64,000 nt of DNA from positions 1,994,308-2,058,307 of the forward strand of contig CP070686.1 in the NCBI GenBank assembly GCA_020353055.1. Direction: 5' to 3'. A program made the position numbers and the translations under genes. Positions 1 to 64,000 of this stretch are shown piece by piece. A model generated the notes under the pieces. The model was not told where the DNA came from. It ran no database searches and saw only the letters and a list, made by a program, of their open reading frames with translations. The stretch comes from Caldifarciminota bacterium. GTDB lineage: Bacteria > Hydrothermota > Tepidihabitantia > SM23-42. The first letter of the stretch is position 1. Each line of letters starts with the position of its first letter.

Positions 1-671
1 ATATCATCCTTAGCGCCTCCGGTTTGAGTAAAACGTATTTTCTGAAGAACGAGACTATCGATGTTCTTCATGGTGTTGACCTTGAGGTGAGAAGAGGAAG
101 TTTTGTTGTTATACTCGGTCCGTCCGGCAGCGGCAAGTCAACGTTACTGCATCTCATCAGCGGGCTGGATCGACCTACCGACGGTAGGATAGTATTCGAC
201 TCTGTCGATATTACCTCTCATGATGATGCACGTTTATCACAGATAAGGAACAAGAAAATGGGTTTTGTGTTTCAATTTCATCATCTTTTGTCAGAATTTT
301 CGTGTCTTGAGAACATCGCACTGCCGGCACTCGTCAACGGCGTTACGCCTGAAACTGCTTACAAAAAAGCACACATGTTACTGCAAAGGTTCGATATTGG
401 GGATAAGGTTAACCGTTTGCCTGACGAAATATCAGGCGGTGAACGGCAGCGTGTGGCGATAGCAAGGGCAATGATCAATGATCCGCTGATAATTTTTGCT
501 GACGAACCAACAGGCAATCTTGACGAGGGTAATACAAATAAACTGCTCGAAGTCTTTGGAAGTCTAAAGCATGATGGAAGGACGGTAGTTCTTGTGACCC
601 ATTCTTTAGATATCGCAAGGGTTGGTACGGAGGTGTACCGGTTGAAAGAAGGAAGGTTATATGCTGTGTGA
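1..671 (+). CDS. lolD: LolD-like ABC transporter ATPase (5' end outside window)
   Basis: ATP-binding subunit of an ABC exporter of the LolCDE/MacB class, which in diderms releases lipoproteins from the inner membrane. Visible motifs (numbered from the TTG at 24): Walker A GPSGSGKST near 32-40, a Q-loop, the signature SGGERQR near 137 and Walker B IIFADEPTGNLD near 155. The frame stays open to the left edge and the upstream codons read ILSASG before LSKTYF, which is the normal N-terminus of this family, so the TTG at 24 is not the start and the gene begins outside the window. It overlaps mcsA by 11 bases, so the two are translationally linked. The partner permease is not visible. Family assignment is firm; LolD rather than another short MacB/FtsE-like ATPase is likely but not proven. 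Confidence 0.85.
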   Translation, partial: IILSASGLSKTYFLKNETIDVLHGVDLEVRRGSFVVILGPSGSGKSTLLHLISGLDRPTDGRIVFDSVDITSHDDARLSQIRNKKMGFVFQFHHLLSEFSCLENIALPALVNGVTPETAYKKAHMLLQRFDIGDKVNRLPDEISGGERQRVAIARAMINDPLIIFADEPTGNLDEGNTNKLLEVFGSLKHDGRTVVLVTHSLDIARVGTEVYRLKEGRLYAV

Positions 672-1134
672 CGATTGCCGGAACAAACCGGCTTCTATCT
701 TCTTTAAGGAAGTTCTGCCTGATAAAACAGTCGAGTTACACCTCTGCGACGAATGTGCATCAAAGCGCGGACTGCTCGTAACAAAGAAATTGTCTCCCAT
801 CGAAATACTTCAGAAACTGCTAAAGCAGAAAAGTGCTCAGGATGAGAAGGTTATTTGCCCGAGTTGTTATATGTCGTTGGCTGAGTTCAAGAGAGTAGGG
901 CGGTTCGGTTGCTCTCAGTGTGTAATAACATTTGACGATCACATAAGGCATTTGATCAAGCAGATCCATCAGAGTGACAGACACATAGGGAGAAAGTCAT
1001 CATCCGGTACAAAAAAGGGGCTTGAGATTTATAAGTTACGAGAAGAACTCAAGAAGGCTTTGGATAATGAAGCCTATGAGGATGCGGCTAAGATAAGGGA
1101 CAAACTCAAGGGTTATGGCATCGAAGATGTTTGA
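661..1134 (+). CDS. mcsA: McsA-like zinc-binding protein with UVR motif
   Basis: 157-residue homologue of McsA, the activator of the protein-arginine kinase McsB. Four CxxC pairs are seen (C3/C6, C29/C32, C66/C69, C84/C87), as expected for two zinc modules, followed by a C-terminal UvrB/UvrC-type motif (about 122-157, with NEAYEDAAKIRDKL). The length is close to Firmicute McsA. The gene overlaps lolD upstream by 11 bases and mcsB downstream by 20 bases, so coupled translation with the kinase is expected. No ctsR regulator gene is next to it, unlike the Firmicute ctsR-mcsA-mcsB-clpC operon, so its role here is inferred to be kinase activation rather than CtsR control. Confidence 0.88.
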   Translation: MLCDDCRNKPASIFFKEVLPDKTVELHLCDECASKRGLLVTKKLSPIEILQKLLKQKSAQDEKVICPSCYMSLAEFKRVGRFGCSQCVITFDDHIRHLIKQIHQSDRHIGRKSSSGTKKGLEIYKLREELKKALDNEAYEDAAKIRDKLKGYGIEDV

Positions 1135-2173
1135 CAACATCCGTTGGCTCATTCCTGCGTCAGACAAAACACTGCAGTGCGGGGAAGAGAGTGAGATTGT
1201 TGTTTCATCACGCATACGGATTGCCCGGAATCTCGACAATGTACCTTTTGAATTGAAGATGAAACAGTCCGATGCAGAGAATCTGATCGGTTTGATACGT
1301 TCGATAGTAGATAATAAAATTCCCGGAGAGTTCTTGAATCTAAGAGATTTGAAGCCCCTGGAGCGAGAGTCGTTGCTCGAGTGTCACTTGGTTTCGCCCG
1401 GTTTTATCACGAAAGAAAAACCCACCAGTGTTTTCATAAACGAAGGTGGAAATGTTTCGGTGATGATAAACGAAGAGGATCACTTACGGTTTCAGGGAAT
1501 TGGCTGTGGTTTGAATTTCGTCAATCTTTCCAGCGAAGTGTTCCGCGTCGAAGAATATATCGGTGACAATGTCAATTATGCCTATAGTGACGGATATGGA
1601 TTTCTTACCTCATGCCCGACCAATATCGGAACGGGAATGAGAGCCTCGGTTTTCATGCATTTACCGGGTTTGGTTTTTACGAATGAGGTCGAGAAGGTGC
1701 TTAAGGGTGCATTGCAGATAGGTATGACGGTAAGGGGCATATATGGCGAGGGTAGTGAGATCAGGGGAAGTCTCTTTCAGATTTCAAACCAGCATACAAT
1801 AGGATTCAAAGAGGAGGATCTGCTCGAAAGAATAACCAAGTTGGCAAGAATGATCATCGATATAGAAAAGAAAGCACGTGACGTCATTCTGACCAAGGCA
1901 CGCAGCGAATTTGAGGATAAGATATATCGCAGTTTGGCGATTCTCAGGGCAGCGCGGACAATTAACAGCACCGAGGTATTGAACTTATTGTCAGCATTAA
2001 GATTCGGTGTCGGCGTCGGTATGGTGAAAGAGACGACGCTGCAAATACTCAATGAAATAATGGTTGTTTCGAGACCCGCTAATATCCAGCTGTACTTTGG
2101 CGAATTGCTGGAGGAGCAGGAGAGGGATATTAAACGTGCCGAGTATATAAGAAAAAAGCTCGGTGCCGAATAA
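1115..2173 (+). CDS. mcsB: McsB protein-arginine kinase
   Basis: 352-residue ATP:guanido phosphotransferase-family protein that phosphorylates arginines in proteins; in Bacillus the mark sends substrates to ClpCP. Seen: the SSRIRIARN nucleotide-binding stretch near 31-39, NEEDH near 119-123, and SCPTNIGTGMRAS with the catalytic cysteine at about 167, the position known for characterised McsB. The C-terminus has RDIKRA (337-342), matching the RDxxRA phosphoarginine-sensing motif that separates McsB from creatine/arginine kinases. The start at 1115 lies inside mcsA; the ATG at 1127 is an alternative. Two short hairpins follow the stop. A ClpC and a ClpP are encoded elsewhere in the window, so a phosphoarginine degradation route is plausible. 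Confidence 0.92.
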   Translation: MASKMFDNIRWLIPASDKTLQCGEESEIVVSSRIRIARNLDNVPFELKMKQSDAENLIGLIRSIVDNKIPGEFLNLRDLKPLERESLLECHLVSPGFITKEKPTSVFINEGGNVSVMINEEDHLRFQGIGCGLNFVNLSSEVFRVEEYIGDNVNYAYSDGYGFLTSCPTNIGTGMRASVFMHLPGLVFTNEVEKVLKGALQIGMTVRGIYGEGSEIRGSLFQISNQHTIGFKEEDLLERITKLARMIIDIEKKARDVILTKARSEFEDKIYRSLAILRAARTINSTEVLNLLSALRFGVGVGMVKETTLQILNEIMVVSRPANIQLYFGELLEEQERDIKRAEYIRKKLGAE

Positions 2174-2181
2174 TAAAAGCA

Positions 2182-2216
2182 CTGCTGAAGGCAGCAGTTC
2201 ACCAATCTGCAGATTG
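2182..2216. repeat. Two small hairpins between mcsB and the MBL gene
   Basis: CTGCTG/CAGCAG with a 4-base loop (2182-2197) is followed by the perfect 14-base palindrome CAATCTGCAGATTG (2203-2216). Neither is followed by a T run, so they are not a clear intrinsic terminator; they may stabilise or separate the mcsB message. Confidence 0.4.
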
Positions 2217-2230
2217 CGGCTAATTCAAAT

Positions 2231-3073
2231 ATGAAGAAACTGCCAAAAAATACAAAGATGGTTTGTAATGGGAAGAAAGTTAACAACGGTCGGCGCGATG
2301 TTGATGAGATTGTTTTCCTTGGTACCGGCGGCGCAAGGTATGTAATCGCCAAGCAATTGAGGGCGACCGGTGGTATGTTATTCAGATTCGGTGGCAAGAA
2401 TGTGCTCGTGGACCCAGGTCCTGAATCGCTCTATCGGATTCTGACATACTTGCCGAAATTCAATCCGGAAAAGATTGACGTGATAATTCTCTCGCATAAG
2501 CATATCGACCACAGCGGGGATATTAATGTTTATCTTGATGTGATTACCAAAGGTGGTAATAACAAGCACGGAATTCTACTGGCACCATCTGATGCCTTCG
2601 GCGAGGACGGAGTCATTCATAGGTATCTTCTCCAATTTCTGGATGAGACCATTATCATCAAGGAGAATCTTGACTTCAGGCAGGGAGACCTTCAATTTCA
2701 CTTTCCAATAAGACATGAGCACCGAGTTGAGACATACGGATTCAGGTTCTTGTATCGTGAACACACCATTTCATATATAACCGATACGAAGTACTTTCCG
2801 GAACTCATCCCTGCCTACCGAGCAGATATTGTCATCATGAATCTGATTAAATTGGGGGCTTCAGATATTGACCATTTGTCGATCGATGATTGTGCGGAAA
2901 TAATCGCCGGGATCAAACCGAAGGTTGCGATCATTACGCATTTTGGTATGACTATGATAAGAACCGGTCCCTGGAATGTCGCCCGGCAATTAAAGGAAAG
3001 GACAGGTGTCGTCGTTCTCGCAGCCGAGGATGGAAAACACTACGCGTTGGACAAACTTCTTTCTTACGGTTAG
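2231..3073 (+). CDS. Metallo-beta-lactamase-fold hydrolase (RNase Z-like group)
   Basis: 280-residue metal-dependent hydrolase. The core motifs are visible: FLGTGGA near the N-terminus, VDPGP (about 57-61), the metal motif SHKHIDHSG (about 84-92, HxHxDH form), a downstream histidine in HEHRVETYGF, the aspartate in YITDTKYF, and a C-terminal THFGM. Active-site ligands seem complete, so it should be a working enzyme, but the substrate cannot be read from sequence; RNase Z/ElaC, phosphodiesterase or lactonase activity are all possible. The first 20 residues are polar and not family-like, so translation may start later (ATG at 2258). It follows mcsB by 57 bases on the same strand and may share its transcript. 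Confidence 0.75.
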   Translation: MKKLPKNTKMVCNGKKVNNGRRDVDEIVFLGTGGARYVIAKQLRATGGMLFRFGGKNVLVDPGPESLYRILTYLPKFNPEKIDVIILSHKHIDHSGDINVYLDVITKGGNNKHGILLAPSDAFGEDGVIHRYLLQFLDETIIIKENLDFRQGDLQFHFPIRHEHRVETYGFRFLYREHTISYITDTKYFPELIPAYRADIVIMNLIKLGASDIDHLSIDDCAEIIAGIKPKVAIITHFGMTMIRTGPWNVARQLKERTGVVVLAAEDGKHYALDKLLSYG

Positions 3074-3095
3074 TTTATATTATTGAAGTGACGCC

Positions 3096-5204
3096 TCAGA
3101 ACTCAACTCTTAGGCCAACGAGAGGCATACGAGGCAGCATGTATATAGCTTTTCGCAAAGTATAATCCCAATTATAGAGATACCCCTGGATATTTTTCCG
3201 GTTGGTTACGTTGAGAATAGACACATAAAATTCACCCCATGTTCCCCATAGCTGGAATTCTTTTCCAATGTGCACGTCAATTCTCTGATAGTATGGAAGT
3301 CGTTCTTTGTCCTGTGCGTACACTGGCAGCCATTCATAAGAACCTTCGTAACCGATGACCGGGCGGTACGCGAGGCCTGCTGCTACCTGTGCTTGAACAC
3401 CGATCTGGAATCCTCCTGGTAGCCTGTTGCCAATAAATAGATTCAAAATATGCGGTCGGTGAACGTCGGTGATCACAACGGATGAGTCATATGGTGTAGT
3501 TCTTTCAGAACGAGAATACGCGTAGGAGATTATCCCGAAGTAGTTGCCAATGCGGTATTTACGCAAGGAGAACTCGATCCCAATAGCCTTTCCTTCACCA
3601 TCGTTGTCGAACGCCGTATCATTCTCTGCCCGAATAAGATTCCCGTAATCTTTTCGATAGACCTCTATTTTGCCGGAAAGTGCTGGCATTATTAAATATT
3701 CGAGACCGAGGTTTATGGTCTTTGCTTGTAAAGGTCTATATTCATCCACCGGGTATTCGAGGGGAGGCGTTTGTGATAAGAAGCCATATGCAAAATACAG
3801 GATTGGGTTTTTCCGATAGGTGAACTTGAATCGGGGTGAAAACACCGAGTTCTTTATTGCAGGATACCAGTCTAATCGTTCGCCGATTTCAAACTCGAAA
3901 ATCTTCAGTAGCGGAAAGCGCTGTGTTGCATAGAAGAATCCGAAATGATCAGTGGTATCGGCATCCAATGAATAGTAGATTGCACCTATCTTGTAGAATA
4001 TATCCTCGATTTTAGCCCCAGAATGAATGAGATCGTAGTGTCCGAATCCTCCGCCGAAAGCAACGTCAAGAAAACCTGCATCATATTCAGTATGTATTTT
4101 CGCACCATATTTTTCTATGCTGTGCTCTTCGGTAACAGTATCTGCACTCGTGATGCCTATTCCGTATACATTCCTGTCAAGCTGACCATAGGAAGTATGG
4201 AATTGGCAATGTAATTGATCAGACGGAGTGAATTGCCAGCCAAACCAGCTAGTGTGTGATGTTCCTGACATCTGCAGGCTGATTGTCTGGTCTATTATCG
4301 TCGTCTGAATATCAGTTCCATCCTTACTATACAAACTGCCAACAAAGAAATCTCCTAGTCCTGTTTTTACATTAACCTTGCCCTGGATATCGAAGAAATA
4401 TGGGAGGAGAACGCTTTCTACGATGCCCATTTGTTTGAGTATGAAATCGAGATAGTTTCTCTTTGCTCCGATCACGGTTGATATGTTCTCTGAAAAGCGG
4501 TGGTTGTATGTAATATTTGCTTCAATCAGGTCGATACTTATCATTCCTCTTGCAAGCCTATCAGGTTCGATCGAATTGAGCAATAGCACCGAACTAATTG
4601 CGTCGCCATACCGAGCAGGTATTGCGCCCATCAGGAAATCAAAATCCTTAATAAGATCGGCGCTGAACGTTGAGCCGACGCCGAAGTAGTGATATGGCAC
4701 CATGATTTCAATATTATCGAGTAGTACTTTGTTTTCGTACAGTTCGCCGCCGCGGACATAGAATAGACCGAGATAATCACTCGCAGAACTAACCCCAGGT
4801 ACGATTTGGATTGCACGGAAGACGTTTTTCTCGGCACCGGGCATTACTTCCATTTCTTTTTTCTCAAAGATCCGTCTTCCCGGTGTGAGGGTGAATCGCT
4901 CGGTTGTTGTTTCAGTTTCTTCCATAGGGATGGGCATCATTCTAAGACCAATGTTGAGACGATTTGTATCGGTTGCATAAGCCATGACCGAGAGCGTTTC
5001 GTCCTCGAAACCAACATGGCTAATTATCAATTCATATGTTCCTTGCCGGACATCTGTTATGATGAACTCGCCGAGTGTGTCGCAGACATAAACTTGATTC
5101 AAATCCGCTACCAGTACATGGGCGGTCAATGGGTTTTTACTTTCAATGTCATAAACATATCCAGAAATACTGGCCGAGGTCATTATGATGAGAAGTGAAA
5201 TCAT
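3096..5204 (-). CDS. TonB-dependent outer-membrane receptor with N-terminal carboxypeptidase-like domain
   Basis: 702-residue protein in the SusC/CirA style. A short signal peptide (about 1-14) is followed by a carboxypeptidase-regulatory-like beta domain (about 12-95, ISGYVYDIESKNPL), a plug domain (about 105-215, with VPGVSSASDYLGLFYVRGG and YHYFGVGSTF) and a beta-barrel ending in LVGLRVEF, a terminal-phenylalanine barrel signal. It should import a ligand across the outer membrane using TonB energy; the ligand is unknown. The start codon overlaps the stop of the upstream LVIVD lipoprotein by one base (TAATG), so the two form an operon and probably a receptor-lipoprotein pair. No TonB box can be named with confidence. 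Confidence 0.85.
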   Translation of the reverse strand: MISLLIIMTSASISGYVYDIESKNPLTAHVLVADLNQVYVCDTLGEFIITDVRQGTYELIISHVGFEDETLSVMAYATDTNRLNIGLRMMPIPMEETETTTERFTLTPGRRIFEKKEMEVMPGAEKNVFRAIQIVPGVSSASDYLGLFYVRGGELYENKVLLDNIEIMVPYHYFGVGSTFSADLIKDFDFLMGAIPARYGDAISSVLLLNSIEPDRLARGMISIDLIEANITYNHRFSENISTVIGAKRNYLDFILKQMGIVESVLLPYFFDIQGKVNVKTGLGDFFVGSLYSKDGTDIQTTIIDQTISLQMSGTSHTSWFGWQFTPSDQLHCQFHTSYGQLDRNVYGIGITSADTVTEEHSIEKYGAKIHTEYDAGFLDVAFGGGFGHYDLIHSGAKIEDIFYKIGAIYYSLDADTTDHFGFFYATQRFPLLKIFEFEIGERLDWYPAIKNSVFSPRFKFTYRKNPILYFAYGFLSQTPPLEYPVDEYRPLQAKTINLGLEYLIMPALSGKIEVYRKDYGNLIRAENDTAFDNDGEGKAIGIEFSLRKYRIGNYFGIISYAYSRSERTTPYDSSVVITDVHRPHILNLFIGNRLPGGFQIGVQAQVAAGLAYRPVIGYEGSYEWLPVYAQDKERLPYYQRIDVHIGKEFQLWGTWGEFYVSILNVTNRKNIQGYLYNWDYTLRKAIYMLPRMPLVGLRVEF

Positions 5205-6220
5205 TATTCTACTTCTTTGATCTCAATGATACGTAAAGGTGAGAGCAAGTAGATGTAGTTGTTATCAAGCGTCCCGTTCAAGATATCGCCCTCAGATTCG
5301 ATATATTCTGCGATGTGAGGCCTAGCATGGTCTATTAGTTCGAACAGATAGATATATGACAAAGGGAGCCCAAGCCCGAATGAGCCGTCGATAATTAATC
5401 TACGAAACAGGACCGGACATTTGATCTCTGATGTTTGTTTTAACTCATCGTCTGAAAATCTGTAAGTTGCCAATTTGTCAACTTCAAGATTTCGGCATGA
5501 AAAGTGAAGGTAATTTCCATCGAGCGCGAATGATGTGACCCACGTGGTGTCAGTGTCAAGTAATGAATATACGTAGGATGGAGACCCAGGTTGTCGCAGG
5601 TCCATTATATGGAAGTCATCATTGTACAAGAGTATATATGCAAAGCATGAATCGACTTCCATATGTGTTATTTCGTTATCAAATGAGATACTATCTAAGA
5701 AGACAGGGTTGGTTTTGTCCGTGATATCAACAATGTCAAACCTGTTGCCAAAATACGGCCACCCCCCCGATGTTAGATAGGCACGGTCATCCAATACGCG
5801 GATTTTCTGTGGATAGGAGGGTATGGTTAGCATACCAATCTGGGTTGGGGATGAGCCGTTCAAATCGATTATTTCCAATCCAGATATCCCCGCGATATAT
5901 GCGTAATCTCCTTTGATAGTGAAATCGCGAATCGTGCTGGCCGCATTGTATGTGGTCAAAAGGAATATTGAATCCACGTCCTCAATGTTATAGATGAGTA
6001 ATGTGTCGTCGTTGGCGATATAGCCCAGGGTATTATCAATAATGACTTTCTGGCCGTAAATGTCGTACGCGGCTACATGTTCGAGGTAAATGCCGTTTAT
6101 ATCCTCGTATTCGGATTCGAATTCAAAATCGAGGCATGATATGAAACATATGGCTGTCAATACTGCATATTTGATGATTATCAATATTGCTGATTTTTCT
6201 TCGAATATTCTACAATGCAC
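5204..6220 (-). CDS. LVIVD-like beta-propeller lipoprotein, partner of the TonB receptor
   Basis: 338-residue surface or periplasmic protein. An N-terminal hydrophobic stretch (about 11-28) ends in FISC, a possible lipobox with the cysteine near 29. The rest is a set of degenerate LVIVD-type repeats (YIANDDTLLIYNI, YAYIAGISGLEIIDL, AYLTSGG..FDIVDI, AYILL..FHIMDL), expected to fold as a propeller. It starts with GTG at 6220, which sits exactly where the upstream promoter (TAGAAT at 6226-6231) predicts transcription to begin, so the message looks leaderless. It runs directly into the receptor gene (TAATG). Whether it is a ligand-binding lid, as SusD is for SusC, is inference; there is no SusD fold here. 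Confidence 0.7.
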   Translation of the reverse strand: MHCRIFEEKSAILIIIKYAVLTAICFISCLDFEFESEYEDINGIYLEHVAAYDIYGQKVIIDNTLGYIANDDTLLIYNIEDVDSIFLLTTYNAASTIRDFTIKGDYAYIAGISGLEIIDLNGSSPTQIGMLTIPSYPQKIRVLDDRAYLTSGGWPYFGNRFDIVDITDKTNPVFLDSISFDNEITHMEVDSCFAYILLYNDDFHIMDLRQPGSPSYVYSLLDTDTTWVTSFALDGNYLHFSCRNLEVDKLATYRFSDDELKQTSEIKCPVLFRRLIIDGSFGLGLPLSYIYLFELIDHARPHIAEYIESEGDILNGTLDNNYIYLLSPLRIIEIKEVE

Positions 6221-6225
6221 AGTCC

Positions 6226-6254
6226 ATTCTAACCCCTGTTTGAGTTTGAGTCAA
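6226..6254 (-). promoter_or_regulatory. Promoter of the LVIVD lipoprotein-receptor operon
   Basis: On the minus strand TTGACT (6249-6254), a 17-base spacer and TAGAAT (6226-6231). Predicted transcription start is 6219-6220, on the GTG start codon. Confidence 0.65.
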
Positions 6255-6279
6255 GGGTCGGATTACTTTGATTCAACAC

Positions 6280-7095
6280 TCAGAAGGCAAATCTATAATC
6301 GATATCGTATTTTTCTCCGAGATGACGGATCCTTTCCCGCAGGCGCACTTTGTACATCTTCTGGTTACTATAATAGGTGTTGAAACTCTCCAGTCGGTCG
6401 GGAAAGTGGATTCTAACCAGCCGTTGGGTGTTACGCCATACCTTGGGATAGGGGTTGAGGGTGTCGAACATGACATATTCGGCGCCAGCATTTTTGGCTG
6501 CTTTGAGGATTTCTCCAATAGCATCAGGTGAATCTGAGATGTAGGGCATCACCGGCGCGACAAATACGCTGGTACGGATACCATCATGAGCAAGCGTTCT
6601 GAGGGCTTTGAATCTCTTTTCAGCAGAAGGTGTGACCGGTTCGAATATCTTTCTCACGCGCTCGTCCATTGAGGTTATCGTGAAACTGACTTTCAATTTA
6701 TACAATCTGCGCAAGACGTCGGTGTCCCGAATGATGATGGATGATTTTGTCAAAATAGACACACGATGTCGATAAGGTATTAAAATTTCGAGACATTTAC
6801 GGGTTATTTTATACTTTAGTTCAAGTGGCTGGTAAGGGTCGCACACCGTGCCAAAGGATATCCTGCTACGTTTTCTGAGCCTTTGAAGCTGGCGCGCGAG
6901 TACTTCGGGTGCGTTTATCTTCACATCGACAAAATCGCCCCACGGCTCGGTATGTCCGGTGAATCTCTTCATAAAGACAGCATAGCAGTACTGACATTTA
7001 TGGGCGCAGCCATAATAGGGATTGATCGCGTAGTCAATGACTGATATGCCTGATTTGTTGAGTACCGACTTGCACTTCACTTCGCTAATAAACAT
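6280..7095 (-). CDS. SPL-like (COG1533-type) radical SAM protein
   Basis: 271-residue radical SAM enzyme related to the spore photoproduct lyase/Rv2578c family. The [4Fe-4S] cluster motif GCAHKCQYCYA (CxxxCxxC) lies near residues 30-40, followed by SFGTVCDPYQPLE, a hallmark of this family, and by TITSMDERVRKIFEP and APVMPYISD. The start is taken at the ATG at 7095 rather than the TTG one codon upstream, because the ATG has GAGGG just before it. In spore formers SplB repairs thymine dimers, but most COG1533 proteins in non-sporulating bacteria have unknown substrates, so DNA repair is only a suggestion. It is monocistronic with its own promoter. Confidence 0.8.
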   Translation of the reverse strand: MFISEVKCKSVLNKSGISVIDYAINPYYGCAHKCQYCYAVFMKRFTGHTEPWGDFVDVKINAPEVLARQLQRLRKRSRISFGTVCDPYQPLELKYKITRKCLEILIPYRHRVSILTKSSIIIRDTDVLRRLYKLKVSFTITSMDERVRKIFEPVTPSAEKRFKALRTLAHDGIRTSVFVAPVMPYISDSPDAIGEILKAAKNAGAEYVMFDTLNPYPKVWRNTQRLVRIHFPDRLESFNTYYSNQKMYKVRLRERIRHLGEKYDIDYRFAF

Positions 7096-7115
7096 CAACC
7101 CTCGTCTGTTTCTCC

Positions 7116-7143
7116 ATTATAGAAAAGTGGTCGACCAAGTCAA
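7116..7143 (-). promoter_or_regulatory. Promoter of the SPL-like radical SAM gene
   Basis: Minus-strand TTGACT (7138-7143), 16-base spacer, TATAAT (7116-7121); leader of about 15 bases to the ATG at 7095. Confidence 0.75.
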
Positions 7144-7189
7144 TATTTACTATATTGCCATTGCATGATGTACAATAGATACAGGCGAG

Positions 7190-7420
7190 GGAAATTCGAA
7201 TCTTTAAGCACTAAATCCTAAGCAATTCCGAAATTCAAAGCACAAAGCTCAAAATAGCCTGTTTTGGTCATTAGTATTTAGGTGTTCGTATTTGTCCCGC
7301 TTCACGAGGGTTCTCGTAAATGAGATCAAATCACAGATTTGAGCATTTACGGAATTTAGTGCTTCGGATTTTGAACATTGTCTAGGATTTAGAATTTTGG
7401 GCTTAGGATTTGATAATTGA
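7190..7420. repeat. Non-coding segment with nested degenerate inverted repeats
   Basis: The 370-base gap between the radical SAM gene and the tRNA has no convincing ORF. It contains AAATCCTAAG (7213-7222) matched by its inverse at 7402-7411, GCACTAAAT (7208-7216) matched by its inverse at 7354-7362, and a central hairpin whose arms (7315-7332 and 7336-7351) pair CGTAAATG with CATTTACG and CAAATC with GATTTG around an ACA loop. Short tokens such as AATTCCGAAATTC and AAAGCACAAAGC recur. This resembles the degenerate intergenic palindromic elements common in some uncultured bacterial genomes; no transposase is present. Confidence 0.6.
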
Positions 7421-7444
7421 CAAGTATCCGCTGTTGGGTATAAT
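7417..7444 (+). promoter_or_regulatory. Promoter of the CAT-anticodon tRNA
   Basis: TTGACA (7417-7422), 16-base spacer, TATAAT (7439-7444), 21 bases before the tRNA. A full consensus match. Confidence 0.85.
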
Positions 7445-7465
7445 CTAGTGGAATTGGTTACAGTC

Positions 7466-7539
7466 GGGCCTGTAGCTCAGTTGGTTAGAGCAGCTGACTC
7501 ATAATCAGCGGGTCGGGGGTTCGAGTCCCTCCGGGCCCA
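7466..7539 (+). tRNA. tRNA with CAT anticodon (elongator Met or Ile2)
   Basis: A 74-base cloverleaf: acceptor GGGCCTG pairs with CGGGCCC, D arm GCTC/GAGC, anticodon stem GCTGA/TCAGC around loop CTCATAA (anticodon CAT), T arm GGGGG-TTCGAGT-CCCTC, discriminator A. The 3' CCA is not encoded. The first pair is G-C, so it is not the initiator tRNA. Elongator methionine versus lysidine-modified isoleucine tRNA cannot be settled by eye. Confidence 0.93.
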
Positions 7540-7547
7540 GTAACGGT

Positions 7548-7603
7548 TCGGGGGTTTCCCGTTTGTATCATTGCAATTTTGGTTTGATGAAACGGGATCC
7601 CGA
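7548..7603. repeat. Imperfect inverted repeat just after the tRNA
   Basis: The left arm (7548-7570) and right arm (7585-7603) pair over TCGGG, CCCGTTT/AAACGGG and TCA/TGA with small bulges. It could end tRNA transcription or slow exonucleases, but there is no T tract behind it. The remaining bases up to 7776 hold no gene that I can support, only a degraded copy of the tRNA 3' end at 7640-7657. Confidence 0.45.
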
Positions 7604-7639
7604 TTGCTGAGCATTAAGAAGTATAATGCAGAATCTGGA

Positions 7640-7657
7640 CGAGTCACTCCGGGCCTA
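7640..7657 (+). repeat. Degenerate copy of the tRNA 3' end
   Basis: 16 of 18 bases match the last 18 bases of the tRNA (7522-7539); the differences are one C to A and one C to T. It lies about 118 bases downstream in the same orientation. It could be the trace of an excised integrated element or of a decayed second tRNA copy; no integrase is nearby. Confidence 0.4.
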
Positions 7658-7776
7658 TTTTCTATGGTTATATATACCTATACGATCGTGCAAAGGAAGT
7701 GTGGATTATTGAGTTCGGGATATTAGAACATTATGTATACACCTATCATATTGAACATTAACAAGCATCACATACT

Positions 7777-8217
7777 ATGAACTGGACCGTACATCCTGCA
7801 AAGCGTAATTTGAGCAAAACGGTGCTTAGTGCCTCTTTCATCGCAGCCTTTGTCATAGTAGTGGGTGTCTTTTACGGAATTTTCTGGAGTTTCCTTGGTT
7901 TCATCATACTCTTCGTTTCGGTACATTCCTATTTCTTTCCCACGGCTTATAGTGTTAACGACGAAGAAGTTGTTATAAAGAATATTTTCATGACGCAGAA
8001 GAGAAAATTATCAGAATTCAGGCGGGTCTATGTTGGAAAGAATGGCGTCCTACTCAGCCCATTTCGGCGCAAGACATTTCTGAATCAATTCAGGGGGGTA
8101 TTCCTGCTTTTACCCGAGCAGAACGATGAGATATTGGAATTTCTGCACGGACGTATAGGAACTGACAAAGACGATGAAGAAAAATCAGGAGAAATCAGTA
8201 GAAATGCCGCTTCGTGA
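7777..8217 (+). CDS. Small membrane protein with PH-like C-terminal domain
   Basis: 146 residues that I cannot assign to a named family. Two adjacent hydrophobic segments (about 17-36 and 38-55) form a membrane hairpin, followed by a compact beta-rich tail (YSVNDEEVVIKNIFMTQKRKLSEFRRVYVGKNGVLLSP) typical of bacterial membrane-bound PH-like (YdbT/DUF304-like) proteins, and a charged end. No ribosome-binding site is evident before the ATG. Its last 44 bases overlap the RecJ-like gene in another frame, so the two are co-transcribed. Function unknown. Confidence 0.65.
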   Translation: MNWTVHPAKRNLSKTVLSASFIAAFVIVVGVFYGIFWSFLGFIILFVSVHSYFFPTAYSVNDEEVVIKNIFMTQKRKLSEFRRVYVGKNGVLLSPFRRKTFLNQFRGVFLLLPEQNDEILEFLHGRIGTDKDDEEKSGEISRNAAS

Positions 8218-9691
8218 TGTCGATAAGGTCCTCGTCGAAAAATATGCCGCTGATTTCTCAATCCCCCGAGAGGTAGCAGAAATAATTTCCCGCCGCTATC
8301 CCGAATACGGCGAAGCCAGGAAATACCTTTTTCCCGATGTTTCACAGTTGCATGATCCAGGTTTGTTACCAGACATAGCTGCTGCTGCCGAAGAGATCAT
8401 TACTACCGTAAAGAATGGTGAAGATATCCTTATTTACACCCACGATGATGTTGACGGTTACACATCGGCGGCTATTATGTACAAAGCTCTCAGTGATATA
8501 ACGAAAGGCGGTGCCGCCGTTCATGTATACCCGATCGTTCGCGAGCAGGATGGGTATATTTTGAATTCTCGAGTGTTGGCTTCATACCGGGATAAGGGTG
8601 TACGATTACTTCTAACTGTGGATTTTGGCATAAGCAATGAAGAGAATTTTAGAATCGCTGAGCAGGAAGGATTGAAAGCAGTTATTTGCGATCATCATGA
8701 GACGAAACTCACAGATTTTCCTTTTGCTGCTGTTAACCCAAAACGTCTGGATTCACGTTATCCTTTTCGAGATTTGGCGGGTGTCGGCGTGGCTTTCAAG
8801 CTTGCACAATTTCTCTATCAGAAATTCTTCGGCATAAGCGCGAGTGAATTCTATAATTTTAAGAAGGCCTTCTACCCGATCGTCTGTCTCGGCACTTTCG
8901 CAGACCGCGTTGCATTGTATGACGAGAACAGGGTTTTCTGCATACACGGGCTGCGTCTAATCAACCGCATAGAAGACGCTTGGGCTGTCTGTCTCAGAGA
9001 ACACGGTGAGATTGATATGTCCAGAATCTTGAAAGAGGTCTTGTCAACAATTGGTTCGGCGGCATATCGTGATCCGCAACTTGGAGTTGATTTCTTCATC
9101 GAAGGTGATCTCGATAAGGTCAGGGAATGCTATCATACGCTAAAAGAGACCGACCAGAAACGTCGCCAGGAAATCGACAATCTCTTCAGCGAGGTGATTT
9201 CGAGTGCAGAGATTAGCTCGAAGCTTGTGATTTCATTGATCCCACTTTCCAAACAACACTACCTTGGTTCTGTGGCGGCTCGTTTGCGTGATTATTTTAA
9301 ACGCAATTCATTGATAATCGGCATTAAAGATGAAAAATGTATCGGTGAGTTGAGGAGTTGTGATTTTGACCTCTACAGGTTGCTGTATACAATGCGCAAA
9401 TTCTTCCTGGATTTTGGCGGACATAAGAAAGCCGCCGGTTTCTCGATGGCAAAGAAACATCTTGAATCGTTTCTCACTGAATTCAAGCTTTACATAGAAC
9501 ATCGGGATCCCGATATCATCGAGGAGTGTAACTTCACGGAGCACAGGCCTGAGGCTTTTCTGCGTAAATCTGATATCGGTATGTTGAAGGCACTTGCTCC
9601 GTTTGGAGAAGGAAATCCCGCGCCGGTCTTGACAGACGGTCTCAGCAATTTTTCTGTCGACAATTCGCTTAATCCGATAGAAATAGGCTAA
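8174..9691 (+). CDS. recJ: RecJ-like DHH-family single-strand exonuclease, short form
   Basis: 505-residue DHH/DHHA1 phosphoesterase. Seen: DDVDGYTSA near 93-101 (RecJ motif I, normally DxDVDG), LTVDFGISN near 152, the DHH motif in ICDHHET (D173-H175), an AGVGVAFKLA stretch near 199, and a DHHA1 region with FGGHKKAAGFS near 415. RecJ degrades single-stranded DNA 5' to 3' in repair. The protein stops just after PFGEGNPAPVL, where full-length RecJ enters its C-terminal OB-type domain, so this is a core-only form. The start is uncertain: the ATG at 8174 overlaps the upstream gene; the ATG at 8204 has AGGAG 12 bases before it. The mglA-like gene follows after 3 bases. Confidence 0.8.
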   Translation: MKKNQEKSVEMPLRDVDKVLVEKYAADFSIPREVAEIISRRYPEYGEARKYLFPDVSQLHDPGLLPDIAAAAEEIITTVKNGEDILIYTHDDVDGYTSAAIMYKALSDITKGGAAVHVYPIVREQDGYILNSRVLASYRDKGVRLLLTVDFGISNEENFRIAEQEGLKAVICDHHETKLTDFPFAAVNPKRLDSRYPFRDLAGVGVAFKLAQFLYQKFFGISASEFYNFKKAFYPIVCLGTFADRVALYDENRVFCIHGLRLINRIEDAWAVCLREHGEIDMSRILKEVLSTIGSAAYRDPQLGVDFFIEGDLDKVRECYHTLKETDQKRRQEIDNLFSEVISSAEISSKLVISLIPLSKQHYLGSVAARLRDYFKRNSLIIGIKDEKCIGELRSCDFDLYRLLYTMRKFFLDFGGHKKAAGFSMAKKHLESFLTEFKLYIEHRDPDIIEECNFTEHRPEAFLRKSDIGMLKALAPFGEGNPAPVLTDGLSNFSVDNSLNPIEIG

Positions 9692-9694
9692 TTT

Positions 9695-10291
9695 ATGGCC
9701 AACCTCAACTACGCAAAAAAGGAGCTCAACCTGAAAATCGTCTATTATGGGACGAGTCTGGGCGGCAAGACTACCAACCTGCGTTCAATTTACGCCAAAT
9801 TGGCTTTTGACCGTAAGGGTCAGATGATGAGTCTCGCGACCGATTTAGACCAGACAATTTTCTTTGATTTTCTGCCGGTTGAAGTAGGCGAAATCAAAGG
9901 ATGGAAGCTGCGGTACCATCTCTACACGGTACCAGGACAGGTTTACTACAACGCATCGCGTAGATTAGTCTTGCGAAACGTCGATGGGCTTGTTTTTGTA
10001 GTAGATTCTCAACAGGAACGTTTGGAGGAGAACATCGAGAGTATGTACAATCTCCGGGATAACTTGAAGGCTTACAATCTAAATCTACAGGATATCCCGA
10101 TGATACTTCAATATAACAAGCGTGACCTACCCAACATAATGGCAATCAAGGAACTCGAAGCGCAGGTAAATACCGAGGGCTATCAGTATTTCGAGAGCGT
10201 TGCCATTCGTCATATCGGCATATTCGAAACACTCAAGAAGATCTGCCAGTTGACCATCATGGCGCAAGCAGACGCTTTACCTTCTGTGTGA
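9695..10291 (+). CDS. mglA: MglA-like small GTPase
   Basis: 198-residue Ras-like bacterial GTPase, the length of Myxococcus MglA. The P-loop GTSLGGKTTN is near 19-28, the switch II region TVPGQVYYNASRR near 78-90 (the MglA-type TxPGQ), and the base-recognition motif NKRD near 140. MglA sets cell polarity and drives gliding or pilus positioning in Myxococcus. The gene follows the RecJ-like gene by 3 bases. No MglB GTPase-activating (roadblock) gene is adjacent, so the partner must lie elsewhere or be absent. No motility genes are in this window; a link to surface or gliding functions is inference. Confidence 0.88.
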   Translation: MANLNYAKKELNLKIVYYGTSLGGKTTNLRSIYAKLAFDRKGQMMSLATDLDQTIFFDFLPVEVGEIKGWKLRYHLYTVPGQVYYNASRRLVLRNVDGLVFVVDSQQERLEENIESMYNLRDNLKAYNLNLQDIPMILQYNKRDLPNIMAIKELEAQVNTEGYQYFESVAIRHIGIFETLKKICQLTIMAQADALPSV

Positions 10292-10321
10292 TTCGCAATC
10301 GTTGATTTCTCGGGTCTCCTC

Positions 10322-10349
10322 TTGACTAGGTAGCAAGATTCCGTATAAT
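10322..10349 (+). promoter_or_regulatory. Promoter of the GT2-flippase pair, leaderless type
   Basis: TTGACT (10322-10327), 16-base spacer, TATAAT (10344-10349). The predicted transcription start is 10355-10356, on the ATG of the glycosyltransferase gene; no ribosome-binding site exists upstream. Confidence 0.75.
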
Positions 10350-10354
10350 CAGGC

Positions 10355-11239
10355 ATGAAGATTTCCGTGTTAGTTCCAGCATATAACGAGGCTGTAAATA
10401 TACCCATTCTTATCGAAGAGTTCGACAAATTCATAGGGAAGCGAAAGAACTATGAAGTGATCATCGTTGACGACGGCTCTGAGGACGGTACGTACGATAT
10501 ATTGAAGAAACAAAAGAGACGCTATCTGCGTACCGTACGACATAAAAAGAACATGGGAAAAACTCAGGCGATAATGTCCGGGGCCAAAGCTGCAAAAGGT
10601 GGTATTTTAGTGATCTTTGATGCCGATATGCAATATGACCCAAATGACATTCCTAGATTAATTTCGCTCATTGATAACGGATTCGATATTGCCACAGGTT
10701 GGAAACAGGGAAAATACGATAAGAAATTTGTGTCGAATACCTATAATTTATGGGCGCGAAAACTCTTCGGCCTCCAGGTTCATGATATGAACGCGATAAA
10801 GGCAATAAGAAAAGAGGTTCTCAAGGATATACCGCTGCGTAAGGATTGGCATCGCTATCTGGTTCCCCTGGCGAAGGACGCGGGTTACAGGATCGGTGAG
10901 ATAAAAGTCGATATTCGACCAAGAAGATTCGGTGCTCCAAAGTATCAGCAGAAGTCACGTATTTTAATCGGATTCTTTGATTTACTGGCAGTGAAATTTC
11001 AGTTGTCTTTCATGAAAAAACCCATGCTCTATTTTGGCACCATCGGTCTATTCTCGGTCCTGGCAGGAATTACCGTGGGTGTTTTGTCGATCATACTGAG
11101 GATTTTTGGACACGGCTTTCGTCCCTTGCTGTATCTCGTTATATTATTGGTGATATCGGGTATTTTGTTCTTCTCATTGGCGTTGATCGGAGAATCAATA
11201 CGCGCCATCTTGGATCATCTTGAAAAACCCGAAGTTTAA
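10355..11239 (+). CDS. Family 2 glycosyltransferase with two C-terminal membrane segments (DPM1/GtrB-like)
   Basis: 294-residue GT-A enzyme that transfers a sugar from a nucleotide donor to a lipid carrier. The N-terminal catalytic domain shows VLVPAYNEAVNI (5-16), VDDGSEDGTYD (about 36-46) and the metal motif FDADMQYDP (about 88-96). Two hydrophobic segments (about 220-250 and 255-280) anchor it, as in polyprenyl-phosphate sugar transferases. The ATG at 10355 coincides with the predicted transcript start, so the message is probably leaderless. It overlaps the flippase-like gene by 20 bases. With the downstream UDP-glucuronate/UDP-xylose enzymes it suggests lipid-linked sugar transfer to an envelope glycan; donor sugar and acceptor are unknown. 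Confidence 0.82.
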   Translation: MKISVLVPAYNEAVNIPILIEEFDKFIGKRKNYEVIIVDDGSEDGTYDILKKQKRRYLRTVRHKKNMGKTQAIMSGAKAAKGGILVIFDADMQYDPNDIPRLISLIDNGFDIATGWKQGKYDKKFVSNTYNLWARKLFGLQVHDMNAIKAIRKEVLKDIPLRKDWHRYLVPLAKDAGYRIGEIKVDIRPRRFGAPKYQQKSRILIGFFDLLAVKFQLSFMKKPMLYFGTIGLFSVLAGITVGVLSIILRIFGHGFRPLLYLVILLVISGILFFSLALIGESIRAILDHLEKPEV

Positions 11240-12167
11240 GACAGTATTAACGATTGCCCGGGTCGTCGTTGGTTTAGGCCTGATCTTATTCCTTTTCTGG
11301 GCACTCGACATAAGCGAAATATTAACAAATATCCGAGGTGTTAACGGGACGTACCTCGTTTATGCATCCATCCCGTATTTTCTTTTTATCATCGTATCGG
11401 CATGGCGTTGGCAGGTGTTACTTGATTTTAAGAAATTCAATATACCCTTCGGGCGTACTTTGATGATATATTTTATTTCTCTTTTTTTCAACAACTTTCT
11501 CCCGACGACGGTTGGCGGAGACATGATGCGCGTCGTATATACGATGAAGGATCGCCGGGCCGATTCTCTTGCGACGGTCATCGTTGATCGTATACTTGGT
11601 TTTGTAGGGCTGTTCGTTTTTGCTCTGATGGCAGTTTTTTATCTTCTCATAGTGAAGAACGACACGGAATTTCTTCCTTTTATGGTGATTGGATTGATCG
11701 CGGTTCTGTTAGTGACGTACGTCTTCTTCTCAGAAAGAGCCTACAATTTCTTTTCGCCGTTGATTGGTAAGCTGAGGTTCTTCAGGCTGGGGGAGAGGGT
11801 TAATAGATTGCATGAGGCCGGTACTGAGTACGGTGGCGCATGGGGAACTATTACTTTATGTATCATGCAATCGGTAATTATCCAGGCAACACTGGCAATA
11901 GCGCCGTTTTTCGTGCTTCTGGGCATGGGTCACACTGAGATAGGGGTTATACCCTTTTTTATTTATGTGCCGATCATAAACGTCATATCGATGATCCCGG
12001 TCTCGTTGAACGGTCTTGGCATAAGGGAGAATTCCTATGTTCTTCTCTTCTCGCGCGTTGGGCTCGACGGTGAGGTTTCGTTGGCTATGTCACTATTATC
12101 GTTTTTCATTATTTTCGTTTACTCGCTCATTGGTGGTGTAATGTTTCTCTTTTACAGGCGACGTTAA
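11220..12167 (+). CDS. UPF0104/AglD-like flippase-type membrane protein
   Basis: 315-residue integral membrane protein with about eight transmembrane segments. The family marker is NNFLPTTVGGDMMRVVYT (about 97-114) followed by ADSLATVIVDRILGF, as in the lysylphosphatidylglycerol synthase transmembrane region/AglD superfamily; near the C-terminus IPVSLNGLGIREN is also typical. There is no aminoacyl-phosphatidylglycerol synthase catalytic domain, so it is not MprF. It starts with TTG inside the GT2 gene and is translationally coupled to it. Proteins of this kind beside GT2 enzymes are thought to move or modify lipid-linked sugars; that role is inferred. Confidence 0.75.
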   Translation: MKNPKFKTVLTIARVVVGLGLILFLFWALDISEILTNIRGVNGTYLVYASIPYFLFIIVSAWRWQVLLDFKKFNIPFGRTLMIYFISLFFNNFLPTTVGGDMMRVVYTMKDRRADSLATVIVDRILGFVGLFVFALMAVFYLLIVKNDTEFLPFMVIGLIAVLLVTYVFFSERAYNFFSPLIGKLRFFRLGERVNRLHEAGTEYGGAWGTITLCIMQSVIIQATLAIAPFFVLLGMGHTEIGVIPFFIYVPIINVISMIPVSLNGLGIRENSYVLLFSRVGLDGEVSLAMSLLSFFIIFVYSLIGGVMFLFYRRR

Positions 12168-12209
12168 AATGTATTTTTCTAAATGCGTTACGTGGTATAA
12201 GGAGGTTTA

Positions 12210-13499
12210 ATGAGAATTTGTATGATTGGCACGGGTTATGTCGGTCTTGTTTCGGGTACGTGCTTTGCTGAAATTGGTCACGAAGTGATATGTGTTGATA
12301 ACGACAAAAACAAAATTGACGTACTCCAAAGCGGTGGTATGCCGATCTATGAACCGGGACTTGATGAACTGGTGAAGAAAAATGTGAAAGCAGGTAGACT
12401 CTCTTTCACCACTAATACCGGTGAGGGTGTGGATAAGTCATTGTTCGTATTCATAGCCGTCGGTACTCCTCCAAAAGATAACGGGGATCCTGACCTTTCG
12501 AGCATAGAGCAGGTTGCAATAGAAATCGGTGCGGCAATGCGCGACTACAAGATCATCATTGAAAAAAGTACAGTGCCCGTACAGACCGGTCAATGGGTGC
12601 GTATGGTGGTTGAGAGATTCAACAAGCACGGTAGCGAATTCGACGTGGCTTCTAACCCTGAGTTCCTCAGGGAAGGATCTGCAATAAACGATTTCTTGTA
12701 TCCCGACCGTATCGTGCTAGGTGTTGAAAGCAAAAGAGCCGAGCAGAAGCTGCTTGAACTCTATGATCCTGTTGACGCGCCGAAAATAGTGACTGACATC
12801 GCTAGTGCTGAGCTGATAAAACATGCATCAAATTCTTTTCTTTCCACGAAAATATCTTTCATAAATGCCCTCTCGGTTATTTGCGAGAAATCAGGTGGGG
12901 ATGTGACTAAGGTCGCCGAGGGTATGGGCTTGGATAAGAGGATCGGCTGCGACTTTTTGAATGCAGGTGCAGGCTTTGGCGGTTTTTGTTTCCCAAAGGA
13001 TCTTAAGGCATTCATAGGGATATCAGCAAAGCTTGGATATGATTTTCGCCTTCTGAAGGAAGTGGAGAACATTAATGAAGAGCAGATGCTGCGCGTGGTG
13101 AAAAAAACCGAGGAATTGGTATGGAATCTCAGGGATAAGAAGATTGGTATTTTGGGTCTTGCTTTCAAACCGAAGACCGATGATATGAGATTCGCACCAT
13201 CTATAACAATCATAAACGCATTAATGAATGAAGGGGCAACCGTTAAGGCGTATGACCCGGTCGCAATGGAGCGTGCCAAGAAAGTTATGCCCGACATAGA
13301 GTATTGTGATAACGCCTACGATGTGGCAAAGGGTGTCGATGCTATTGTACTCGTTACTGAATGGGATGAATTTGCGAAAATGGATTTACAGAAGGTCAAA
13401 GAGATGATGCGTCAACCGGTATTTGTCGACGGCCGTAACGTATTTGAACCGGCGGAAATGCAGAAATTAGGATTCATTTACGTTGGAATAGGTAGATGA
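12210..13499 (+). CDS. ugd: UDP-glucose 6-dehydrogenase
   Basis: 429-residue NAD-dependent enzyme oxidising UDP-glucose to UDP-glucuronate. The Rossmann motif GTGYVGLVSG is at 7-16, FIAVGTPP near 87, the family motif NPEFLREGSAINDF near 149, KHASNSFLSTKISF near 205, and the catalytic cysteine in GFGGFCFPKD at about 260; the C-terminal domain has GLAFKPKTDDMR. All key residues are present and the length is normal. AAGGAGG lies 7 bases before the ATG. Its stop overlaps the next gene by 4 bases (ATGA), so product and downstream enzyme are made together: UDP-glucuronate is the substrate of the UXS-like decarboxylase. Confidence 0.95.
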   Translation: MRICMIGTGYVGLVSGTCFAEIGHEVICVDNDKNKIDVLQSGGMPIYEPGLDELVKKNVKAGRLSFTTNTGEGVDKSLFVFIAVGTPPKDNGDPDLSSIEQVAIEIGAAMRDYKIIIEKSTVPVQTGQWVRMVVERFNKHGSEFDVASNPEFLREGSAINDFLYPDRIVLGVESKRAEQKLLELYDPVDAPKIVTDIASAELIKHASNSFLSTKISFINALSVICEKSGGDVTKVAEGMGLDKRIGCDFLNAGAGFGGFCFPKDLKAFIGISAKLGYDFRLLKEVENINEEQMLRVVKKTEELVWNLRDKKIGILGLAFKPKTDDMRFAPSITIINALMNEGATVKAYDPVAMERAKKVMPDIEYCDNAYDVAKGVDAIVLVTEWDEFAKMDLQKVKEMMRQPVFVDGRNVFEPAEMQKLGFIYVGIGR

Positions 13500-14428
13500 A
13501 TGTTCTTGTAACTGGAGGCGCAGGGTTCATCGGTTCGCATTTGGTGGATCATTTTGTCAAGGCCGGTGCTAAAACGATTGTCATTGATAATTTAATCACT
13601 GGGAGTGAAGGTAATATCGCACATCACATTGATTCGGGGAGGATTACTTTTCTGAAAGAAGATGTGTGTAATATTGACAAAATTTCCGGTGAGATCGACG
13701 TTATTACGCATCTTGCATCACCTGCCAGTCCTTTTGACTACCTGAGATATCCGATCGAAACAATGCGGACTGCATCCCTCGGGACATTCAATATGCTGGA
13801 AATAGCCAAGCAGAAACGCGCTAAATTTCTGCTCGCTTCAACCAGCGAGGTCTACGGCGACCCTGAGCAGCATCCTCAGAAAGAGGAATACTGGGGAAAT
13901 GTGAATCCAGTTGGACCCAGAGCAGTCTATGATGAAGGGAAGAGATTTGCTGAAGCTTTAACTACTGCTTATAATCGGGAGTATGATTTAGAGACGTCCA
14001 TCGTGAGGATATTCAATACGTATGGTGAAAGGATGAGAGAAGAAGATGGTCGTGTGATTCCAACTTTCATAAGTCAAGCGTTGAAGAATGAGCCGCTCAC
14101 TATTTTTGGTGATGGAAAACAGACGAGGAGTTTCTGTTACATCAGCGACATGGTTGAGGGTATAATAAGAGCTGTGCAAGTTGGAAAACCACAGCCCGTT
14201 AACATTGGTAACCCAAAAGAATACACAATGCTGCAGGTTGCCGATATCGTAAGAAAATTGTGTCTCAGTACTTCGGGGTTGAAGTATCTACCGCTGCCGG
14301 AGAATGATCCTAAGAAAAGAAGACCTGATATCACAAGGGCGAAGGAGGTACTTGGTTGGACCCCGAAGGTAGACCTGAACACGGGGTTGATCCGAATCAT
14401 TGAATGGTTCAGGAGGAAAGATGATTGA
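13496..14428 (+). CDS. UDP-glucuronate decarboxylase (UDP-xylose synthase-like SDR)
   Basis: 310-residue extended short-chain dehydrogenase. The NAD motif GGAGFIGSHL is at 7-16 and the catalytic region reads STSEVYGDP (about 119) and YDEGKR with Y145 and K149; the DEGKR form is the signature of UDP-glucuronate decarboxylase rather than of 4-epimerases, as is HLASPASPFDY near 75. The reaction gives UDP-xylose and carbon dioxide. The 4-base overlap with ugd supports a two-step route from UDP-glucose to UDP-xylose, feeding the nearby glycosyltransferase or others. The last 8 bases overlap mscS. Confidence is high for the family and good for the reaction. Confidence 0.9.
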   Translation: MNVLVTGGAGFIGSHLVDHFVKAGAKTIVIDNLITGSEGNIAHHIDSGRITFLKEDVCNIDKISGEIDVITHLASPASPFDYLRYPIETMRTASLGTFNMLEIAKQKRAKFLLASTSEVYGDPEQHPQKEEYWGNVNPVGPRAVYDEGKRFAEALTTAYNREYDLETSIVRIFNTYGERMREEDGRVIPTFISQALKNEPLTIFGDGKQTRSFCYISDMVEGIIRAVQVGKPQPVNIGNPKEYTMLQVADIVRKLCLSTSGLKYLPLPENDPKKRRPDITRAKEVLGWTPKVDLNTGLIRIIEWFRRKDD

Positions 14429-15260
14429 ATGGCTAGAGGTTAATGGAATAAGGATAGCAATTATTGTTATTTTAGGTTTTGCGGGTTGGCTGACGTCAAA
14501 GCGGTTGATCCCGCGGTTTATCAGAAGGACGATGGTTTTTAGGATGAAAGATAAACCTGAGTTAATGGTTAAAACGAGAATTAAGACGATTTCTCATGTG
14601 ATAACTAACACGATCGGAGTAGTTATTGGCATAATAGTGCTTTTCACGATACTGGGTCAGATCGGTGTGAATATCGGTCCTGCATTGGCCAGTCTCGGTA
14701 TTCTAGGTTTGGCAGTTAGTTTCGGAGCACAGAGTTTGATAAAGGATATTATAAACGGTCTTTTCATTTTAATAGAAAGCCAGTACGGCATTGGTGACGT
14801 CGTTAGAGTGGGAGGGATAAGCGGATTGGTTGAGGAAGTGAATTTGCGAAGAACTGTCTTGCGTGACCTGGATGGTGTTGTTCACTACATCCCAAACAGT
14901 GAGATCTCTACTGCCAGCAATTTCACCAAAGAATACTCGCGCGTAAATCTCAATATCTCGGTCGGTTACGGAGAGGATCTGGACCGCGCAATTGAGGTTA
15001 TCAATAGTGTATGTAGTAAGATGTTTGAGGAACCAGACTGGCACAAGAAGATCATCAAGCCACCAGAGGTTCTGAGAGTGGACGCACTTGGTGATTCAGG
15101 CATCGACATCAAGATTCTCGGTGATACGAAACCTTCAATGCAATGGGAAGTCACGGGTGAGTTACGGAAGCGCATCAAGAAGGAGTTCGACCGACAGGGA
15201 ATCGAGATTCCTTGGCCACATATGAAGGTGTACTTCGGCGGGCCAATGCCTGAGAATTAA
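14421..15260 (+). CDS. MscS-type small-conductance mechanosensitive channel
   Basis: 279-residue inner-membrane channel that opens under membrane tension and protects against osmotic downshock. Three hydrophobic segments are seen (about 7-26, 53-75 and 80-105); the third carries the pore-lining glycine/alanine pattern (LASLGILGLAVSFGAQSLIKDIINGLFI). The beta domain follows (YGIGDVVRVGGISGLVEEV) and then the mixed C-terminal cage domain. The start is set at the ATG at 14421, because AGGAGG lies 4 bases upstream; the TTG at 14400 would put that site inside the gene. It overlaps the UXS gene by 8 bases and ends the operon; a promoter for the next gene lies directly behind it. Confidence 0.9.
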   Translation: MIEWLEVNGIRIAIIVILGFAGWLTSKRLIPRFIRRTMVFRMKDKPELMVKTRIKTISHVITNTIGVVIGIIVLFTILGQIGVNIGPALASLGILGLAVSFGAQSLIKDIINGLFILIESQYGIGDVVRVGGISGLVEEVNLRRTVLRDLDGVVHYIPNSEISTASNFTKEYSRVNLNISVGYGEDLDRAIEVINSVCSKMFEEPDWHKKIIKPPEVLRVDALGDSGIDIKILGDTKPSMQWEVTGELRKRIKKEFDRQGIEIPWPHMKVYFGGPMPEN

Positions 15261-15265
15261 GTCTA

Positions 15266-15293
15266 TTGACATAATTGTAATCCCCAATATAAT
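15266..15293 (+). promoter_or_regulatory. Promoter of the solute-binding/TonB fusion gene
   Basis: TTGACA (15266-15271), 16-base spacer, TATAAT (15288-15293); perfect consensus hexamers, with a leader of about 23 bases to the ATG at 15322. Confidence 0.88.
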
Positions 15294-15321
15294 CTTGTTA
15301 GTTGTGATACGGGAGGCTTAG

Positions 15322-17376
15322 ATGCGACGGTTGCTTGTCATATGGACGCTTATTATGCTTTGCCTGATTTCCTGCAAAGGGAAGGGAGAGAAATTCCTTG
15401 GTGAGCAGGGTGGGAGTCTGACCATTGGTACTATGGACATGCCCACAAGACTCAGTCCCCTCGAGCCTTCGGTATTCTCATCTGATGAGATTATGAATCT
15501 ATTATTTCTCCGCCTCCATGAAATTGATAGAAATACGGGCAAAATGAGACCGGTATTGGCGGAATCCTGGGAATTCTCGGAAGATTTGAAGTCAATTACC
15601 TACTATCTGAGGAAAGGCGTTGAATGGTGGGATGGTCAGCCAGTTACCGCGCATGATGTGCTTTATACTTACGAACAGATGAAGGATCCTGAAAACAACT
15701 ATGCAAACATTAGTATGCTTCGGTTCATAAGCAAGGTTGAAGTGCTTAACGACTACGCGGTAATGTTCACTTTTGACAAAGTGTACGCTGATATTTTGAC
15801 AGATTCCGACATAATGCCGGTGCCCAAGCACTTACACGAGCAACTCGGCCATCAATTTAGCATATCACCAATAGGTAATGGACCTTATCGGATAAAAGAA
15901 TGGGTTCGTGGCTCGGAAATCATTTTGGAGGCAAATGATGGCTATTATGGCGGGCGCCCGCCTCTTGATGAAATTCACATCAAACAATTTAGAAACATCG
16001 ATCAAATGCTAAATGATTTTGCAGACGGCGGGCTGGAGATGATATTCGGCATTCCGCCAAGTACTGCGGATGCACTCAGTGGTAACGATAATGTTAGTAT
16101 CTATTCGCGGCCAGGTAATTCTTATCTTTACGTTGGATGGAATCTAACTCACACGTTTCTCGGGGAAGGACCAGTTCGCAGGGCTTTAGCGATGGCCATT
16201 GATAGGCAACGTATATTGAGGGAACTTTATGGCGGTATGGGGGAAATTTCTTTAGGACCGCTACCGCCATCGTCGTGGGGATACAATGCAGAAATTCAGC
16301 CTATTCCGTATGATGTCGAGGGAGCGCGAACTTTGTTACGTGATAATGGATTCGTTGACTATAATCGTAATGGGATTATCGATAAAGATCGAAGGGATTT
16401 TACGATTAGGATAGTCACGAATTCGGAAAACGCTGACCGAGTAGCGATATTGCGCTATGTGTCCGATGATCTGCGGAAAATTGGCATAAGAGTAACTGTA
16501 CAAACTCTTCAGGCTGAGGATTTTGTCACCGCCCTTTTGAATAGACAATTCGACGGTTTTGTTATGGGCTGGCGGGTTGGTGAAAAGATAGATCCAACCC
16601 TGTACTGGCATTCAAGGGGTCGATATAACTTGGTGTCTTATAGTAACGGAAAAGTGGATTCACTGATCGATGCGGGTATTTCCATGTTGGATCGCAAAAA
16701 AGCGAGAGCAGTGTGGAATGAATTTCAGCAGATAGTTTATGACGAGCAGCCATACTTTTTCCTTGTAGTGCCTCATAATATAGCTGCGACATACAAGCGA
16801 GTGAAGGGTGTTGATCGTGAGGTAAGATTGGCAAGTGCTACTGAGTATTGGATACCAGAGACAGAACGACGTGTTAGCGTGACCGCGGTAATGCCCGAAA
16901 TTGAGAGAGCAGCAGAGGGAACATCAACCGTGGGTTCCCAGCCAGTTGGTGTCGACACAACTGTTACGACAACTGAGGAAGCATCGTCTGTCATCGCCCC
17001 GGAGATGATTCTCGAAGCAGCAGCACAGAGTGATACAGCGGTTGCAGATACCGGTTCAACTTCTCTTATCGCAGCGTTGCCGCCAGCACCTCCTAAACCA
17101 TCGGTCATCGCGCGTGCGGAAGCCGTTAAGCGCATTCAACCCAAATATCCTGCCGCTGCTCTGGAATTTGCGGCTTCCGGTACTGTCGTTGTTAGGGTTC
17201 TTGTTGGTGTCGACGGGTTAGTCAAAGACGCTGTAATCATAAAAAGCTTCGGTAATCCGGCGTGTGAACAGGCAGCGCTGAATGCCGCACGCCAGTGGGA
17301 ATTCACTCCCGCAACGAAAGACGGCGCACCCTTTGAACAGAGAGTTTCAATTCCATTTACATTCACACCAGATTAG
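15322..17376 (+). CDS. Extracellular solute-binding lipoprotein (SBP family 5) fused to a TonB C-terminal domain
   Basis: 684 residues in two parts. A lipoprotein signal (1-17) ends in LISC with cysteine 18. Residues about 30-515 are an oligopeptide/nickel-type solute-binding domain (SBP_bac_5): LAESWEFSEDLKSITYYLRKG, WWDGQPVTAHDVLYT, GNGPYRIKEW and the RRALAMAIDRQRI region are all typical. A low-complexity Ala/Thr/Pro linker (about 535-600) leads to a TonB family C-terminal domain (about 603-684: IQPKYPAAALEF, GTVVVRVLVGVDG, ALNAARQWEFTPA, VSIPFTF). TonB normally has an N-terminal membrane helix and spans from the inner membrane; here a lipid anchor and a binding protein replace it. The gene stands alone with its own promoter; no ABC permeases follow. 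Function of the fusion is unknown. Confidence 0.85.
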   Translation: MRRLLVIWTLIMLCLISCKGKGEKFLGEQGGSLTIGTMDMPTRLSPLEPSVFSSDEIMNLLFLRLHEIDRNTGKMRPVLAESWEFSEDLKSITYYLRKGVEWWDGQPVTAHDVLYTYEQMKDPENNYANISMLRFISKVEVLNDYAVMFTFDKVYADILTDSDIMPVPKHLHEQLGHQFSISPIGNGPYRIKEWVRGSEIILEANDGYYGGRPPLDEIHIKQFRNIDQMLNDFADGGLEMIFGIPPSTADALSGNDNVSIYSRPGNSYLYVGWNLTHTFLGEGPVRRALAMAIDRQRILRELYGGMGEISLGPLPPSSWGYNAEIQPIPYDVEGARTLLRDNGFVDYNRNGIIDKDRRDFTIRIVTNSENADRVAILRYVSDDLRKIGIRVTVQTLQAEDFVTALLNRQFDGFVMGWRVGEKIDPTLYWHSRGRYNLVSYSNGKVDSLIDAGISMLDRKKARAVWNEFQQIVYDEQPYFFLVVPHNIAATYKRVKGVDREVRLASATEYWIPETERRVSVTAVMPEIERAAEGTSTVGSQPVGVDTTVTTTEEASSVIAPEMILEAAAQSDTAVADTGSTSLIAALPPAPPKPSVIARAEAVKRIQPKYPAAALEFAASGTVVVRVLVGVDGLVKDAVIIKSFGNPACEQAALNAARQWEFTPATKDGAPFEQRVSIPFTFTPD

Positions 17377-17383
17377 AAGAATC

Positions 17384-17438
17384 GGGGTCTCTACTTTATT
17401 TTTAGTTATTTGATATTTCGCCCTCCGGTAGAGACCCC
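17384..17438. terminator. 11-bp perfect inverted repeat between convergent genes
   Basis: GGGGTCTCTAC (17384-17394) and its exact inverse (17428-17438) with a 33-base AT-rich loop, lying between the SBP-TonB gene and the convergent porX gene. It lacks a T tract on either side, so use as a bidirectional terminator is plausible but unproven. The other bases of this 190-base gap show nothing I can name. Confidence 0.45.
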
Positions 17439-17566
17439 ACATTTCTAACCGGCGATGTTGAACGGCTATGGTAACGACGCCCGAAACCTGAAATTCAAAA
17501 TCTTATATACAAATGACAAAAACAACGAACGGTGTGTTATTATGCCGTAAGACTTTGTCGATCTGT

Positions 17567-19075
17567 TTATCTTGGCTTTAATACTCCTACAGGCAGGATT
17601 GTTTCCTCGGTGGATATGCCACCGTGCTGGAATGTATATTTGAATTCCCTTTCATACTCGGTAGGTTTCGTCGGGTATATGAAGTAGTAATCTTCCTTGG
17701 CGATGGCAAAGCGGACTGACGGATCCTCACTGGGTAAGCATATGTCCCCTGGATTGTTCAGAAGCAGAGCATTCTTTTTGTCCACTCTCAGGGCTGGACC
17801 GTATTTGTATCGAAGATTGGGTGATATCTCGCGTCCACCATAAATGATAGTAGGCCGCCGAACTCTTATGAAACCATGGTCGGTGGTAAGTATCAGACGT
17901 CTGTTGTTGGTCAGCAAACTTCTAAACAATTCGAATATAGGTGACATCGGGAACCAATAAGCCAGTATGTTTAGTAGAACCCTTTCATCGTCGAGTATAC
18001 CCTTTAAGTCACCACGTCCGGGGATGGAATGGATAAGCATATCAAAGAAATTTATGACGATGATCACAATCTCGGTCGATTCTCCTTTGATTTTCTCTAT
18101 ACTTTTCTCTATTTCGGTAATTGATGATAATTTGTAGAATGAGAAATTTACCCGCAGGTTATTACGCTTCAATTGTTCGTTGAACAGATCTCTTTCAAAT
18201 CTATTCTGCCCTTTTTCATCATATGTCCAGTATTGCGGATACTGTTGAACTATTTCCAGTGGTAATAGTCCAGCGAATATAGAGTTCCTTGAATAAGGCG
18301 TGGCTGTCGGCAATATCGAATAGTAGTAGTGATTGGTTATTTCATAGTAATCCTTCAAAAAGGGAATCAGTTTCATATACTGATCCAGGCGCATTGAGTC
18401 AAAAATCACAAAGTAGACCGGTCCATCGTTTAGCGTAGGGAAAACGATGTGGGAGAAAATTTGGTGGGACATGATAGGACCTTTGCCCCTGAGAAAATTA
18501 GCGTATTGGTTTTCAATATATTTGGCAAAGCCAGCGTTACCTTCTCGCTTCTTCTCTTCATGTATCGTTTTGAGGTCCTTGCTGCCGAACTCGAGGAGCC
18601 GTGTGTCCCACGACACGATGTTTCTGTAGTATTCAATCCATTCATTATAGTCTTTCGGTTCTATCATAGTTCGGAGCTGTGTAGAATATTCTTCCGCCAT
18701 CTTTTCCTCTATTATCACTCGGCGTTTCAGCGTGCGATTCAGTACGGAAAGAAGTTGATTGTAACTAAAGGGTTTTGTTATATAATCATCGACCCAACCG
18801 CCATAAGCCTGCGTCATCAGATTCTCTTCTTCACTCTTAGTGACCATAACGACAAGCTGTTGTGAGTTTTCGCTCTTGATTTTTCTGAGTACCTCGAGAC
18901 CATCTACTCCGGGCATGATTTCATCGAGAAAAATAAGATCGAATGATTCTTTATTTGCCAGTTTAACACCATCTTCACCGCTCGGAGCGGTTTTAACCTC
19001 ATACCCTTCTTTCTGGAGAAGGTAAATGAAAGGTTTCAGTAAATCTATTTCATCGTCGATCCATAGAAGTTTCAT
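17567..19075 (-). CDS. porX: PorX-like response regulator with PglZ/alkaline-phosphatase-fold effector
   Basis: 502 residues. An N-terminal receiver (1-120) has the acidic pair DDE (7-9), phospho-acceptor FLDEIMPG (D51), TKSEEE (about 79-84) and KPF (about 102). A linker leads to a C-terminal PglZ-type domain of the alkaline phosphatase superfamily: FDSMRLDQ near 228, PTATPYSRN near 256 (putative metal/nucleophile threonine), TTDHGF near 398 and QHGG near 485. This is the architecture of Porphyromonas PorX, which controls type IX secretion and whose effector domain is a zinc enzyme acting on oligonucleotides. It overlaps the kinase gene by 4 bases and is the last gene of the tig-clpPX operon. 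Receiver and effector residues seem intact. Confidence 0.88.
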   Translation of the reverse strand: MKLLWIDDEIDLLKPFIYLLQKEGYEVKTAPSGEDGVKLANKESFDLIFLDEIMPGVDGLEVLRKIKSENSQQLVVMVTKSEEENLMTQAYGGWVDDYITKPFSYNQLLSVLNRTLKRRVIIEEKMAEEYSTQLRTMIEPKDYNEWIEYYRNIVSWDTRLLEFGSKDLKTIHEEKKREGNAGFAKYIENQYANFLRGKGPIMSHQIFSHIVFPTLNDGPVYFVIFDSMRLDQYMKLIPFLKDYYEITNHYYYSILPTATPYSRNSIFAGLLPLEIVQQYPQYWTYDEKGQNRFERDLFNEQLKRNNLRVNFSFYKLSSITEIEKSIEKIKGESTEIVIIVINFFDMLIHSIPGRGDLKGILDDERVLLNILAYWFPMSPIFELFRSLLTNNRRLILTTDHGFIRVRRPTIIYGGREISPNLRYKYGPALRVDKKNALLLNNPGDICLPSEDPSVRFAIAKEDYYFIYPTKPTEYEREFKYTFQHGGISTEETILPVGVLKPR

Positions 19076-20208
19076 TTTTGCACTCCCGGTATATAGATTT
19101 CAAAAGATGTTCCCTTAGAACCTGTTTCCCTTAGAGATAATTTACCCTTATGGTATTCTTCGATTATCCTTTTCGTAAGGACTAAACCTAATCCCCATCC
19201 GTATTTTTTGGTTGTATATCCTGGTTTAAATATACTGCCGCCGCTTTTTATGCCTCTACCAGTATCGGTGATCTCGATAATCGCTCCGTTAATATCATAG
19301 GTTCTTATTGATATTTCACCGGCTTGTGCACCGATTGCATCCAGTCCGTTTTTCAATATATTTTCTATTGCCCACCCAAGGAGAACATCGTCGAATCTTA
19401 CTGCAGGTAAACTACGGTATTCCTCGATAAATCTGATCTGGGCGTGCGCGCGTCTTCTTATATAGTTGACTGAGCCTTTGATCGTATCAGTGGGGTCTTT
19501 TTCAACTAATCGTGGCGGAAGACCAATACGCGAGAATTTCTCAAGCACTTCACGCATCCGCATGGCGTCTTCATGAATTCCTTCATAAGTTTCAGATTCG
19601 ATGTTTCCTTTTATGGTTTCGAGCCAGCCTATGAGTGAAGATAACGGCGTTGCCAGTTGATGAGCAGTTTCTTTGGCGAGAGAATTCCAGATTTTTTCTT
19701 CAATGCTCTTCCGGTAAATCAAATAACCCCAAAATCCTAAAAATAGAAAGGCAATCAGAAAAACGGTTTCAACGAACGGCAGAATCTGTAAGGATTTGGT
19801 GAAAGGGGATAGTCCCCAGTGGACGTGACCGAGAAGGGTAGAATCGGCTCCATGTCTTATTACCATGGGTATAGGTTTCTGCACACGATCCAGTTTTTCT
19901 GCTGCTCTGTACAAATCTTTCTCTTCGACGTTCTTGGATGAGTATGGAGTTCCATCGGCGTCAGTCAAGATCACGGGAAAATCGATTCGCTTAATGACCA
20001 TTTCGTAGAACAGCTCAAGCAATCTTTCTTCGTCAATACTGGGGCCACGAGCGAACTCTGCGAACAGGCGCGAGGTCGTTTCTGTTTCTGTTCTTATGCG
20101 TTGGATCAAGTAGTTCGAATAGATATATGTCACGATACCTATCAGAGCGATCCCGATGAGGAAATAGATTGCCAGGGCTCGTGAGCTCAGTCGGTGTCTG
20201 AAAACCAT
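19072..20208 (-). CDS. PorY-like membrane sensor histidine kinase
   Basis: 378-residue inner-membrane kinase. Membrane segments lie at about 10-32 and 142-165, with a periplasmic sensor of about 110 residues between them. The H-box AKETAHQLATPLSSLIGW (phospho-acceptor His at about 181) has the AHQL(G/A)TP form typical of Bacteroidetes kinases of the PorY kind. The ATP-binding domain shows AIENILKNGLDAI (N-box), ITDTGRGI (G1) and YGWGLGLVLTKRI (G2). The stop overlaps the porX start by 4 bases, so it is the natural partner of PorX. It should sense an envelope state; the signal is unknown. PorY is not named in the gene symbol because the family is poorly resolved by eye. Confidence 0.82.
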   Translation of the reverse strand: MVFRHRLSSRALAIYFLIGIALIGIVTYIYSNYLIQRIRTETETTSRLFAEFARGPSIDEERLLELFYEMVIKRIDFPVILTDADGTPYSSKNVEEKDLYRAAEKLDRVQKPIPMVIRHGADSTLLGHVHWGLSPFTKSLQILPFVETVFLIAFLFLGFWGYLIYRKSIEEKIWNSLAKETAHQLATPLSSLIGWLETIKGNIESETYEGIHEDAMRMREVLEKFSRIGLPPRLVEKDPTDTIKGSVNYIRRRAHAQIRFIEEYRSLPAVRFDDVLLGWAIENILKNGLDAIGAQAGEISIRTYDINGAIIEITDTGRGIKSGGSIFKPGYTTKKYGWGLGLVLTKRIIEEYHKGKLSLRETGSKGTSFEIYIPGVQK

Positions 20209-20214
20209 AATCTC

Positions 20215-20955
20215 TTAGATCAATATCTCTTTGTTGTGAAGAACTGCGAATTCGTGGAAGGCATCTTTTTTCCCGTAATATGCATCAGTGATGTACAGGA
20301 TTTTCCAAATCTCTGGATCATCAGGCATGACATCTTGTCCTACAACGACGCTACCTCCTTTCCAGTCGACCGGTGTGGTTTCATTGACGAAGAGCAATGG
20401 ACGTGATTTGCGGTATTTTCTCTCCACTGCTTTCAATTCGCGGCTGTAAAAATGAAACATTTCCTGCCCGTTTTCTGATTCGATATTGAAGAATTCACTA
20501 AGAGATGTATATCCATCCTTAACTAGTATGTTGTAGTAAGGGAAAATATCTTTGCTGTAGAATGATATGCGTCTTTGGATATTCCCTAAATAGGGTAGTG
20601 ATAGATTCGCGGGTTGGTTCAATTCAATGAGAAAATGAAAGTGTCTGTTTCCTAATTGCAAAGCCACGCGCTTATAATCTTCCGAGAAAAGCGACGGACA
20701 CTTTTCATATAGAATGATCTCGAACTGCTTTGATTTTATGATGGACCGTATGGGTTCAAGATTCTTGGGCATGAGAGTAACAACGTTCCCGATCTTGCTA
20801 AGTCCAACAAGGAAAGGTGCGGCTTTGAACAGATCCGCGGCATTTTCGGGCAGTGAAACCAAGTGCCACAATTTTTTCTTGGTGCCGAGAGGTTTGAAAG
20901 GACGGTAAAATCTCTTCCTGCTTATTTTTAGATATAGCGGCATGAAGATTTTCAT
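20215..20955 (-). CDS. Hypothetical protein, weakly like a GT9 heptosyltransferase
   Basis: 246 residues, not recognised with confidence. The N-terminal half ([49 protein letters not shown]) recalls the first Rossmann half of family 9 glycosyltransferases, and the second half is short. No signal peptide or membrane segment. The start is set at 20955 because ATG there overlaps the clpX stop (ATGA) and AAAGGA lies upstream; the open frame extends further but without a start signal. It sits between clpX and the porY-like gene with a 6-base gap to the latter, so it belongs to the operon. A regulatory or chaperone-related role is possible but unsupported. Confidence 0.6.
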
Positions 20956-22166
20956 TGCGCTTTTTTCCTTTTCTTCGCAATGTATTTCGGACATGCCTTT
21001 CGCTGCAAAACCTGACGCGTTATAATACACTTTTCAATACCTTTTTTGTCGGGTAGGTGAAACATAATATCCAGCATATGATTTTCCATAATAGACCGAA
21101 GGGCTCTCGCTCCCGTGTTATATTTCAGCGCTTGTTTGGTTAGTTCCTTGATGGCATCATCGGTAAATTCAAGATGCACACCTTCCATCTGGAAGTACTT
21201 CGAATACTGTTTCAAGAGCGAGTTTTTTGGTTTGACAAGTATCTCGGCAAGTGCATCTCTTGATAACTTATGGAGAGGTGCGATGATTGGCACACGTCCA
21301 ACGAATTCAGGAAGCAATCCATACTTCACGAGGTCATCTGGTTCTATGGACTCGATAACATCATCATAATTGTGTTTTTGATCATGCGCTTTACCCAAGA
21401 ATCCCATCGTCGATTTATCGAGTCTTCTGGAAATGATTTCATCGATGCCGGTGAACGTACCTCCCAGAATGAACAGGATATTTGAGGTATTGACGCGTAT
21501 GTATTCCTGTTCCGGGTGCTTCCTTCCACCTTGCGGGGGAACATTTGCCTCCGTACCTTCGAGTATTTTTAGCAGTGCTTGTTGTACCCCTTCACCAGAT
21601 ACATCTCTGGTTATGGATGGTGAATCTGATTTCCTTGTGATTTTGTCAATTTCATCAAGGTAGATGATGCCGATTTCTGCATTCTGTATGTTATAGTTTG
21701 CGGATTGTAGCAAGCGGAGCAGAATATTCTCAACATCCTCGCCCACATATCCGGCTTCGGTGAGCGGTGTTGCATCAGAAATGGAGAAAGGGACATGAAG
21801 CAGATGTGCGAGAGTTTGTGCAATCAGTGTTTTGCCGGTACCAGTAGGTCCTACAAGTAGTATGTTACTCTTCTGAATTTCGATATCATTCTTCTTGTTA
21901 CTGATTCTCTTGTAGTGATTGTATACCGCTACGGAGATAGCTTTTTTTGCGCGCTCCTGGCCGATTACATATTGGTCGAGGAAGGATTTAATTTCTGCAG
22001 GTTTCGGCAGGACAAAATTGCTCAAGGGTGAGAATTCTGTCTCATCTTTTACTATGCTACTGCAAATGCTGACACACTCGTCGCAAATGTAAGCCCGATG
22101 TCCACGGAACATCCTTTTGACCGCCGGTTTGGGTCTTTGACAGAACGAGCATACGATACGTGGCAC
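20952..22166 (-). CDS. clpX: ClpX, ATPase subunit of the ClpXP protease
   Basis: 404 residues. The N-terminal zinc-binding domain has CSFC (6-9) and CDEC (28-31), used in adaptor and substrate recognition. The AAA+ domain shows Walker A GPTGTGKT near 109, Walker [11 protein letters not shown] near 170, the pore loop GYVGEDV near 140, and sensor regions with [11 protein letters not shown] and the C-terminal GARALRS. It unfolds tagged proteins and feeds them to ClpP. It starts with GTG directly after the clpP stop, with AAAGGA 9 bases upstream, and ends with a 4-base overlap into the next gene. The last 15 residues are a basic tail (KKRKKAQ). Confidence 0.95.
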
Positions 22167-22754
22167 TTAGTGTTTTCCTTTGTCGAGAATTTCGTCGATT
22201 ATTCCATATTTCTTTGCTTCCTGAGCGGACATGAAGTAGTTACGGTCAGTATCCTTGCTGATCTTGTCTTCACCTTGTCCGGTGTGTTTTGAGAACAATT
22301 TGTTCAAGACCTCTCGGATTGTCAGTACTTCTTTTGCATGAATTGCTATATCCGAAGCCTGACCCTGAAATGCTCCTTCTGGCTGATGTATCATCACGCG
22401 CGCGTGTGGTAATGCGTATCTCTTGCCGTTAGCACCGGCCGCGAGTAGCAGGGCTGCCATGCTGGCGGCCATGCCTATGCATATTGTGGAGACTTGCGGT
22501 TTAACAAACTGCATCGTATCGTAGACTGCTAATCCTGACGAAACAATGCCTCCCGGCGAGTTGATATAGAGATTGATATCCTTTGATGCATCTTCAGCAG
22601 CTAAGAAAAGTAATTGAGCCATTACGAGATTCGCAATGTTATCATCTATTGGTGTTCCGATGAAGATGATTCGCTCTTTCAGAAGGCGGGAATAGATATC
22701 GTACGCGCGTTCACCGCGACCTGTTTGTTCAATGACGAACGGTATGGGTATCAT
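22167..22754 (-). CDS. clpP: ClpP, proteolytic subunit of Clp proteases
   Basis: 195-residue serine peptidase that forms the barrel used by ClpX and, in organisms that have it, ClpC. The catalytic triad is complete: S98 in GMAASMAA, H123 in MIHQPEG and D172 in KDTDRNYFM. Typical NSPGG and ERIIFIG motifs are present. The start is set at the ATG at 22754 ([21 protein letters not shown], the usual beginning), preceded by AAAGGAGG at good spacing; the frame upstream lacks a signal. It overlaps the trigger-factor gene by 26 bases. Only one ClpP is seen in the window. Confidence 0.96.
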
Positions 22755-23940
22755 TGGCTGCCTCCTTTGGTGACAATATTCGACTTTTTTCACTTATTTT
22801 GGCGTTTTTGAAGAGGAAGTCGAGCGTTTTCTCCCTGTTCAGAATACCGCCAAGATAATCAATCACGTCGTTACGGTTTTGATCGGTTAGTTTAATTCCC
22901 ATCCTTGTGACAAGGTCCATGATCTCCGCTTCGCCTACTTGAAGATCTTCCTTCGCAGTAATTTTGTTCAGAATAAGATTGAATCGTATTCTTTTCTCAG
23001 CGACAGACCAGAATCTTTCCTTATTGGAATCGGAGTCAGGCATGCCATAATCTTTGAGAATTTTCTCGTACTCTTTTTGTATCAATGTGTCTGGTACCTG
23101 GAACTTAATCCTCTCCAGTAGTACTTCCGAAATCGATTCTTTTAGATCGTCCTCGATTCTCTTCTCCTCTTGTTTCTTGACACTTTCGAGGACTTTTGTC
23201 TTCAATTCCTCTAGATTAGTCAATTTCATTATTTTAGCGAAGTTATCATCGATCTGGGGTAGATTCTTTTCTTCGATCTTCTTGACCGATAGCAAATAGT
23301 GTTTTTCATCGACCTTGACCTCTTTCTTATCTGAAACCTTCATGCCAACGAGTGCTCTGTTCAGCTGGTCGGGCAGCGAACGATCACCTATGCGCACTTT
23401 TTGGTCAGATTCGTTTCGGGACGCTCCTTTTTCTCTGACTTCAACATCCATTGTAATCAGGTCATCAACTACCGCAGGTCGATTGACCTCCCGTATTGTC
23501 GCATGCTGCTCCTGCAAGGCATTCATACCTTGCTGCAACAAGAAATCGTCTGGAGCAGGAGGTTCTTTAAATACCTCGATATTTAAGTAATTTTCTACAT
23601 TGAATTCAGGAATGACTTCAACAAATAGTCGAATTCTAATCGGATCCGTATCTTCAATGTTCTTTATTTCAGCCTGGCCGGCAATCTGCCACTTTTTCTC
23701 GCGAAGTACGGCGAGGTACGTCTGCCTGACGAGTTTGTCCATGGCTTGTGCCTTAAGGCTTTCTGCATACCTGTTTCTTATCAGGGTTCGAGGCACGCGG
23801 CCTTTGCGGAAGCCATCAAGAGTGAGGTCTTTCCTGACGGTTTCGGTCTCCTCGATGATCAGTCTCTCCAGTTCAGCGCGTGGAACCGATATCTCCATCT
23901 CTTTGGTTGTTTCTGTTTCGTTCAATATTTTGTATTCCAA
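22729..23940 (-). CDS. tig: Trigger factor, ribosome-associated chaperone and prolyl isomerase
   Basis: 403 residues. The N-terminal ribosome-binding domain holds the signature GFRKGRVPR (about 43-51). The middle FKBP-like domain (about 150-230) has degenerate features ([27 protein letters not shown]), and the C-terminal helical domain follows. The protein is somewhat short for the family (about 430). It starts with TTG at 23940, preceded by GAGGAGA, only 18 bases from the tRNA-Leu gene, so both are likely to be on one transcript. The order tig-clpP-clpX is conserved in many bacteria; here the operon runs on through a hypothetical gene to the porY-like and porX genes. Confidence 0.93.
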
Positions 23941-23958
23941 AAACTATTCTCCTCAACG

Positions 23959-24041
23959 TGCGAGGAGGGGGAGTTGAACCCCCATCCCTGTTCGGGGCTG
24001 GATCCTAAATCCAGTGCGTCTGCCTGTTCCGCCATCCTCGC
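23959..24041 (-). tRNA. tRNA-Leu (anticodon TAG)
   Basis: 83-base class II tRNA: acceptor GCGAGGA pairs with TCCTCGC, anticodon stem CTGGA/TCCAG around loop TTTAGGA (anticodon TAG, leucine), a long variable arm CCCCGAACAGGGA, T arm GGGGG-TTCAACT-CCCCC and discriminator A. CCA is not encoded. It is the first unit behind a strong promoter and lies 18 bases before tig. Confidence 0.95.
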
Positions 24042-24071
24042 AAACGTAGTTATTGCAATGACTCTATCGAG

Positions 24072-24099
24072 ATTATAACCCAAAACCTACAGATGTCAA
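24072..24099 (-). promoter_or_regulatory. Promoter of the tRNA-Leu-tig-clpP-clpX-porY-porX operon
   Basis: Minus-strand TTGACA (24094-24099), 16-base spacer, TATAAT (24072-24077). Both hexamers match consensus, 30 bases ahead of the tRNA. Confidence 0.9.
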
Positions 24100-24195
24100 G
24101 TTACCCTGGTCCTGATTATCCTGGCATTCTTTTTCCAGACATTAATACAACCGCCTGTACGCGTTTGATGGAAGTCTTGAAGTGTGTTATTCTCC

Positions 24196-25107
24196 TCAGT
24201 ATACCGTGAGTTGGAATTTCTTCGGAACAGACTTCACCGGTATGACGTATTCAGGTAGGACGATTTCAGCAGGCAAGAGGTAATCGCCTGTTCCCAGTTT
24301 TGTTAACTTAATTCTGACCTCGATATCATTGTTGGAAAGTTGCCTGACACGTCCTGGTGAACCCTCAACGATCAACGTATCGAGTGCATTTTTTTCCGCC
24401 TTGGCATTTTGCCCGGGTGCGTAGACCAGGACAAGCGGTATGCCGGTCAAGGTCTTTCGTACGCTTTGCGCAATATTGATCTTTACTTCAACGCTCTTTT
24501 TCGTTGCATCAAGCATTGGAGAAGGTATCTCCAATTTCAAGTCTTTCTCGAAGGAGATACTTCGATTTCTTACGTTTAGCGACTCGGTCTGTAGTTCACT
24601 GATGTTTTGTAACATCTCTTGAGGGCCTGTAAGATATACCGTATCGAGTACTTCTATTTCATCTATGGCATAACCTTTTTTCGGCATGCCCTTTGTAGGA
24701 ACCATGACCGTAACTGCTTTCTCTACCTTTCGGTCGATTAACACATCTATTGTGGGTTTTTGAAAATCGATCTTTAGTGGTCCATAGCCCAAGGGTATTC
24801 TTAAATCTTTTGCGGATATGATAGTCTGTCCGATGTCCTTATCCGAGAGGTTACACTGTGCTTTCGGAGGTGCGGCCCAAATACTAAAAAGGGCACCGCC
24901 ACGACCTGAGAATATTACATTTATGCGGGATACGGAATCGACTATGATGAAGGAATCCGGAAGGTTGAGGTACAAGACCTTGATCTCCCGCTGGTATGAG
25001 TAATTGTTGCCGATCGCCACATATATCCACAAGCCAAAGGCGAAGATCGTTGCGAATATTTTTCTTATTGGATCCCGTGTAATGAAGGATATGATATTGT
25101 ACAACAT
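24196..25107 (-). CDS. YbbR/CdaR-like domain protein
   Basis: 303-residue envelope protein with one N-terminal membrane segment (about 16-34, FATIFAFGLWIYVAI) and repeated YbbR-like beta modules outside (VTVMVPTKGMPKKGYAIDEIEVLDTVYLTGPQEML is diagnostic when read as VxVxG..P..GY.V....P..V.v.GP). CdaR, the best-known member, regulates the diadenylate cyclase CdaA, usually encoded beside it; no such gene is adjacent here, so c-di-AMP control is only possible. The start is set at the ATG at 25107: the promoter's -10 box (25115-25120) puts the transcript start at 25108-25109, so the mRNA has at most two leader bases. Confidence 0.78.
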   Translation of the reverse strand: MLYNIISFITRDPIRKIFATIFAFGLWIYVAIGNNYSYQREIKVLYLNLPDSFIIVDSVSRINVIFSGRGGALFSIWAAPPKAQCNLSDKDIGQTIISAKDLRIPLGYGPLKIDFQKPTIDVLIDRKVEKAVTVMVPTKGMPKKGYAIDEIEVLDTVYLTGPQEMLQNISELQTESLNVRNRSISFEKDLKLEIPSPMLDATKKSVEVKINIAQSVRKTLTGIPLVLVYAPGQNAKAEKNALDTLIVEGSPGRVRQLSNNDIEVRIKLTKLGTGDYLLPAEIVLPEYVIPVKSVPKKFQLTVY

Positions 25108-25114
25108 CAAGTTA

Positions 25115-25142
25115 ATTATATATATCGGTTATCATTAATCAA
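25115..25142 (-). promoter_or_regulatory. Promoter of the YbbR gene, leaderless type
   Basis: Minus-strand TTGATT (25137-25142), 16-base spacer, TATAAT (25115-25120). Predicted start at 25108-25109 is one or two bases before the ATG at 25107. Confidence 0.65.
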
Positions 25143-25197
25143 GGTATAGATCTTCAACCCGCACGGTCGTCATCGGTATGCAGCGCCGGCGATTATG

Positions 25198-26469
25198 CTA
25201 CGCCCAGAATATCCAGATGAAAAGTGCTCCTGCGGCGACAGCAAGAATAGAGAAGGGGAGACCTATCTTAATGAAATCGGAGAAGTTGACCAGATATCCT
25301 TGTTTCTTCAGCAGCCCGACACCGACAATATTTGCCGACGCGCCGATTGGTGTAATGTTTCCGCCAACAGTTGTTCCGATTATTGTGCCGAACAGTAGCA
25401 GATAAACCGGATAGCCGTATGAGGACGCGAGCATGGGAATTATGCCGACCAGTGCTGTGAAATAGGGTACGTTGTCCACAAACGCCGATACAAATACCGA
25501 GAACACTACCAGGATGAGATAGGTAACGAGCAAATTACCAGAAGTCAATTTACCAACCGCATGGGCGAGAAAAGTTGTTGTTCCGGTTGCGGTTAATGAC
25601 CCGATAATACCGAAGATTGCAGCGAGGAAGAATAGGGTCTCCCAATCCATGTCTTTGAGTATATGAAATGTCTTGACCTTGCCCGAAAGACAGCTCCAAG
25701 CGATGCCGATGGCACCGAATATCAGGCACAAGAGACCGCCAAGATAGTCCATAAAGCCGCCGAAGAATGATCCGATAGCAAGAGCCAGGATAAGACCGAG
25801 AAGAAGAAAACCCGGGAATTTACTGACAATTTTCTCCGGCTTGATGGGCTGTATGGGTTCCTTATGTTTTCTAAAAAGAAAATATAGAACGATGAGAGAA
25901 ACGATCGCGGCAAATTCGACAGCGAAGAAAAGGCTGGGCCGTCCGTTGAAAATGAAGAAGTCGTTGAATGTCATGCGGGTGTAACTGGCAAGAATCATGC
26001 TGGGCGGGTCGCCGACCAGCGTTGCTGTGCCTTGAAGATTAGAGGAAAGGCAGATACCCAGGATGAAGGGCACTGGTGAAACCTTTAACTTACGAGAAAC
26101 TTCGAAGGCGATCGGTGCTACGATCAGAACGGTGGCTACATTCTCGACAAATGCTGAGATGACTCCACTGAATGCCGACAACCAGATTATTGCCCATACG
26201 AGATTCTTAGAGCGGTCTATGATCAGTTCCGCAAGGTATGCGGGTATTCTCGAGTGAATGAAAAGTTCAGCGACAACGAGGCTGCCCCAGAATATGCCAA
26301 GTATGTTCCAGTTGATATACTGCAGCAGTTCGAGTGGAGATAAGATTCCGAAAATCAGGATGAATCCAATACCAATCCAGGCAATGAGAAATTTGTATTT
26401 ATGAAAAGCAATTATCGCAGCATAGGCGATTACAAAGATAATCAGACAGGTTATCTGCTCGGTGGACAT
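25198..26469 (-). CDS. SLC13/ArsB-NhaD superfamily permease
   Basis: 423-residue integral membrane protein with about ten to twelve hydrophobic segments. Ion transporter superfamily motifs occur twice, as expected for the inverted repeat: FVENVATVLIVAPIAFE with SNLQGTATLVGDPPS in the first half, and FVDNVPYFTALVGIIP with GGNITPIGASANIVG in the second. The NxxT/P motifs bind anion and sodium in characterised members. Substrate is not resolved: arsenite, dicarboxylate/citrate or sodium-proton exchange are all represented in the superfamily. It starts 7 bases after argF, so the two form an operon, but no metabolic link is obvious. Confidence 0.8.
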   Translation of the reverse strand: MSTEQITCLIIFVIAYAAIIAFHKYKFLIAWIGIGFILIFGILSPLELLQYINWNILGIFWGSLVVAELFIHSRIPAYLAELIIDRSKNLVWAIIWLSAFSGVISAFVENVATVLIVAPIAFEVSRKLKVSPVPFILGICLSSNLQGTATLVGDPPSMILASYTRMTFNDFFIFNGRPSLFFAVEFAAIVSLIVLYFLFRKHKEPIQPIKPEKIVSKFPGFLLLGLILALAIGSFFGGFMDYLGGLLCLIFGAIGIAWSCLSGKVKTFHILKDMDWETLFFLAAIFGIIGSLTATGTTTFLAHAVGKLTSGNLLVTYLILVVFSVFVSAFVDNVPYFTALVGIIPMLASSYGYPVYLLLFGTIIGTTVGGNITPIGASANIVGVGLLKKQGYLVNFSDFIKIGLPFSILAVAAGALFIWIFWA

Positions 26470-26476
26470 GCCTTGG

Positions 26477-27379
26477 TCAGTGTTGCTGACTGAGCCAGAC
26501 CATTATGCCCTTCTGAACATGCAGCCGGTTCTCGGCTTCATCAAAAACAATTGAATGTGGTCCGTCGATAATTTCATCGGTTATTTCTTCACCACGATGC
26601 GCAGGGAGACAGTGCATTACCAGATGATCTTTCTTGGCATGCTTCAGCAAGTCGGTATTGAGCTGAAACTTCTTGAATACCTTCTTCCTCTCCGCAGCTT
26701 CTTTTTCCTGGCCCATGGAAGCCCAGACATCCGTGTATACTATGTCAGCATCGGCTACCGCTTCGATTGGATCGATGCTGAGAACCGTATTGGCAGCTTT
26801 CTCCGTATAGGTCTTCTCAGGCTCATAGCCGGCTGGCGTTGCGATTCTTAGGCTGAAACCAAGCAATATGGATGCTGCCACAAAGGAATTACAGACGTTG
26901 TTGCCATCGCCGACATAAGCAATAGTAAGCCCGTCTAATGGTCCCTTTTTCTCAAAGACAGTAAACAGATCGGCCATGATCTGACATGGATGTTCTAAAT
27001 CGGACAGACCATTAATTACCGGTATTGAGGAACTTTTCGCCAAATCATCAACCGTTTTATGAGCGAAAACGCGTGCCATAACAATGTCGACCCAACGGGA
27101 GAGGTTCTTCGCGGCGTCAGGCACTGTTTCGCGTTTACCGAGTTGGATGTCGGAAGGCGCCAGATATATCGCGTGTCCGCCAAGCTGTGTCATACCCGTC
27201 TCGAAGGTTACTCTGGTCCGCAATGAGGGTTTCTCAAAGACCATGGCCAGGGTTTTATCTTTCAATATTCGGTGTTCCACCCCTTTTTTCTGTGATTCTT
27301 TGAGTGTCTTCGCTAACTCGAATATCTCTGATATTTCATTCTTTTTCAAGTCGAACATTGTCACAAAGTCTTTTTTCAT
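26477..27379 (-). CDS. argF: Ornithine carbamoyltransferase
   Basis: 300-residue enzyme joining carbamoyl phosphate and ornithine to citrulline in arginine synthesis. The carbamoyl-phosphate motif reads EKPSLRTR (about 49-56; the SLRTR form occurs in many OTCs in place of STRTR), HPCQ near 130 contributes to the same site, and the ornithine-specific HCLPAHRGEE is near 266. Length and motifs are normal for anabolic OTC; the HCLP motif separates it from aspartate carbamoyltransferase. GGAGG precedes the ATG and a promoter lies 17 bases upstream. It is followed by the SLC13-type permease gene. No other arginine genes are in the window. Confidence 0.93.
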   Translation of the reverse strand: MKKDFVTMFDLKKNEISEIFELAKTLKESQKKGVEHRILKDKTLAMVFEKPSLRTRVTFETGMTQLGGHAIYLAPSDIQLGKRETVPDAAKNLSRWVDIVMARVFAHKTVDDLAKSSSIPVINGLSDLEHPCQIMADLFTVFEKKGPLDGLTIAYVGDGNNVCNSFVAASILLGFSLRIATPAGYEPEKTYTEKAANTVLSIDPIEAVADADIVYTDVWASMGQEKEAAERKKVFKKFQLNTDLLKHAKKDHLVMHCLPAHRGEEITDEIIDGPHSIVFDEAENRLHVQKGIMVWLSQQH

Positions 27380-27395
27380 TATGCCTCCGTGTCTA

Positions 27396-27423
27396 ATAAT
27401 AACTATATTTGTAGTAAAGTCAA
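27396..27423 (-). promoter_or_regulatory. Promoter of argF-permease
   Basis: Minus-strand TTGACT (27418-27423), 16-base spacer, TATTAT (27396-27401); about 10 bases of leader with GGAGG before the ATG. Confidence 0.7.
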
Positions 27424-27474
27424 TTATCTGTTGGGATGAGTTTTGCGGTAAAACAGCGTGTTTCTCTGCAAATC

Positions 27475-27500
27475 ATCAACTACCCTACAGGGTAGTTGAT
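27475..27500. terminator. 12-bp perfect hairpin downstream of the PorV-like gene
   Basis: ATCAACTACCCT (27475-27486) and AGGGTAGTTGAT (27489-27500) are exact inverses separated by AC. It lies 16 bases after the stop of the minus-strand PorV-like gene and upstream of argF. No T run follows on either strand, so termination is likely but not canonical; an operator for argF is the alternative. Confidence 0.5.
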
Positions 27501-27515
27501 CAGCACAGGTTGTTG

Positions 27516-28853
27516 TTAATCAGTGAGCAGAGCTTCCATTGCCGCGCCAACGTAGAGTGCAGCAATACCGATCAGCGAAAGGGTCTTTGTGCGGTTATTA
27601 TCGGTCGAGTAATAACTGTTCGCCAGTAACAGCGCAGGCGCGAGAAAGGCCGAACCTTTGAGTCCCTCGCCTTTGTAGAATTGTGCTCCACCAGGAGCAA
27701 GAGCTGCCGTGGTAATTTTGAGGATATTATGTAATTTCTGGTTATTTTTGATATGCTCTGGTGGCGGGTGAGAATAGAGGGAGATTTGTACATGATAGGA
27801 GTTCGAATAATACCTGGCGACATCGAATTCTATATTGGGCAGTTTCAGCCCCACGCCAGATGTCTCGTCCCAGATCTGGAAAGAACCAAAGCGATAGGAG
27901 AAGTACTTTAAGAATGTAAATTCCCATCCCGAGCATTCCCATAATCGTCCGCTCCCTGATGTCTCTTCCGGATCATACGATCGGTCATAGCAGAATTTGA
28001 TGTTCAAGATGTCAGTAACGGGGATATTCATAACCTTATATTTTGCTATTGATAACACAGAGTCCAAGAAGACAACAGGTTCAAGTGAAATTCCCCACCG
28101 GTATCTCGTGGGTAGTCGGTAGCCTGTGTAACTGGTGTCATTGGCGTATTTGATTCTAGGTCCAAGATTTGTGATTGATGCTCCAAGACCGATTCCGTAT
28201 ATTCTGGATAATACTCCAGCATCGAGCGCGATCGTCTTACCGCCGTCTACTTCTGGCGGTTCATAAAACGACAACTCGGTTAATCGGGTGGAACCAATGT
28301 ACTTTACATTTATCCCGACACCGAGTCGTCGGAAAATTATCCTGCTGTAGGACGCTCCGATTGCATAGTCATACAGTTCAAAACTGCCGAGGTACTGTCC
28401 TTCGTAATTATAGACGTCACGTATACCGGAGGTGAAGTAGGAGAGACTTGCCCCAAAAGTACCAATCACTCCATGCGGGAACACCGCAGCGCCACCAACA
28501 GAACGCATGCCCTCTATGAGAAACAGCCAGGCTGGTTCTGGAGGTATTACTTCATCCTGATACAATACCTTTCCCGTGAATGCGAGCATTCCTTTTTCGA
28601 TGAGCCGTGCCATGCCAGGAGGAAAACCTTGATTCATGAACGTGAAACCGGACCTATCATGGAAAGCAAGCGCCCCTGGATTGTAGTATACAATACTGGG
28701 ATCACCTACTGATGCTGCATATGCGTGTCCCATTGCAGTCGCTTTGGCGTTAGGCGGTATGCTAAGGTGAATTAATGCTGGGTGATCATTGCCAAATGAA
28801 AGTATGAATAAGGATAGCAAGGTGAGAATGGTGAAAATGCGTGCGGCTGACAT
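27516..28853 (-). CDS. PorV/PorQ-like outer-membrane barrel with DUF5683-like C-terminal tail
   Basis: 445 residues. A signal peptide (about 1-22) precedes the FadL-type PorV/PorQ signature PPNAKATAMGHAYAASVGDPSIVYYNPGALA-like region (about 33-62), followed by alternating beta strands (VGINVKYIGSTR, LDAGVLSRIYGIGLGASITNLG) as in PorV, the T9SS protein that receives cargo at the outer membrane. The last 65 residues (LAPGGAQFYKGEGLKGSAF and two hydrophobic stretches) look like a DUF5683-type tail with two membrane helices, an unusual addition to a barrel. The gene is alone, with its own promoter and AAAGGAGG before the ATG. A T9SS function is inferred from the family and from the cargo in the window. 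Confidence 0.72.
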   Translation of the reverse strand: MSAARIFTILTLLSLFILSFGNDHPALIHLSIPPNAKATAMGHAYAASVGDPSIVYYNPGALAFHDRSGFTFMNQGFPPGMARLIEKGMLAFTGKVLYQDEVIPPEPAWLFLIEGMRSVGGAAVFPHGVIGTFGASLSYFTSGIRDVYNYEGQYLGSFELYDYAIGASYSRIIFRRLGVGINVKYIGSTRLTELSFYEPPEVDGGKTIALDAGVLSRIYGIGLGASITNLGPRIKYANDTSYTGYRLPTRYRWGISLEPVVFLDSVLSIAKYKVMNIPVTDILNIKFCYDRSYDPEETSGSGRLWECSGWEFTFLKYFSYRFGSFQIWDETSGVGLKLPNIEFDVARYYSNSYHVQISLYSHPPPEHIKNNQKLHNILKITTAALAPGGAQFYKGEGLKGSAFLAPALLLANSYYSTDNNRTKTLSLIGIAALYVGAAMEALLTD

Positions 28854-28888
28854 ATCTCCTCCTTTTACATTAAATACTTATGTCGGTT

Positions 28889-28916
28889 AGTATACTTCTC
28901 TTCAGATTGCTGTCAA
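28889..28916 (-). promoter_or_regulatory. Promoter of the PorV-like gene
   Basis: Minus-strand TTGACA (28911-28916), 16-base spacer, TATACT (28889-28894); about 30 bases of leader. Confidence 0.75.
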
Positions 28917-29007
28917 GCGATTCTCATCTTAGCACCGACGTGCCCTTATCAGCATAAGCCGTTGCGTTTTCTGATTTTTACCGTACGTGTGAAGAGTATG
29001 CTACCGG

Positions 29008-29577
29008 TCAGTTGTGCTGTTCAAACCGTTTGCCGACATGCATGGCGTGCGCGAGCTTTTTGCCCAATTCCCAGTAGTAATTGTCGTACATTGAATAGAG
29101 AATCGGCTTGATCTTCTTTATGTCGGGATGTTCACGTGTAAGGATGTTATCCTCCGCGTAAGTTGCTACGATCTCTCCGATGAATAGCTCGTGGGTTGCG
29201 AATTGCATGGTTTGTACTACTCTACACTCTGCAGTGAGTGGACATTCCTGGATCATTGGCGCATTTTTCAGTTCGCCGTAAGATATATCAAACAATTTTG
29301 ATTTGTCATGGTCAAACCCGGATACGACGCTACAATAATCAGTTACAGCAAGTAGCTCAGTTGAAGGCACATTGATGCTGAATGTTTTGTTTTCGCGTAT
29401 GCCCTTGTTAGTGTAGTGACCCTTGTTGAGAACCGCGGCGATCGTCGGTGGCTCAAAATTGACCATGCTGAACCATACGACTGTAAGGAAATTAGGTTTG
29501 TTCTCAACATCAGCACCGACAATGATAACGGACATCGGGTACACAGGTATTTTGGAAAAGATTTTCTTCTTTGGCAT
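29008..29577 (-). CDS. Flavin reductase-like FMN-binding split-barrel protein (flavoredoxin type)
   Basis: 189-residue flavoprotein of the flavin reductase/flavoredoxin family, which binds FMN and transfers electrons. Seen: PVYPMSVIIVGADVENKPNFLTVVWFSMVNFEPPTIA-like N-terminal region (about 11-48), the nucleotide-site NKGHYTNKGIRENKTFSINVPS, and the family segment CYS-containing DYCSVVSGFDHDKSKLF. Length matches the family. GGAGG lies 8 bases before the ATG and the gene has its own promoter, divergent from the sensor kinase. The electron donor and partner are unknown. Confidence in the family is high, in the precise role low. Confidence 0.83.
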   Translation of the reverse strand: MPKKKIFSKIPVYPMSVIIVGADVENKPNFLTVVWFSMVNFEPPTIAAVLNKGHYTNKGIRENKTFSINVPSTELLAVTDYCSVVSGFDHDKSKLFDISYGELKNAPMIQECPLTAECRVVQTMQFATHELFIGEIVATYAEDNILTREHPDIKKIKPILYSMYDNYYWELGKKLAHAMHVGKRFEQHN

Positions 29578-29618
29578 TCGTCTACCTCCTTGCTTTGTTT
29601 GTTTGACGATACAGTGCT

Positions 29619-29646
29619 ATTATATATTCAATTCATGGTATTACAA
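29619..29646 (-). promoter_or_regulatory. Promoter of the flavin reductase gene
   Basis: Minus-strand TTGTAA (29641-29646), 16-base spacer, TATAAT (29619-29624). The -35 box is weak. Confidence 0.5.
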
Positions 29647-29669
29647 GATGTTCCGGAGCGACATCTTGT
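29643..29669. repeat. Hairpin in the flavin reductase/sensor kinase intergenic region
   Basis: ACAAGATGT (29643-29651) and ACATCTTGT (29661-29669) form a perfect 9-bp stem with a 9-base loop. It overlaps the -35 region of both divergent promoters (minus TTGTAA at 29641-29646, plus TTGACT from 29669), so it is well placed as an operator for both. Confidence 0.5.
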
Positions 29670-29697
29670 TGACTTCAATGATTCTTTTATGTATTAT
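29669..29697 (+). promoter_or_regulatory. Promoter of the sensor kinase gene, leaderless type
   Basis: TTGACT (29669-29674), 17-base spacer, TATTAT (29692-29697). The predicted start (29703-29704) falls on the ATG pair at 29701/29704. Confidence 0.6.
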
Positions 29698-29700
29698 GAA

Positions 29701-31623
29701 ATGATGGGTAAGAAGATGAAGCGTTATTTCTTGCTGGCAATAATCCTGCTGTTGCTTCTTGGTACGTTCCTGGCGTTTGGGCTGATCAGTGGACGAAGGG
29801 TAATGCTGGATTTGATTAAGGAGCAGGCGCGTTCTTTTCTTTCGATCGTTGCTTCAACCCAGGAGAATTTGATCTTCGCAGAAGCTCGGGTAGAGGATGA
29901 ACTGATCCATAAATTAATCAGCGCGTGTAACGTTCTTAACTCTGATTTACGTAAAGCGAATGCTGAGAATGTCAGACACAGCTTTGGCTTTACTTCAATC
30001 GTGATCTTCAACAGGGTAACAAAGAAAACGATTCTGACTTCGGGAGCACCAGTTATGGTTAGTGATGAGTTGTTCGAACAGCGCGAACCGATATCGTTCG
30101 AATATTTCGATTTTGGCAACGCTACTCTCATGCGTTTTGTGTATGTCATATCCGAACGGATTTTTCAGATCGAAATTCCTGCCGATGAAATACATGAATT
30201 CCGCACTGAATTCGGCATCAACAAGATAATAAACCAGATAGCAGCGAATCCGATGGTCGAATATCTTGTCTTGCAGGACAAGGAAGGCATATTATTCGCT
30301 ACACCTAATGTTGAAACGATCAGCAGGATAGATGACGATCCCGAATTGCTACAGGTGGTTGATATTAGGGACGAGGCAAGTCGCATTGAAAATTTCAACG
30401 ATATGAAAGTCCTTGAAGTAATACGTCCTTTTATAGTCGAAGACGAAATGTTTGGTATTTTTAGGATCGGAATAAGTCTCGATAGCTATTACCGGCACGT
30501 TCGTAGAACAGAAGGGCAGCTGATAGCTTTGTTCTTGATCATATTTGGTGCGAGTTTTTTTCTTATTCTCTTGCTGATGAATTATCAATCTTATGCGAAT
30601 ATCAAGGATTTGTTTCACAAGACTCTTGGTGCAGTGGAGGACGGTGTTTTACTGGTTGACCAAAAGAGATCGGTCACTGCAGTTAATCAGATGTTCTGCA
30701 ATCTGTCTTCTTTCGACGAAGATTTCGTTGTCGGTAACAGCTACGATCGGATATTACCCGGTGACCCATTTGACATCGAGAAGGTGATGCGCGAAGGGAA
30801 GAAGATTGCGGATGAAAAACGCGTATTCGAACGAGATATACAATATGCTGCATATCCTCTCTTTGATGATCGACACAATGTTTCCGGTGCTATCACCATA
30901 CTACATGACGTGACTGAGATACGAGAGTTTGAAAAACAGAGAGAAGAGGCAGAGAGGCTTGTTTTTCTAGGTAATTTAGTGGCAAACCTTGCTCATGAGA
31001 TAAAGAACCCTTTGAATGGCTTGTCAATCGGAATACAGAGATTGATAAAAGAATTTCCGAACGCCGATAAAGACTATGTCCGGATTACGAAGAGTCTGAA
31101 GCAAGAAATCGGCTCTCTCAACAAGATAGTAAACGATTTTCTGATGCTTGCCAGGCCCAAGATGAAGAGTAAGCAATCATTCAGCGTCAGTAGCGTGTTG
31201 AATGAAATGCGCCCCTTGATCGAGAACAGTATTCGTGAACAGAACATACACCTGAGTGAGAATTTCGAGACCGACGTGAATCTCATCGGGAATCGAGATG
31301 ATTTTAGAAGGGCTGTTTTGAACATCATACTGAATGCCGTGGACGCCGTGGCCGAGGTGAAAGACCGTAAACGTGAAATCGATATTAGCTTAATTGCTTC
31401 GGGTGAAGGTGTTAAACTTATCATTGCTGATAGCGGTATCGGTATGGATGATGAGGAAAAGGAACGTGTCTTCAGTCCTTATTACAGTACGAAAAAAAGT
31501 GGGACCGGGCTCGGTCTGTATATCGCACAGAAGATTGTAAAGGACCATGGTGGTGTTATCAGCATCACTAGTCGTAAGGACAGGGGCACTGTTTTTGAGA
31601 TCGCCTTCAGATCGTCCGTATGA
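29701..31623 (+). CDS. Membrane sensor histidine kinase with periplasmic domain and PAS domain
   Basis: 640-residue kinase. A first membrane segment (about 8-30), a periplasmic sensor of about 230 residues (Cache-like, VEYLVLQDKEGILFATPN), a second segment near 275-297, a PAS domain (about 305-410: GVLLVDQKRSVTAVNQMFC), then dimerisation/phosphotransfer with LAHEIKNPLNGLSIGIQRL (His near 435) and an ATP-binding domain (NIILNAVDAV, IIADSGIGMD, GTGLGLYIAQKIV). This is the NtrB/ZraS-like class that usually acts with an NtrC-type regulator, none of which is adjacent. The start lies at 29701 or 29704 because the promoter puts transcription there; a longer open frame to 29416 runs through the promoter and the flavin reductase gene and is not used. 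ATG 29716 is possible. Confidence 0.85.
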   Translation: MMGKKMKRYFLLAIILLLLLGTFLAFGLISGRRVMLDLIKEQARSFLSIVASTQENLIFAEARVEDELIHKLISACNVLNSDLRKANAENVRHSFGFTSIVIFNRVTKKTILTSGAPVMVSDELFEQREPISFEYFDFGNATLMRFVYVISERIFQIEIPADEIHEFRTEFGINKIINQIAANPMVEYLVLQDKEGILFATPNVETISRIDDDPELLQVVDIRDEASRIENFNDMKVLEVIRPFIVEDEMFGIFRIGISLDSYYRHVRRTEGQLIALFLIIFGASFFLILLLMNYQSYANIKDLFHKTLGAVEDGVLLVDQKRSVTAVNQMFCNLSSFDEDFVVGNSYDRILPGDPFDIEKVMREGKKIADEKRVFERDIQYAAYPLFDDRHNVSGAITILHDVTEIREFEKQREEAERLVFLGNLVANLAHEIKNPLNGLSIGIQRLIKEFPNADKDYVRITKSLKQEIGSLNKIVNDFLMLARPKMKSKQSFSVSSVLNEMRPLIENSIREQNIHLSENFETDVNLIGNRDDFRRAVLNIILNAVDAVAEVKDRKREIDISLIASGEGVKLIIADSGIGMDDEEKERVFSPYYSTKKSGTGLGLYIAQKIVKDHGGVISITSRKDRGTVFEIAFRSSV

Positions 31624-31702
31624 TGTTTCTCTATATCTGTTTTTATCGAAAGATTCAATTCTGTAGTATGCTCATCAACACTTTGTTCTCGGTGCCAGAT
31701 TA

Positions 31703-31730
31703 TTGACAACAGCCTATTTTTCCATATAAT
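31703..31730 (+). promoter_or_regulatory. Promoter of the kamA-like gene
   Basis: TTGACA (31703-31708), 16-base spacer, TATAAT (31725-31730); full consensus, leader about 50 bases. Confidence 0.85.
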
Positions 31731-31785
31731 AGATATATAGATTCTTAATGTAAATAGTGATAAAATAAAGTCGAAAGGTGATGAT

Positions 31786-32937
31786 ATGCGTTTGATGTTG
31801 AGATCAAAATTAGACCGCGAGAAGATTCCAGCAAACGATTTATGGAAGCGTGCGTTGAGAGAAAGCATACGTACGGTGGAGCATTTGGATAGACATCTGA
31901 AGCTTTCATACGAAGAAAGAAAACAAATTTCGGATATAATTGAGAGGCATCCTATGCGTATTACCCACCATTACTTGTCTCTCATCAAGAAAAACGACCC
32001 ATCTGATCCGGTAAGGAAAATGATCGTGCCATCCGCTGAGGAATTCAATCTTCTGGGGCAGTATGATACGAGTGGCGAATTGTCCAATACGAAAATGCCT
32101 GGGCTTCAGCATAAGTATGCACAGACAGCCCTGATACTGACAACGAACCGGTGTGCGACCTATTGTCGATATTGTTTCAGAAAGCGGCTGATCGGGTTGG
32201 AAACCGATGAAATCCTGAGGCGGTTCAATGATGCAGTTAGATATATCGAGAAGCACAATGAAATAACCAATGTTTTGATAAGCGGCGGTGACCCAATGGT
32301 CCTTCCCACCGATATTATTGAACGTTTCTTACAGAAGCTTTCAGCTATCGACCATCTTAATTTTATCAGAATTGGTACGAAGATCACAGTTGCGTTGCCA
32401 GATAGAATTCTTCAGGACAAACGCCTGCAAGCGTTGCTCAGGTACTACACTTCACGTAGAAAAAGAATCATTGTAGTTACGCATATAAACCACCCTCATG
32501 AAATTTCGCCGAAAACTGTCGCCGCAGTTAAAGCACTCGAGCGTGCATCCATTGCGGTTAGTAACCAGACTGTTCTCCTTAAGGGTGTTAACGATACACC
32601 AGAGGTTCTGGCTGCCCTTCAAAAGGAATTACTAAAGGTGAGTATTCAGCCATACTATGTGTTTCAATGCCGTCCAGTGAAGCGTGTTAAGCATAATTTC
32701 CAGCTATCTCTCCGCAGAGGACTTGAGGTAGTAGATCGTGCGAAGAGAATGCTTGATGGTCCGAGTAAGCGATTCCGGTACGTGATGTCGCACAGAACCG
32801 GCAAGATCGAAATACTGGGAATTAGGGAGGATTATATGTATTTCAGGTACCATCAGGCAAAAGATCCGCACAATCTAGGTAAGTTCTTCAGACGCAGGAT
32901 CGTCGATAAAGCTGGCTGGCTCGACGAGATGGGATAA
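31786..32937 (+). CDS. KamA-family radical SAM/PLP enzyme (lysine 2,3-aminomutase-like)
   Basis: 383-residue radical SAM protein that also binds pyridoxal phosphate. The cluster motif CATYCRYCFRKR has cysteines at 123, 127 and 130; SGGDPMVLP near 166 is the SAM-binding GGD motif; HINHPHEI near 227 is typical; and the C-terminal SHRTGKIEIL carries the lysine expected to hold PLP. It is shorter than clostridial lysine 2,3-aminomutase (about 415) and lacks its GGGGK form. Possible substrates are lysine, glutamate or EF-P lysine (EpmB-like); no efp gene is present, so this stays open. The ATG at 31786 is preceded by GAAAGGTG. The methyltransferase gene follows after 38 bases. Confidence 0.82.
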   Translation: MRLMLRSKLDREKIPANDLWKRALRESIRTVEHLDRHLKLSYEERKQISDIIERHPMRITHHYLSLIKKNDPSDPVRKMIVPSAEEFNLLGQYDTSGELSNTKMPGLQHKYAQTALILTTNRCATYCRYCFRKRLIGLETDEILRRFNDAVRYIEKHNEITNVLISGGDPMVLPTDIIERFLQKLSAIDHLNFIRIGTKITVALPDRILQDKRLQALLRYYTSRRKRIIVVTHINHPHEISPKTVAAVKALERASIAVSNQTVLLKGVNDTPEVLAALQKELLKVSIQPYYVFQCRPVKRVKHNFQLSLRRGLEVVDRAKRMLDGPSKRFRYVMSHRTGKIEILGIREDYMYFRYHQAKDPHNLGKFFRRRIVDKAGWLDEMG

Positions 32938-32975
32938 ACACGTCATAATCACTACCGTCTCACAGATAGGACCCC

Positions 32976-33656
32976 ATGTTCGGATATTACCGTGATAAGT
33001 TGCATGGCCATCGTTTGAAACGTTGTTATGACCTGGCGCCATTACGGATTCAACAGTATCTGCGCGCTGAAATGGAATATGTAGCACAACAAACGCTTTT
33101 GGGAAAGAGTCTACTTGAACTGGGGTGTGGATATGGACGTGTTTTGAAGTATCTGTCCGTGAAAACAAAAACCGTTTTTGGCATCGACATAGCACCGTCT
33201 AATATTGAGTTTGCTTCTCATTACCTAGTGGGATGCGATAATTACGATTTGGCAGTAATGGATGCAACAAACCTGGGTTTCGCAGATGACTCTTTTGATC
33301 ATGTTGTGTGCATACAGAACGGCATATGTGCCTTCCATGTTGACATTGGTTCACTGGTACGTGAGAGTGTACGTGTAGTGAAGAGCCAAGGTTCCGTATT
33401 CTTCTCCACTTACTCACCCAAGATATGGCAGGATAGACTCGAGTGGTTTGAATTGCAGTCAAGAGAAGGATTGGTCGGCAAGATTGATAGGAACAAAACA
33501 CACAACGGAATCATTGTCTGTGACGATGGGTTCACGGCAGGAACGCTTGATACTGAACGCTTCTGTGATGAAGTTTATGATATCCCCGTAGAGGTGGCCG
33601 TTGAAGAGATCGATGAGTCAAGTCTTTTTTTCATTTTGACCACGAAGAGTAGATAG
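32976..33656 (+). CDS. Class I SAM-dependent methyltransferase
   Basis: 226 residues with a Rossmann methyltransferase core: motif I LLELGCGYGRVL (about 44-55), the acidic residue after strand 2 in VFGIDIAPSN (about 67-76), motif IV-like FDHVVCIQNGICAF (about 108-121) and RVVKSQGSVFFSTYSP (motif post-V). The substrate cannot be read from sequence; the LCIQNGI region suggests a small-molecule methylase rather than a DNA or rRNA enzyme, but this is weak. It lies 38 bases after the KamA-like gene on the same strand and may share its transcript. Confidence 0.75.
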   Translation: MFGYYRDKLHGHRLKRCYDLAPLRIQQYLRAEMEYVAQQTLLGKSLLELGCGYGRVLKYLSVKTKTVFGIDIAPSNIEFASHYLVGCDNYDLAVMDATNLGFADDSFDHVVCIQNGICAFHVDIGSLVRESVRVVKSQGSVFFSTYSPKIWQDRLEWFELQSREGLVGKIDRNKTHNGIIVCDDGFTAGTLDTERFCDEVYDIPVEVAVEEIDESSLFFILTTKSR

Positions 33657-33683
33657 AAAAATTGGCAATAATTGTGCCATCTG

Positions 33684-33711
33684 TTGACTCACAGAATATG
33701 TTCCATATAAT
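33684..33711 (+). promoter_or_regulatory. Promoter of mntP
   Basis: TTGACT (33684-33689), 16-base spacer, TATAAT (33706-33711). The leader to the ATG at 33801 is about 83 bases, the longest in the window, but I see no known riboswitch motif in it. Confidence 0.75.
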
Positions 33712-33800
33712 CAGAGTAAAATTTATCATATTGAATATGTCTTTACCGATCTTACGTTAACGGACAGAAGATAAGTTAGAATGGTGTTAAGTATTTTTTT

Positions 33801-34355
33801 ATGAATATATATTTGACCTTTCTCATCGCCCTTGGTCTCGCCATGGACGCTTTTGCCGTGGCAGTGACTAGCGGTATTGTTGCCAAGCGAGTGAGAGCAA
33901 GAGATGCCCTCAAGGTAGGTACTTTTTTTGGCATTTTTCAGGCGGGCATGCCTCTAATAGGATGGCGGGCTGGTTCATTATTCCGTGACATTATCAGTGG
34001 TATCGATCATTGGGTCTCATTCATTCTGCTTTGTCTCATTGGTTTACACATGATTTATGAATCCCTGCAGCGTGAGTCGCATCGTTCCGCGAAAAACCCG
34101 CTGAACTTTCATATTCTCTTGCTGTTTTCCGTCGCCACGAGCATCGACGCGCTGGCAGCTGGCATAAGCTTTGCTCTACTGGATGCAGCCATCATACGTA
34201 CGGTTATGATCATCGGTGGCGTGACTTTCTTTTTGTCCGTCATTGGTTATTATTTAGGGGATAAGCTGGGTTCATTCTTTAAAGCAAGGGTCAGGATAAT
34301 TGGGGGTGCGTTACTCATAATAATCGGTTTGAAAATACTCTTTGAACATCTATAG
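33801..34355 (+). CDS. mntP: MntP-like manganese efflux protein
   Basis: 184-residue inner-membrane protein with six predicted helices arranged as two repeats. The family motifs are clear: ALGLAMDAFAVAVTSG (about 9-24) in the first repeat and FSVATSIDALAAGISFAL (about 108-125) in the second, both with the conserved aspartate that handles the metal. MntP exports manganese and protects against its excess. Length is normal. It stands alone behind its own promoter. In other bacteria mntP is often controlled by a manganese riboswitch; the 83-base leader here is too short and lacks the motif I would expect. Confidence 0.88.
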   Translation: MNIYLTFLIALGLAMDAFAVAVTSGIVAKRVRARDALKVGTFFGIFQAGMPLIGWRAGSLFRDIISGIDHWVSFILLCLIGLHMIYESLQRESHRSAKNPLNFHILLLFSVATSIDALAAGISFALLDAAIIRTVMIIGGVTFFLSVIGYYLGDKLGSFFKARVRIIGGALLIIIGLKILFEHL

Positions 34356-34419
34356 CGATTGTTATCACAAGTATCTTCAATAGTCGAGTAGATTTTTTTC
34401 ACCAGAACACAAATTTCCA

Positions 34420-34447
34420 TTGACTTGCTAGTTTTTCCATGTAGAAT
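34420..34447 (+). promoter_or_regulatory. Promoter of the TldD/PmbA gene
   Basis: TTGACT (34420-34425), 16-base spacer, TAGAAT (34442-34447). It overlaps the longer open frame that begins at 34425 and so excludes that start. Confidence 0.7.
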
Positions 34448-34478
34448 ATGGCGTTGTCTATTACTGAAAAGGAGTCGT

Positions 34479-35843
34479 ATGATTGGAAAAAAGGATGCCA
34501 GGAAGATCGTGAATTTTGTGAAAAAACAGACTAAGGCCGATCAGGTCGAGGTGTCGATTCTCAATCACGAACAGGCACTCACACGTTTTGCAAATAACTA
34601 TATTCATCAGAATGTCAGTGAATCAAATAGCAGCATTTCGATTCGAGTTGTGTTCGGCAAAAAGTTGGGTATTGCTTCAACTAATTCCCTTGAACTGAAG
34701 AAAATAAGAGAAACCGTTGCCTGGGCAGAGAAGATAGCGCATTTTCAGAAAGAGAATGATGATTTCGTATCACTGCCGAAGACCAAACAGGGCGACTATC
34801 GTGCTATAGGGACACACGCAAAAAGTACTGAAGCATTCTCTGAAGGTGATCGGGCGAGAGCGGTCGGAGTCATCGTCGACATCGCTCGGCAGAACGATCT
34901 CAATGCTTTTGGTTCTGTCTCGAAAGGTACAGCGGAGATATGTATTGGGAATTCATTGGGGACCTTCGCATATTCTGTTTGCGGTGATGTGTTCAGCAAT
35001 ATAGTCATGTCGACGAGTAATTCTACGGGTTACGCGCAGATTGGTGCCCGCGATGTACGTGAGGTTGATTTTAGAAGGCTCGCAGAAGTGGCGGCGAGGA
35101 AAGCACTGATGTCAAAGGATCCAGTGGAGGTCAGCCCGGGTAGATATACAACGATATTTGAGCCGCTTGCCGCAAGTGAATTTCTCGATTACATGTCATT
35201 CTACGCTTTTAATGGTAAGATGTTTCAGGAAGAACGCTCCTACTTGACCGGGAAGTTGGGTTCGAAGATTATCGACGAAAGGATTATTGTTATCGATGAT
35301 CCTTTCACAAAACGTGGATTCTCATTTCCGTTTGATTTCGAAGGCGTTTCCAAGAAACGGCTGGTGCTGATTAATGATGGTATAGCGAAGAATGTTGTGT
35401 ATGACTCACTGGCTGCGCATAAAGAGAAGAAAAAATCGACCGGACATGCGCTTGGTGCACCTAACCCGTTTGGACCAGTGCCGTTGAATATAGTGATGAA
35501 ACCCGGCAAAAAGACTGTTGATGAGATGATTCGCGAGACAGACAAGGGTATATTGGTTACTCGTTTTCACTATACAAATGTATTGGACCCTCATAAATTG
35601 ACATTCACGGGTATGACAAGGGATGGTACTTTCCTCATAGAAAAAGGAAAAGTAATAAAAGGTGTGAAGAACTTGAGATTTACTGAGAATATCATTGAGG
35701 TTCTGAATAGAGTACATAGCATTTCCAACCGACCGGAATTAGTGGCCGGTGATCCAGGATACGGTCCCCGTTTTGCCACTGGCACAATAGTACCTGCTAT
35801 CAAGGTAAATGATTTCACTTTCACGAGCGGCACGGATTTCTGA
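34479..35843 (+). CDS. TldD/PmbA-family metalloprotease-like protein
   Basis: 454 residues of the TldD/TldE (PmbA) family, which in E. coli forms a heterodimeric peptidase that matures microcin B17 and degrades CcdA. Only one gene is here, and the HExxxH zinc motif of TldD is not seen: the region reads MSFYAFNGKMFQEERSYL, as expected of the TldE/PmbA-type, non-catalytic partner. C-terminal family blocks are present (GILVTRFHYTNVLDPHKLTFTGM, TRDGTFLIEKGKVIKGVKNLRFTEN). The start is the ATG at 34479 with AAAGGAG 6 bases upstream. A TldD partner would have to be encoded elsewhere; homodimers are known in some lineages. UbiA follows after 33 bases. Confidence 0.85.
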   Translation: MIGKKDARKIVNFVKKQTKADQVEVSILNHEQALTRFANNYIHQNVSESNSSISIRVVFGKKLGIASTNSLELKKIRETVAWAEKIAHFQKENDDFVSLPKTKQGDYRAIGTHAKSTEAFSEGDRARAVGVIVDIARQNDLNAFGSVSKGTAEICIGNSLGTFAYSVCGDVFSNIVMSTSNSTGYAQIGARDVREVDFRRLAEVAARKALMSKDPVEVSPGRYTTIFEPLAASEFLDYMSFYAFNGKMFQEERSYLTGKLGSKIIDERIIVIDDPFTKRGFSFPFDFEGVSKKRLVLINDGIAKNVVYDSLAAHKEKKKSTGHALGAPNPFGPVPLNIVMKPGKKTVDEMIRETDKGILVTRFHYTNVLDPHKLTFTGMTRDGTFLIEKGKVIKGVKNLRFTENIIEVLNRVHSISNRPELVAGDPGYGPRFATGTIVPAIKVNDFTFTSGTDF

Positions 35844-35876
35844 CGAGAGCCAATTCACAGGCTTGAGGGTGATCCG

Positions 35877-36746
35877 TTGATCGAATACATTAGACTGTTA
35901 AGACCTCGACAATGGCTGAAAAATGTATTCATATTTGCCGGGCTCATCTTCAGCAGGAATTTTCTTCATTTGGAGAGTGTCGAGAAGACGATTTTCGCAT
36001 TTATAGTCTTCTCCCTGCTGAGCAGCAGCGCGTATATTCTGAATGACATAATAGACTACAAAGAAGATCAGAAACATCCATACAAATCAAAGCGTCCTAT
36101 TGCGAGTGGAAAGATCAGCAGGGCGCCAGCAGCATTAGTTGCGGCTGTGTTGATGTTTTTGTCCCTCGCGGGCGGGTATTTTCTAAGCACCGGTTTGTTT
36201 TTTGTGTGTTTGACGTATGGTGTGCTTATGCTGTCTTATTCTGCGGTTGTAAAGCGTGTTGTAATACTCGATGTTCTTTTTGTGGCGTTTGGATATGTTC
36301 TTAGAGCAATTGCAGGAGCAGTAGTCATCGAAGTAGAGATTTCATCATGGTTGTTACTCTGTACCTTGTTGATAGCACTCTTTCTTGCTGTCGCAAAACG
36401 AAGGACGGAAATTCTTCTCCTTGGCGAAGATGCATCTAGGCATCGCAGAATATTATCTCAATATTCATTGCCACTTTTGAATCAGATGATTGGAGTCGTC
36501 ACTGCTGCCTGTATAGTCGCCTACTGTTTGTATACTCTCTCACCAGAAACGGTTGCCAAGTTCGGCACAAAGAACTTGATTTTCACGGCACCATTCGTCA
36601 TCTATGGAATATTCCGGTATTTGTACATAGCATACCAGAAGCTTCAAACGGATATTCCCGAAAGAGTGTTATTCAACGACTTGCCTCTTCAGTTATGCCT
36701 GCTTGCCTGGATCGTGTCTTGTATCTTAATTATTGCTTTGGAGTGA
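35877..36746 (+). CDS. UbiA-type prenyltransferase (decaprenyl-phosphate phosphoribosyltransferase-like)
   Basis: 289-residue membrane enzyme with about nine helices. The first aspartate motif NDIIDYKEDQKHPYKSKRP (about 57-75; NDxxDxxxD) with RPIASG is typical of the DPPR synthase branch, which makes decaprenylphosphoryl-phosphoribose, precursor of lipid-linked arabinose; the second motif (VAKRRTEILLLGED) is also of that type. A close match by eye to Rv3806c-type proteins, for example LLRPRQWLKNVFIFAGLIFS at the N-terminus. It starts with TTG at 35877, preceded by GAGGG. A DprE1/E2 pair is not in the window. It is the last plus-strand gene before the convergent M14 gene. Confidence 0.83.
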   Translation: MIEYIRLLRPRQWLKNVFIFAGLIFSRNFLHLESVEKTIFAFIVFSLLSSSAYILNDIIDYKEDQKHPYKSKRPIASGKISRAPAALVAAVLMFLSLAGGYFLSTGLFFVCLTYGVLMLSYSAVVKRVVILDVLFVAFGYVLRAIAGAVVIEVEISSWLLLCTLLIALFLAVAKRRTEILLLGEDASRHRRILSQYSLPLLNQMIGVVTAACIVAYCLYTLSPETVAKFGTKNLIFTAPFVIYGIFRYLYIAYQKLQTDIPERVLFNDLPLQLCLLAWIVSCILIIALE

Positions 36747-36767
36747 AAAAGGCGTGATTTCTATTGG

Positions 36768-38273
36768 TTATCTGTTGACCGAACTCCTGATGAGAACGAT
36801 CTTCTGCACCGTCTGATTATCATCATTCTTTCCCAATAGCCAGTATATTCCTTCGGCAACTTCCCGGTTTTGCTCGTCCAGTCCTTGCCAGAACATAGTG
36901 CGGTCTGGATTCTGGAAGTTCTTCACGAGGCGACCGGTTACATCATATACGCTTAAAGAAGTGAGCTCCATACCATCATCCATTTCAATGAGCACGTAAT
37001 TGCTGCTGGGATTAGGGCGTACTTTGATTTTTTTTTGCGGGATCACTGCTGGTAATTCACCTCCGGTTCTGGCCATTAGTATATCGAATTCATTCATCTG
37101 TCCTTCAATGATTTGCATGTCATTGAAGTGGACAGAAACATAGCCAGTCTTACGTATTTCAATGTCGTATGTTCCTGGTTTCAGCATTCGCAGGAACCGG
37201 CCGTACTTCGAATCACTTCTGCGGGGTGGCAGATTCGGATCGTAATACGAATGAATTATTATTTCGGCGCTCAATGGCTCACCGGTCAATGAATCGTATA
37301 TACATCCGCTGATGCCGCTTTCCGACACCCTCTCGAGAAGGTAATAAGCACCGGGTAGATTCCTCTGACAGATATCGTCTACCATCCATCCCGGAGGAAT
37401 CGTCGTCGTGCCCACTTCAATACAGTAGGTAAAGATTCCACAAACACCATAGAGCCAGTTTCTTGCCCGGCCGTCGAGTCCTTGACCAGGCAATGCGGTG
37501 TAATAGCCGATACCTGAGTCTTTAATTATTCGTTTGGATATCGAATCAGCAATCGTTCGAATGCATGGAAAATCGGGCGAGTATCCACCTTCCCAATCCC
37601 AGGGGAAATAGACTACCTCGGTTAAACCGTAGCGTGCCGAGTGATACGTGATGCAGAACGTGAAGTTATTTGCGAGTGCGAGATCTCTTATGGCGCGTGT
37701 TTCGTTTTCCGAAAAGGAATACGGCCCTTTGTAAAACTCTGAGGAAGGATCAGTGCTTCCACCTTCTGTCCAGTAAAAGTCGTAATTGCGATTGAGGTCA
37801 ACACCATCATAGGCGAGTTCAAAAAAGCCATTGTTGTTGTTATCACGTTTATTGTCGCGCCAGGTGGTGTCGCGCCAGGTGGTTTCTGGAGGTGCCATTA
37901 CTACACTATGGCCGTCGGGGTTCATCAGCGGTACAAACCAGATTTCTCGATTATTGACCCAGTCGTTTATTGTTGGATCTGTAGTATACTTGCTGGTCAG
38001 TTCGGATATCATATACATACAGATCTCGATACCAAGTATCTCCTCCGCATGGTGGCATCCGATGTAGAGTATCTCTGGTTCGTCCTCGTTCTCAAGCGGG
38101 TTATCTGAGATTTTTAAAGCGAACAGCGGTACTGAATCAAAAGATGAGTATCCGATAGTATCGAGTCTTGTGATATTAGAATGGTCTCTGGCAATTGAAT
38201 CCAGTTCATAGGCGACTTCGCCAGCAGTGTGATAACGTGGGTCAAGCAGCGACAGAAAGAGTAGCCAGATCAT
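36768..38273 (-). CDS. Secreted M14 zinc carboxypeptidase with T9SS-type sorting domain
   Basis: 501 residues. A short signal is followed by an M14 domain (about 10-310): zinc ligands in GCHHAEE (about 73-79, HxxE) and TYHSA near 208, substrate motif GVDLNRNYDF near 162 and catalytic glutamate in CIEVGT near 287. Then comes a carboxypeptidase-regulatory-like beta domain (about 320-400) and a C-terminal type A sorting domain (IKVRPNPSSN, LSVYDVTGRLVKNF, VAEGIYWLL), so the protein is probably a type IX secretion substrate. A 15-bp tandem duplication (37854-37868 and 37869-37883) doubles a TTWRD unit just before DLNRN. It overlaps the C25-like gene upstream by 4 bases (ATGA). Confidence 0.88.
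   Translation of the reverse strand: MIWLLFLSLLDPRYHTAGEVAYELDSIARDHSNITRLDTIGYSSFDSVPLFALKISDNPLENEDEPEILYIGCHHAEEILGIEICMYMISELTSKYTTDPTINDWVNNREIWFVPLMNPDGHSVVMAPPETTWRDTTWRDNKRDNNNNGFFELAYDGVDLNRNYDFYWTEGGSTDPSSEFYKGPYSFSENETRAIRDLALANNFTFCITYHSARYGLTEVVYFPWDWEGGYSPDFPCIRTIADSISKRIIKDSGIGYYTALPGQGLDGRARNWLYGVCGIFTYCIEVGTTTIPPGWMVDDICQRNLPGAYYLLERVSESGISGCIYDSLTGEPLSAEIIIHSYYDPNLPPRRSDSKYGRFLRMLKPGTYDIEIRKTGYVSVHFNDMQIIEGQMNEFDILMARTGGELPAVIPQKKIKVRPNPSSNYVLIEMDDGMELTSLSVYDVTGRLVKNFQNPDRTMFWQGLDEQNREVAEGIYWLLGKNDDNQTVQKIVLIRSSVNR
37854..37883. repeat. 15-bp exact tandem duplication inside the M14 gene
   Basis: GTCGCGCCAGGTGGT occurs twice head to tail, in frame, adding five residues in a loop beside the substrate-binding motif of the carboxypeptidase. 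Confidence 0.85.
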
Positions 38274-41200
38274 TTAACGAGGATTACCTTTTCCCTTTCT
38301 TGAAAACCCTGAGAATCAAGAGCTATGAAATATATACCATTGGCAACGCGCCGTCCGCTGTCATCAGTACCATCCCATTGAATAGATGCCCGGTAGCCGT
38401 TAGCCGATAGCAATCCGGAGAAATCTTTTACCATTCGTCCCGTCACATCGTATATCTTCAAGGTTGAATTTTCTCCCCTTGTGTATCCTGAGTAAGGTAT
38501 GGTGTAGTCAATGGCCGTCGACAGGTTGAACGGGTTCGGGCATATATTGAGGCTAACTATTCCGAGGGGACCGACTTTTTGTTCTTCAACTCCTGGAGAA
38601 CCGTATATATATAACGTGAAGTAGTCAGATTTGTAGTAGGCGCCGCTGTTACAGCTTATGTATAGTACAAAGCCGATCGTAGTGTCTTGGGGAGTAGGGC
38701 TGATCTCAACAACATACGGATCGCCAAAGTTCGATGCTGATGTACCTGGTGAGATCGTGCCGAACCCGGCTGTGCTGTCTGTGATACTGGCGTCCAAGTC
38801 ACTGGTCCGTAGGATTGTCGTAACGTTGTTTGCCGCGGCGTTACCGCTGTTCATTAACTGTATGTAGATTCCGATGGTTTCGCCAGGGTCGATGATACCA
38901 TTGTTATTACCGCCTGTCGAATCTTCAAAGGAAAAGTCCACCGTGTGCAGCCAGATACCGGCCGGTGGTTTTGTTGTTATCAATATTGCGCGTCCGTTCT
39001 GCAACGGTGCTGCGTTCGGGTGGTAGCTATTGTTGTATACATATTGCAGGCCGCGTGCTTCGGTGTGGTCTTCGATTCCGACCGTATTCGAACTTGCGTT
39101 CATCACCGTATCATATAGGTAGAGTATCTCTCCGTCACCGGTTGGCGTTGCGTAGTATTGGGGGTCGAGCAGATGCACCTGGAATGTTTCTCTGTGGGTC
39201 TGCGGAACTGTTCCCCAGTGTCCGATACTGCGATATTCCAGTATGTAGCGATGATTGGTCGTATCGTATGCATAGTACACATCACCTGAGCCAGAATCGA
39301 CCGTGGGATCGAGGTCATCCCAGAAGGGTGCGAGCAATCTTCTCGGACCACCTGATGCTGGTATCTGCGTGTTCACCCCAAATCGGTGTGTCGACGCTCC
39401 CATTTCGAGAAAGCCGTTGGAGCACAGACCGACAGCATTATAGCTCAAGCCGTAGAACGGAAAGGCGAACGGCAGAGAATAAGTCACCGTATCGGCATCT
39501 TCGTCGCTTATCTCCGTGACAATGGACATTGCGCCGTCATACCAGTCAAATGTCGGAGCATAACCGGTCAGGGTGTCAGTATCGTCATAGATATAGTAGC
39601 CGTATTCGTCTGGGCCAACCCAGGTGCCTGATGCGGTATTCGTTATGATTATAGAAAAGTTGCTTAGCCATTCGTTGCTTCCCGAATCTGTCATCAGGAG
39701 TTGGAGACCTGCGATGTGACCATCAGGGCAGATGTTCGATATGGCGACTGCATATGGACTGATGTTGCTGGCCGAATCCTGCGGTTGTATGTCACCATAA
39801 TAGGAAACGCTGTCGATGATTGAAACGAATGCATCGTCCGACCGTAATGTTGCACTGACACCGGCCGCCGCCGTGAGCCCGATATTCATGATCATCGTTG
39901 TTAACAGTATGGTTTCGCCGTTCTCGGGTATTCCGTTGTTGTTGCCCAGCGAATCATTCATGGTGTGGTTTTGATACTGGAGATATGCATTATTGCCGAC
40001 AATTTCGATCGCACCCTCGTAAGGAATTACATTCCTCCCGGTTACCGTTATGTCCATCTGTCCCGGATGCATGCTCGGGAGCTGAAGTACTACCTGACCG
40101 TTGTGGTCCGTGATACCATGTTCGTAAACCGTAGTATCGAGGACGACACATACCAGCGAAGAATCGATGGGACCGCCGTTACTCAGGGTGACGGTCACCA
40201 AAAGGGTTTCGTCCTCAGCGGCCAGTGAGGGAACATGTGCAACATCGATTGATCTGGGCAATGCCGTCCAGAGGTTCATTTCCGGATCGCCAAGCGTTGC
40301 GAATCCCTGGTAGTCGTAAGTATCGCTATAGAGGTTATACAGGTTCAACCTTCCTCCTTCGCACGCTTCACCAAAGGTCTGCTTTCGATCGGTAAAAATA
40401 GCGGTGAAAAAGCCTCTTGAAACCGCGCTTCTAATATTAGCGACGTGGCTTCTGACCGTCGTTGTCGCAAAGTAACCGCTTCCACCACGTGGACTGGTCG
40501 GCGTGCCGGTTAAGAGCCAGCGCTCGGCAATGTCCGAAGTTGACCCGGTACCGATGGTTGAACATGTTATCGAGAGTACTATCGGTAGCATGCTACCGTT
40601 CGCAGTTTGATCTGGGTTGACCCCAAATGGTGACCACCAGTTACCCACACCCTGACCTCGGTACTGTACAAAACCGACGCCGTTGTTTACCGATTGAATG
40701 ACATCGTTGTAGTTATCACCAAGCAAAGTGGATAGCGTGTCCATTCTGTTGTATCCACTTGCGAGCATAAGGCCATAAGCATGCCTGCTATCGCCCCAGT
40801 ATATATAATCGTCCGAACCCGGCTGGGGAGGGTAGGTGTAACCATCTTCGCGGACGATGAGGCATGCGTTGCGCATCCATGTCGTGTCTCCGAGGTAAGG
40901 CGTGCGCTCGTACAGCAATATTTTGTTGACGACGGTCTGGGCCTCAGTATTGTTGTGCACGGTCAACCTGCCCAGCAGGATCTCGTTGAATATATCGCCA
41001 TTCATGTTCATGTAGTGATTGTCTGAATATGGATACGTTTGTCCCCATGGGATCAGGTTTGGAGCGCCGACAAGAAGGATGAACTCGGGCTGTACCGTCC
41101 AGTTGTCATAGCCGTATTGAATATAATCTTTTATCTGTGTCGAGGTCGAACCTATTTCCGAAAGTTTGACAACCTTTGTCATCATGCCCTTTTTGTGTTT

Positions 41201-41326
41201 CCATTGGGCAAGGGGTTGAATATCATTGTAAAAAGTATCGTGGGTAATTATCAGATACTTGGCCCCCTGCTCTTGTGCCTGTGCGCTAAAGATCACTAAA
41301 AAAATAAAAAAAATGAACTTCCTCAT
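38270..41326 (-). CDS. C25 (gingipain)-like secreted protein 1, catalytic His replaced by Gln
   Basis: 1018 residues. A signal peptide (about 1-17) precedes a C25 peptidase-like domain (about 20-370: YLIITHDTFYNDIQPLAQWKHKKG, PEFILLVGAPNLIPW, GDPEMNLWTA). The gingipain catalytic region GHG...C reads YRGQGVGNWW (Q225) followed by LSITC (C254), so the histidine is missing and the cysteine kept. Two PGET-type beta modules (GNNNGIPENGET near 470 and GNNNGIIDPGET near 830) flank a domain with GPDEYGYYIYDDTD also found in the fourth C25-like protein. A type A sorting domain ends it (LKIYDVTGRMVKDF, VANGIYFIAL). It is the first gene behind a strong promoter and is coupled to the M14 gene. Confidence 0.85.
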   Translation of the reverse strand: MRKFIFFIFLVIFSAQAQEQGAKYLIITHDTFYNDIQPLAQWKHKKGMMTKVVKLSEIGSTSTQIKDYIQYGYDNWTVQPEFILLVGAPNLIPWGQTYPYSDNHYMNMNGDIFNEILLGRLTVHNNTEAQTVVNKILLYERTPYLGDTTWMRNACLIVREDGYTYPPQPGSDDYIYWGDSRHAYGLMLASGYNRMDTLSTLLGDNYNDVIQSVNNGVGFVQYRGQGVGNWWSPFGVNPDQTANGSMLPIVLSITCSTIGTGSTSDIAERWLLTGTPTSPRGGSGYFATTTVRSHVANIRSAVSRGFFTAIFTDRKQTFGEACEGGRLNLYNLYSDTYDYQGFATLGDPEMNLWTALPRSIDVAHVPSLAAEDETLLVTVTLSNGGPIDSSLVCVVLDTTVYEHGITDHNGQVVLQLPSMHPGQMDITVTGRNVIPYEGAIEIVGNNAYLQYQNHTMNDSLGNNNGIPENGETILLTTMIMNIGLTAAAGVSATLRSDDAFVSIIDSVSYYGDIQPQDSASNISPYAVAISNICPDGHIAGLQLLMTDSGSNEWLSNFSIIITNTASGTWVGPDEYGYYIYDDTDTLTGYAPTFDWYDGAMSIVTEISDEDADTVTYSLPFAFPFYGLSYNAVGLCSNGFLEMGASTHRFGVNTQIPASGGPRRLLAPFWDDLDPTVDSGSGDVYYAYDTTNHRYILEYRSIGHWGTVPQTHRETFQVHLLDPQYYATPTGDGEILYLYDTVMNASSNTVGIEDHTEARGLQYVYNNSYHPNAAPLQNGRAILITTKPPAGIWLHTVDFSFEDSTGGNNNGIIDPGETIGIYIQLMNSGNAAANNVTTILRTSDLDASITDSTAGFGTISPGTSASNFGDPYVVEISPTPQDTTIGFVLYISCNSGAYYKSDYFTLYIYGSPGVEEQKVGPLGIVSLNICPNPFNLSTAIDYTIPYSGYTRGENSTLKIYDVTGRMVKDFSGLLSANGYRASIQWDGTDDSGRRVANGIYFIALDSQGFQEREKVILVK

Positions 41327-41377
41327 AGCCTTCTCCTTTTATTATTCTATGATTATAAGACACTTCCTATTGCCCTT

Positions 41378-41406
41378 ATTATACGCCGAAAACGTATCTC
41401 AGTCAA
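41378..41406 (-). promoter_or_regulatory. Promoter of the C25-like 1/M14 operon
   Basis: Minus-strand TTGACT (41401-41406), 17-base spacer, TATAAT (41378-41383); AAAGGAGAAGG precedes the ATG at 41326. A second TATAAT lies nearer the gene without a clear -35. Confidence 0.78.
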
Positions 41407-41428
41407 TAGGAAATAAGGGTGAAGGCGG

Positions 41429-44410
41429 CTAGCGGAGAATAATGGCTTTTAGGGTGTTGTTTGTGTCTGCTGTTTCCAGCCGCACGAAATAGACACCAGC
41501 TGGTACTTTTCTACTTTTATCATCCAGCTGGTTCCAGAAAAGGCTGTGTTGGGCCTTGGCCAGCGCGTTATTATTGATCAATGTGCTTACACAACGACCC
41601 GAAACATCATAGATCTTGAGTGTGATCTTTTCAGCGGTCAACCCCTGTAAATTGATAGTAAAACCATACCGCGAAGGGTTTGGATTGATGAACAGCATCG
41701 GTGTGGCAGAAGTGTTGCTAAAATTCTGCTCTTCGGTAACAGCAGTAGGGGAGACGCCGAAGTAGTTCATTATTGCGGCAATCAGGTCGACCTTGGTTGA
41801 TGGAGTAACGGAGTCGACCAGTCCACTGAGTTCAAAGGACAAACCGACGGTGCGGTTATTGGCCGCGACGCCGCAGCCGTAGTTGCTGCCGGTCTTCTTG
41901 AAGAGCAGCTGCGAGCCGCCGGTCGAATCGATGTAGTCGATCATGGTTGCTTCGCCCTGATAACCGAACGCCATGTTCTGAGCAAAGGTGCCGGTACATC
42001 CGGTGACGCCCGTAAATGTGCCGATCGAATTGTATATTGGGTCGATGCCAAATAGCGGTCCAAAATCGTAGCCGTGGCTGACCAGCGGGCTGTACCAGAC
42101 ATCACCGCCCTCAAGGTATACATTACCCGTCGCTGTCGTGATATAATCTGCAATATCGAGGGCTGCCTGGCTTGTATCCAGGATTGTATGGGTCAATGGA
42201 TAGACCCCGGTACAAACAAAAAGCGATTTGTACAGCGACGAAATGGAGCGCGCAAAGTCGGTACTATACTCGCCGAGAAATCCGAGCGAATCAAGGATAT
42301 CATGTATTAACGGTCCGCTTGAGTTGTTCGGATCCGGGTCCCATACTAGATAGTCTTTTTTTCCAACATATATGACGGCACTGAACGTATCTTTGAGTAC
42401 ACCCGAGGTGATTTCGAGAGTCAATTCGACCGGATGCCACATCGGAGTCTCCGGGTCAGTAACAATCACAAAAGGATCTGAAAGATTAGAACCAAATCCA
42501 CTGTCCGCTTCGATCGTGCCGAACGAGGAAACTGAATCGATTACGGTCATAAGAGTATCAGTAGTGTGGATACGTCCTGTTACGCCCATGGCGATTGCAC
42601 TGCCCAGATTCTGCAGAACAACGATTAACGTATCCGTGTTCCCCGGTATCGTGGCGATTGAATGTGGGGGGAAATAGAAATCATGAAGGGCGAATACAGG
42701 AGCGTGCACAGTGATATTGAAATAGGAATTCCATGTTGCCGAAGTGATGTCTGAGGCAGTGAGTTCGAGAGTAATCCGGTGGAGGTCTGGACAATTGTTC
42801 TCAATAATGATATTATAGCCGTCCGGGGTTGAAAATGCAGAGTCCAGATACGCTATGTCACCAAAACCCTTGATCGTATCATCTAGCGAAAAGAATGGAT
42901 CAGTGGTTGTTTTTCGTAGAACTGCAGTAACGTTGCAGGCGGTATCTTCACCCCAATTTCTCAACCAAACAGGGATTTCGATGTTCTCGCCGGGGTTAAT
43001 GATGGAATCGTTGTTTCCCCCAATCGAATCATCCATGCTGAATGAGTGAAGGAGAACATATGGACTTCCCGTATGAAACACGGTGGCCTGGCCACTGTAA
43101 CTCAAAAGATTTCTTCCGGTTACAGTGATAAATATGGTGTCGCCTGGAACAGGTACTGTATCGATCAGGTTGATATTGCCGTTATTGTCTGTCCGTCCCC
43201 ATTTGTAGAATGACGAATCATTCACTGCCATCGCACAGACCAATGCTGACTCGACATGTGCACCGCTGTGTTCGACATGCACGTTTACGGTACAAATGCC
43301 CGCAAAGAACTGATTTTCATGCGTCACCTCTATTTGACGTGGCGTTGTCGTCCACAGATTCATTTCCGGGTCACCGAGGCAAGTCCAGCTGTGATACTCG
43401 ATTTGATTTCCGAACAGAGTGTAGTAATTCAGTCTCCCTGCTTCAGCTGCGCTGCCCAGGGTTGTCAGACTATCACAAAATATGCTGTGCAATGTTCCTT
43501 GTGCAAGTGCGCTTCGCATCTCGGCCGCAAGATAGAGCGATGTAGACGTGCCATAGAAGCCAACTGGTCCTCGGGGTTCCTGAGGTGTGCCCGCATTGAG
43601 CCAATACTGTCCTATGCCCTCGATTGTCGTGCATGTCGCCGACAATATTACCGGCAATTTGAAGTCGTTGTACATGTTTTCAGGTTCAATAGCATTAAAA
43701 GGCCAGGTCCAAATACCTACACCTTCACCTCTGTACAGAATATAAGATCTGCCGTTGTTGATCGCATTTATTACGTCAGCACTGCCGTGACCAAAGCTGC
43801 GCGCGAGCGAATCGATCTGCACAAAACCTGCATTGGTCATTAGAGCATGTGCATAGTGAGCATCAGCCCAGTAGACCGAGTCGCCTGGTATCCCTCCCAT
43901 ATCTTCGTTGACTATTGTAGTCCCCTTTCGGAACCACAAGGGGTCTGCCATAAAAGGTGTTTTTTCGTATCCCAGCACCTTCGCCACAATCGTCTTCACA
44001 TCCATGGTGTCATACACCCAGAACCGGCCGGGAATGATATCGTTACGAAAATCTCCCAGGATATTGCTGTAGTAATTATCGCTGTACACATAGACCGCGA
44101 GTGGGATCCGTGGAAACGGGATCTGGTATTTGTTGCCAACGAGGAGTAGATATTCGGGTTTTACGTCCCATGAATAATATGCATTCGCCACATAGGATCT
44201 GATCTGAGCAGAGTCGCTTCCCGTCTCCGATGTCCTTACTATCTTTGCCTTGAGTCCCTTTTGCGTCTTCCACTCAGCAAGCGGTATGAGCGCGTCATAG
44301 TAGTCATCATGTGTGATTATCAGGTAGCGTGCACCTGTGTCTTGTGCAAGGCAAATATTGAGAAAGAGGAGGAATAAAATTACACTATTACAGATTACAT
44401 TATACTTCAC
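41429..44410 (-). CDS. C25-like secreted protein 2, catalytic His replaced by Glu
   Basis: 993 residues. Signal peptide about 1-22, then the C25-like domain (YLIITHDDYYDALIPLAEWKTQKG, PEYLLLVGNKYQIPFPR). The expected GHG is YRGEGVGIW (E229) and the cysteine is in LSATC (about C260). After it come PGEN-type beta modules (GGNNDSIINPGEN), a domain shared with the third C25-like protein (KDYLVWDPDPN, YLEGGDVWYSPLVSHGYDFGPLFG) and a type A sorting domain (LKIYDVSGRCVSTLI, VPAGVYFVRL). It starts with GTG at 44410 behind AAAGGAG. It is about 45 bases from the third C25-like gene, a tandem paralogue, and part of both genes is nearly identical (41761-42115). Confidence 0.85.
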   Translation of the reverse strand: MKYNVICNSVILFLLFLNICLAQDTGARYLIITHDDYYDALIPLAEWKTQKGLKAKIVRTSETGSDSAQIRSYVANAYYSWDVKPEYLLLVGNKYQIPFPRIPLAVYVYSDNYYSNILGDFRNDIIPGRFWVYDTMDVKTIVAKVLGYEKTPFMADPLWFRKGTTIVNEDMGGIPGDSVYWADAHYAHALMTNAGFVQIDSLARSFGHGSADVINAINNGRSYILYRGEGVGIWTWPFNAIEPENMYNDFKLPVILSATCTTIEGIGQYWLNAGTPQEPRGPVGFYGTSTSLYLAAEMRSALAQGTLHSIFCDSLTTLGSAAEAGRLNYYTLFGNQIEYHSWTCLGDPEMNLWTTTPRQIEVTHENQFFAGICTVNVHVEHSGAHVESALVCAMAVNDSSFYKWGRTDNNGNINLIDTVPVPGDTIFITVTGRNLLSYSGQATVFHTGSPYVLLHSFSMDDSIGGNNDSIINPGENIEIPVWLRNWGEDTACNVTAVLRKTTTDPFFSLDDTIKGFGDIAYLDSAFSTPDGYNIIIENNCPDLHRITLELTASDITSATWNSYFNITVHAPVFALHDFYFPPHSIATIPGNTDTLIVVLQNLGSAIAMGVTGRIHTTDTLMTVIDSVSSFGTIEADSGFGSNLSDPFVIVTDPETPMWHPVELTLEITSGVLKDTFSAVIYVGKKDYLVWDPDPNNSSGPLIHDILDSLGFLGEYSTDFARSISSLYKSLFVCTGVYPLTHTILDTSQAALDIADYITTATGNVYLEGGDVWYSPLVSHGYDFGPLFGIDPIYNSIGTFTGVTGCTGTFAQNMAFGYQGEATMIDYIDSTGGSQLLFKKTGSNYGCGVAANNRTVGLSFELSGLVDSVTPSTKVDLIAAIMNYFGVSPTAVTEEQNFSNTSATPMLFINPNPSRYGFTINLQGLTAEKITLKIYDVSGRCVSTLINNNALAKAQHSLFWNQLDDKSRKVPAGVYFVRLETADTNNTLKAIILR
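41761..42115. repeat. Near-identical tract shared with C25-like gene 3 (copy 1)
   Basis: Bases 41761-41980 match 44788-45007 with 3 differences in 220, and 42039-42115 match 45066-45142 with 2 differences in 77. The 58 bases between the tracts differ much more, and the flanks are only moderately alike, all with a constant offset of 3027 and no indels. Confidence 0.85.
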
Positions 44411-44455
44411 GTTGCTCCTTTACAACCGTAACTAATACGGCTCTACATAATTAGA

Positions 44456-47419
44456 TCAGTCAATCAACACAATCTTCTGTGCCGTTTCGGATCTAGGGGC
44501 GATCAGCCTTACGAAATAGATACCGGCGGGTACTCTGCGGCCCCGGTCGTCGAGTCCGTTCCAGAAAAACGGTTGTTGTGCTTCCCCTAGCACGGCATTG
44601 TCTATCAGCGTGGAGACACAGCGCCCGGACACATCATATACCTTGAGCGTGGTCTTCTGACCGGGTAATCCCTGCAAAGTGATGTTAAAACCGTACCGCG
44701 CCGGATTTGGATTGATGAGCAGCATTGGTGTCGCATGGCCACTGCTGAAATCCTGCTCTTTGGTAACACCTGTAGGAGGGACGCTGAAGTAGTTCATTAT
44801 TGCGGCAATCAGGTCGACCTTGGTTGATGGGGTAACGGAGTCGATCAGTCCACTGAGTTCAAAGGACAAACCGACGGTGCGGTTATTGGCCGCGACGCCG
44901 CAGCCGTAGTTGCTGCCGGTCTTCTTGAAGAGCAGTTGCGAGCCGCCGGTCGAATCGATGTAGTCGATCATGGTTGCTTCGCCCTGATAACCGAACGCCA
45001 TGTTCTGGGTGATCGTACCGTTGCAGCCGGTTACTCCTGCAAACAGGCCGATTGAATTATATACCGGGTCGATGCCAAAGAGCGGTCCAAAATCGTAGCC
45101 GTGGCTGACCAGCGGGCTGTACCAGACATCACCCCCCTCAAGATAAACATTGCCGCCTTCCAACTGCAGGTAGTGTTCAATTTCGTATCCTGTTTGACTG
45201 GTATCGCCGATAGCGTAATTCTCAGGATACACCCCGGCGCAGACATAAAGAGATCTGTAGAGGGAGAGAAGTCCGTACGGGAAACTGGTTGAGTAGTCAC
45301 CACCAAAACCCAGAGAATCAAGCAATGCGTCGATGACGGGTCCGCTTGAGTGATTCATGTCCGGATCCCACACAAGATAGTCTTTTTGTCCAACATGGAT
45401 TGGGAAATCATATGCCGCCGTATATACGCCTGCTGAAATGTGCAGCGAGACCATGGCGATGTAACCGATAGGGGTATTTGAGGCGGTGGTTAAAAGAAAA
45501 GGGTCGGACATATTCGAACCAATACTGTCCGGATAGATCGTCGTAAAAGTAACCATTGAGTCAACGATGGTCACAAAGGAATCGCTGCATGAAATTATGC
45601 CAGTAGGATTTTCTGCTTTGTACGAACCTGTATTCAATAGTTCTACATACAATTGACTCGTATCTCCGGCATTCGTATATTTAACATATTGATCAAAGTA
45701 ATAATCATGATATGAGATGATTGGTGCGTGGACAATGAAATCGAGGTTTGAAGTCCACGTTGCAGTTCCTGAGTCCGTAATACGGAGTTGCAGGTCGACC
45801 CCGATGAGGTCCGCACAGTTAGAGTCTATCACCACGTTGTAGCCGTCGGGATACACATGGACTGATTCATATGGAGCGATGTTGCCAAGGTATTTTATAG
45901 TATCGTAGAGGGTGCAAGGCATGCCGGGTGAATTTTTTTCGATTGCCGCCGATACACCGTAGGCCGTTGTATTACCCCAGTTCTTCAGACAGAAAGGTAG
46001 CTCAATATCTTCGCCCGGATTGGCTATACCGTCTCCGTTGCCACCCAATGAATCGAGCAATCTGTATGAATAAAGACTGACATATGGTCCGTTCATGTAC
46101 AAGACGGGACGGCCATTGTGATATGGTCTTAGATCACGTCCGGTAACCGTGATGAATACTGAGTCGCCGGGAATATTGAGGGTGTCGATAAATCGTATGC
46201 TGCCGAGATCGTCCGTATAGCCAGAGTGATAAAATGAGCTGTCCGATTTTGCCATTACACAAACGAGCGCACCCTGGACTGGTACGGAGTTGCTCTGGAC
46301 ATATACCGTTGCAGTACAGATTCCGGTATGGAAGTACATATTGTGTCCGACCACGATGGGCTTGGGCGTGCTGGTCCACATCAACATTTCCGGATCACCA
46401 AGACACATCCAACTATGGTATTCGATGAGATCATTGTATTCTGCATAATATGCCAGTCTACCAGCCTCGGCTGACGCGCCTAACGAACCCGTGTCACTAA
46501 AAAGACATTGAGTTGTAGCACGAGATAATACGCTGCGCATTTCTGCAGCCGCAAACAATGAAGTTGTCGTGCCGAAGAATCCGATTACTCCTTTTGATAC
46601 TGATGGTGTGCCAGCGATGGTCCAATCCCGGCCGATACCTTCGATCGTCGCACACGTTGCTGAAAGCACTACGGGCATCCTGTAACCGTTGGTCATCTGG
46701 GATGCATTTATGCCGGCGAACGGCCATAACCAGTCGCCTCCGGCAATGCCGCGGAATAGAATATAGGTCCTGCCTTCGTTTATTGCGTTGAGGACATCAA
46801 GGCTGTCATGGCCGAGTTCATAAGAGAACGAGTCAATATGGACGAAGTCTGCAGCGAGCATATACTGGTGGGCAAAGCGCGCGTCTGCCCAGTAAAGCTC
46901 TGCCGAGGATGGTTGGCCCTGTTCCCATTCGTTGACGATCGTTACACCTTTCCTGAACCACAGTGAATCAGACCCTGTGTCGGGGTTTCTCTCATAACCC
47001 AATATCTTGGCCACGACTGTCTTTGCCTGCACTGTGTCGGATACCCATAGGCGGCCATGGTATAGTTCATTGCGAAAATCTCCGTCGACGTTTGCATAGT
47101 AGTTGTCGCTGTATGAGGTAAGACTCACCGCGTGGACGAAGCGCGGGAAGGGCACCTGGTATTTATTGCCGACAATTAGCAAATACTCTGGTCTGGTTTG
47201 CCAGGTGTTGTAGGCATTTACGATGTAGTTTTTTATGTCGGTCGAATCAGCGCCTGTTTCGGAGAGCGTAACTATTTTTGCCCTGATACCCTTTTGCGTT
47301 TTCCAGGTAGCCAATGGTTCCAGGGCGGTTCTGTAATCATCATGTGTTATGATGAGGTAGCGCGCACCGGTTTCTTGCGCGAGTAGGAGGGAAGTAAATA
47401 GTGTCAGTAATGCCAGCAC
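44456..47419 (-). CDS. C25-like secreted protein 3, catalytic GHG motif lost
   Basis: 987 residues, paralogue of protein 2 over its full length. Signal peptide about 1-14 and C25-like domain (YLIITHDDYRTALEPLATWKTQKG, PEYLLIVGNKYQVPFPR). The GHG position reads FRGIAGGDW (near 225) and the cysteine is kept in LSATC (about 256). PGED-type beta modules, the shared YLVWDPD/YLEGGDVWYSPLV domain and a type A sorting domain (LKVYDVSGRCVSTLI, VPAGIYFVRL) follow. It starts with GTG at 47419, with no ribosome-binding site close by; a GGGAGG at 47449-47454 instead serves a two-codon GTG-CCA-TAA frame (47433-47441). The conserved tract with gene 2 suggests recent exchange. Confidence 0.83.
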   Translation of the reverse strand: MLALLTLFTSLLLAQETGARYLIITHDDYRTALEPLATWKTQKGIRAKIVTLSETGADSTDIKNYIVNAYNTWQTRPEYLLIVGNKYQVPFPRFVHAVSLTSYSDNYYANVDGDFRNELYHGRLWVSDTVQAKTVVAKILGYERNPDTGSDSLWFRKGVTIVNEWEQGQPSSAELYWADARFAHQYMLAADFVHIDSFSYELGHDSLDVLNAINEGRTYILFRGIAGGDWLWPFAGINASQMTNGYRMPVVLSATCATIEGIGRDWTIAGTPSVSKGVIGFFGTTTSLFAAAEMRSVLSRATTQCLFSDTGSLGASAEAGRLAYYAEYNDLIEYHSWMCLGDPEMLMWTSTPKPIVVGHNMYFHTGICTATVYVQSNSVPVQGALVCVMAKSDSSFYHSGYTDDLGSIRFIDTLNIPGDSVFITVTGRDLRPYHNGRPVLYMNGPYVSLYSYRLLDSLGGNGDGIANPGEDIELPFCLKNWGNTTAYGVSAAIEKNSPGMPCTLYDTIKYLGNIAPYESVHVYPDGYNVVIDSNCADLIGVDLQLRITDSGTATWTSNLDFIVHAPIISYHDYYFDQYVKYTNAGDTSQLYVELLNTGSYKAENPTGIISCSDSFVTIVDSMVTFTTIYPDSIGSNMSDPFLLTTASNTPIGYIAMVSLHISAGVYTAAYDFPIHVGQKDYLVWDPDMNHSSGPVIDALLDSLGFGGDYSTSFPYGLLSLYRSLYVCAGVYPENYAIGDTSQTGYEIEHYLQLEGGNVYLEGGDVWYSPLVSHGYDFGPLFGIDPVYNSIGLFAGVTGCNGTITQNMAFGYQGEATMIDYIDSTGGSQLLFKKTGSNYGCGVAANNRTVGLSFELSGLIDSVTPSTKVDLIAAIMNYFSVPPTGVTKEQDFSSGHATPMLLINPNPARYGFNITLQGLPGQKTTLKVYDVSGRCVSTLIDNAVLGEAQQPFFWNGLDDRGRRVPAGIYFVRLIAPRSETAQKIVLID
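44788..45142. repeat. Near-identical tract shared with C25-like gene 2 (copy 2)
   Basis: Second copy of the tract at 41761-42115, in the same orientation, coding for the same part of the protein (SGGSQLLFKKTGSNYGCGVA region). Confidence 0.85.
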
Positions 47420-47471
47420 TCTGGCAAATTGTTTATGGCACGTAGTTACCTCCCATGCGGCATTTGTCCAG

Positions 47472-48752
47472 TTATTCGAGCAAGACTAATTTTTCACTGA
47501 CGATCTGCTCTTGCGTGCTGAGTTCAGCAAAATAGATCCCGGCTGGTAAACGCTTCCCATTACTGTCTGTGCCGTCCCACAAAACATATGATTCTTGATA
47601 CTCGATACTTGATGCTTGATTGAAGGCCTTCACCAAACGGCCGCTCGCGTCGTATATTTTTAGATCCATATGCTCTGCGCCGTGTGCCGTGTTGAAATGG
47701 ATTCGGGCGGTGTTTGAGAATGGGTTGGGTATAGCACTTAGCGTCATTTGAGTTGCGAGTTCGGGCTCCAGTTCTTCGATACCCACCCTCTGCCAGTTCT
47801 GGCCTCCGTCGGTCGTACGCAGGATATGATCATATCCGCATGCTAAGCCATTCTGGTGGTCAATGAAGTCAACATCGAAAAGCGTGCTGTCTGCCGGACT
47901 GCTCTGTATGGTCCAGGTATTGCCTCCGTCTGTAGTATGTATCATTGAGCCGGATTTACCGACAGCCCATCCCTCGAGTTCAACAAAATCAACTGCCCTC
48001 AGGTAATACACATTAGGGGGAACGCTTACGGGATTCCAGGTCATGCCACCGTCTGTCGTTTTCCAGACAATAGGTGAATAGTCACTTTCATCACCGCCGA
48101 CTACAATACCCTCGTTGATATTAAAAAAGTGGATGTCAAAGAAGTCTTCGTAACCACCGGCATGATAGCCGTCAAGAGTATCCCAAAAAATTCCACCGTC
48201 ATTGGTTGCGACAATGTATCCCTGACCGGTCGCGAGGGAATCGGGCCAGCCCGCGCATATCCACCCATCCCACTGGTTGACGAAGGATACTCCGTAGTAC
48301 TCTGCCTGGTACCAATCGGTGAAGATGCGTTCCCAAAGCGTTCCGCCATTAGTTGTACGGGCAAGAGCACCGTCGCCGCCGACCGACCAGCCGATGTTCT
48401 GATTATAGAATTCTATGCGTGTTCCATATTTAGAGAACCCCGCTTCCTGCCGTTCCCAGAGATTGCCCCCATCACTCGTACCGAGAATTTCACCCGCGTG
48501 TAGGTTGTGTTTTCCAGTTGTCCATGCATGTGAAGCATCGTAACATGTGACATCCCATAACCTGCGTGCGATAGTGTCCGGGGGGACTTCCTGTGGTGCC
48601 CATGTTGAACCACCGTCGCTTGTGTGCAGAATTAACGTCGTATCAAGGCATACTATCCAGCCATTGACGTTATCGGGTGCTAATGTGCACCCATGATAAT
48701 TGATGGCGAATGCTGTTGAAGCAAGCGCCATGAATAATAACAAACCCTTCAT
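47472..48752 (-). CDS. YCF48-like beta-propeller protein with T9SS-type sorting domain
   Basis: 426 residues. A signal peptide (about 1-16) is followed by seven or so YCF48/sialidase-like repeats with the recurring TSDGG..W, TTNGGTLWERI, TTDGGMTWNPV, HTTDGGNTWTIQ, RTTDGGQNWQRV motif, which folds as a propeller in the photosystem II factor Ycf48. The C-terminus is a type A sorting domain (IPNPFSNTARI, LKIYDASGRLVKAF, LPAGIYFAEL), so it is probably exported to the surface by type IX secretion. Function unknown; such propellers often bind ligands or other proteins. AAGGAGG precedes the ATG, and a tandem dyad lies 20 bases further upstream. It is flanked by C25-like genes on the same strand. Confidence 0.82.
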   Translation of the reverse strand: MKGLLLFMALASTAFAINYHGCTLAPDNVNGWIVCLDTTLILHTSDGGSTWAPQEVPPDTIARRLWDVTCYDASHAWTTGKHNLHAGEILGTSDGGNLWERQEAGFSKYGTRIEFYNQNIGWSVGGDGALARTTNGGTLWERIFTDWYQAEYYGVSFVNQWDGWICAGWPDSLATGQGYIVATNDGGIFWDTLDGYHAGGYEDFFDIHFFNINEGIVVGGDESDYSPIVWKTTDGGMTWNPVSVPPNVYYLRAVDFVELEGWAVGKSGSMIHTTDGGNTWTIQSSPADSTLFDVDFIDHQNGLACGYDHILRTTDGGQNWQRVGIEELEPELATQMTLSAIPNPFSNTARIHFNTAHGAEHMDLKIYDASGRLVKAFNQASSIEYQESYVLWDGTDSNGKRLPAGIYFAELSTQEQIVSEKLVLLE

Positions 48753-48772
48753 AGTACCTCCTTATATAAGCT

Positions 48773-48794
48773 GTGACTGTCACGTGATTGTCAC
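48773..48794. promoter_or_regulatory. Tandem dyad GTGAYTGTCAC, possible operator
   Basis: Two adjacent 11-base imperfect palindromes, GTGACTGTCAC (48773-48783) and GTGATTGTCAC (48784-48794), inside a larger symmetric block flanked by CTGTGAC and GTCACAG. They lie 21 bases upstream of the YCF48-like start codon on the minus strand, where a regulator could bind. Half-site GTGA/TCAC resembles CRP-family sites but the spacing is 3, not 6. Confidence 0.5.
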
Positions 48795-48838
48795 AGATAA
48801 ACTCACAGGAAAAAATTCTTTTTGTTAACTGAAAATTC

Positions 48839-51800
48839 CTAATCTACGAGGACTACTTTTCTGGTAATGTTAACGTTGTCTCCTCGGAGAACAACGAAAT
48901 AGATGCCTTCGGCGACTCTTCTATTTAATGAATCAGTACCGTCCCACAAGACCGATGACGGATGACCGATGACAGATAGCTGTGCTGAGAGATCCTGGAC
49001 CACTCGTCCAGCAACATCATAGATCTTCAATGCTGCTTGTCGGTTAGCCGTTAATTGGTATCTGATATTAGCGCGTTGTTTGAACGGGTTGGGTGATATG
49101 CTGAGCATATTACCAGGTTCAGACCTGGTGCTAAATTCGGATACGCCGGTGAACGTATCTGGTGGGTTGGTAGTGAATTTTATCGCCCGGCCATTAGACA
49201 AGGGTGCTGCGGCAGCAGGGTAGAGGTTAGCGTAAGTATACTCAATGCCGGTCACATGATCATGATCCTCAATGCCGACTGTGGCATAGTTATGCCAGCC
49301 GTCGTCGTTCGTTATATCCATGTACTGGAAGACTATTTCTCCGTCGCCTGTTTGTGTGGGGTAGTATTGCGGATCGTAGAGAATCACTTCGAATGTTTGG
49401 AGTTCGGATGGCGTTGGATTGGTAGGATCATGAATATGCTGGATACGCGAATACTCGACAACAAAACGATGACCGGCTGCATCATGCCAGTAACACACGT
49501 TGCTGCTCGAATCCGTTGCCGTCGGATCCAGGTCATCCCAGAATGGTGCTATGAGCAGCGGCGGTCCGCCCGCAGCCGGTATGTGCCAATTGTACATATC
49601 GGCGAGGCTGGTCGAATCCATCGCGATATACCCGTCTGAACTTATGGAGACGCGGTCATACCAGTTCCCGTAATACTTGAAGCTAAAGGGTAATGCTACA
49701 GTTTTGGTCTCGTCGGCCGCCAGACTGACCGTATCGCCCGCACCTCCGTGTGCCGGGTCGATCTCTATCCAGCCGTAAGTGGGAGCGTCAGGATAACCCA
49801 GATCTGTGTTGTCATAGGCAAAATACCCATAATCGTCGGGGCCAAGCGGTTCGGCAGAATCCACAACGCCAATCGTCAGTTTGAAGCCGGTTGTGTCAAC
49901 GAAGCCATTATCGCCGGTTGTTATTAGTGCAAACCGCACTTCCGTGCCTGGTGTGAGTGATGAATTTGCCGCGAGTGTGAAATAATTCGAACTGTTCGTT
50001 GCAGAATCACCTAACGCGATATTCCCGAAAAATCCCAGGGAATCGGTCACAATCAAGCCGCTATTCGCCGATCTAATTGTTCCTGCAACATCGCTCGCCT
50101 CAAGCCCGCCATTATTCTCTATGCACAACATGAGATCGCGTGTTTCACCTGGCTCGAGTATGCCATTACCATCCATCACTTGATTCCACTTATAGATTAG
50201 ATTCGGTGCCTTTGCAGTGATCCATATACTTCCGGACCAATTCCCCTGCGTCGATGTAATATCAAGATTGAATTTCAAGATGTGATCGTTTCGAACATCT
50301 TGTGAAACGTTGAAAGTGAAAGCAGAAGACGTTGCAGTAGCACCAGGATTTATATCCGGATATGATTTGATCGAATCCGTGACCGTAACCTGGGGATCGT
50401 CCGTGGATAAATGCGCCGAAACGTTGGTTGCGGTAGTCGACGTACCATAATTCTTAAGTGTTACGCCGAGGTCTATTGTTTCCCCCGGATTCACCTGGCC
50501 GTTATTATTTCCGCTCGGATCGCTGATAGTGTCGGACTCGTGTCCGACAAAAACCGATGAGTTACTCACAACACTGTGACCGACATATGGTTTGAAGTTA
50601 TGTTTAGTGATTGTAACGAATAGTGTATCAGGTGTTGATGTCGCGAAGTTGAAATCCGCGTTGCCGGAAGCATCTGTGAATTCTATTTCTTTGACTTCAT
50701 TTTCCTTATAAATGCTGACCATCGCACCATGGACTGGCTGTGAGCCGGTATTTGTGACATGAACCGAGAATGAGTTTGTCCCTGAAGGGAGAGATGATGC
50801 GTGTGTAACGATAAATGAATCAGGGGTGCCAGTCCACACTTCCAGCGACGGGTCGCCCAGGAGATTGAATGCATGAAAATAGAATGAACTACCTGTTGCT
50901 ATGGATGTATCACCCGGGAAGTTGACAAAAACTTCCATCTTTCCGCGGTACAATGCCGCACCCAGGCTGTATATATGTTCTTTCAGCAGGGCCCAGTAGA
51001 TTCCGTAGTCAAGGCAGTTATTCCATCGGCTGTGGCTCTGTGGTGATGAGGCGCCAAAAAACGCCACTGCACCTTTGGGAGTTAGGGGGTTACCAGCCCT
51101 CAGCCATGCTTCGCCAAAACAATTTCCGGCGAAATTGCCGGTCCAACATACGATGCTCGTAACGATCGGTAATTTCCAACCGTTATTCAGAGCGTAGACG
51201 TCGGTGTTGTAGAACGTTGGCCAGGGCCAGCCGCCAATGTCGCCGTCACCAGAACGGTAATTCACGAAAGTTACACCGTTGTTCACTGAACTGGTGATCG
51301 CGGAAGGTGGCATTGGATCGAACACCGTATCTACGGCGCTGTAGCCATACTCGAAGAGTCTGTCTCGTACCCATCGCTTCGTCGGTATTGGTGTGGTCAT
51401 ATTGGCGGGTAGATTGGCACCAACCACAAGAGCGCGCGAATACCACGATGGATCGCTCATGGTAGGGTTCGTTTCGTAACCGATGATCTTCGCTACGACC
51501 GTATTTAATTCGCTCTCCATGCTGACTGATAAGCGGCCGATGAGCAACTCAGAAAAGAAATCGTCACCTTCGATCAAAGTAAAAGGATGGTCGGTTGCAG
51601 ATGGGTTGGAAAATGATTGTATATGATTCACGTCACCAACCAGCAGTACATATTCGGGTTGGGGAGACCAGGTGTTGTATGCATCTGCGATATAGTCTCT
51701 TATCTGCGCTGGCGTGCCTCCAGTTTGTGCAGTTGTTCTTATTTCAACGTGCCATCCCTTCTTTTCTTTCCAACGTGCCAGCGGCTGAATTTCATCGACG

Positions 51801-52279
51801 AAGTCACTGGGTGTGATGATGAGATACCCCTGAGGTCTTTGACAACCGGTGTTTTCAAAATTGAGGATCAGGTCCTCGAACACCATGCTCATTGACTGAT
51901 TCAGTGTCAGCGGTTTTGAGGGAGGCGAGAAATCTATTCTTAGGTCTGCCGATTTCACGAAATGCTTCACATTATCTTGCATGAACGAAGGTTCTATCAT
52001 GATCGGGTAGAGTGGTGTGCCTTTTATCATTACAGGTTTGCCGATACGGACGGGTTCGGTTTCGACATGATCCCGGACACTGATTGACGAATCCACTTCT
52101 GCCATGTGATATGCATAGGTTGGCTGACTTTCCGACATTATGAAACGCGTTATGGGCAGCTGTTCATTCCTCTTGTATTCAGAGAATTCAACCTGCAAAG
52201 TTGCCGTCGAGGGTGTGGATGACGTAATCATGATTTGGTCTTCACCAGTAGCAAGGACGAAAATCAGGGCGAATATCAT
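48839..52279 (-). CDS. C25-like secreted protein 4 with N-terminal pro-domain, catalytic His lost
   Basis: 1146 residues. A signal peptide and a propeptide-like beta region (about 15-150) precede the C25-like domain (YLIITPSDFVDEIQPLARWKEKKG, PEYVLLVGDVNHIQSF). The GHG position reads YRSGDGDIGGWPW (near 342) while cysteine is kept in SIVCWTG (about 378) and CFGEAWLRAG follows as in gingipains. PGET-type modules (GNNNGQVNPGET, GNGILEPGET), the GPDDYGYFAYDNTD domain shared with protein 1 and a type A sorting domain (LKIYDVAGRVVQDL, VAEGIYFVVL) complete it. It overlaps the LVIVD lipoprotein gene by 4 bases and is the last gene of the pgs operon, so it should be co-expressed with it. Confidence 0.83.
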   Translation of the reverse strand: MIFALIFVLATGEDQIMITSSTPSTATLQVEFSEYKRNEQLPITRFIMSESQPTYAYHMAEVDSSISVRDHVETEPVRIGKPVMIKGTPLYPIMIEPSFMQDNVKHFVKSADLRIDFSPPSKPLTLNQSMSMVFEDLILNFENTGCQRPQGYLIITPSDFVDEIQPLARWKEKKGWHVEIRTTAQTGGTPAQIRDYIADAYNTWSPQPEYVLLVGDVNHIQSFSNPSATDHPFTLIEGDDFFSELLIGRLSVSMESELNTVVAKIIGYETNPTMSDPSWYSRALVVGANLPANMTTPIPTKRWVRDRLFEYGYSAVDTVFDPMPPSAITSSVNNGVTFVNYRSGDGDIGGWPWPTFYNTDVYALNNGWKLPIVTSIVCWTGNFAGNCFGEAWLRAGNPLTPKGAVAFFGASSPQSHSRWNNCLDYGIYWALLKEHIYSLGAALYRGKMEVFVNFPGDTSIATGSSFYFHAFNLLGDPSLEVWTGTPDSFIVTHASSLPSGTNSFSVHVTNTGSQPVHGAMVSIYKENEVKEIEFTDASGNADFNFATSTPDTLFVTITKHNFKPYVGHSVVSNSSVFVGHESDTISDPSGNNNGQVNPGETIDLGVTLKNYGTSTTATNVSAHLSTDDPQVTVTDSIKSYPDINPGATATSSAFTFNVSQDVRNDHILKFNLDITSTQGNWSGSIWITAKAPNLIYKWNQVMDGNGILEPGETRDLMLCIENNGGLEASDVAGTIRSANSGLIVTDSLGFFGNIALGDSATNSSNYFTLAANSSLTPGTEVRFALITTGDNGFVDTTGFKLTIGVVDSAEPLGPDDYGYFAYDNTDLGYPDAPTYGWIEIDPAHGGAGDTVSLAADETKTVALPFSFKYYGNWYDRVSISSDGYIAMDSTSLADMYNWHIPAAGGPPLLIAPFWDDLDPTATDSSSNVCYWHDAAGHRFVVEYSRIQHIHDPTNPTPSELQTFEVILYDPQYYPTQTGDGEIVFQYMDITNDDGWHNYATVGIEDHDHVTGIEYTYANLYPAAAAPLSNGRAIKFTTNPPDTFTGVSEFSTRSEPGNMLSISPNPFKQRANIRYQLTANRQAALKIYDVAGRVVQDLSAQLSVIGHPSSVLWDGTDSLNRRVAEGIYFVVLRGDNVNITRKVVLVD

Positions 52280-53250
52280 CTTTCCTCCTCGACCGCTATC
52301 ACGAGTCCCATATCGCGATCGGCGATATAGATCGTATCATTTCTTACATAGATACCGTTCGCATATGAAGTCTCCATGCTGCCGTACAATTGAGGCTCGG
52401 CAGGGTCAGATAGGTCGATCACCTGAAGTCCTCCATCGCCGTCGGCAACATATGCTTTGTCGTCATGAATAAAGACGTTGTTTGCATAATCCGGCGTGTC
52501 GTACTGGCTTATCATCGAAGGATTGTCAATATCCGATACATCTATGATGATCAAACCGCCGCGTCCGTCGGCAATGTATGCGTAGTTCCCGGTGGCAAAA
52601 AGCCCCTGTGCATTCGATGGAGTGTCGATCCAACCTGCTAAAGCAGTGCTGTCGGGTCTGGATAGATCGATGATCTGTAAACCCATTTGCTCGCAACCAA
52701 GGAATGCTATTGAATCAACCATGGATACGGCTCTGATATCTCCGGGCGTCGTGAATCTTCGTACGTAGGAAGGGTACTGTGGATATGAATACACATCCTC
52801 AACATGAAACCAGTATCCTGCGGCAATATAGACGTACATCGTATCATCTGGTAGTGCCGCGACATCATAGGCATAGATCGATGGATCCTGCCCGATAAAT
52901 GTTGGGTTCGTTGGATCTGCGATGTTCAATATGACCAGACCGCCACTGGTGGATGAGCCGAGTGCAATGTAGGCGAAAGTGTCGCGTACCGCAACCCCAC
53001 CCACATCCCGGTCTGCCACGTATTGTCCAATGACAAACGTAGATTCGGGATCGCTGATATCGACGATCTGCAGTCCTCCTTGTCCGTTTGCGACGTATGC
53101 AAGGCTATCAACCAGCACGACCTTCTTAGCGTAGCCGGGCAACGGGCACTCGCCGACAACGGCAAAGGATGCCAGTTGTTCACTGACTTCAGGTCGTCCG
53201 CAAAATAGCAGCGTGATGAAAACTAACCAAAGGTATTTCATGTTTTTCAC
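52276..53250 (-). CDS. LVIVD-repeat propeller lipoprotein of the pgs operon
   Basis: 324 residues. The N-terminus (LWLVFITLLFCG) carries a lipobox-like LLFC with cysteine 17, so it is probably a lipoprotein. Seven LVIVD repeats follow (SLAYVANGQGGLQIVDISDPE, FAYIALGSSTSGGLVILNIADP, AFLGCEQMGLQIIDLSRPD, YAYIADGRGGLIIIDVSDID, KAYVADGDGGLQVIDLSDPA), expected to make a propeller. It lies 8 bases after the barrel gene and overlaps the fourth C25-like gene by 4 bases. Its place in the operon suggests an outer-membrane accessory role, which is inference. It is distinct from, but of the same type as, the LVIVD lipoprotein at 5204-6220. Confidence 0.78.
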   Translation of the reverse strand: MKNMKYLWLVFITLLFCGRPEVSEQLASFAVVGECPLPGYAKKVVLVDSLAYVANGQGGLQIVDISDPESTFVIGQYVADRDVGGVAVRDTFAYIALGSSTSGGLVILNIADPTNPTFIGQDPSIYAYDVAALPDDTMYVYIAAGYWFHVEDVYSYPQYPSYVRRFTTPGDIRAVSMVDSIAFLGCEQMGLQIIDLSRPDSTALAGWIDTPSNAQGLFATGNYAYIADGRGGLIIIDVSDIDNPSMISQYDTPDYANNVFIHDDKAYVADGDGGLQVIDLSDPAEPQLYGSMETSYANGIYVRNDTIYIADRDMGLVIAVEEER

Positions 53251-53258
53251 ACAACCCC

Positions 53259-54251
53259 CTAGTAATAAAATTCGAAACCTGCTCCGGCGCGGTAGCGCGT
53301 ATAATCCTTGATACTATTGATGTCCGATAGAACTTCGGATGTGGCCCTCCGCCATTGGCGCATCAATGTCAATTTCAGCCGGAGACCGGTGATCAATCGC
53401 GGGTAGATTCCAAGCATGATTCGGTGCCTATGGTCAATACGCCCGAAATGCAGCGAATCTTCGCCAGTTGATGTTTCGTAACTCCTAAAACTATAATTGT
53501 ATGACAGTTTCATTGTGGTGGGCAGAACAGCGACCATTTGAACGGAGAGGTTACCACTAAGCGTATGCTGATAGAATGAACCGTCCGGCGTTATGTCAAC
53601 ACCTGACGTGGACGCATCGGCCGAATCGGTATAGGAATTTCTGAATTCGTAACCAAAGGCAAAATCGATGCGCTTACGCAACATTTTTTCCAACCCAAAC
53701 GATACGACGTGACCGCTTGCATCATAGCGGTTGAATTCTGGAATGTAATTATCCCACCGATGTGCATATCCAGCAATGAGGGTGATATCGTGTAAGGTCA
53801 TGAATGATATTTTTCCTCTTGCGGTGTGATAGGTAACTTCGCACCCTATATAGTCGGTGCTTCCGTCGTACGGGTCACGGTAATACCTTATCAGATAACC
53901 TGGAATTACCTGGTAGGATAACTTCACGGCGTACCTCCCGAACGATTGTCGGATCCCGAACGTATATCTCTGGTAATTTTTTTGACGGTTGAGCAAATAG
54001 TTATCGGTATTGAGGTCGATACTGAAGGTTGTGGTGCGCTTGTCGATAAATTTGTTTCTCACCAGCAGGGTAAAGTCGAAGGATGTGATAAGGTCATCGT
54101 AGGTTTCAAACGGGAATCTATATTGGCGTACTCCATTGATAAAGTCATCAATGTATTCTTGAGAATAAGCGTAGACGTTGTTGTCATAGTTGAAATCAAC
54201 ATCCAGATCGTATGAATAATCCCAGAAACTAAATAGCAGGAAGATGATCAT
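53259..54251 (-). CDS. Probable outer-membrane beta-barrel protein of the pgs operon
   Basis: 330 residues not assignable to a known family. A short signal-like N-terminus (MIIFLLFSFWDYS) is followed by alternating hydrophobic/polar strands with many aromatics and tyrosines (FDFTLLVRNKF, TFSIDLNTDNYLL, YAVKLSYQVIPGYLIRYY, IDFAFGYEFRNSY, TMKLSYNYSFRSY), ending in GAGFEFYY, a typical barrel terminus. About 14-16 strands fit. No plug or POTRA domain. It overlaps the upstream periplasmic protein gene by 4 bases. It is the best candidate for an outer-membrane pore or anchor for a polymer made by PgsB/C; that is inference. A dedicated barrel in this operon is not part of the standard pgs set. Confidence 0.65.
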   Translation of the reverse strand: MIIFLLFSFWDYSYDLDVDFNYDNNVYAYSQEYIDDFINGVRQYRFPFETYDDLITSFDFTLLVRNKFIDKRTTTFSIDLNTDNYLLNRQKNYQRYTFGIRQSFGRYAVKLSYQVIPGYLIRYYRDPYDGSTDYIGCEVTYHTARGKISFMTLHDITLIAGYAHRWDNYIPEFNRYDASGHVVSFGLEKMLRKRIDFAFGYEFRNSYTDSADASTSGVDITPDGSFYQHTLSGNLSVQMVAVLPTTMKLSYNYSFRSYETSTGEDSLHFGRIDHRHRIMLGIYPRLITGLRLKLTLMRQWRRATSEVLSDINSIKDYTRYRAGAGFEFYY

Positions 54252-55078
54252 TTTTCCTCAACCAAGAATCTTAAAGCTGCGCTTTCGGCGATGGTACCGG
54301 CCAAGTTGAAGCGGAGCTGGTGCGTACCTGCACCTATGTTAACGTGAAAGCTACGAGCATTTGACGGTACTATGTTCTTTCTATCCTTGTAGATGATCAT
54401 CTGTGATTTGTAACTCTTGAGAGGAAATTTCTCGGTTTTGCCATTATCTTCAACCAGGATCGTGTAATTCTGGTCGCCTATCATCTTTTCATCGTAATTG
54501 AGCCTGACGATCACGCGGAGACGCAGTGGCCCGTTCAGACGCACCGTGACAGCCATGTCGTTTTTCAACTCGTAATATTTAACAATTCTCTCTTCTTCAA
54601 TTGCCTCAATGATCGCGCTGTATTCGGCGGCTGGAACTTCCTCCCAGCGTTTGGGCGACTCATAGGCGAACTTAACGAGTATCGTGTCCTGCGGCGATGC
54701 CCAGTGGGTTAGTTTGTAATGATTCAGCCCTTCTGGTACCTCAATGTAGAATGATCGCCACTTGCTCAATGACCGACCCTTTTTGTCTCTTGACACGCTG
54801 GATTCATCTGACTCCAGCGTTATGATATCTTCATCTATTTCATTTTTCTGCAATATCACCTTGTAGATCTCGCTGCCCAAACTGCCCTTGGGCCAGATGA
54901 TCCTGGTGTATACCCTTAGGTATGTCGGTCCTTCAACCGAGAACGAAAGCGGTTGATTTTTTACCAGTAAGAGATACTCATCGGTCTTCTTGGTAACTAT
55001 CTCAATTTCCCACTTCTTGTAGGGTTCTATAGTCTGCAACTGCGAAAGGAGGCAGAGGCCCATCACAAGATTAATCAT
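54248..55078 (-). CDS. Periplasmic protein with two-fold internal repeat, pgs operon
   Basis: 276 residues, family not recognised. A signal peptide (about 1-15) precedes two related halves: about 30-130 (LLLVKNQPLSFSVEGPTYLRVYTRI, RSFYIEVPEGLNHYKL) and about 165-265 (YELKNDMAVTVRLNGPLRLRVIVRL, RSFHVNIGAGTHQLRF). Each holds a GPxxLRV strand, a charged stretch and a ARSF/WRSF strand before a glycine turn, so it is likely a duplicated beta-sandwich. It overlaps pgsW by 4 bases and the barrel gene by 4 bases. It may bind polymer or barrel in the periplasm; this is inference. Secretion is supported by the signal peptide; no lipobox is seen. Confidence 0.65.
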   Translation of the reverse strand: MINLVMGLCLLSQLQTIEPYKKWEIEIVTKKTDEYLLLVKNQPLSFSVEGPTYLRVYTRIIWPKGSLGSEIYKVILQKNEIDEDIITLESDESSVSRDKKGRSLSKWRSFYIEVPEGLNHYKLTHWASPQDTILVKFAYESPKRWEEVPAAEYSAIIEAIEEERIVKYYELKNDMAVTVRLNGPLRLRVIVRLNYDEKMIGDQNYTILVEDNGKTEKFPLKSYKSQMIIYKDRKNIVPSNARSFHVNIGAGTHQLRFNLAGTIAESAALRFLVEEK

Positions 55079-56148
55079 TTTTTCTCCTTTCTTAAATAAC
55101 TGTCGACATCATAACGCAGTACAACGAACAAAATTATAACAAGTACGAGTGCTGCTATTATGGCAATCGTAACAGAATATTTATATTCATAGTAAAGACG
55201 TCCTTCTCCAGGTTTTGGTAACGGTATCGGCGCCACGCCTAGTTCATACTCGCGGGCCAGAGTGTTTACATCTGTCAGATTTATGACTGGAATACCGTTT
55301 TGCGAAAAACGCGCAATTAATCCCTGACCTGTCGGTACAGCATGTGGTTTTATCAACCCGATGTCGGTTGTTGCGCCGGCAAGTGCCGTCGTCCGTTCAC
55401 CCACATTTATGAAGAGTCTAACCGTACCGAAAGAAAGAAACTTCTCCATTTTCCTCTCGATCATATCATCCAGATTGCGGGCATCGAGTATGGGTACACT
55501 ATTCCTGTCCGCGGCCTGTTCAATGATCTCACGGCCCGCAGGGCTCAAACCGCGGCCTACATCATCCTCGCCTCCAAGTGATGCAGTAACGGTTTTTTCT
55601 TTTACGATGCCCCGGTCAGCGATGACGTTTTCCATGTCCAAATATGTGAGTTGTGGATAGTTAGCCCCCCACATGGACGCGCTGACAGAGGTTATGATGA
55701 TCGGTTTTATGTTCAGTACTTCGATTGCGCTGATCACATTGATGTTAAGAGCTGGGAGTGACCCTGAAAGAGAGATGGCCACAGTATCATTTTCCCCTAT
55801 CCCTGCGTTTTTTATCAATTGGACAACCAGCGCGGCGAAGTTGGGGTTGGTTGATGATAATTTTGAGTCCAGATCACCCCGCTCCGTGGTGATGGGGGAA
55901 TATTGTAGGCCAATCATCCCCGTTTCATTTGGGTCGTTTATCCGGTCTATAGGAATTCCAATCTGCATTACCGTATCCTTGATCACGCCAAAGGCTCTCG
56001 CTGCGGTTTCTGCAGCACGCATTTTTTCGTTATGGTATTTTGCTTCGACCTTTGTTTTTGAATTCAGTTCGACGACCATCAACACAACAGTGATGGTTGT
56101 TACGATGAGTAGAGATACAATAGAGATCTTGCCTTCGCGTTTCTTCAT
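55075..56148 (-). CDS. pgsW: PgsW-like poly-gamma-glutamate system protein
   Basis: 357 residues with a membrane segment near 9-28 and another near 322-345, and a large extracytoplasmic part between them (NDTVAISLSGSLPALNINVI, TSVSASMWGANYPQLTYLD, ASLGGEDDVGRGLSPAGREI, INVGERTTAL). The order pgsB-pgsC-pgsW, with ATGA overlaps at both joints, is how I recognise it; PgsW proteins are known from diderm poly-gamma-glutamate loci and their biochemical role is not settled. The cytoplasmic tail is short and basic (RYDVDSYLRKEKK). It probably links the synthase in the inner membrane to the periplasm. PgsA (CapA) is not seen nearby. Confidence 0.72.
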   Translation of the reverse strand: MKKREGKISIVSLLIVTTITVVLMVVELNSKTKVEAKYHNEKMRAAETAARAFGVIKDTVMQIGIPIDRINDPNETGMIGLQYSPITTERGDLDSKLSSTNPNFAALVVQLIKNAGIGENDTVAISLSGSLPALNINVISAIEVLNIKPIIITSVSASMWGANYPQLTYLDMENVIADRGIVKEKTVTASLGGEDDVGRGLSPAGREIIEQAADRNSVPILDARNLDDMIERKMEKFLSFGTVRLFINVGERTTALAGATTDIGLIKPHAVPTGQGLIARFSQNGIPVINLTDVNTLAREYELGVAPIPLPKPGEGRLYYEYKYSVTIAIIAALVLVIILFVVLRYDVDSYLRKEKK

Positions 56149-56597
56149 GGCAACACCATCCCGTTATGAATGATGATAATAACCAGTCGCACCAGGCTCG
56201 CAACGATTATCATCGCCGAAAGGGTGGGAATGATACCCTGCCTGGCGATCCAGTAGGCGATCAAACCGGGGATGACGAAACCGACGGTCTGAATATTCAT
56301 GCTGAAAGCATTAAGGCTGATCGTGGGTGAAATGCGAGTCAAATAAGCAATGAGGTAACCGACCAGTATTGATATGATCAAGAGTCTGCGGCCATATATG
56401 ATGACATATGAAGAAAGTAATTTGATTATCATGTAGGTAATCAAACCGGCGATTATGGTGGCAATGACCTGTAGCGGATGATGTAGCACAAGAGCAATAT
56501 AACCAGGAACGACAATGCCACCGGCCGCGAGTCCAATGGTCTCAGTTAAGATGAGACTCAAGAACATTCCTATCCCAACGGATTCTATTAGTATCAT
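56145..56597 (-). CDS. pgsC: PgsC-like membrane subunit of poly-gamma-glutamate synthase
   Basis: 150-residue inner-membrane protein with about five helices, the size and layout of PgsC/CapC. Conserved features: IGLAAGGIVVPGYIAL near 21-36 and VIPGLIAYWIARQG near 107-121, with VPGY and IPGL positions typical. PgsC partners PgsB in polymerising glutamate through gamma bonds. It overlaps pgsB (upstream) and pgsW (downstream) by 4 bases each. No catalytic residues are claimed; the assignment rests on sequence, helix layout and gene order. Confidence 0.85.
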   Translation of the reverse strand: MILIESVGIGMFLSLILTETIGLAAGGIVVPGYIALVLHHPLQVIATIIAGLITYMIIKLLSSYVIIYGRRLLIISILVGYLIAYLTRISPTISLNAFSMNIQTVGFVIPGLIAYWIARQGIIPTLSAMIIVASLVRLVIIIIHNGMVLP

Positions 56598-57763
56598 TTA
56601 TTCCTCTCATGAAGCAGGAACTGCTTCACCATTTCTTCACCATAGCCCACCGTATTTCCCATAGCAAAGATGAGGGAACGGTTAGAAACCGTATCGGCCA
56701 CGGCCTGTACGGTATTCTCCGGCTTCTTCTCGCCGGCATCGAGCACTTTTTCATGTTCGATGGTCTTGTAAAGTTTCCTTGCCAGGATATGCGTTCCACT
56801 GCCGGTGAGTATGTAGCGATCGGCCGGCATACGATCCTTGATGAGTTTTGCCATCTGGAACGAACGATCGATCCGGTCAATTCGACAATTTATGAGAACA
56901 TTTATCTCCCGGTAATTTTTGTCGATCATCTGCCATATCATGTAGGTTGAATCCGGGTCGTTGGCAGCCATTGCATTGATCAGGGTGACTTCTTTCTCAC
57001 CCAGCGCAAGCAGGTGTTTCCTTAAGACACCCGGGTCAGGGGATGCGTAGAGCATAGCAGCAAGTGCGTCTTTTTCACTGACACCATATTTTCTGCAGAC
57101 ATCAAGCGCAAGAGCCACGTTTGATTTGTGTTCAATGTAATGAAAATCGACAATCATGGTATCGGGGATTCTATTTGCGTCTGAGAAATGGTGATCGATC
57201 TTCTTCGTTCGCAAAATAGATTGACAGTCCTTCAATATGCCCTTCTCGCCGACAAAGAGAGTTGCCCTATTTGGCACAGCATTGAGAAAGTGTTTTGTAA
57301 TATCCTTGATTGACGGACCCATCACATCGAGATGGTCAGGACGTACATTGGTAATCACAACCGTGGTTGGTTTTACGATCTGCACTGCCTCTGAGTACTG
57401 TAGATCCGGTCTCAACGCCATGCATTCGAGTACGATGATGTCTGGTTTATCTTTGCTTGCTTTCCTGAATATCTTAACTTGCTCCCGAATGTTGGGCATG
57501 CCCAGCCGTATGACAGGTTGTTCATTTCGGTTATCGGTTATGAAACTGGCTCTCGTCCCCGTCGTTTTGGCGATCACTTTCTTACCGCCTCCTCTGAGTC
57601 CGGCTGCTATTAATCGAGTAACCGATGATTTTCCACGACTTCCGTTCACCCAGATGCGAACCGGTATTGACTTCACTCGTTTCTCATGATTGACCTTCTC
57701 AATTCTGAGAAAGAGTACGTAGAGTCCTATGAGGACCAAAACAGCATAAATTCCAAAAAACAT
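56594..57763 (-). CDS. pgsB: PgsB-like ATP-dependent poly-gamma-glutamate synthase
   Basis: 389-residue Mur-ligase-like enzyme that activates and joins glutamate in gamma linkage. An N-terminal membrane segment (about 3-20) precedes the ATP site VNGSRGKSSVTRL (about 39-51, GxRGKSS), TTGTRAS near 64, ECMALRPDLQ near 115 and TNVRPDHLDVMG near 137. Its length matches PgsB/CapB. The start is set at the ATG at 57763 because the promoter (-10 at 57774-57779) puts transcription at about 57767; the GTG at 57793 and ATG at 57784 are inside or upstream of the promoter. The mRNA therefore has a leader of about four bases. It is the first gene of a seven-gene operon. Other polyamide substrates cannot be excluded. 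Confidence 0.88.
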   Translation of the reverse strand: MFFGIYAVLVLIGLYVLFLRIEKVNHEKRVKSIPVRIWVNGSRGKSSVTRLIAAGLRGGGKKVIAKTTGTRASFITDNRNEQPVIRLGMPNIREQVKIFRKASKDKPDIIVLECMALRPDLQYSEAVQIVKPTTVVITNVRPDHLDVMGPSIKDITKHFLNAVPNRATLFVGEKGILKDCQSILRTKKIDHHFSDANRIPDTMIVDFHYIEHKSNVALALDVCRKYGVSEKDALAAMLYASPDPGVLRKHLLALGEKEVTLINAMAANDPDSTYMIWQMIDKNYREINVLINCRIDRIDRSFQMAKLIKDRMPADRYILTGSGTHILARKLYKTIEHEKVLDAGEKKPENTVQAVADTVSNRSLIFAMGNTVGYGEEMVKQFLLHERNK

Positions 57764-57773
57764 ATTAACTCTT

Positions 57774-57801
57774 ATTATACCCATAATAGCCACCGTGTCA
57801 A
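57774..57801 (-). promoter_or_regulatory. Promoter of the pgs operon, leaderless type
   Basis: Minus-strand TTGACA (57796-57801), 16-base spacer, TATAAT (57774-57779); full consensus. Predicted start near 57767, four bases before the pgsB ATG. Confidence 0.82.
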
Positions 57802-57806
57802 CGAGC

Positions 57807-57835
57807 TTGGATAAGGGTTTTATACGAAATATAAA
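57807..57835 (+). promoter_or_regulatory. Possible clpC promoter, divergent from the pgs promoter
   Basis: TTGGAT (57807-57812), 17-base spacer, TATAAA (57830-57835). A weaker match than the others; the two divergent promoters share 104 bases. Confidence 0.4.
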
Positions 57836-57866
57836 CGATTTCTGTGTTTTTTTGTCTAAACCTTGT

Positions 57867-60287
57867 ATGAGATTTGATAAGTTTACCCAGAAGGCTCAAG
57901 CGGCGCTATCAAGCGCGCAAGAGATCATCGAGGAATATAATCATCAGGAATTGGATGTTGAGCATATCTTCATAGCCCTTTTGAGGCAAGAAGATGGCTT
58001 GGTTCCCAAGATTTTACAGCGCTTGGATATCATGCCCGATCTTATTCAGCGCAGATTAGAAAATTCAATCGAGAAACGCCCAAAACTCTATGGTGGCGGG
58101 ACGGCACAGATATATATCACGCCGAGAACGAAGAAATTGCTTGCATTAGCCCGTGCCGATGCAGAACGAATGAAAGATGAATACGTCGGCTCAGAACATA
58201 TCCTGCTGGCAATCTCAGAAGAACGTGAAGGCGAGACGGCAAATGTCTTACGTGAGTTCGGTATAACCAAGGAGAAGATATATCAAGCCCTCCAAACAAT
58301 GCGTGGTTCACAGAGGGTAACTGACCAGGATGCAGAAAATAAGTACATGGCCTTGGAGAGGTTCGCACGTGACATAACGGCGTTGGCAAAGCAGGGGAAA
58401 TTGGATCCGGTGATTGGGCGAGATGATGAAATAAAGCGCGTGATACAAGTTCTCTCGCGCCGTACAAAGAACAATCCTGTGTTGATTGGTGATGCAGGAG
58501 TTGGTAAAACGGCTATAATTGAAGGTCTCGCCCAGAAGATCGTTGATAGGAACGTACCTGAAATACTGAAAGACAAACGAATACTGGCTCTGGACATGGG
58601 TGCTCTCGTTGCGGGCTCTAAATACCGCGGAGAATTCGAAGAACGGCTGAAAGCGGTAATGGATGAGATTAAGAAGGGCAGAGGTGAGATAATTCTCTTC
58701 ATTGATGAATTGCATACGATCGTCGGCGCCGGCGCAGCAGAAGGTGCGATCGATGCATCTAATATGCTGAAACCAGCGCTCGCTCGTGGTGAATTGCAGT
58801 GTATCGGTGCTACAACCCTCAATGAATACAGAAAGAATGTCGAAAAAGATGCGGCTTTGGAGAGACGGTTTGCCCCGGTCTTTGTGGGCGAACCATCGGT
58901 TGAAGATACGATGAAGATTCTCCATGGTTTGAAGAGCAGGTATGAATCGCATCATGGAGTTGTTGTCGATGACAGCGCCGTAGAAGCAGCGGCTAAATTA
59001 TCTGATCGGTATATTACTGAACGCTTCCTTCCAGATAAGGCGATCGATCTCATCGATGAAGCGTGTGCACGCGCCCGAATAGAAGTGTATTCAATGCCCG
59101 ATGATCTCAAAGAAATGGAGAAGAGGCTGGAACAACTTACCATCGACGGCAAAGAAGCAGTCGATATGCGCAACTACGAAAAGGCAGCCGAATTGCGGGA
59201 CGAGTCTGAAAAACTCCAAAAGGAATATAAAAAGAACAAGGGCGAATGGATGAAGCAGCGCGGTATCGATGATAAGGTTACTGCCGATGACATCGCGCAT
59301 ATCGTTTCAACATGGACCGGTATTCCAGTTTCGCGTATGTTGGAATCAGAAATGGATAAACTAATGAAAATGGAAGAGCGTATACATATGCGGCTCGTTG
59401 ATCAGGAAGACGCAGTGGTTGCAGTTAGCGATGCCATAAGACGCTCGCGCGCTGGATTGAAGGATCCCAGCAGGCCGATTGGCTCGTTCATATTTCTGGG
59501 TCCGACCGGCGTCGGGAAGACCGAACTGAGTAAATCTCTCGCCGAATTTCTGTTTGATACAGAAGAAGCAATGGTTCGTATCGATATGACCGAATACCAG
59601 GAAAAACACACGGTATCAAGGCTGATCGGCGCGCCACCCGGGTATGTTGGATATGAAGAGGGCGGGCAGTTAACAGAGGCCGTGAGACGGCGTCCTTATC
59701 GCGTTATATTGTTCGATGAATTTGAAAAAGCACATGCTGATGTTTTCAATATTCTTCTTCAAATGCTCGATGATGGCCGCCTGACCGATGGTCAGGGAAG
59801 GACAGTTGATTTCAAGAATACAATAATAATCATGACATCGAACCTGGGCAGTGAGGTGATTACTGAGAGTCTTCAGAAGGGTAATTTTGATTATGAACAG
59901 AGCAAAAAAGATGTACACCAAATATTACAGCGCAGCGTGAAGCCTGAATTTCTCAACCGTATCGATGAAGTGATTGTTTTCAAACCGCTCGAATTCGATG
60001 AAATAAAGGGTATTGTCGGGCGAGAGTTAAAGAAAGTTATCAAGAATATATCAGAGTTTGGATACAAGCTACAGTTTTCAGAGCCGGTTATGGATCACCT
60101 TGCACATGAAGGGTTTGATCCTGTTTACGGAGCCAGACCTCTGCGCAGGGCGATCCAGCGACTTATCGAAAACCCACTATCCAAGGCGATTCTAACAAAA
60201 AGCTTCAAAAAAGGCGCAACAATAAAAGCCGATCTGAGGGAAGGTGAAATTGTTTTCAACCAAAGTACATATGTCTCTACTGATTAA
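57867..60287 (+). CDS. clpC: ClpC-type AAA+ unfoldase
   Basis: 806 residues. The Clp N domain (about 1-140) has two repeats ([26 protein letters not shown] and [12 protein letters not shown]). The first AAA module has Walker A GDAGVGKT near 208 and [16 protein letters not shown]; a short middle domain carries a UVR motif ([15 protein letters not shown], about 432-446), which marks ClpC rather than ClpB; the second AAA module has GPTGVGKTE near 544 and [29 protein letters not shown]. The start is the ATG at 57867, where family homology begins; the open frame upstream to 57795 runs through the pgs promoter. ClpC with ClpP degrades McsB-marked proteins in Bacillus. No partner gene is adjacent. 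A ClpP-binding loop is not resolved by eye. Confidence 0.92.
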
Positions 60288-60291
60288 TTAG

Positions 60292-60328
60292 CACCCCTCC
60301 ATTTACGGAGGGGAAGAATGGAGGGGTG
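60292..60328. terminator. GC-rich inverted repeat after clpC
   Basis: CACCCCTCCATT (60292-60303) and AATGGAGGGGTG (60317-60328) pair perfectly. A competing inner pairing CCCCTCC with GGAGGGG (60307-60313) is possible. It may end clpC transcription, but lacks a T tract. Similar CCCCTCC palindromes are widespread intergenic repeats in uncultured bacteria. Confidence 0.5.
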
Positions 60329-60375
60329 AGTTGATCACCCGTCAATTCAAAAACAGTGATGCGACCCGAATTCAA

Positions 60376-60403
60376 TTGACTTATCGATGTAAATTAGTAT
60401 AAT
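60376..60403 (+). promoter_or_regulatory. Promoter of the secreted propeller gene
   Basis: TTGACT (60376-60381), 16-base spacer, TATAAT (60398-60403); GAGGAGG (60413-60419) precedes the ATG at 60426. Confidence 0.85.
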
Positions 60404-60425
60404 CCGGCAGTCGAGGAGGACATTC

Positions 60426-63320
60426 ATGAGACAACTTATCTTTGTGATTCTGATTGCGTGGAGTATGGTGTCTGCGCAAACCGTGATAAATGCTATCACC
60501 GCCCCTGATAATGCGTCTGGTCTTGCCTGGGACGGCAACTATCTGTGGTGCGGTGCGTACGGCGTTAATGGGGATACAATATACAAATTAGATCCGAGTA
60601 ATGGAAACATACTCAAGAGATTGAGATGGCAACTCGATGCGGATTCCTACGGTCTTGCGTTTGACCAGGGTGACCTGTGGATCAATGATCATCTGACCGG
60701 CACAGATTCTGTGTTCAGGGTCGATACGATAACAGGAAGCCGACTGCAGGCATTTCCTGCGCTCAGGGAGTACATGGCTGGACTTGCCAATGATGGTACT
60801 GACCTGTGGATCTGTGCTTACTATCCGGATGCAAGTAACAGAGCATACAAGATCCAGAAATCGAACGGTGCACCGCTCGATAGCATAAACATACAAACAT
60901 TGCCACAGCCCTGGGGCGCGACGTGGGACGGTCAATATCTCTGGGCCTGTAATGATGGTAATTATGGTGGCTCGCACAGCATATACAAGATTGATGTAGT
61001 ATTGAAGCAGATCGTCGATTCTCTGGCTTCGCCCGGTAACCGTCCGTGGGGCCTCGCCTGGGATGGCATGTACCTTTGGGTCGTTGCCACGGGTTCATCG
61101 CCAACCGGTCATGTGGCATACCAGATCGACCTGCAGGGCGGTGGTACGCCGGACATAGAGGTGATACCAGCCAGTTACAACTACGGTAATGTTCCCTTTG
61201 ATACATCGTTCTCATTCTGGTTGAATATTGCGAATGTCGGTGATGATACACTGACGATAGATACCATCTACACATTGAACCCATTGTTCTATACTACACC
61301 GCTGTCTTTTCCCATCGACATACCAGAGGGCGCGGCTACGAATATTTCCGTGTCATTTGGTCCTGACACTTTTTCATACTATTCTTCCACCCTGTTGATC
61401 GTTAGCAATGATCCGGTCAATGAAACAACCTATGTTCCGCTGTCAGGACACGGCGTCTATCCTGATCCGTACCTGTCACCCCAGTCATCGAGTTACAATT
61501 TCGGGAGTGTTCGCGTTGACTGCGTAAAAGACTGGGAATTGAGCATCGCCAACCTGGGATACCCGTCGCTGGTTATTGACAGCATGACCTTTGATACTGA
61601 GTTGTTTTTTCCAGGCACCATGACATTTCCGGTTTCCCTTTCATGTTTTGACACAACATCCTTTCAGATCATCACGCGACCCTCTGGTTTAGGTCCATAC
61701 AGTGGATATGCATTCGTCCACTTCAATGCTCCTTCGAGCCCTTATCCAATTGAACTGAGTGCCAGCGGGGACAGTCTTGAGCTGCCTGGTGGCACACTGC
61801 TCTGGTCATACGATTTTCCAGATAACGTAGTATGCGTCGCCGGTATTGCCGACATCAATATTGATGGTGTCAATGATGTCGCTTGTGAGGCCTACGATGC
61901 CGGTGCGCCGATCGACAAACACCTGAACACATACTGGGGTAATAGTTCGGGCCACGGCGTATTACAGTGGAACTTCAGCGGCATCTATACGAGCGGGGGC
62001 TGGGGGGATGACTGTCTGACAATGGGTGATGATTACAATGGCGATGATGTTCCAGATATCCTGCTGGGTACTGCATGGGGAGACCGGAGTGTTTACGCCG
62101 TCGACGCGGTTACCGGTGTTATGCTCTGGTATTATGACAGCCATTCTTATGACGGTGAAGGTGGCTGGGTATACTCGGTAAAGCCGATGCCCGATATCAA
62201 TGGAGATAATATCGGTGAAGTGCTTGCGGGCATAGGGGGTAATTCATTGGCGTCTGGAGGTCCTCGCAGTATGTATTGTTTTTCAGGTGCAGATGGACAG
62301 ATCGTGTGGCAACTGCGCATTGGTGATGCAGTCGGGTCGGTCAACTGGATACCCGATGTAAATAACGATAACATCCCTGATGCGATTTGCGGTGCCTGGG
62401 GTAACGGCTATGATGAGCATGTATATTGCGTGAGCGGTGCTTCAAGCGGTATGGTGTACTCGCCGTTGTGGTCCTATGATTGTGGCGGCGATATTCAGTC
62501 AGTCATTGCTATCCCGGACCAGAATGGAGATGGCAAAGAAGATGTGATCGCCGGCACGTGGAGTGATTCCGTATTCTGTCTGAGCGGTGCTGATGGCTCA
62601 CGCATATGGGCGACGCATGTCTATGGCTGGGTCACTAAGGTGGCGGAGATCCCTGATCTAATAGACACCGACATACCAGGTATCGGTGTAGCGCATGTCG
62701 GTACCTCTTTCCAGGTGCTTAACGCCTCGAACGGTGCCGTTCACTGGTCGTACCCAATCGGCAGCAATGTATGGACCGTAGATGCCATCGAAGACATGGA
62801 CGGCGATGGAAAGTACGATGTCATAACCGGAAACCAGAATCCGGGTATCGTTTATTGTTTCAGCGGTCATGATGGGAGCATAATCTGGTCGCATAGTGAA
62901 GGAAAATTGATCTATTCAATACGTGCGGTCGATGATATAAGTTTCGACGGGTATGAGGATGTGCTGGTTGGTACGCAAGGTCTCAATAATGACGGTCGTT
63001 TCTTCGCTCTATGCGGCGGGATACCGGGCGTGGGGATCGCAGGACACGAGGACACGAAAGCAACAGGCCTCTCTGTGTATCCGAGGATAAGCCGGACTCA
63101 TTTTAACATAATCTTGGGCAAAGTACCTATCGACGATATCAGCATCTACGATGCAGCCGGACGGTTGGTCATGCGCTATTCGGATATCGGCGATGACACC
63201 GAGCAGGTTATATGGTACGCTAAGGACGGAAACGACCGCGCGGTTGCTCAGGGCATTTATTTCGTAAGGTTGTCCGGTGAGGATTTTTACCAGACTGAGA
63301 AGTTGGTTGTAATAAAATGA
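60426..63320 (+). CDS. Large secreted propeller protein with T9SS-type sorting domain
   Basis: 964 residues. Signal peptide about 1-17. An N-terminal propeller (about 20-245) has GLAWDGNYLWCGAYG-type repeats (GLAFDQGDLWINDH, GATWDGQYLWACND, GLAWDGMYLWVVAT). Two ASPM/SPD-2/Hydin-like beta modules follow (YNYGNVPFDTSFSFWLNIANVGDD, YNFGSVRVDCVKDWELSIANLG; about 245-450). Then comes a run of FG-GAP/PQQ-like repeats with calcium-binding loops (DINIDGVNDVACEAY, DYNGDDVPDILLG, DINGDNIGEVLAG, DQNGDGKEDVIAG, DMDGDGKYDVITG) and a type A sorting domain (ISIYDAAGRLVMRY, VAQGIYFVRL). It is likely surface-exposed; ligand unknown. Its stop overlaps the next gene by 4 bases (ATGA). Confidence 0.82.
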   Translation: MRQLIFVILIAWSMVSAQTVINAITAPDNASGLAWDGNYLWCGAYGVNGDTIYKLDPSNGNILKRLRWQLDADSYGLAFDQGDLWINDHLTGTDSVFRVDTITGSRLQAFPALREYMAGLANDGTDLWICAYYPDASNRAYKIQKSNGAPLDSINIQTLPQPWGATWDGQYLWACNDGNYGGSHSIYKIDVVLKQIVDSLASPGNRPWGLAWDGMYLWVVATGSSPTGHVAYQIDLQGGGTPDIEVIPASYNYGNVPFDTSFSFWLNIANVGDDTLTIDTIYTLNPLFYTTPLSFPIDIPEGAATNISVSFGPDTFSYYSSTLLIVSNDPVNETTYVPLSGHGVYPDPYLSPQSSSYNFGSVRVDCVKDWELSIANLGYPSLVIDSMTFDTELFFPGTMTFPVSLSCFDTTSFQIITRPSGLGPYSGYAFVHFNAPSSPYPIELSASGDSLELPGGTLLWSYDFPDNVVCVAGIADINIDGVNDVACEAYDAGAPIDKHLNTYWGNSSGHGVLQWNFSGIYTSGGWGDDCLTMGDDYNGDDVPDILLGTAWGDRSVYAVDAVTGVMLWYYDSHSYDGEGGWVYSVKPMPDINGDNIGEVLAGIGGNSLASGGPRSMYCFSGADGQIVWQLRIGDAVGSVNWIPDVNNDNIPDAICGAWGNGYDEHVYCVSGASSGMVYSPLWSYDCGGDIQSVIAIPDQNGDGKEDVIAGTWSDSVFCLSGADGSRIWATHVYGWVTKVAEIPDLIDTDIPGIGVAHVGTSFQVLNASNGAVHWSYPIGSNVWTVDAIEDMDGDGKYDVITGNQNPGIVYCFSGHDGSIIWSHSEGKLIYSIRAVDDISFDGYEDVLVGTQGLNNDGRFFALCGGIPGVGIAGHEDTKATGLSVYPRISRTHFNIILGKVPIDDISIYDAAGRLVMRYSDIGDDTEQVIWYAKDGNDRAVAQGIYFVRLSGEDFYQTEKLVVIK

Positions 63321-64000
63321 CTCTTTATGATCCACTTGAGAAGGCAAAGCATGTCGAAAGTATCGTCTCGGACAATCTGAAGCGGAAGTACTACAGAGTG
63401 GCAAGACCCGGTCGTTGGTACGGAGGCATCGCGACGGCCGACTGCTGCGGCTGTAATCTGGAGTGTGTTTTCTGCTGGAGTGATAAACCGCGCGAAAATC
63501 CTGATAGATATGGTCGCTTGTTCAATCCCGAACAGATCTCCACGGAGATCATACAATGCGCGCGCAAAAATAAGTATGGTCTTGTCCGCATCAGCGGTAA
63601 TGAACCGACCTTGGTCAGAGAACATCTGTTGCATATCCTGAGGATCATTAGCAACACCGAATTGCTCTTCATCCTCGAGACAAACGGTACATTGTTCGAT
63701 AGAGAATTCGTGCGGGAACTGGCAAGATTTGAAAACCTACGAGTGAGGGTTTCGTTGAAAGGCACGAACCCTGAAGAGTTTTCTATGCTGACCGGGGCTA
63801 TCCCTGAAACATTTGACCGGATACTCGATAACCTGAGATTGCTTCTCGAGTACGGAGTCAAATTCAATCTCGCGGTGATGCTTTCTTTCAGCCCCGGTGC
63901 AAGTATTACAAAACTAAAAAAAGGGGTGTCTAACATCTCGCCAAGTATTCTTGATGGTTTGGAAGAAGAATACGTTATCCTCTATCCTCACGTTGCGCAG
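63317..64000 (+). CDS. Radical SAM protein, 3' end outside window
   Basis: The first 228 residues of a gene cut by the window edge. The ATG at 63317 overlaps the stop of the propeller gene (ATGA). The cluster motif CGCNLECVFCW (CxxxCxxC at about 45-52) comes after a short N-terminal region, followed by RISGNEPTLVREHLL (about 94-108, in the place of the GGEP motif), LFILETNGTLFD and VSLKGTNPEEF, the order seen in pyruvate-formate-lyase-activase-like radical SAM proteins. The frame stays open to 64000. Function unresolved; co-transcription with a secreted propeller might indicate modification of that protein or a chance operon. Confidence 0.8.
   Translation, partial: MTLYDPLEKAKHVESIVSDNLKRKYYRVARPGRWYGGIATADCCGCNLECVFCWSDKPRENPDRYGRLFNPEQISTEIIQCARKNKYGLVRISGNEPTLVREHLLHILRIISNTELLFILETNGTLFDREFVRELARFENLRVRVSLKGTNPEEFSMLTGAIPETFDRILDNLRLLLEYGVKFNLAVMLSFSPGASITKLKKGVSNISPSILDGLEEEYVILYPHVAQ

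Follow-up and report, generated by a model that had tools for sequence, protein, structure and literature searches.

A conserved PgsB-PgsC-PgsW operon with a tandem jelly-roll protein and a predicted outer-membrane barrel, a probable poly-gamma-glutamate synthesis and export locus of a diderm bacterium

The established system for the synthesis of poly-gamma-glutamate (gamma-PGA) is PgsBCA(E)/CapBCADE of Bacillus. Among exporters of other polymers, the synthase-dependent exopolysaccharide systems include BcsB/BcsC for cellulose, AlgK/AlgE for alginate and PgaA/PgaB. In Francisella, CapA bears the annotation 'poly-gamma-glutamate system protein', and capBCA is not needed for the capsule of the LVS strain, yet matters for fitness (PMC4688374); PgsBCW therefore need not imply an exported capsule. 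Cloacimonadota have been reported to be embedded in an extracellular, DAPI-stained PGA-like matrix (Calusinska et al., 2026; PMC13082233). Only CapB, CapC and CapA (PgsF) were named in their PGA operon, which was likened to those of Gram-positive producers, and the outer membrane is nowhere mentioned in the main text of that paper (PMC13082233). Even there, Gram-negative producers are interpreted by the Gram-positive model of a synthase plus CapA. A search of the open-access literature (subscription papers were outside its scope) found no published description of an outer-membrane gamma-PGA exporter or export module. In this study, we analysed a locus in a window (the whole stretch of DNA under analysis) of 64,000 nucleotides, in which an initial annotation had proposed a diderm gamma-PGA assembly and export operon.

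Gene content and promoter

The genes form one run on the minus strand: PgsB, PgsC, PgsW, Dup, Bar, an LVIVD lipoprotein and a C25-like protein. The names Dup and Bar are coined here for the tandem-repeat periplasmic protein and the barrel, respectively. The features are as follows.

57774..57801, minus strand: sigma-70-type promoter (TTGACA-16-TATAAT), about 11 bases 5' of the likely PgsB start
56594..57763, minus strand: PgsB, poly-gamma-glutamate synthase ligase (TIGR04012, 396 bits, cut-off 222.7), with an N-terminal transmembrane (TM) segment
56145..56597, minus strand: PgsC, polytopic inner-membrane partner of PgsB (TIGR04011, 121.7 bits, cut-off 96.5; CapC Pfam family, 110 bits)
55075..56148, minus strand: PgsW, inner-membrane protein (TIGR04332, 290.7 bits, cut-off 100)
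54248..55078, minus strand: Dup, secreted protein of two tandem jelly rolls, proposed to guide the polymer in the periplasm (no Pfam/NCBIfam family)
53259..54251, minus strand: Bar, predicted 14-stranded outer-membrane beta-barrel, proposed export pore (no Pfam/NCBIfam family)
52276..53250, minus strand: LVIVD-repeat beta-propeller lipoprotein, accessory (PF08309, 131 bits)
48839..52279, minus strand: C25-like surface protein with a T9SS tail, accessory (PF01364, Peptidase_C25, 206 bits)
47472..48752, minus strand: BNR/Ycf48-like propeller with a T9SS tail, conserved next gene (PF14870, 95 bits; position kept in relatives)
44456..47419, minus strand: second C25-like protein with a T9SS tail, conserved next in order (PF01364, 146 bits)

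The seven head-to-tail open reading frames of the initial annotation were all found at their positions, and its junctions were confirmed by reading the sequence: ATGA overlaps join PgsB/PgsC, PgsC/PgsW, PgsW/Dup, Dup/Bar and LVIVD/C25, and an 8-base gap separates Bar from the LVIVD gene. The seven genes of its span stand; its end at the C25-like gene does not, as the conserved run extends to the BNR gene and at least one further C25-like gene. The single promoter that it described matches the consensus at 12 of 12 positions and is the sole such site in 10.7 kb. If GTG 57793 were the start of PgsB, the -10 box would fall within the reading frame, and the start is therefore most likely to be ATG 57763, which makes the mRNA nearly leaderless. 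The PgsB start was moved to this ATG, giving a protein of 389 amino acids, the same length as in relatives.

PgsB carries the P-loop motif GSRGKSS, and PgsC, which adjoins it with a 4-base overlap, passes its equivalog cut-off. PgsW has one TM segment at each end (residues 8–26 and 326–344), with a periplasmic domain of about 300 residues between them. With all three proteins above curated cut-offs, the assignment to a diderm gamma-PGA-type operon is upheld; the occurrence of PgsBC(W) in diderms is already known and is not itself new. Comparison of PgsW, Bar and PgsB with PDB sequences found no relatives, so that a structural template for PgsW is absent.

The lack of a standard PgsA/CapA and of an anchoring enzyme was likewise borne out, as PGA_cap is absent from the operon and no PF01019 match (CapD/GGT) occurs in the whole genome. 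CapA-type PGA_cap proteins exist elsewhere in the genome. The distribution of PGA_cap does not track that of PgsW (p 0.22), and PGA_cap is absent from several PgsW genomes that are more than 90% complete; distribution thus gives no support to a PgsA acting in trans, and single genomes may differ. The proposal that the periplasmic protein, barrel and lipoprotein replace PgsA is best divided in two: PgsW is more likely to be the inner-membrane PgsA counterpart, and Dup and Bar would contribute a further step, at the outer membrane, for which monoderms have no need.

Conservation and the accessory genes

The gene order PgsB-C-W-Dup-Bar is old. It is kept throughout the class and, despite sequence identities of 20–30%, in about ten lineages, which include WOR-3, Bacteroidales, Eisenbacteria, Gemmatimonadota, Ignavibacteria, KSB1, Cloacimonadota (loci L140, L143, L148 and L151) and Neomarinimicrobiota. 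Of 52 public loci in which the sequence extends 3.5 kb or more beyond PgsW, 46 have Dup behind it (48 with two PgsW-Dup fusions) and 40 have Bar. PgsW, Bar and Dup occur in 42, 41 and 40 of 61 relatives, respectively (Fisher p 3e-10 and 2e-11), the exceptions to their co-presence lying mostly at contig ends, and Dup and Bar are almost confined to PgsW-bearing genomes. In the phylum to which a Bacteroidales record belongs, four of 148 genomes have PgsW and three have Dup; a strong Bar is present in the same three, and the genes are always adjacent (p 8e-6). The divergence patterns of Dup and Bar are the most alike (Spearman 0.77). Nine loci encode Bar with a Dup-type domain as an N-terminal fusion, and two PgsW-Dup fusions (L133 and L135), in which a third hydrophobic segment is present, look real. 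At L122, a further candidate for such a fusion, PgsW lacks the C-terminal TM segment, and the fusion may be an assembly error.

G015, a near-complete relative, and L086, a Nitrospirae genome with no Bar anywhere, both have PgsBCW without Dup and Bar, so that export has to be either dispensable or different in them. These two cases would suit a chance or lineage-inherited neighbourhood with no joint function, a reading that is strongly disfavoured by the retention of order at such identities, the near-identical phyletic distribution and the fusions, and that we regard as scarcely credible.

Co-occurrence of the last four genes with pgsBCW in relatives, set beforehand as a refuting test, was found for the core, Dup and Bar; LVIVD and C25 are not universal. 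Neither is present at loci of Cloacimonadota and Flavobacteriia in which PgsB-C-W-Dup and a barrel are retained. The identities given to these two proteins are sustained by PF08309 and by PF01364 with the T9SS tail. The LVIVD protein, which carries C-x-[RK]-P behind a hydrophobic stretch in most relatives, co-occurs with the core across phyla, less strictly, and is accessory. Alignment with gingipains shows that the operon C25 has kept Cys378 and lost the catalytic His; across the family the Cys is kept in 73 of 73 sequences, and the His column is never His in 72 of 72 non-PorU sequences, being mostly W, E, D, I or Q with a YR-G motif (72/72). The idea that the C25-like protein trims or anchors the polymer is weakened by this loss from the gingipain/PorU His-Cys dyad, which leaves an active peptidase unsupported. 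Neither is it the T9SS sortase PorU (62 bits against an NF033707 cut-off of 420); a genuine PorU is encoded at G000:C1:2594129 (447 bits).

SprA is also present in the genome, T9SS tails occur on the C25, BNR and many other proteins, and C25-like genes lie next to the operon, on its upstream side in Bacteroidales and on its downstream side in WOR-3. These features would fit a PgsB/C ligase that glutamylates a lipid, glycan or surface protein, the operon serving surface modification of T9SS cargo with C25 and BNR as clients. Cloacimonadota, Flavobacteriia and family f5, however, include PgsB-C-W-Dup-barrel loci without C25/BNR neighbours, and PgsB and PgsC score above equivalog cut-offs for PGA synthesis; we consider such a role quite improbable.

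Predicted folds and a proposed export route

The two similar halves described for the signal-peptide protein Dup are homologous (hhalign 99%, E 6e-19). Its AlphaFold (AF2) model consists of two beta sandwiches (pLDDT 89.5), and its fold matches include carbohydrate-binding modules (CBMs), among them CBM22 tandems, and BcsB, at TM-scores of only 0.2–0.3, which say no more than 'jelly roll'. Conserved arginines of Dup include R59, R108 and R192. The signal peptides of Dup and Bar are unusually short in the source genus. Bar, annotated as a probable barrel with a non-barrel prediction named as refuting, is modelled by AF2 as a confident 14-stranded barrel (pLDDT 91.4, pTM 0.86) with clean in/out residue alternation. 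Conserved arginines are predicted to line it (inward Arg122, 204, 256, 271 and 301), the excess of inward charge being modest (21 K+R against 16 D+E). A Flavobacteriia barrel was considered as a Bar homologue, and the match was weak only (hhalign 63%); one locus of that type lies near DUF2490, scoring under the DUF2490 cut-off.

The closest folds to Bar are CymA and OmpG, with chitoporin also matched, all of them uptake porins; the matches include 4y25, a 'bacterial polysaccharide outer membrane secretin'. The porin likeness could point to Bar and Dup as a pair that takes up or recycles gamma-glutamyl material, placed beside synthesis genes for regulation only. Against this, the partners of Dup domains are Bar, through fusion, and PgsW, through position; no hydrolase or ABC importer accompanies them, and the operon shows no PGA hydrolase, so that uptake appears very unlikely. 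Conserved residues of Bar also lie outside the lumen, in YDDN and D..H.GR.D motifs that could be a periplasmic docking face. They would accord, as would the Francisella capBCA findings (PMC4688374), with gamma-PGA or a short gamma-glutamyl oligomer that stays in the envelope, filling or tethering the periplasm, with Dup and Bar as an outer-membrane anchor and not an exit. A 14-stranded porin-type barrel exceeds the needs of an anchor, however, and an extracellular matrix has been reported around Cloacimonadota, in which this operon also occurs (PMC13082233); retention is therefore judged unlikely.

The locus is probably a trans-envelope machine for gamma-PGA synthesis and export in a diderm cell; here we infer the identity of the polymer, the direction of transport, binding and pore function. 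At the inner membrane, PgsB, as ATP-dependent ligase, and PgsC would polymerise glutamate. PgsW, with an anchor at each end and a large periplasmic domain, would fill the place of Bacillus PgsA/CapA and pass the chain to the periplasm, where the tandem CBM-type jelly rolls of Dup may bind and guide the anionic chain, as BcsB does with cellulose. The chain would leave the cell through Bar, acting as a pore in the outer membrane. The LVIVD lipoprotein would be an accessory part, as would the C25-like and BNR proteins secreted by the T9SS; they may gate this pore or retain polymer at the surface. A bolder version, which we hold to be possible though rather doubtful, is a complete, widespread polyamide secretion system in which T9SS-delivered, catalytically altered C25 and propellers capture gamma-PGA at the surface, so that a polymer exporter meets a protein secretion system in one operon.

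Comparison with known systems

PgsB and PgsC are orthologues of the Bacillus PgsBCA(E)/CapBCADE proteins by curated models. The present operon differs in having PgsW and no PgsA/CapA or PgsE, in a genome without CapD/GGT, and in the addition of Dup and an outer-membrane barrel. To our knowledge, an outer-membrane module has not been described in Francisella. Its capBCA and the present operon are both of the PgsB-PgsC-PgsW type, the Francisella CapA being annotated with the TIGR04332 name (PMC5362203, PMC4688374). The Cloacimonadota PGA operon (PMC13082233) is the same system at the phylum level, and the four loci listed above carry Dup and Bar. With gingipains and PorU the operon C25 shares the peptidase C25 domain and the catalytic Cys, whereas its catalytic His is replaced.

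Dup and Bar are unnamed families that offer a concrete, testable answer to how gamma-PGA, a large polyanion, passes a second membrane. They would provide a genetic marker to separate exported from retained gamma-PGA and a parts list for its production and secretion in diderm hosts. With the synthase-dependent exopolysaccharide exporters the locus shares the plan of an inner-membrane synthase, a periplasmic polymer-binding part and an outer-membrane barrel, and the Dup jelly rolls resemble those of BcsB. It differs in its polyamide polymer, its porin-type 14-stranded barrel and its synthase, a Mur-ligase-like PgsB and not a GT2-type glycosyltransferase, and it has no TPR scaffold, glycosyltransferase or sequence homology in common with them. 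Dup and Bar would be a polyamide counterpart of the alginate and cellulose exporters.

Operon layout and promoter

All seven ORFs of the candidate poly-γ-glutamate (γ-PGA) operon lie where the initial annotation had placed them, every one on the minus strand, and PgsB, PgsC and PgsW exceed the curated NCBIfam cut-offs by wide margins. Two further members are central here:

54248–55078, minus strand: Dup, a secreted tandem jelly-roll protein
53259–54251, minus strand: Bar, a predicted outer-membrane barrel

The ATGA overlaps described at the joints are present at PgsB/PgsC, PgsC/PgsW, PgsW/Dup, Dup/Bar and LVIVD (β-propeller lipoprotein)/C25, as is the 8-base gap between Bar and LVIVD. The proposed consensus promoter is a perfect TTGACA-16-TATAAT at 57801–57774. 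Because its −10 box falls within the ORF that begins at GTG, the most likely start of PgsB is ATG 57763, about 11 bases beyond the promoter, implying a nearly leaderless mRNA. The promoter region (57763–57801) lies in a gap shared with a divergent ClpB-like gene. The same-strand run resumes after an 86-base gap with genes for a BNR/Ycf48-like protein and for C25-like proteins.

Predicted folds and conservation of Dup and Bar

PgsW carries a transmembrane segment at each end, and the approximately 300 residues between them are presumably periplasmic. The two halves of Dup, noted earlier as similar, prove to be homologous, and a confidently predicted structure (pLDDT 89.5) shows each as a jelly roll; the best solved-structure matches of Dup are sandwiches of the carbohydrate-binding-module type, among them CBM22 tandems and the cellulose-secretion protein BcsB, all with low TM-scores. 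Bar, annotated as a probable β-barrel, is predicted as a 14-stranded barrel (pLDDT 91.4, pTM 0.86) with CymA and OmpG as nearest folds; the matches also include a polysaccharide outer-membrane secretin (4y25). Its strands show clean in/out alternation, from which, rather than from coordinates, an inward face is assigned that bears the nearly invariant Arg122, Arg204, Arg256, Arg271 and Arg301, and also Asp23, Asp53, Asp167 and Asp273. Tyr22, Asn25, Ser30, Phe37, Asp52, Asn88, Asp265 and His268 are invariant across phyla. A Dup-type domain is fused N-terminal to the barrel in nine loci, including Eisenbacteria, Gemmatimonadota and Krumholzibacteriia, an arrangement that assigns Dup to the periplasm and links it to the barrel.

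TIGR04332 (PgsW) was matched in 42 of 61 relatives of the same class, Bar in 41 and Dup in 40 (Fisher p = 3e-10 for PgsW–Bar and 2e-11 for PgsW–Dup, values that are optimistic owing to relatedness). When the flanks of these PgsW loci were extracted and their gene order mapped, PgsB-PgsC-PgsW-Dup-Bar-LVIVD-C25-BNR-C25 was found in nearly all loci with enough contig, with Dup and Bar identities as low as ~22–30%. The exceptions are L054 (G015), a genuine PgsBCW without Dup or Bar, L057 (G002), where the module is split and Dup and Bar lie ~47 kb from a truncated PgsW, and L063; the presence/absence exceptions G014, G016, G024 and G054 have their matches at contig ends. One family (L067–L069) has just PgsB-C-W-Dup-Bar-LVIVD, so the C25/BNR part is separable. 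The proposed co-occurrence of the last four genes with pgsBCW holds for Dup and Bar and, less strictly, for LVIVD; C25 is not a universal part.

GTDB genomes were also scanned with a PgsW alignment, and the 80 best matches to the PgsW of the window, a sample leaning towards its relatives, were retained. In 52 loci the sequence runs for 3.5 kb or more past PgsW: 46 of these have Dup after it and another two a PgsW–Dup fusion, while Bar follows in 40 and LVIVD in 35. The 80 loci include WOR-3/Stahlbacteria, Hydrothermota, Bacteroidales, Eisenbacteria, Gemmatimonadota, Krumholzibacteriia, KSB1, Ignavibacteriae/Melioribacter, Neomarinimicrobiota and Cloacimonadota, names taken from MAG titles that may be wrong singly. 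Flavobacteriia keep PgsB-C-W-Dup, followed by a different secreted barrel-like protein. The phylum to which a Bacteroidales locus (L094) belongs was sampled evenly, giving 148 genomes: PgsW occurs in four, Dup in three of those and in none of the rest, with strong Bar matches in the same three, adjacent every time; the fourth PgsW is at a contig end.

The genome of L094 (G064) has two PgsW copies, on contigs C25 and C46, with Dup and Bar beside the first only. In L094, LVIVD is followed by an HGSNAT_cat-type membrane acyltransferase-like gene (14376–15512); comparably sized ORFs occupy this position at other Bacteroidales loci. Neither Dup nor Bar accompanies PgsBCW in L084/G015 or in L086 (Nitrospirae GWB2_47_37), and Bar was found nowhere in the L086 genome. 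The L086 PgsW is 46% identical to that of the window, which suggests that the synthase set was transferred on its own.

C25 proteins and type IX secretion

C25 proteins at Pgs loci with Cys kept and His replaced include:

48839–52279, minus strand: the operon C25
44456–47419: a second C25-like protein

The operon C25 aligns with gingipains along the entire catalytic domain. In all 72 related proteins, mostly from Pgs loci, the catalytic Cys is retained and the His column, inside a YR-G motif, holds W, E, D, I, Q, S, N or R, whereas the genome's own PorU has a normal GHG; the operon C25 is therefore unlikely to be an ordinary peptidase or the sortase, which weakens the earlier suggestion that this protein trims or anchors the polymer. 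The His-less clade, which has an upstream YR-G-like motif, may be either pseudo-peptidases or enzymes of altered chemistry. Since SprA and PorU are both encoded in the genome, type IX export of C25 and BNR is plausible.

Other features of the window are:

17567–19075 and 19072–20208, minus strand: a PglZ-domain response regulator and an adjoining histidine kinase, the architecture of the type IX regulator PorX with a partner kinase
15322–17376, plus strand: a 684-residue ORF fusing SBP_bac_5 (family-5 solute-binding) to a TonB C-terminal domain, an unusual combination
3096–6220, minus strand: another LVIVD-type protein, of 338 residues, and a protein of 702 residues that has a carboxypeptidase-regulatory-like domain, their genes overlapping by one base

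Proposed export route and known systems

On the best reading, the polymer would be synthesized at the inner membrane by PgsB, PgsC and PgsW, guided by Dup and released through Bar. The analysis shows the gene content and order, the predicted folds and the co-inheritance; from these we infer the identity of the polymer, its direction of transport and its binding. The initial annotation had called for a search for pgsA and capD elsewhere. GGT/CapD was not found in the whole genome; PGA_cap (CapA) is distributed across relatives independently of PgsW (36/6 versus 14/5, p = 0.22) and is missing from several PgsW genomes more than 90% complete.

In Francisella capBCA, CapA bears the TIGR04332 name (PMC5362203), and the operon was dispensable for capsule in one study (PMC4688374), so PgsBCW alone is no proof of an exported capsule. 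No description of an outer-membrane step for γ-PGA was found in the open-access literature. For Cloacimonadota, a 2026 study described a PGA operon together with a DAPI-positive matrix, naming only CapB, CapC and CapA/PgsF and likening the operon to those of Gram-positive producers (PMC13082233), whereas the Cloacimonadota loci found here add Dup and Bar directly after PgsW. PgsBC and TIGR04332 are already known; Dup and Bar matched no Pfam or NCBIfam family. The system as a whole is widely distributed and directly testable.
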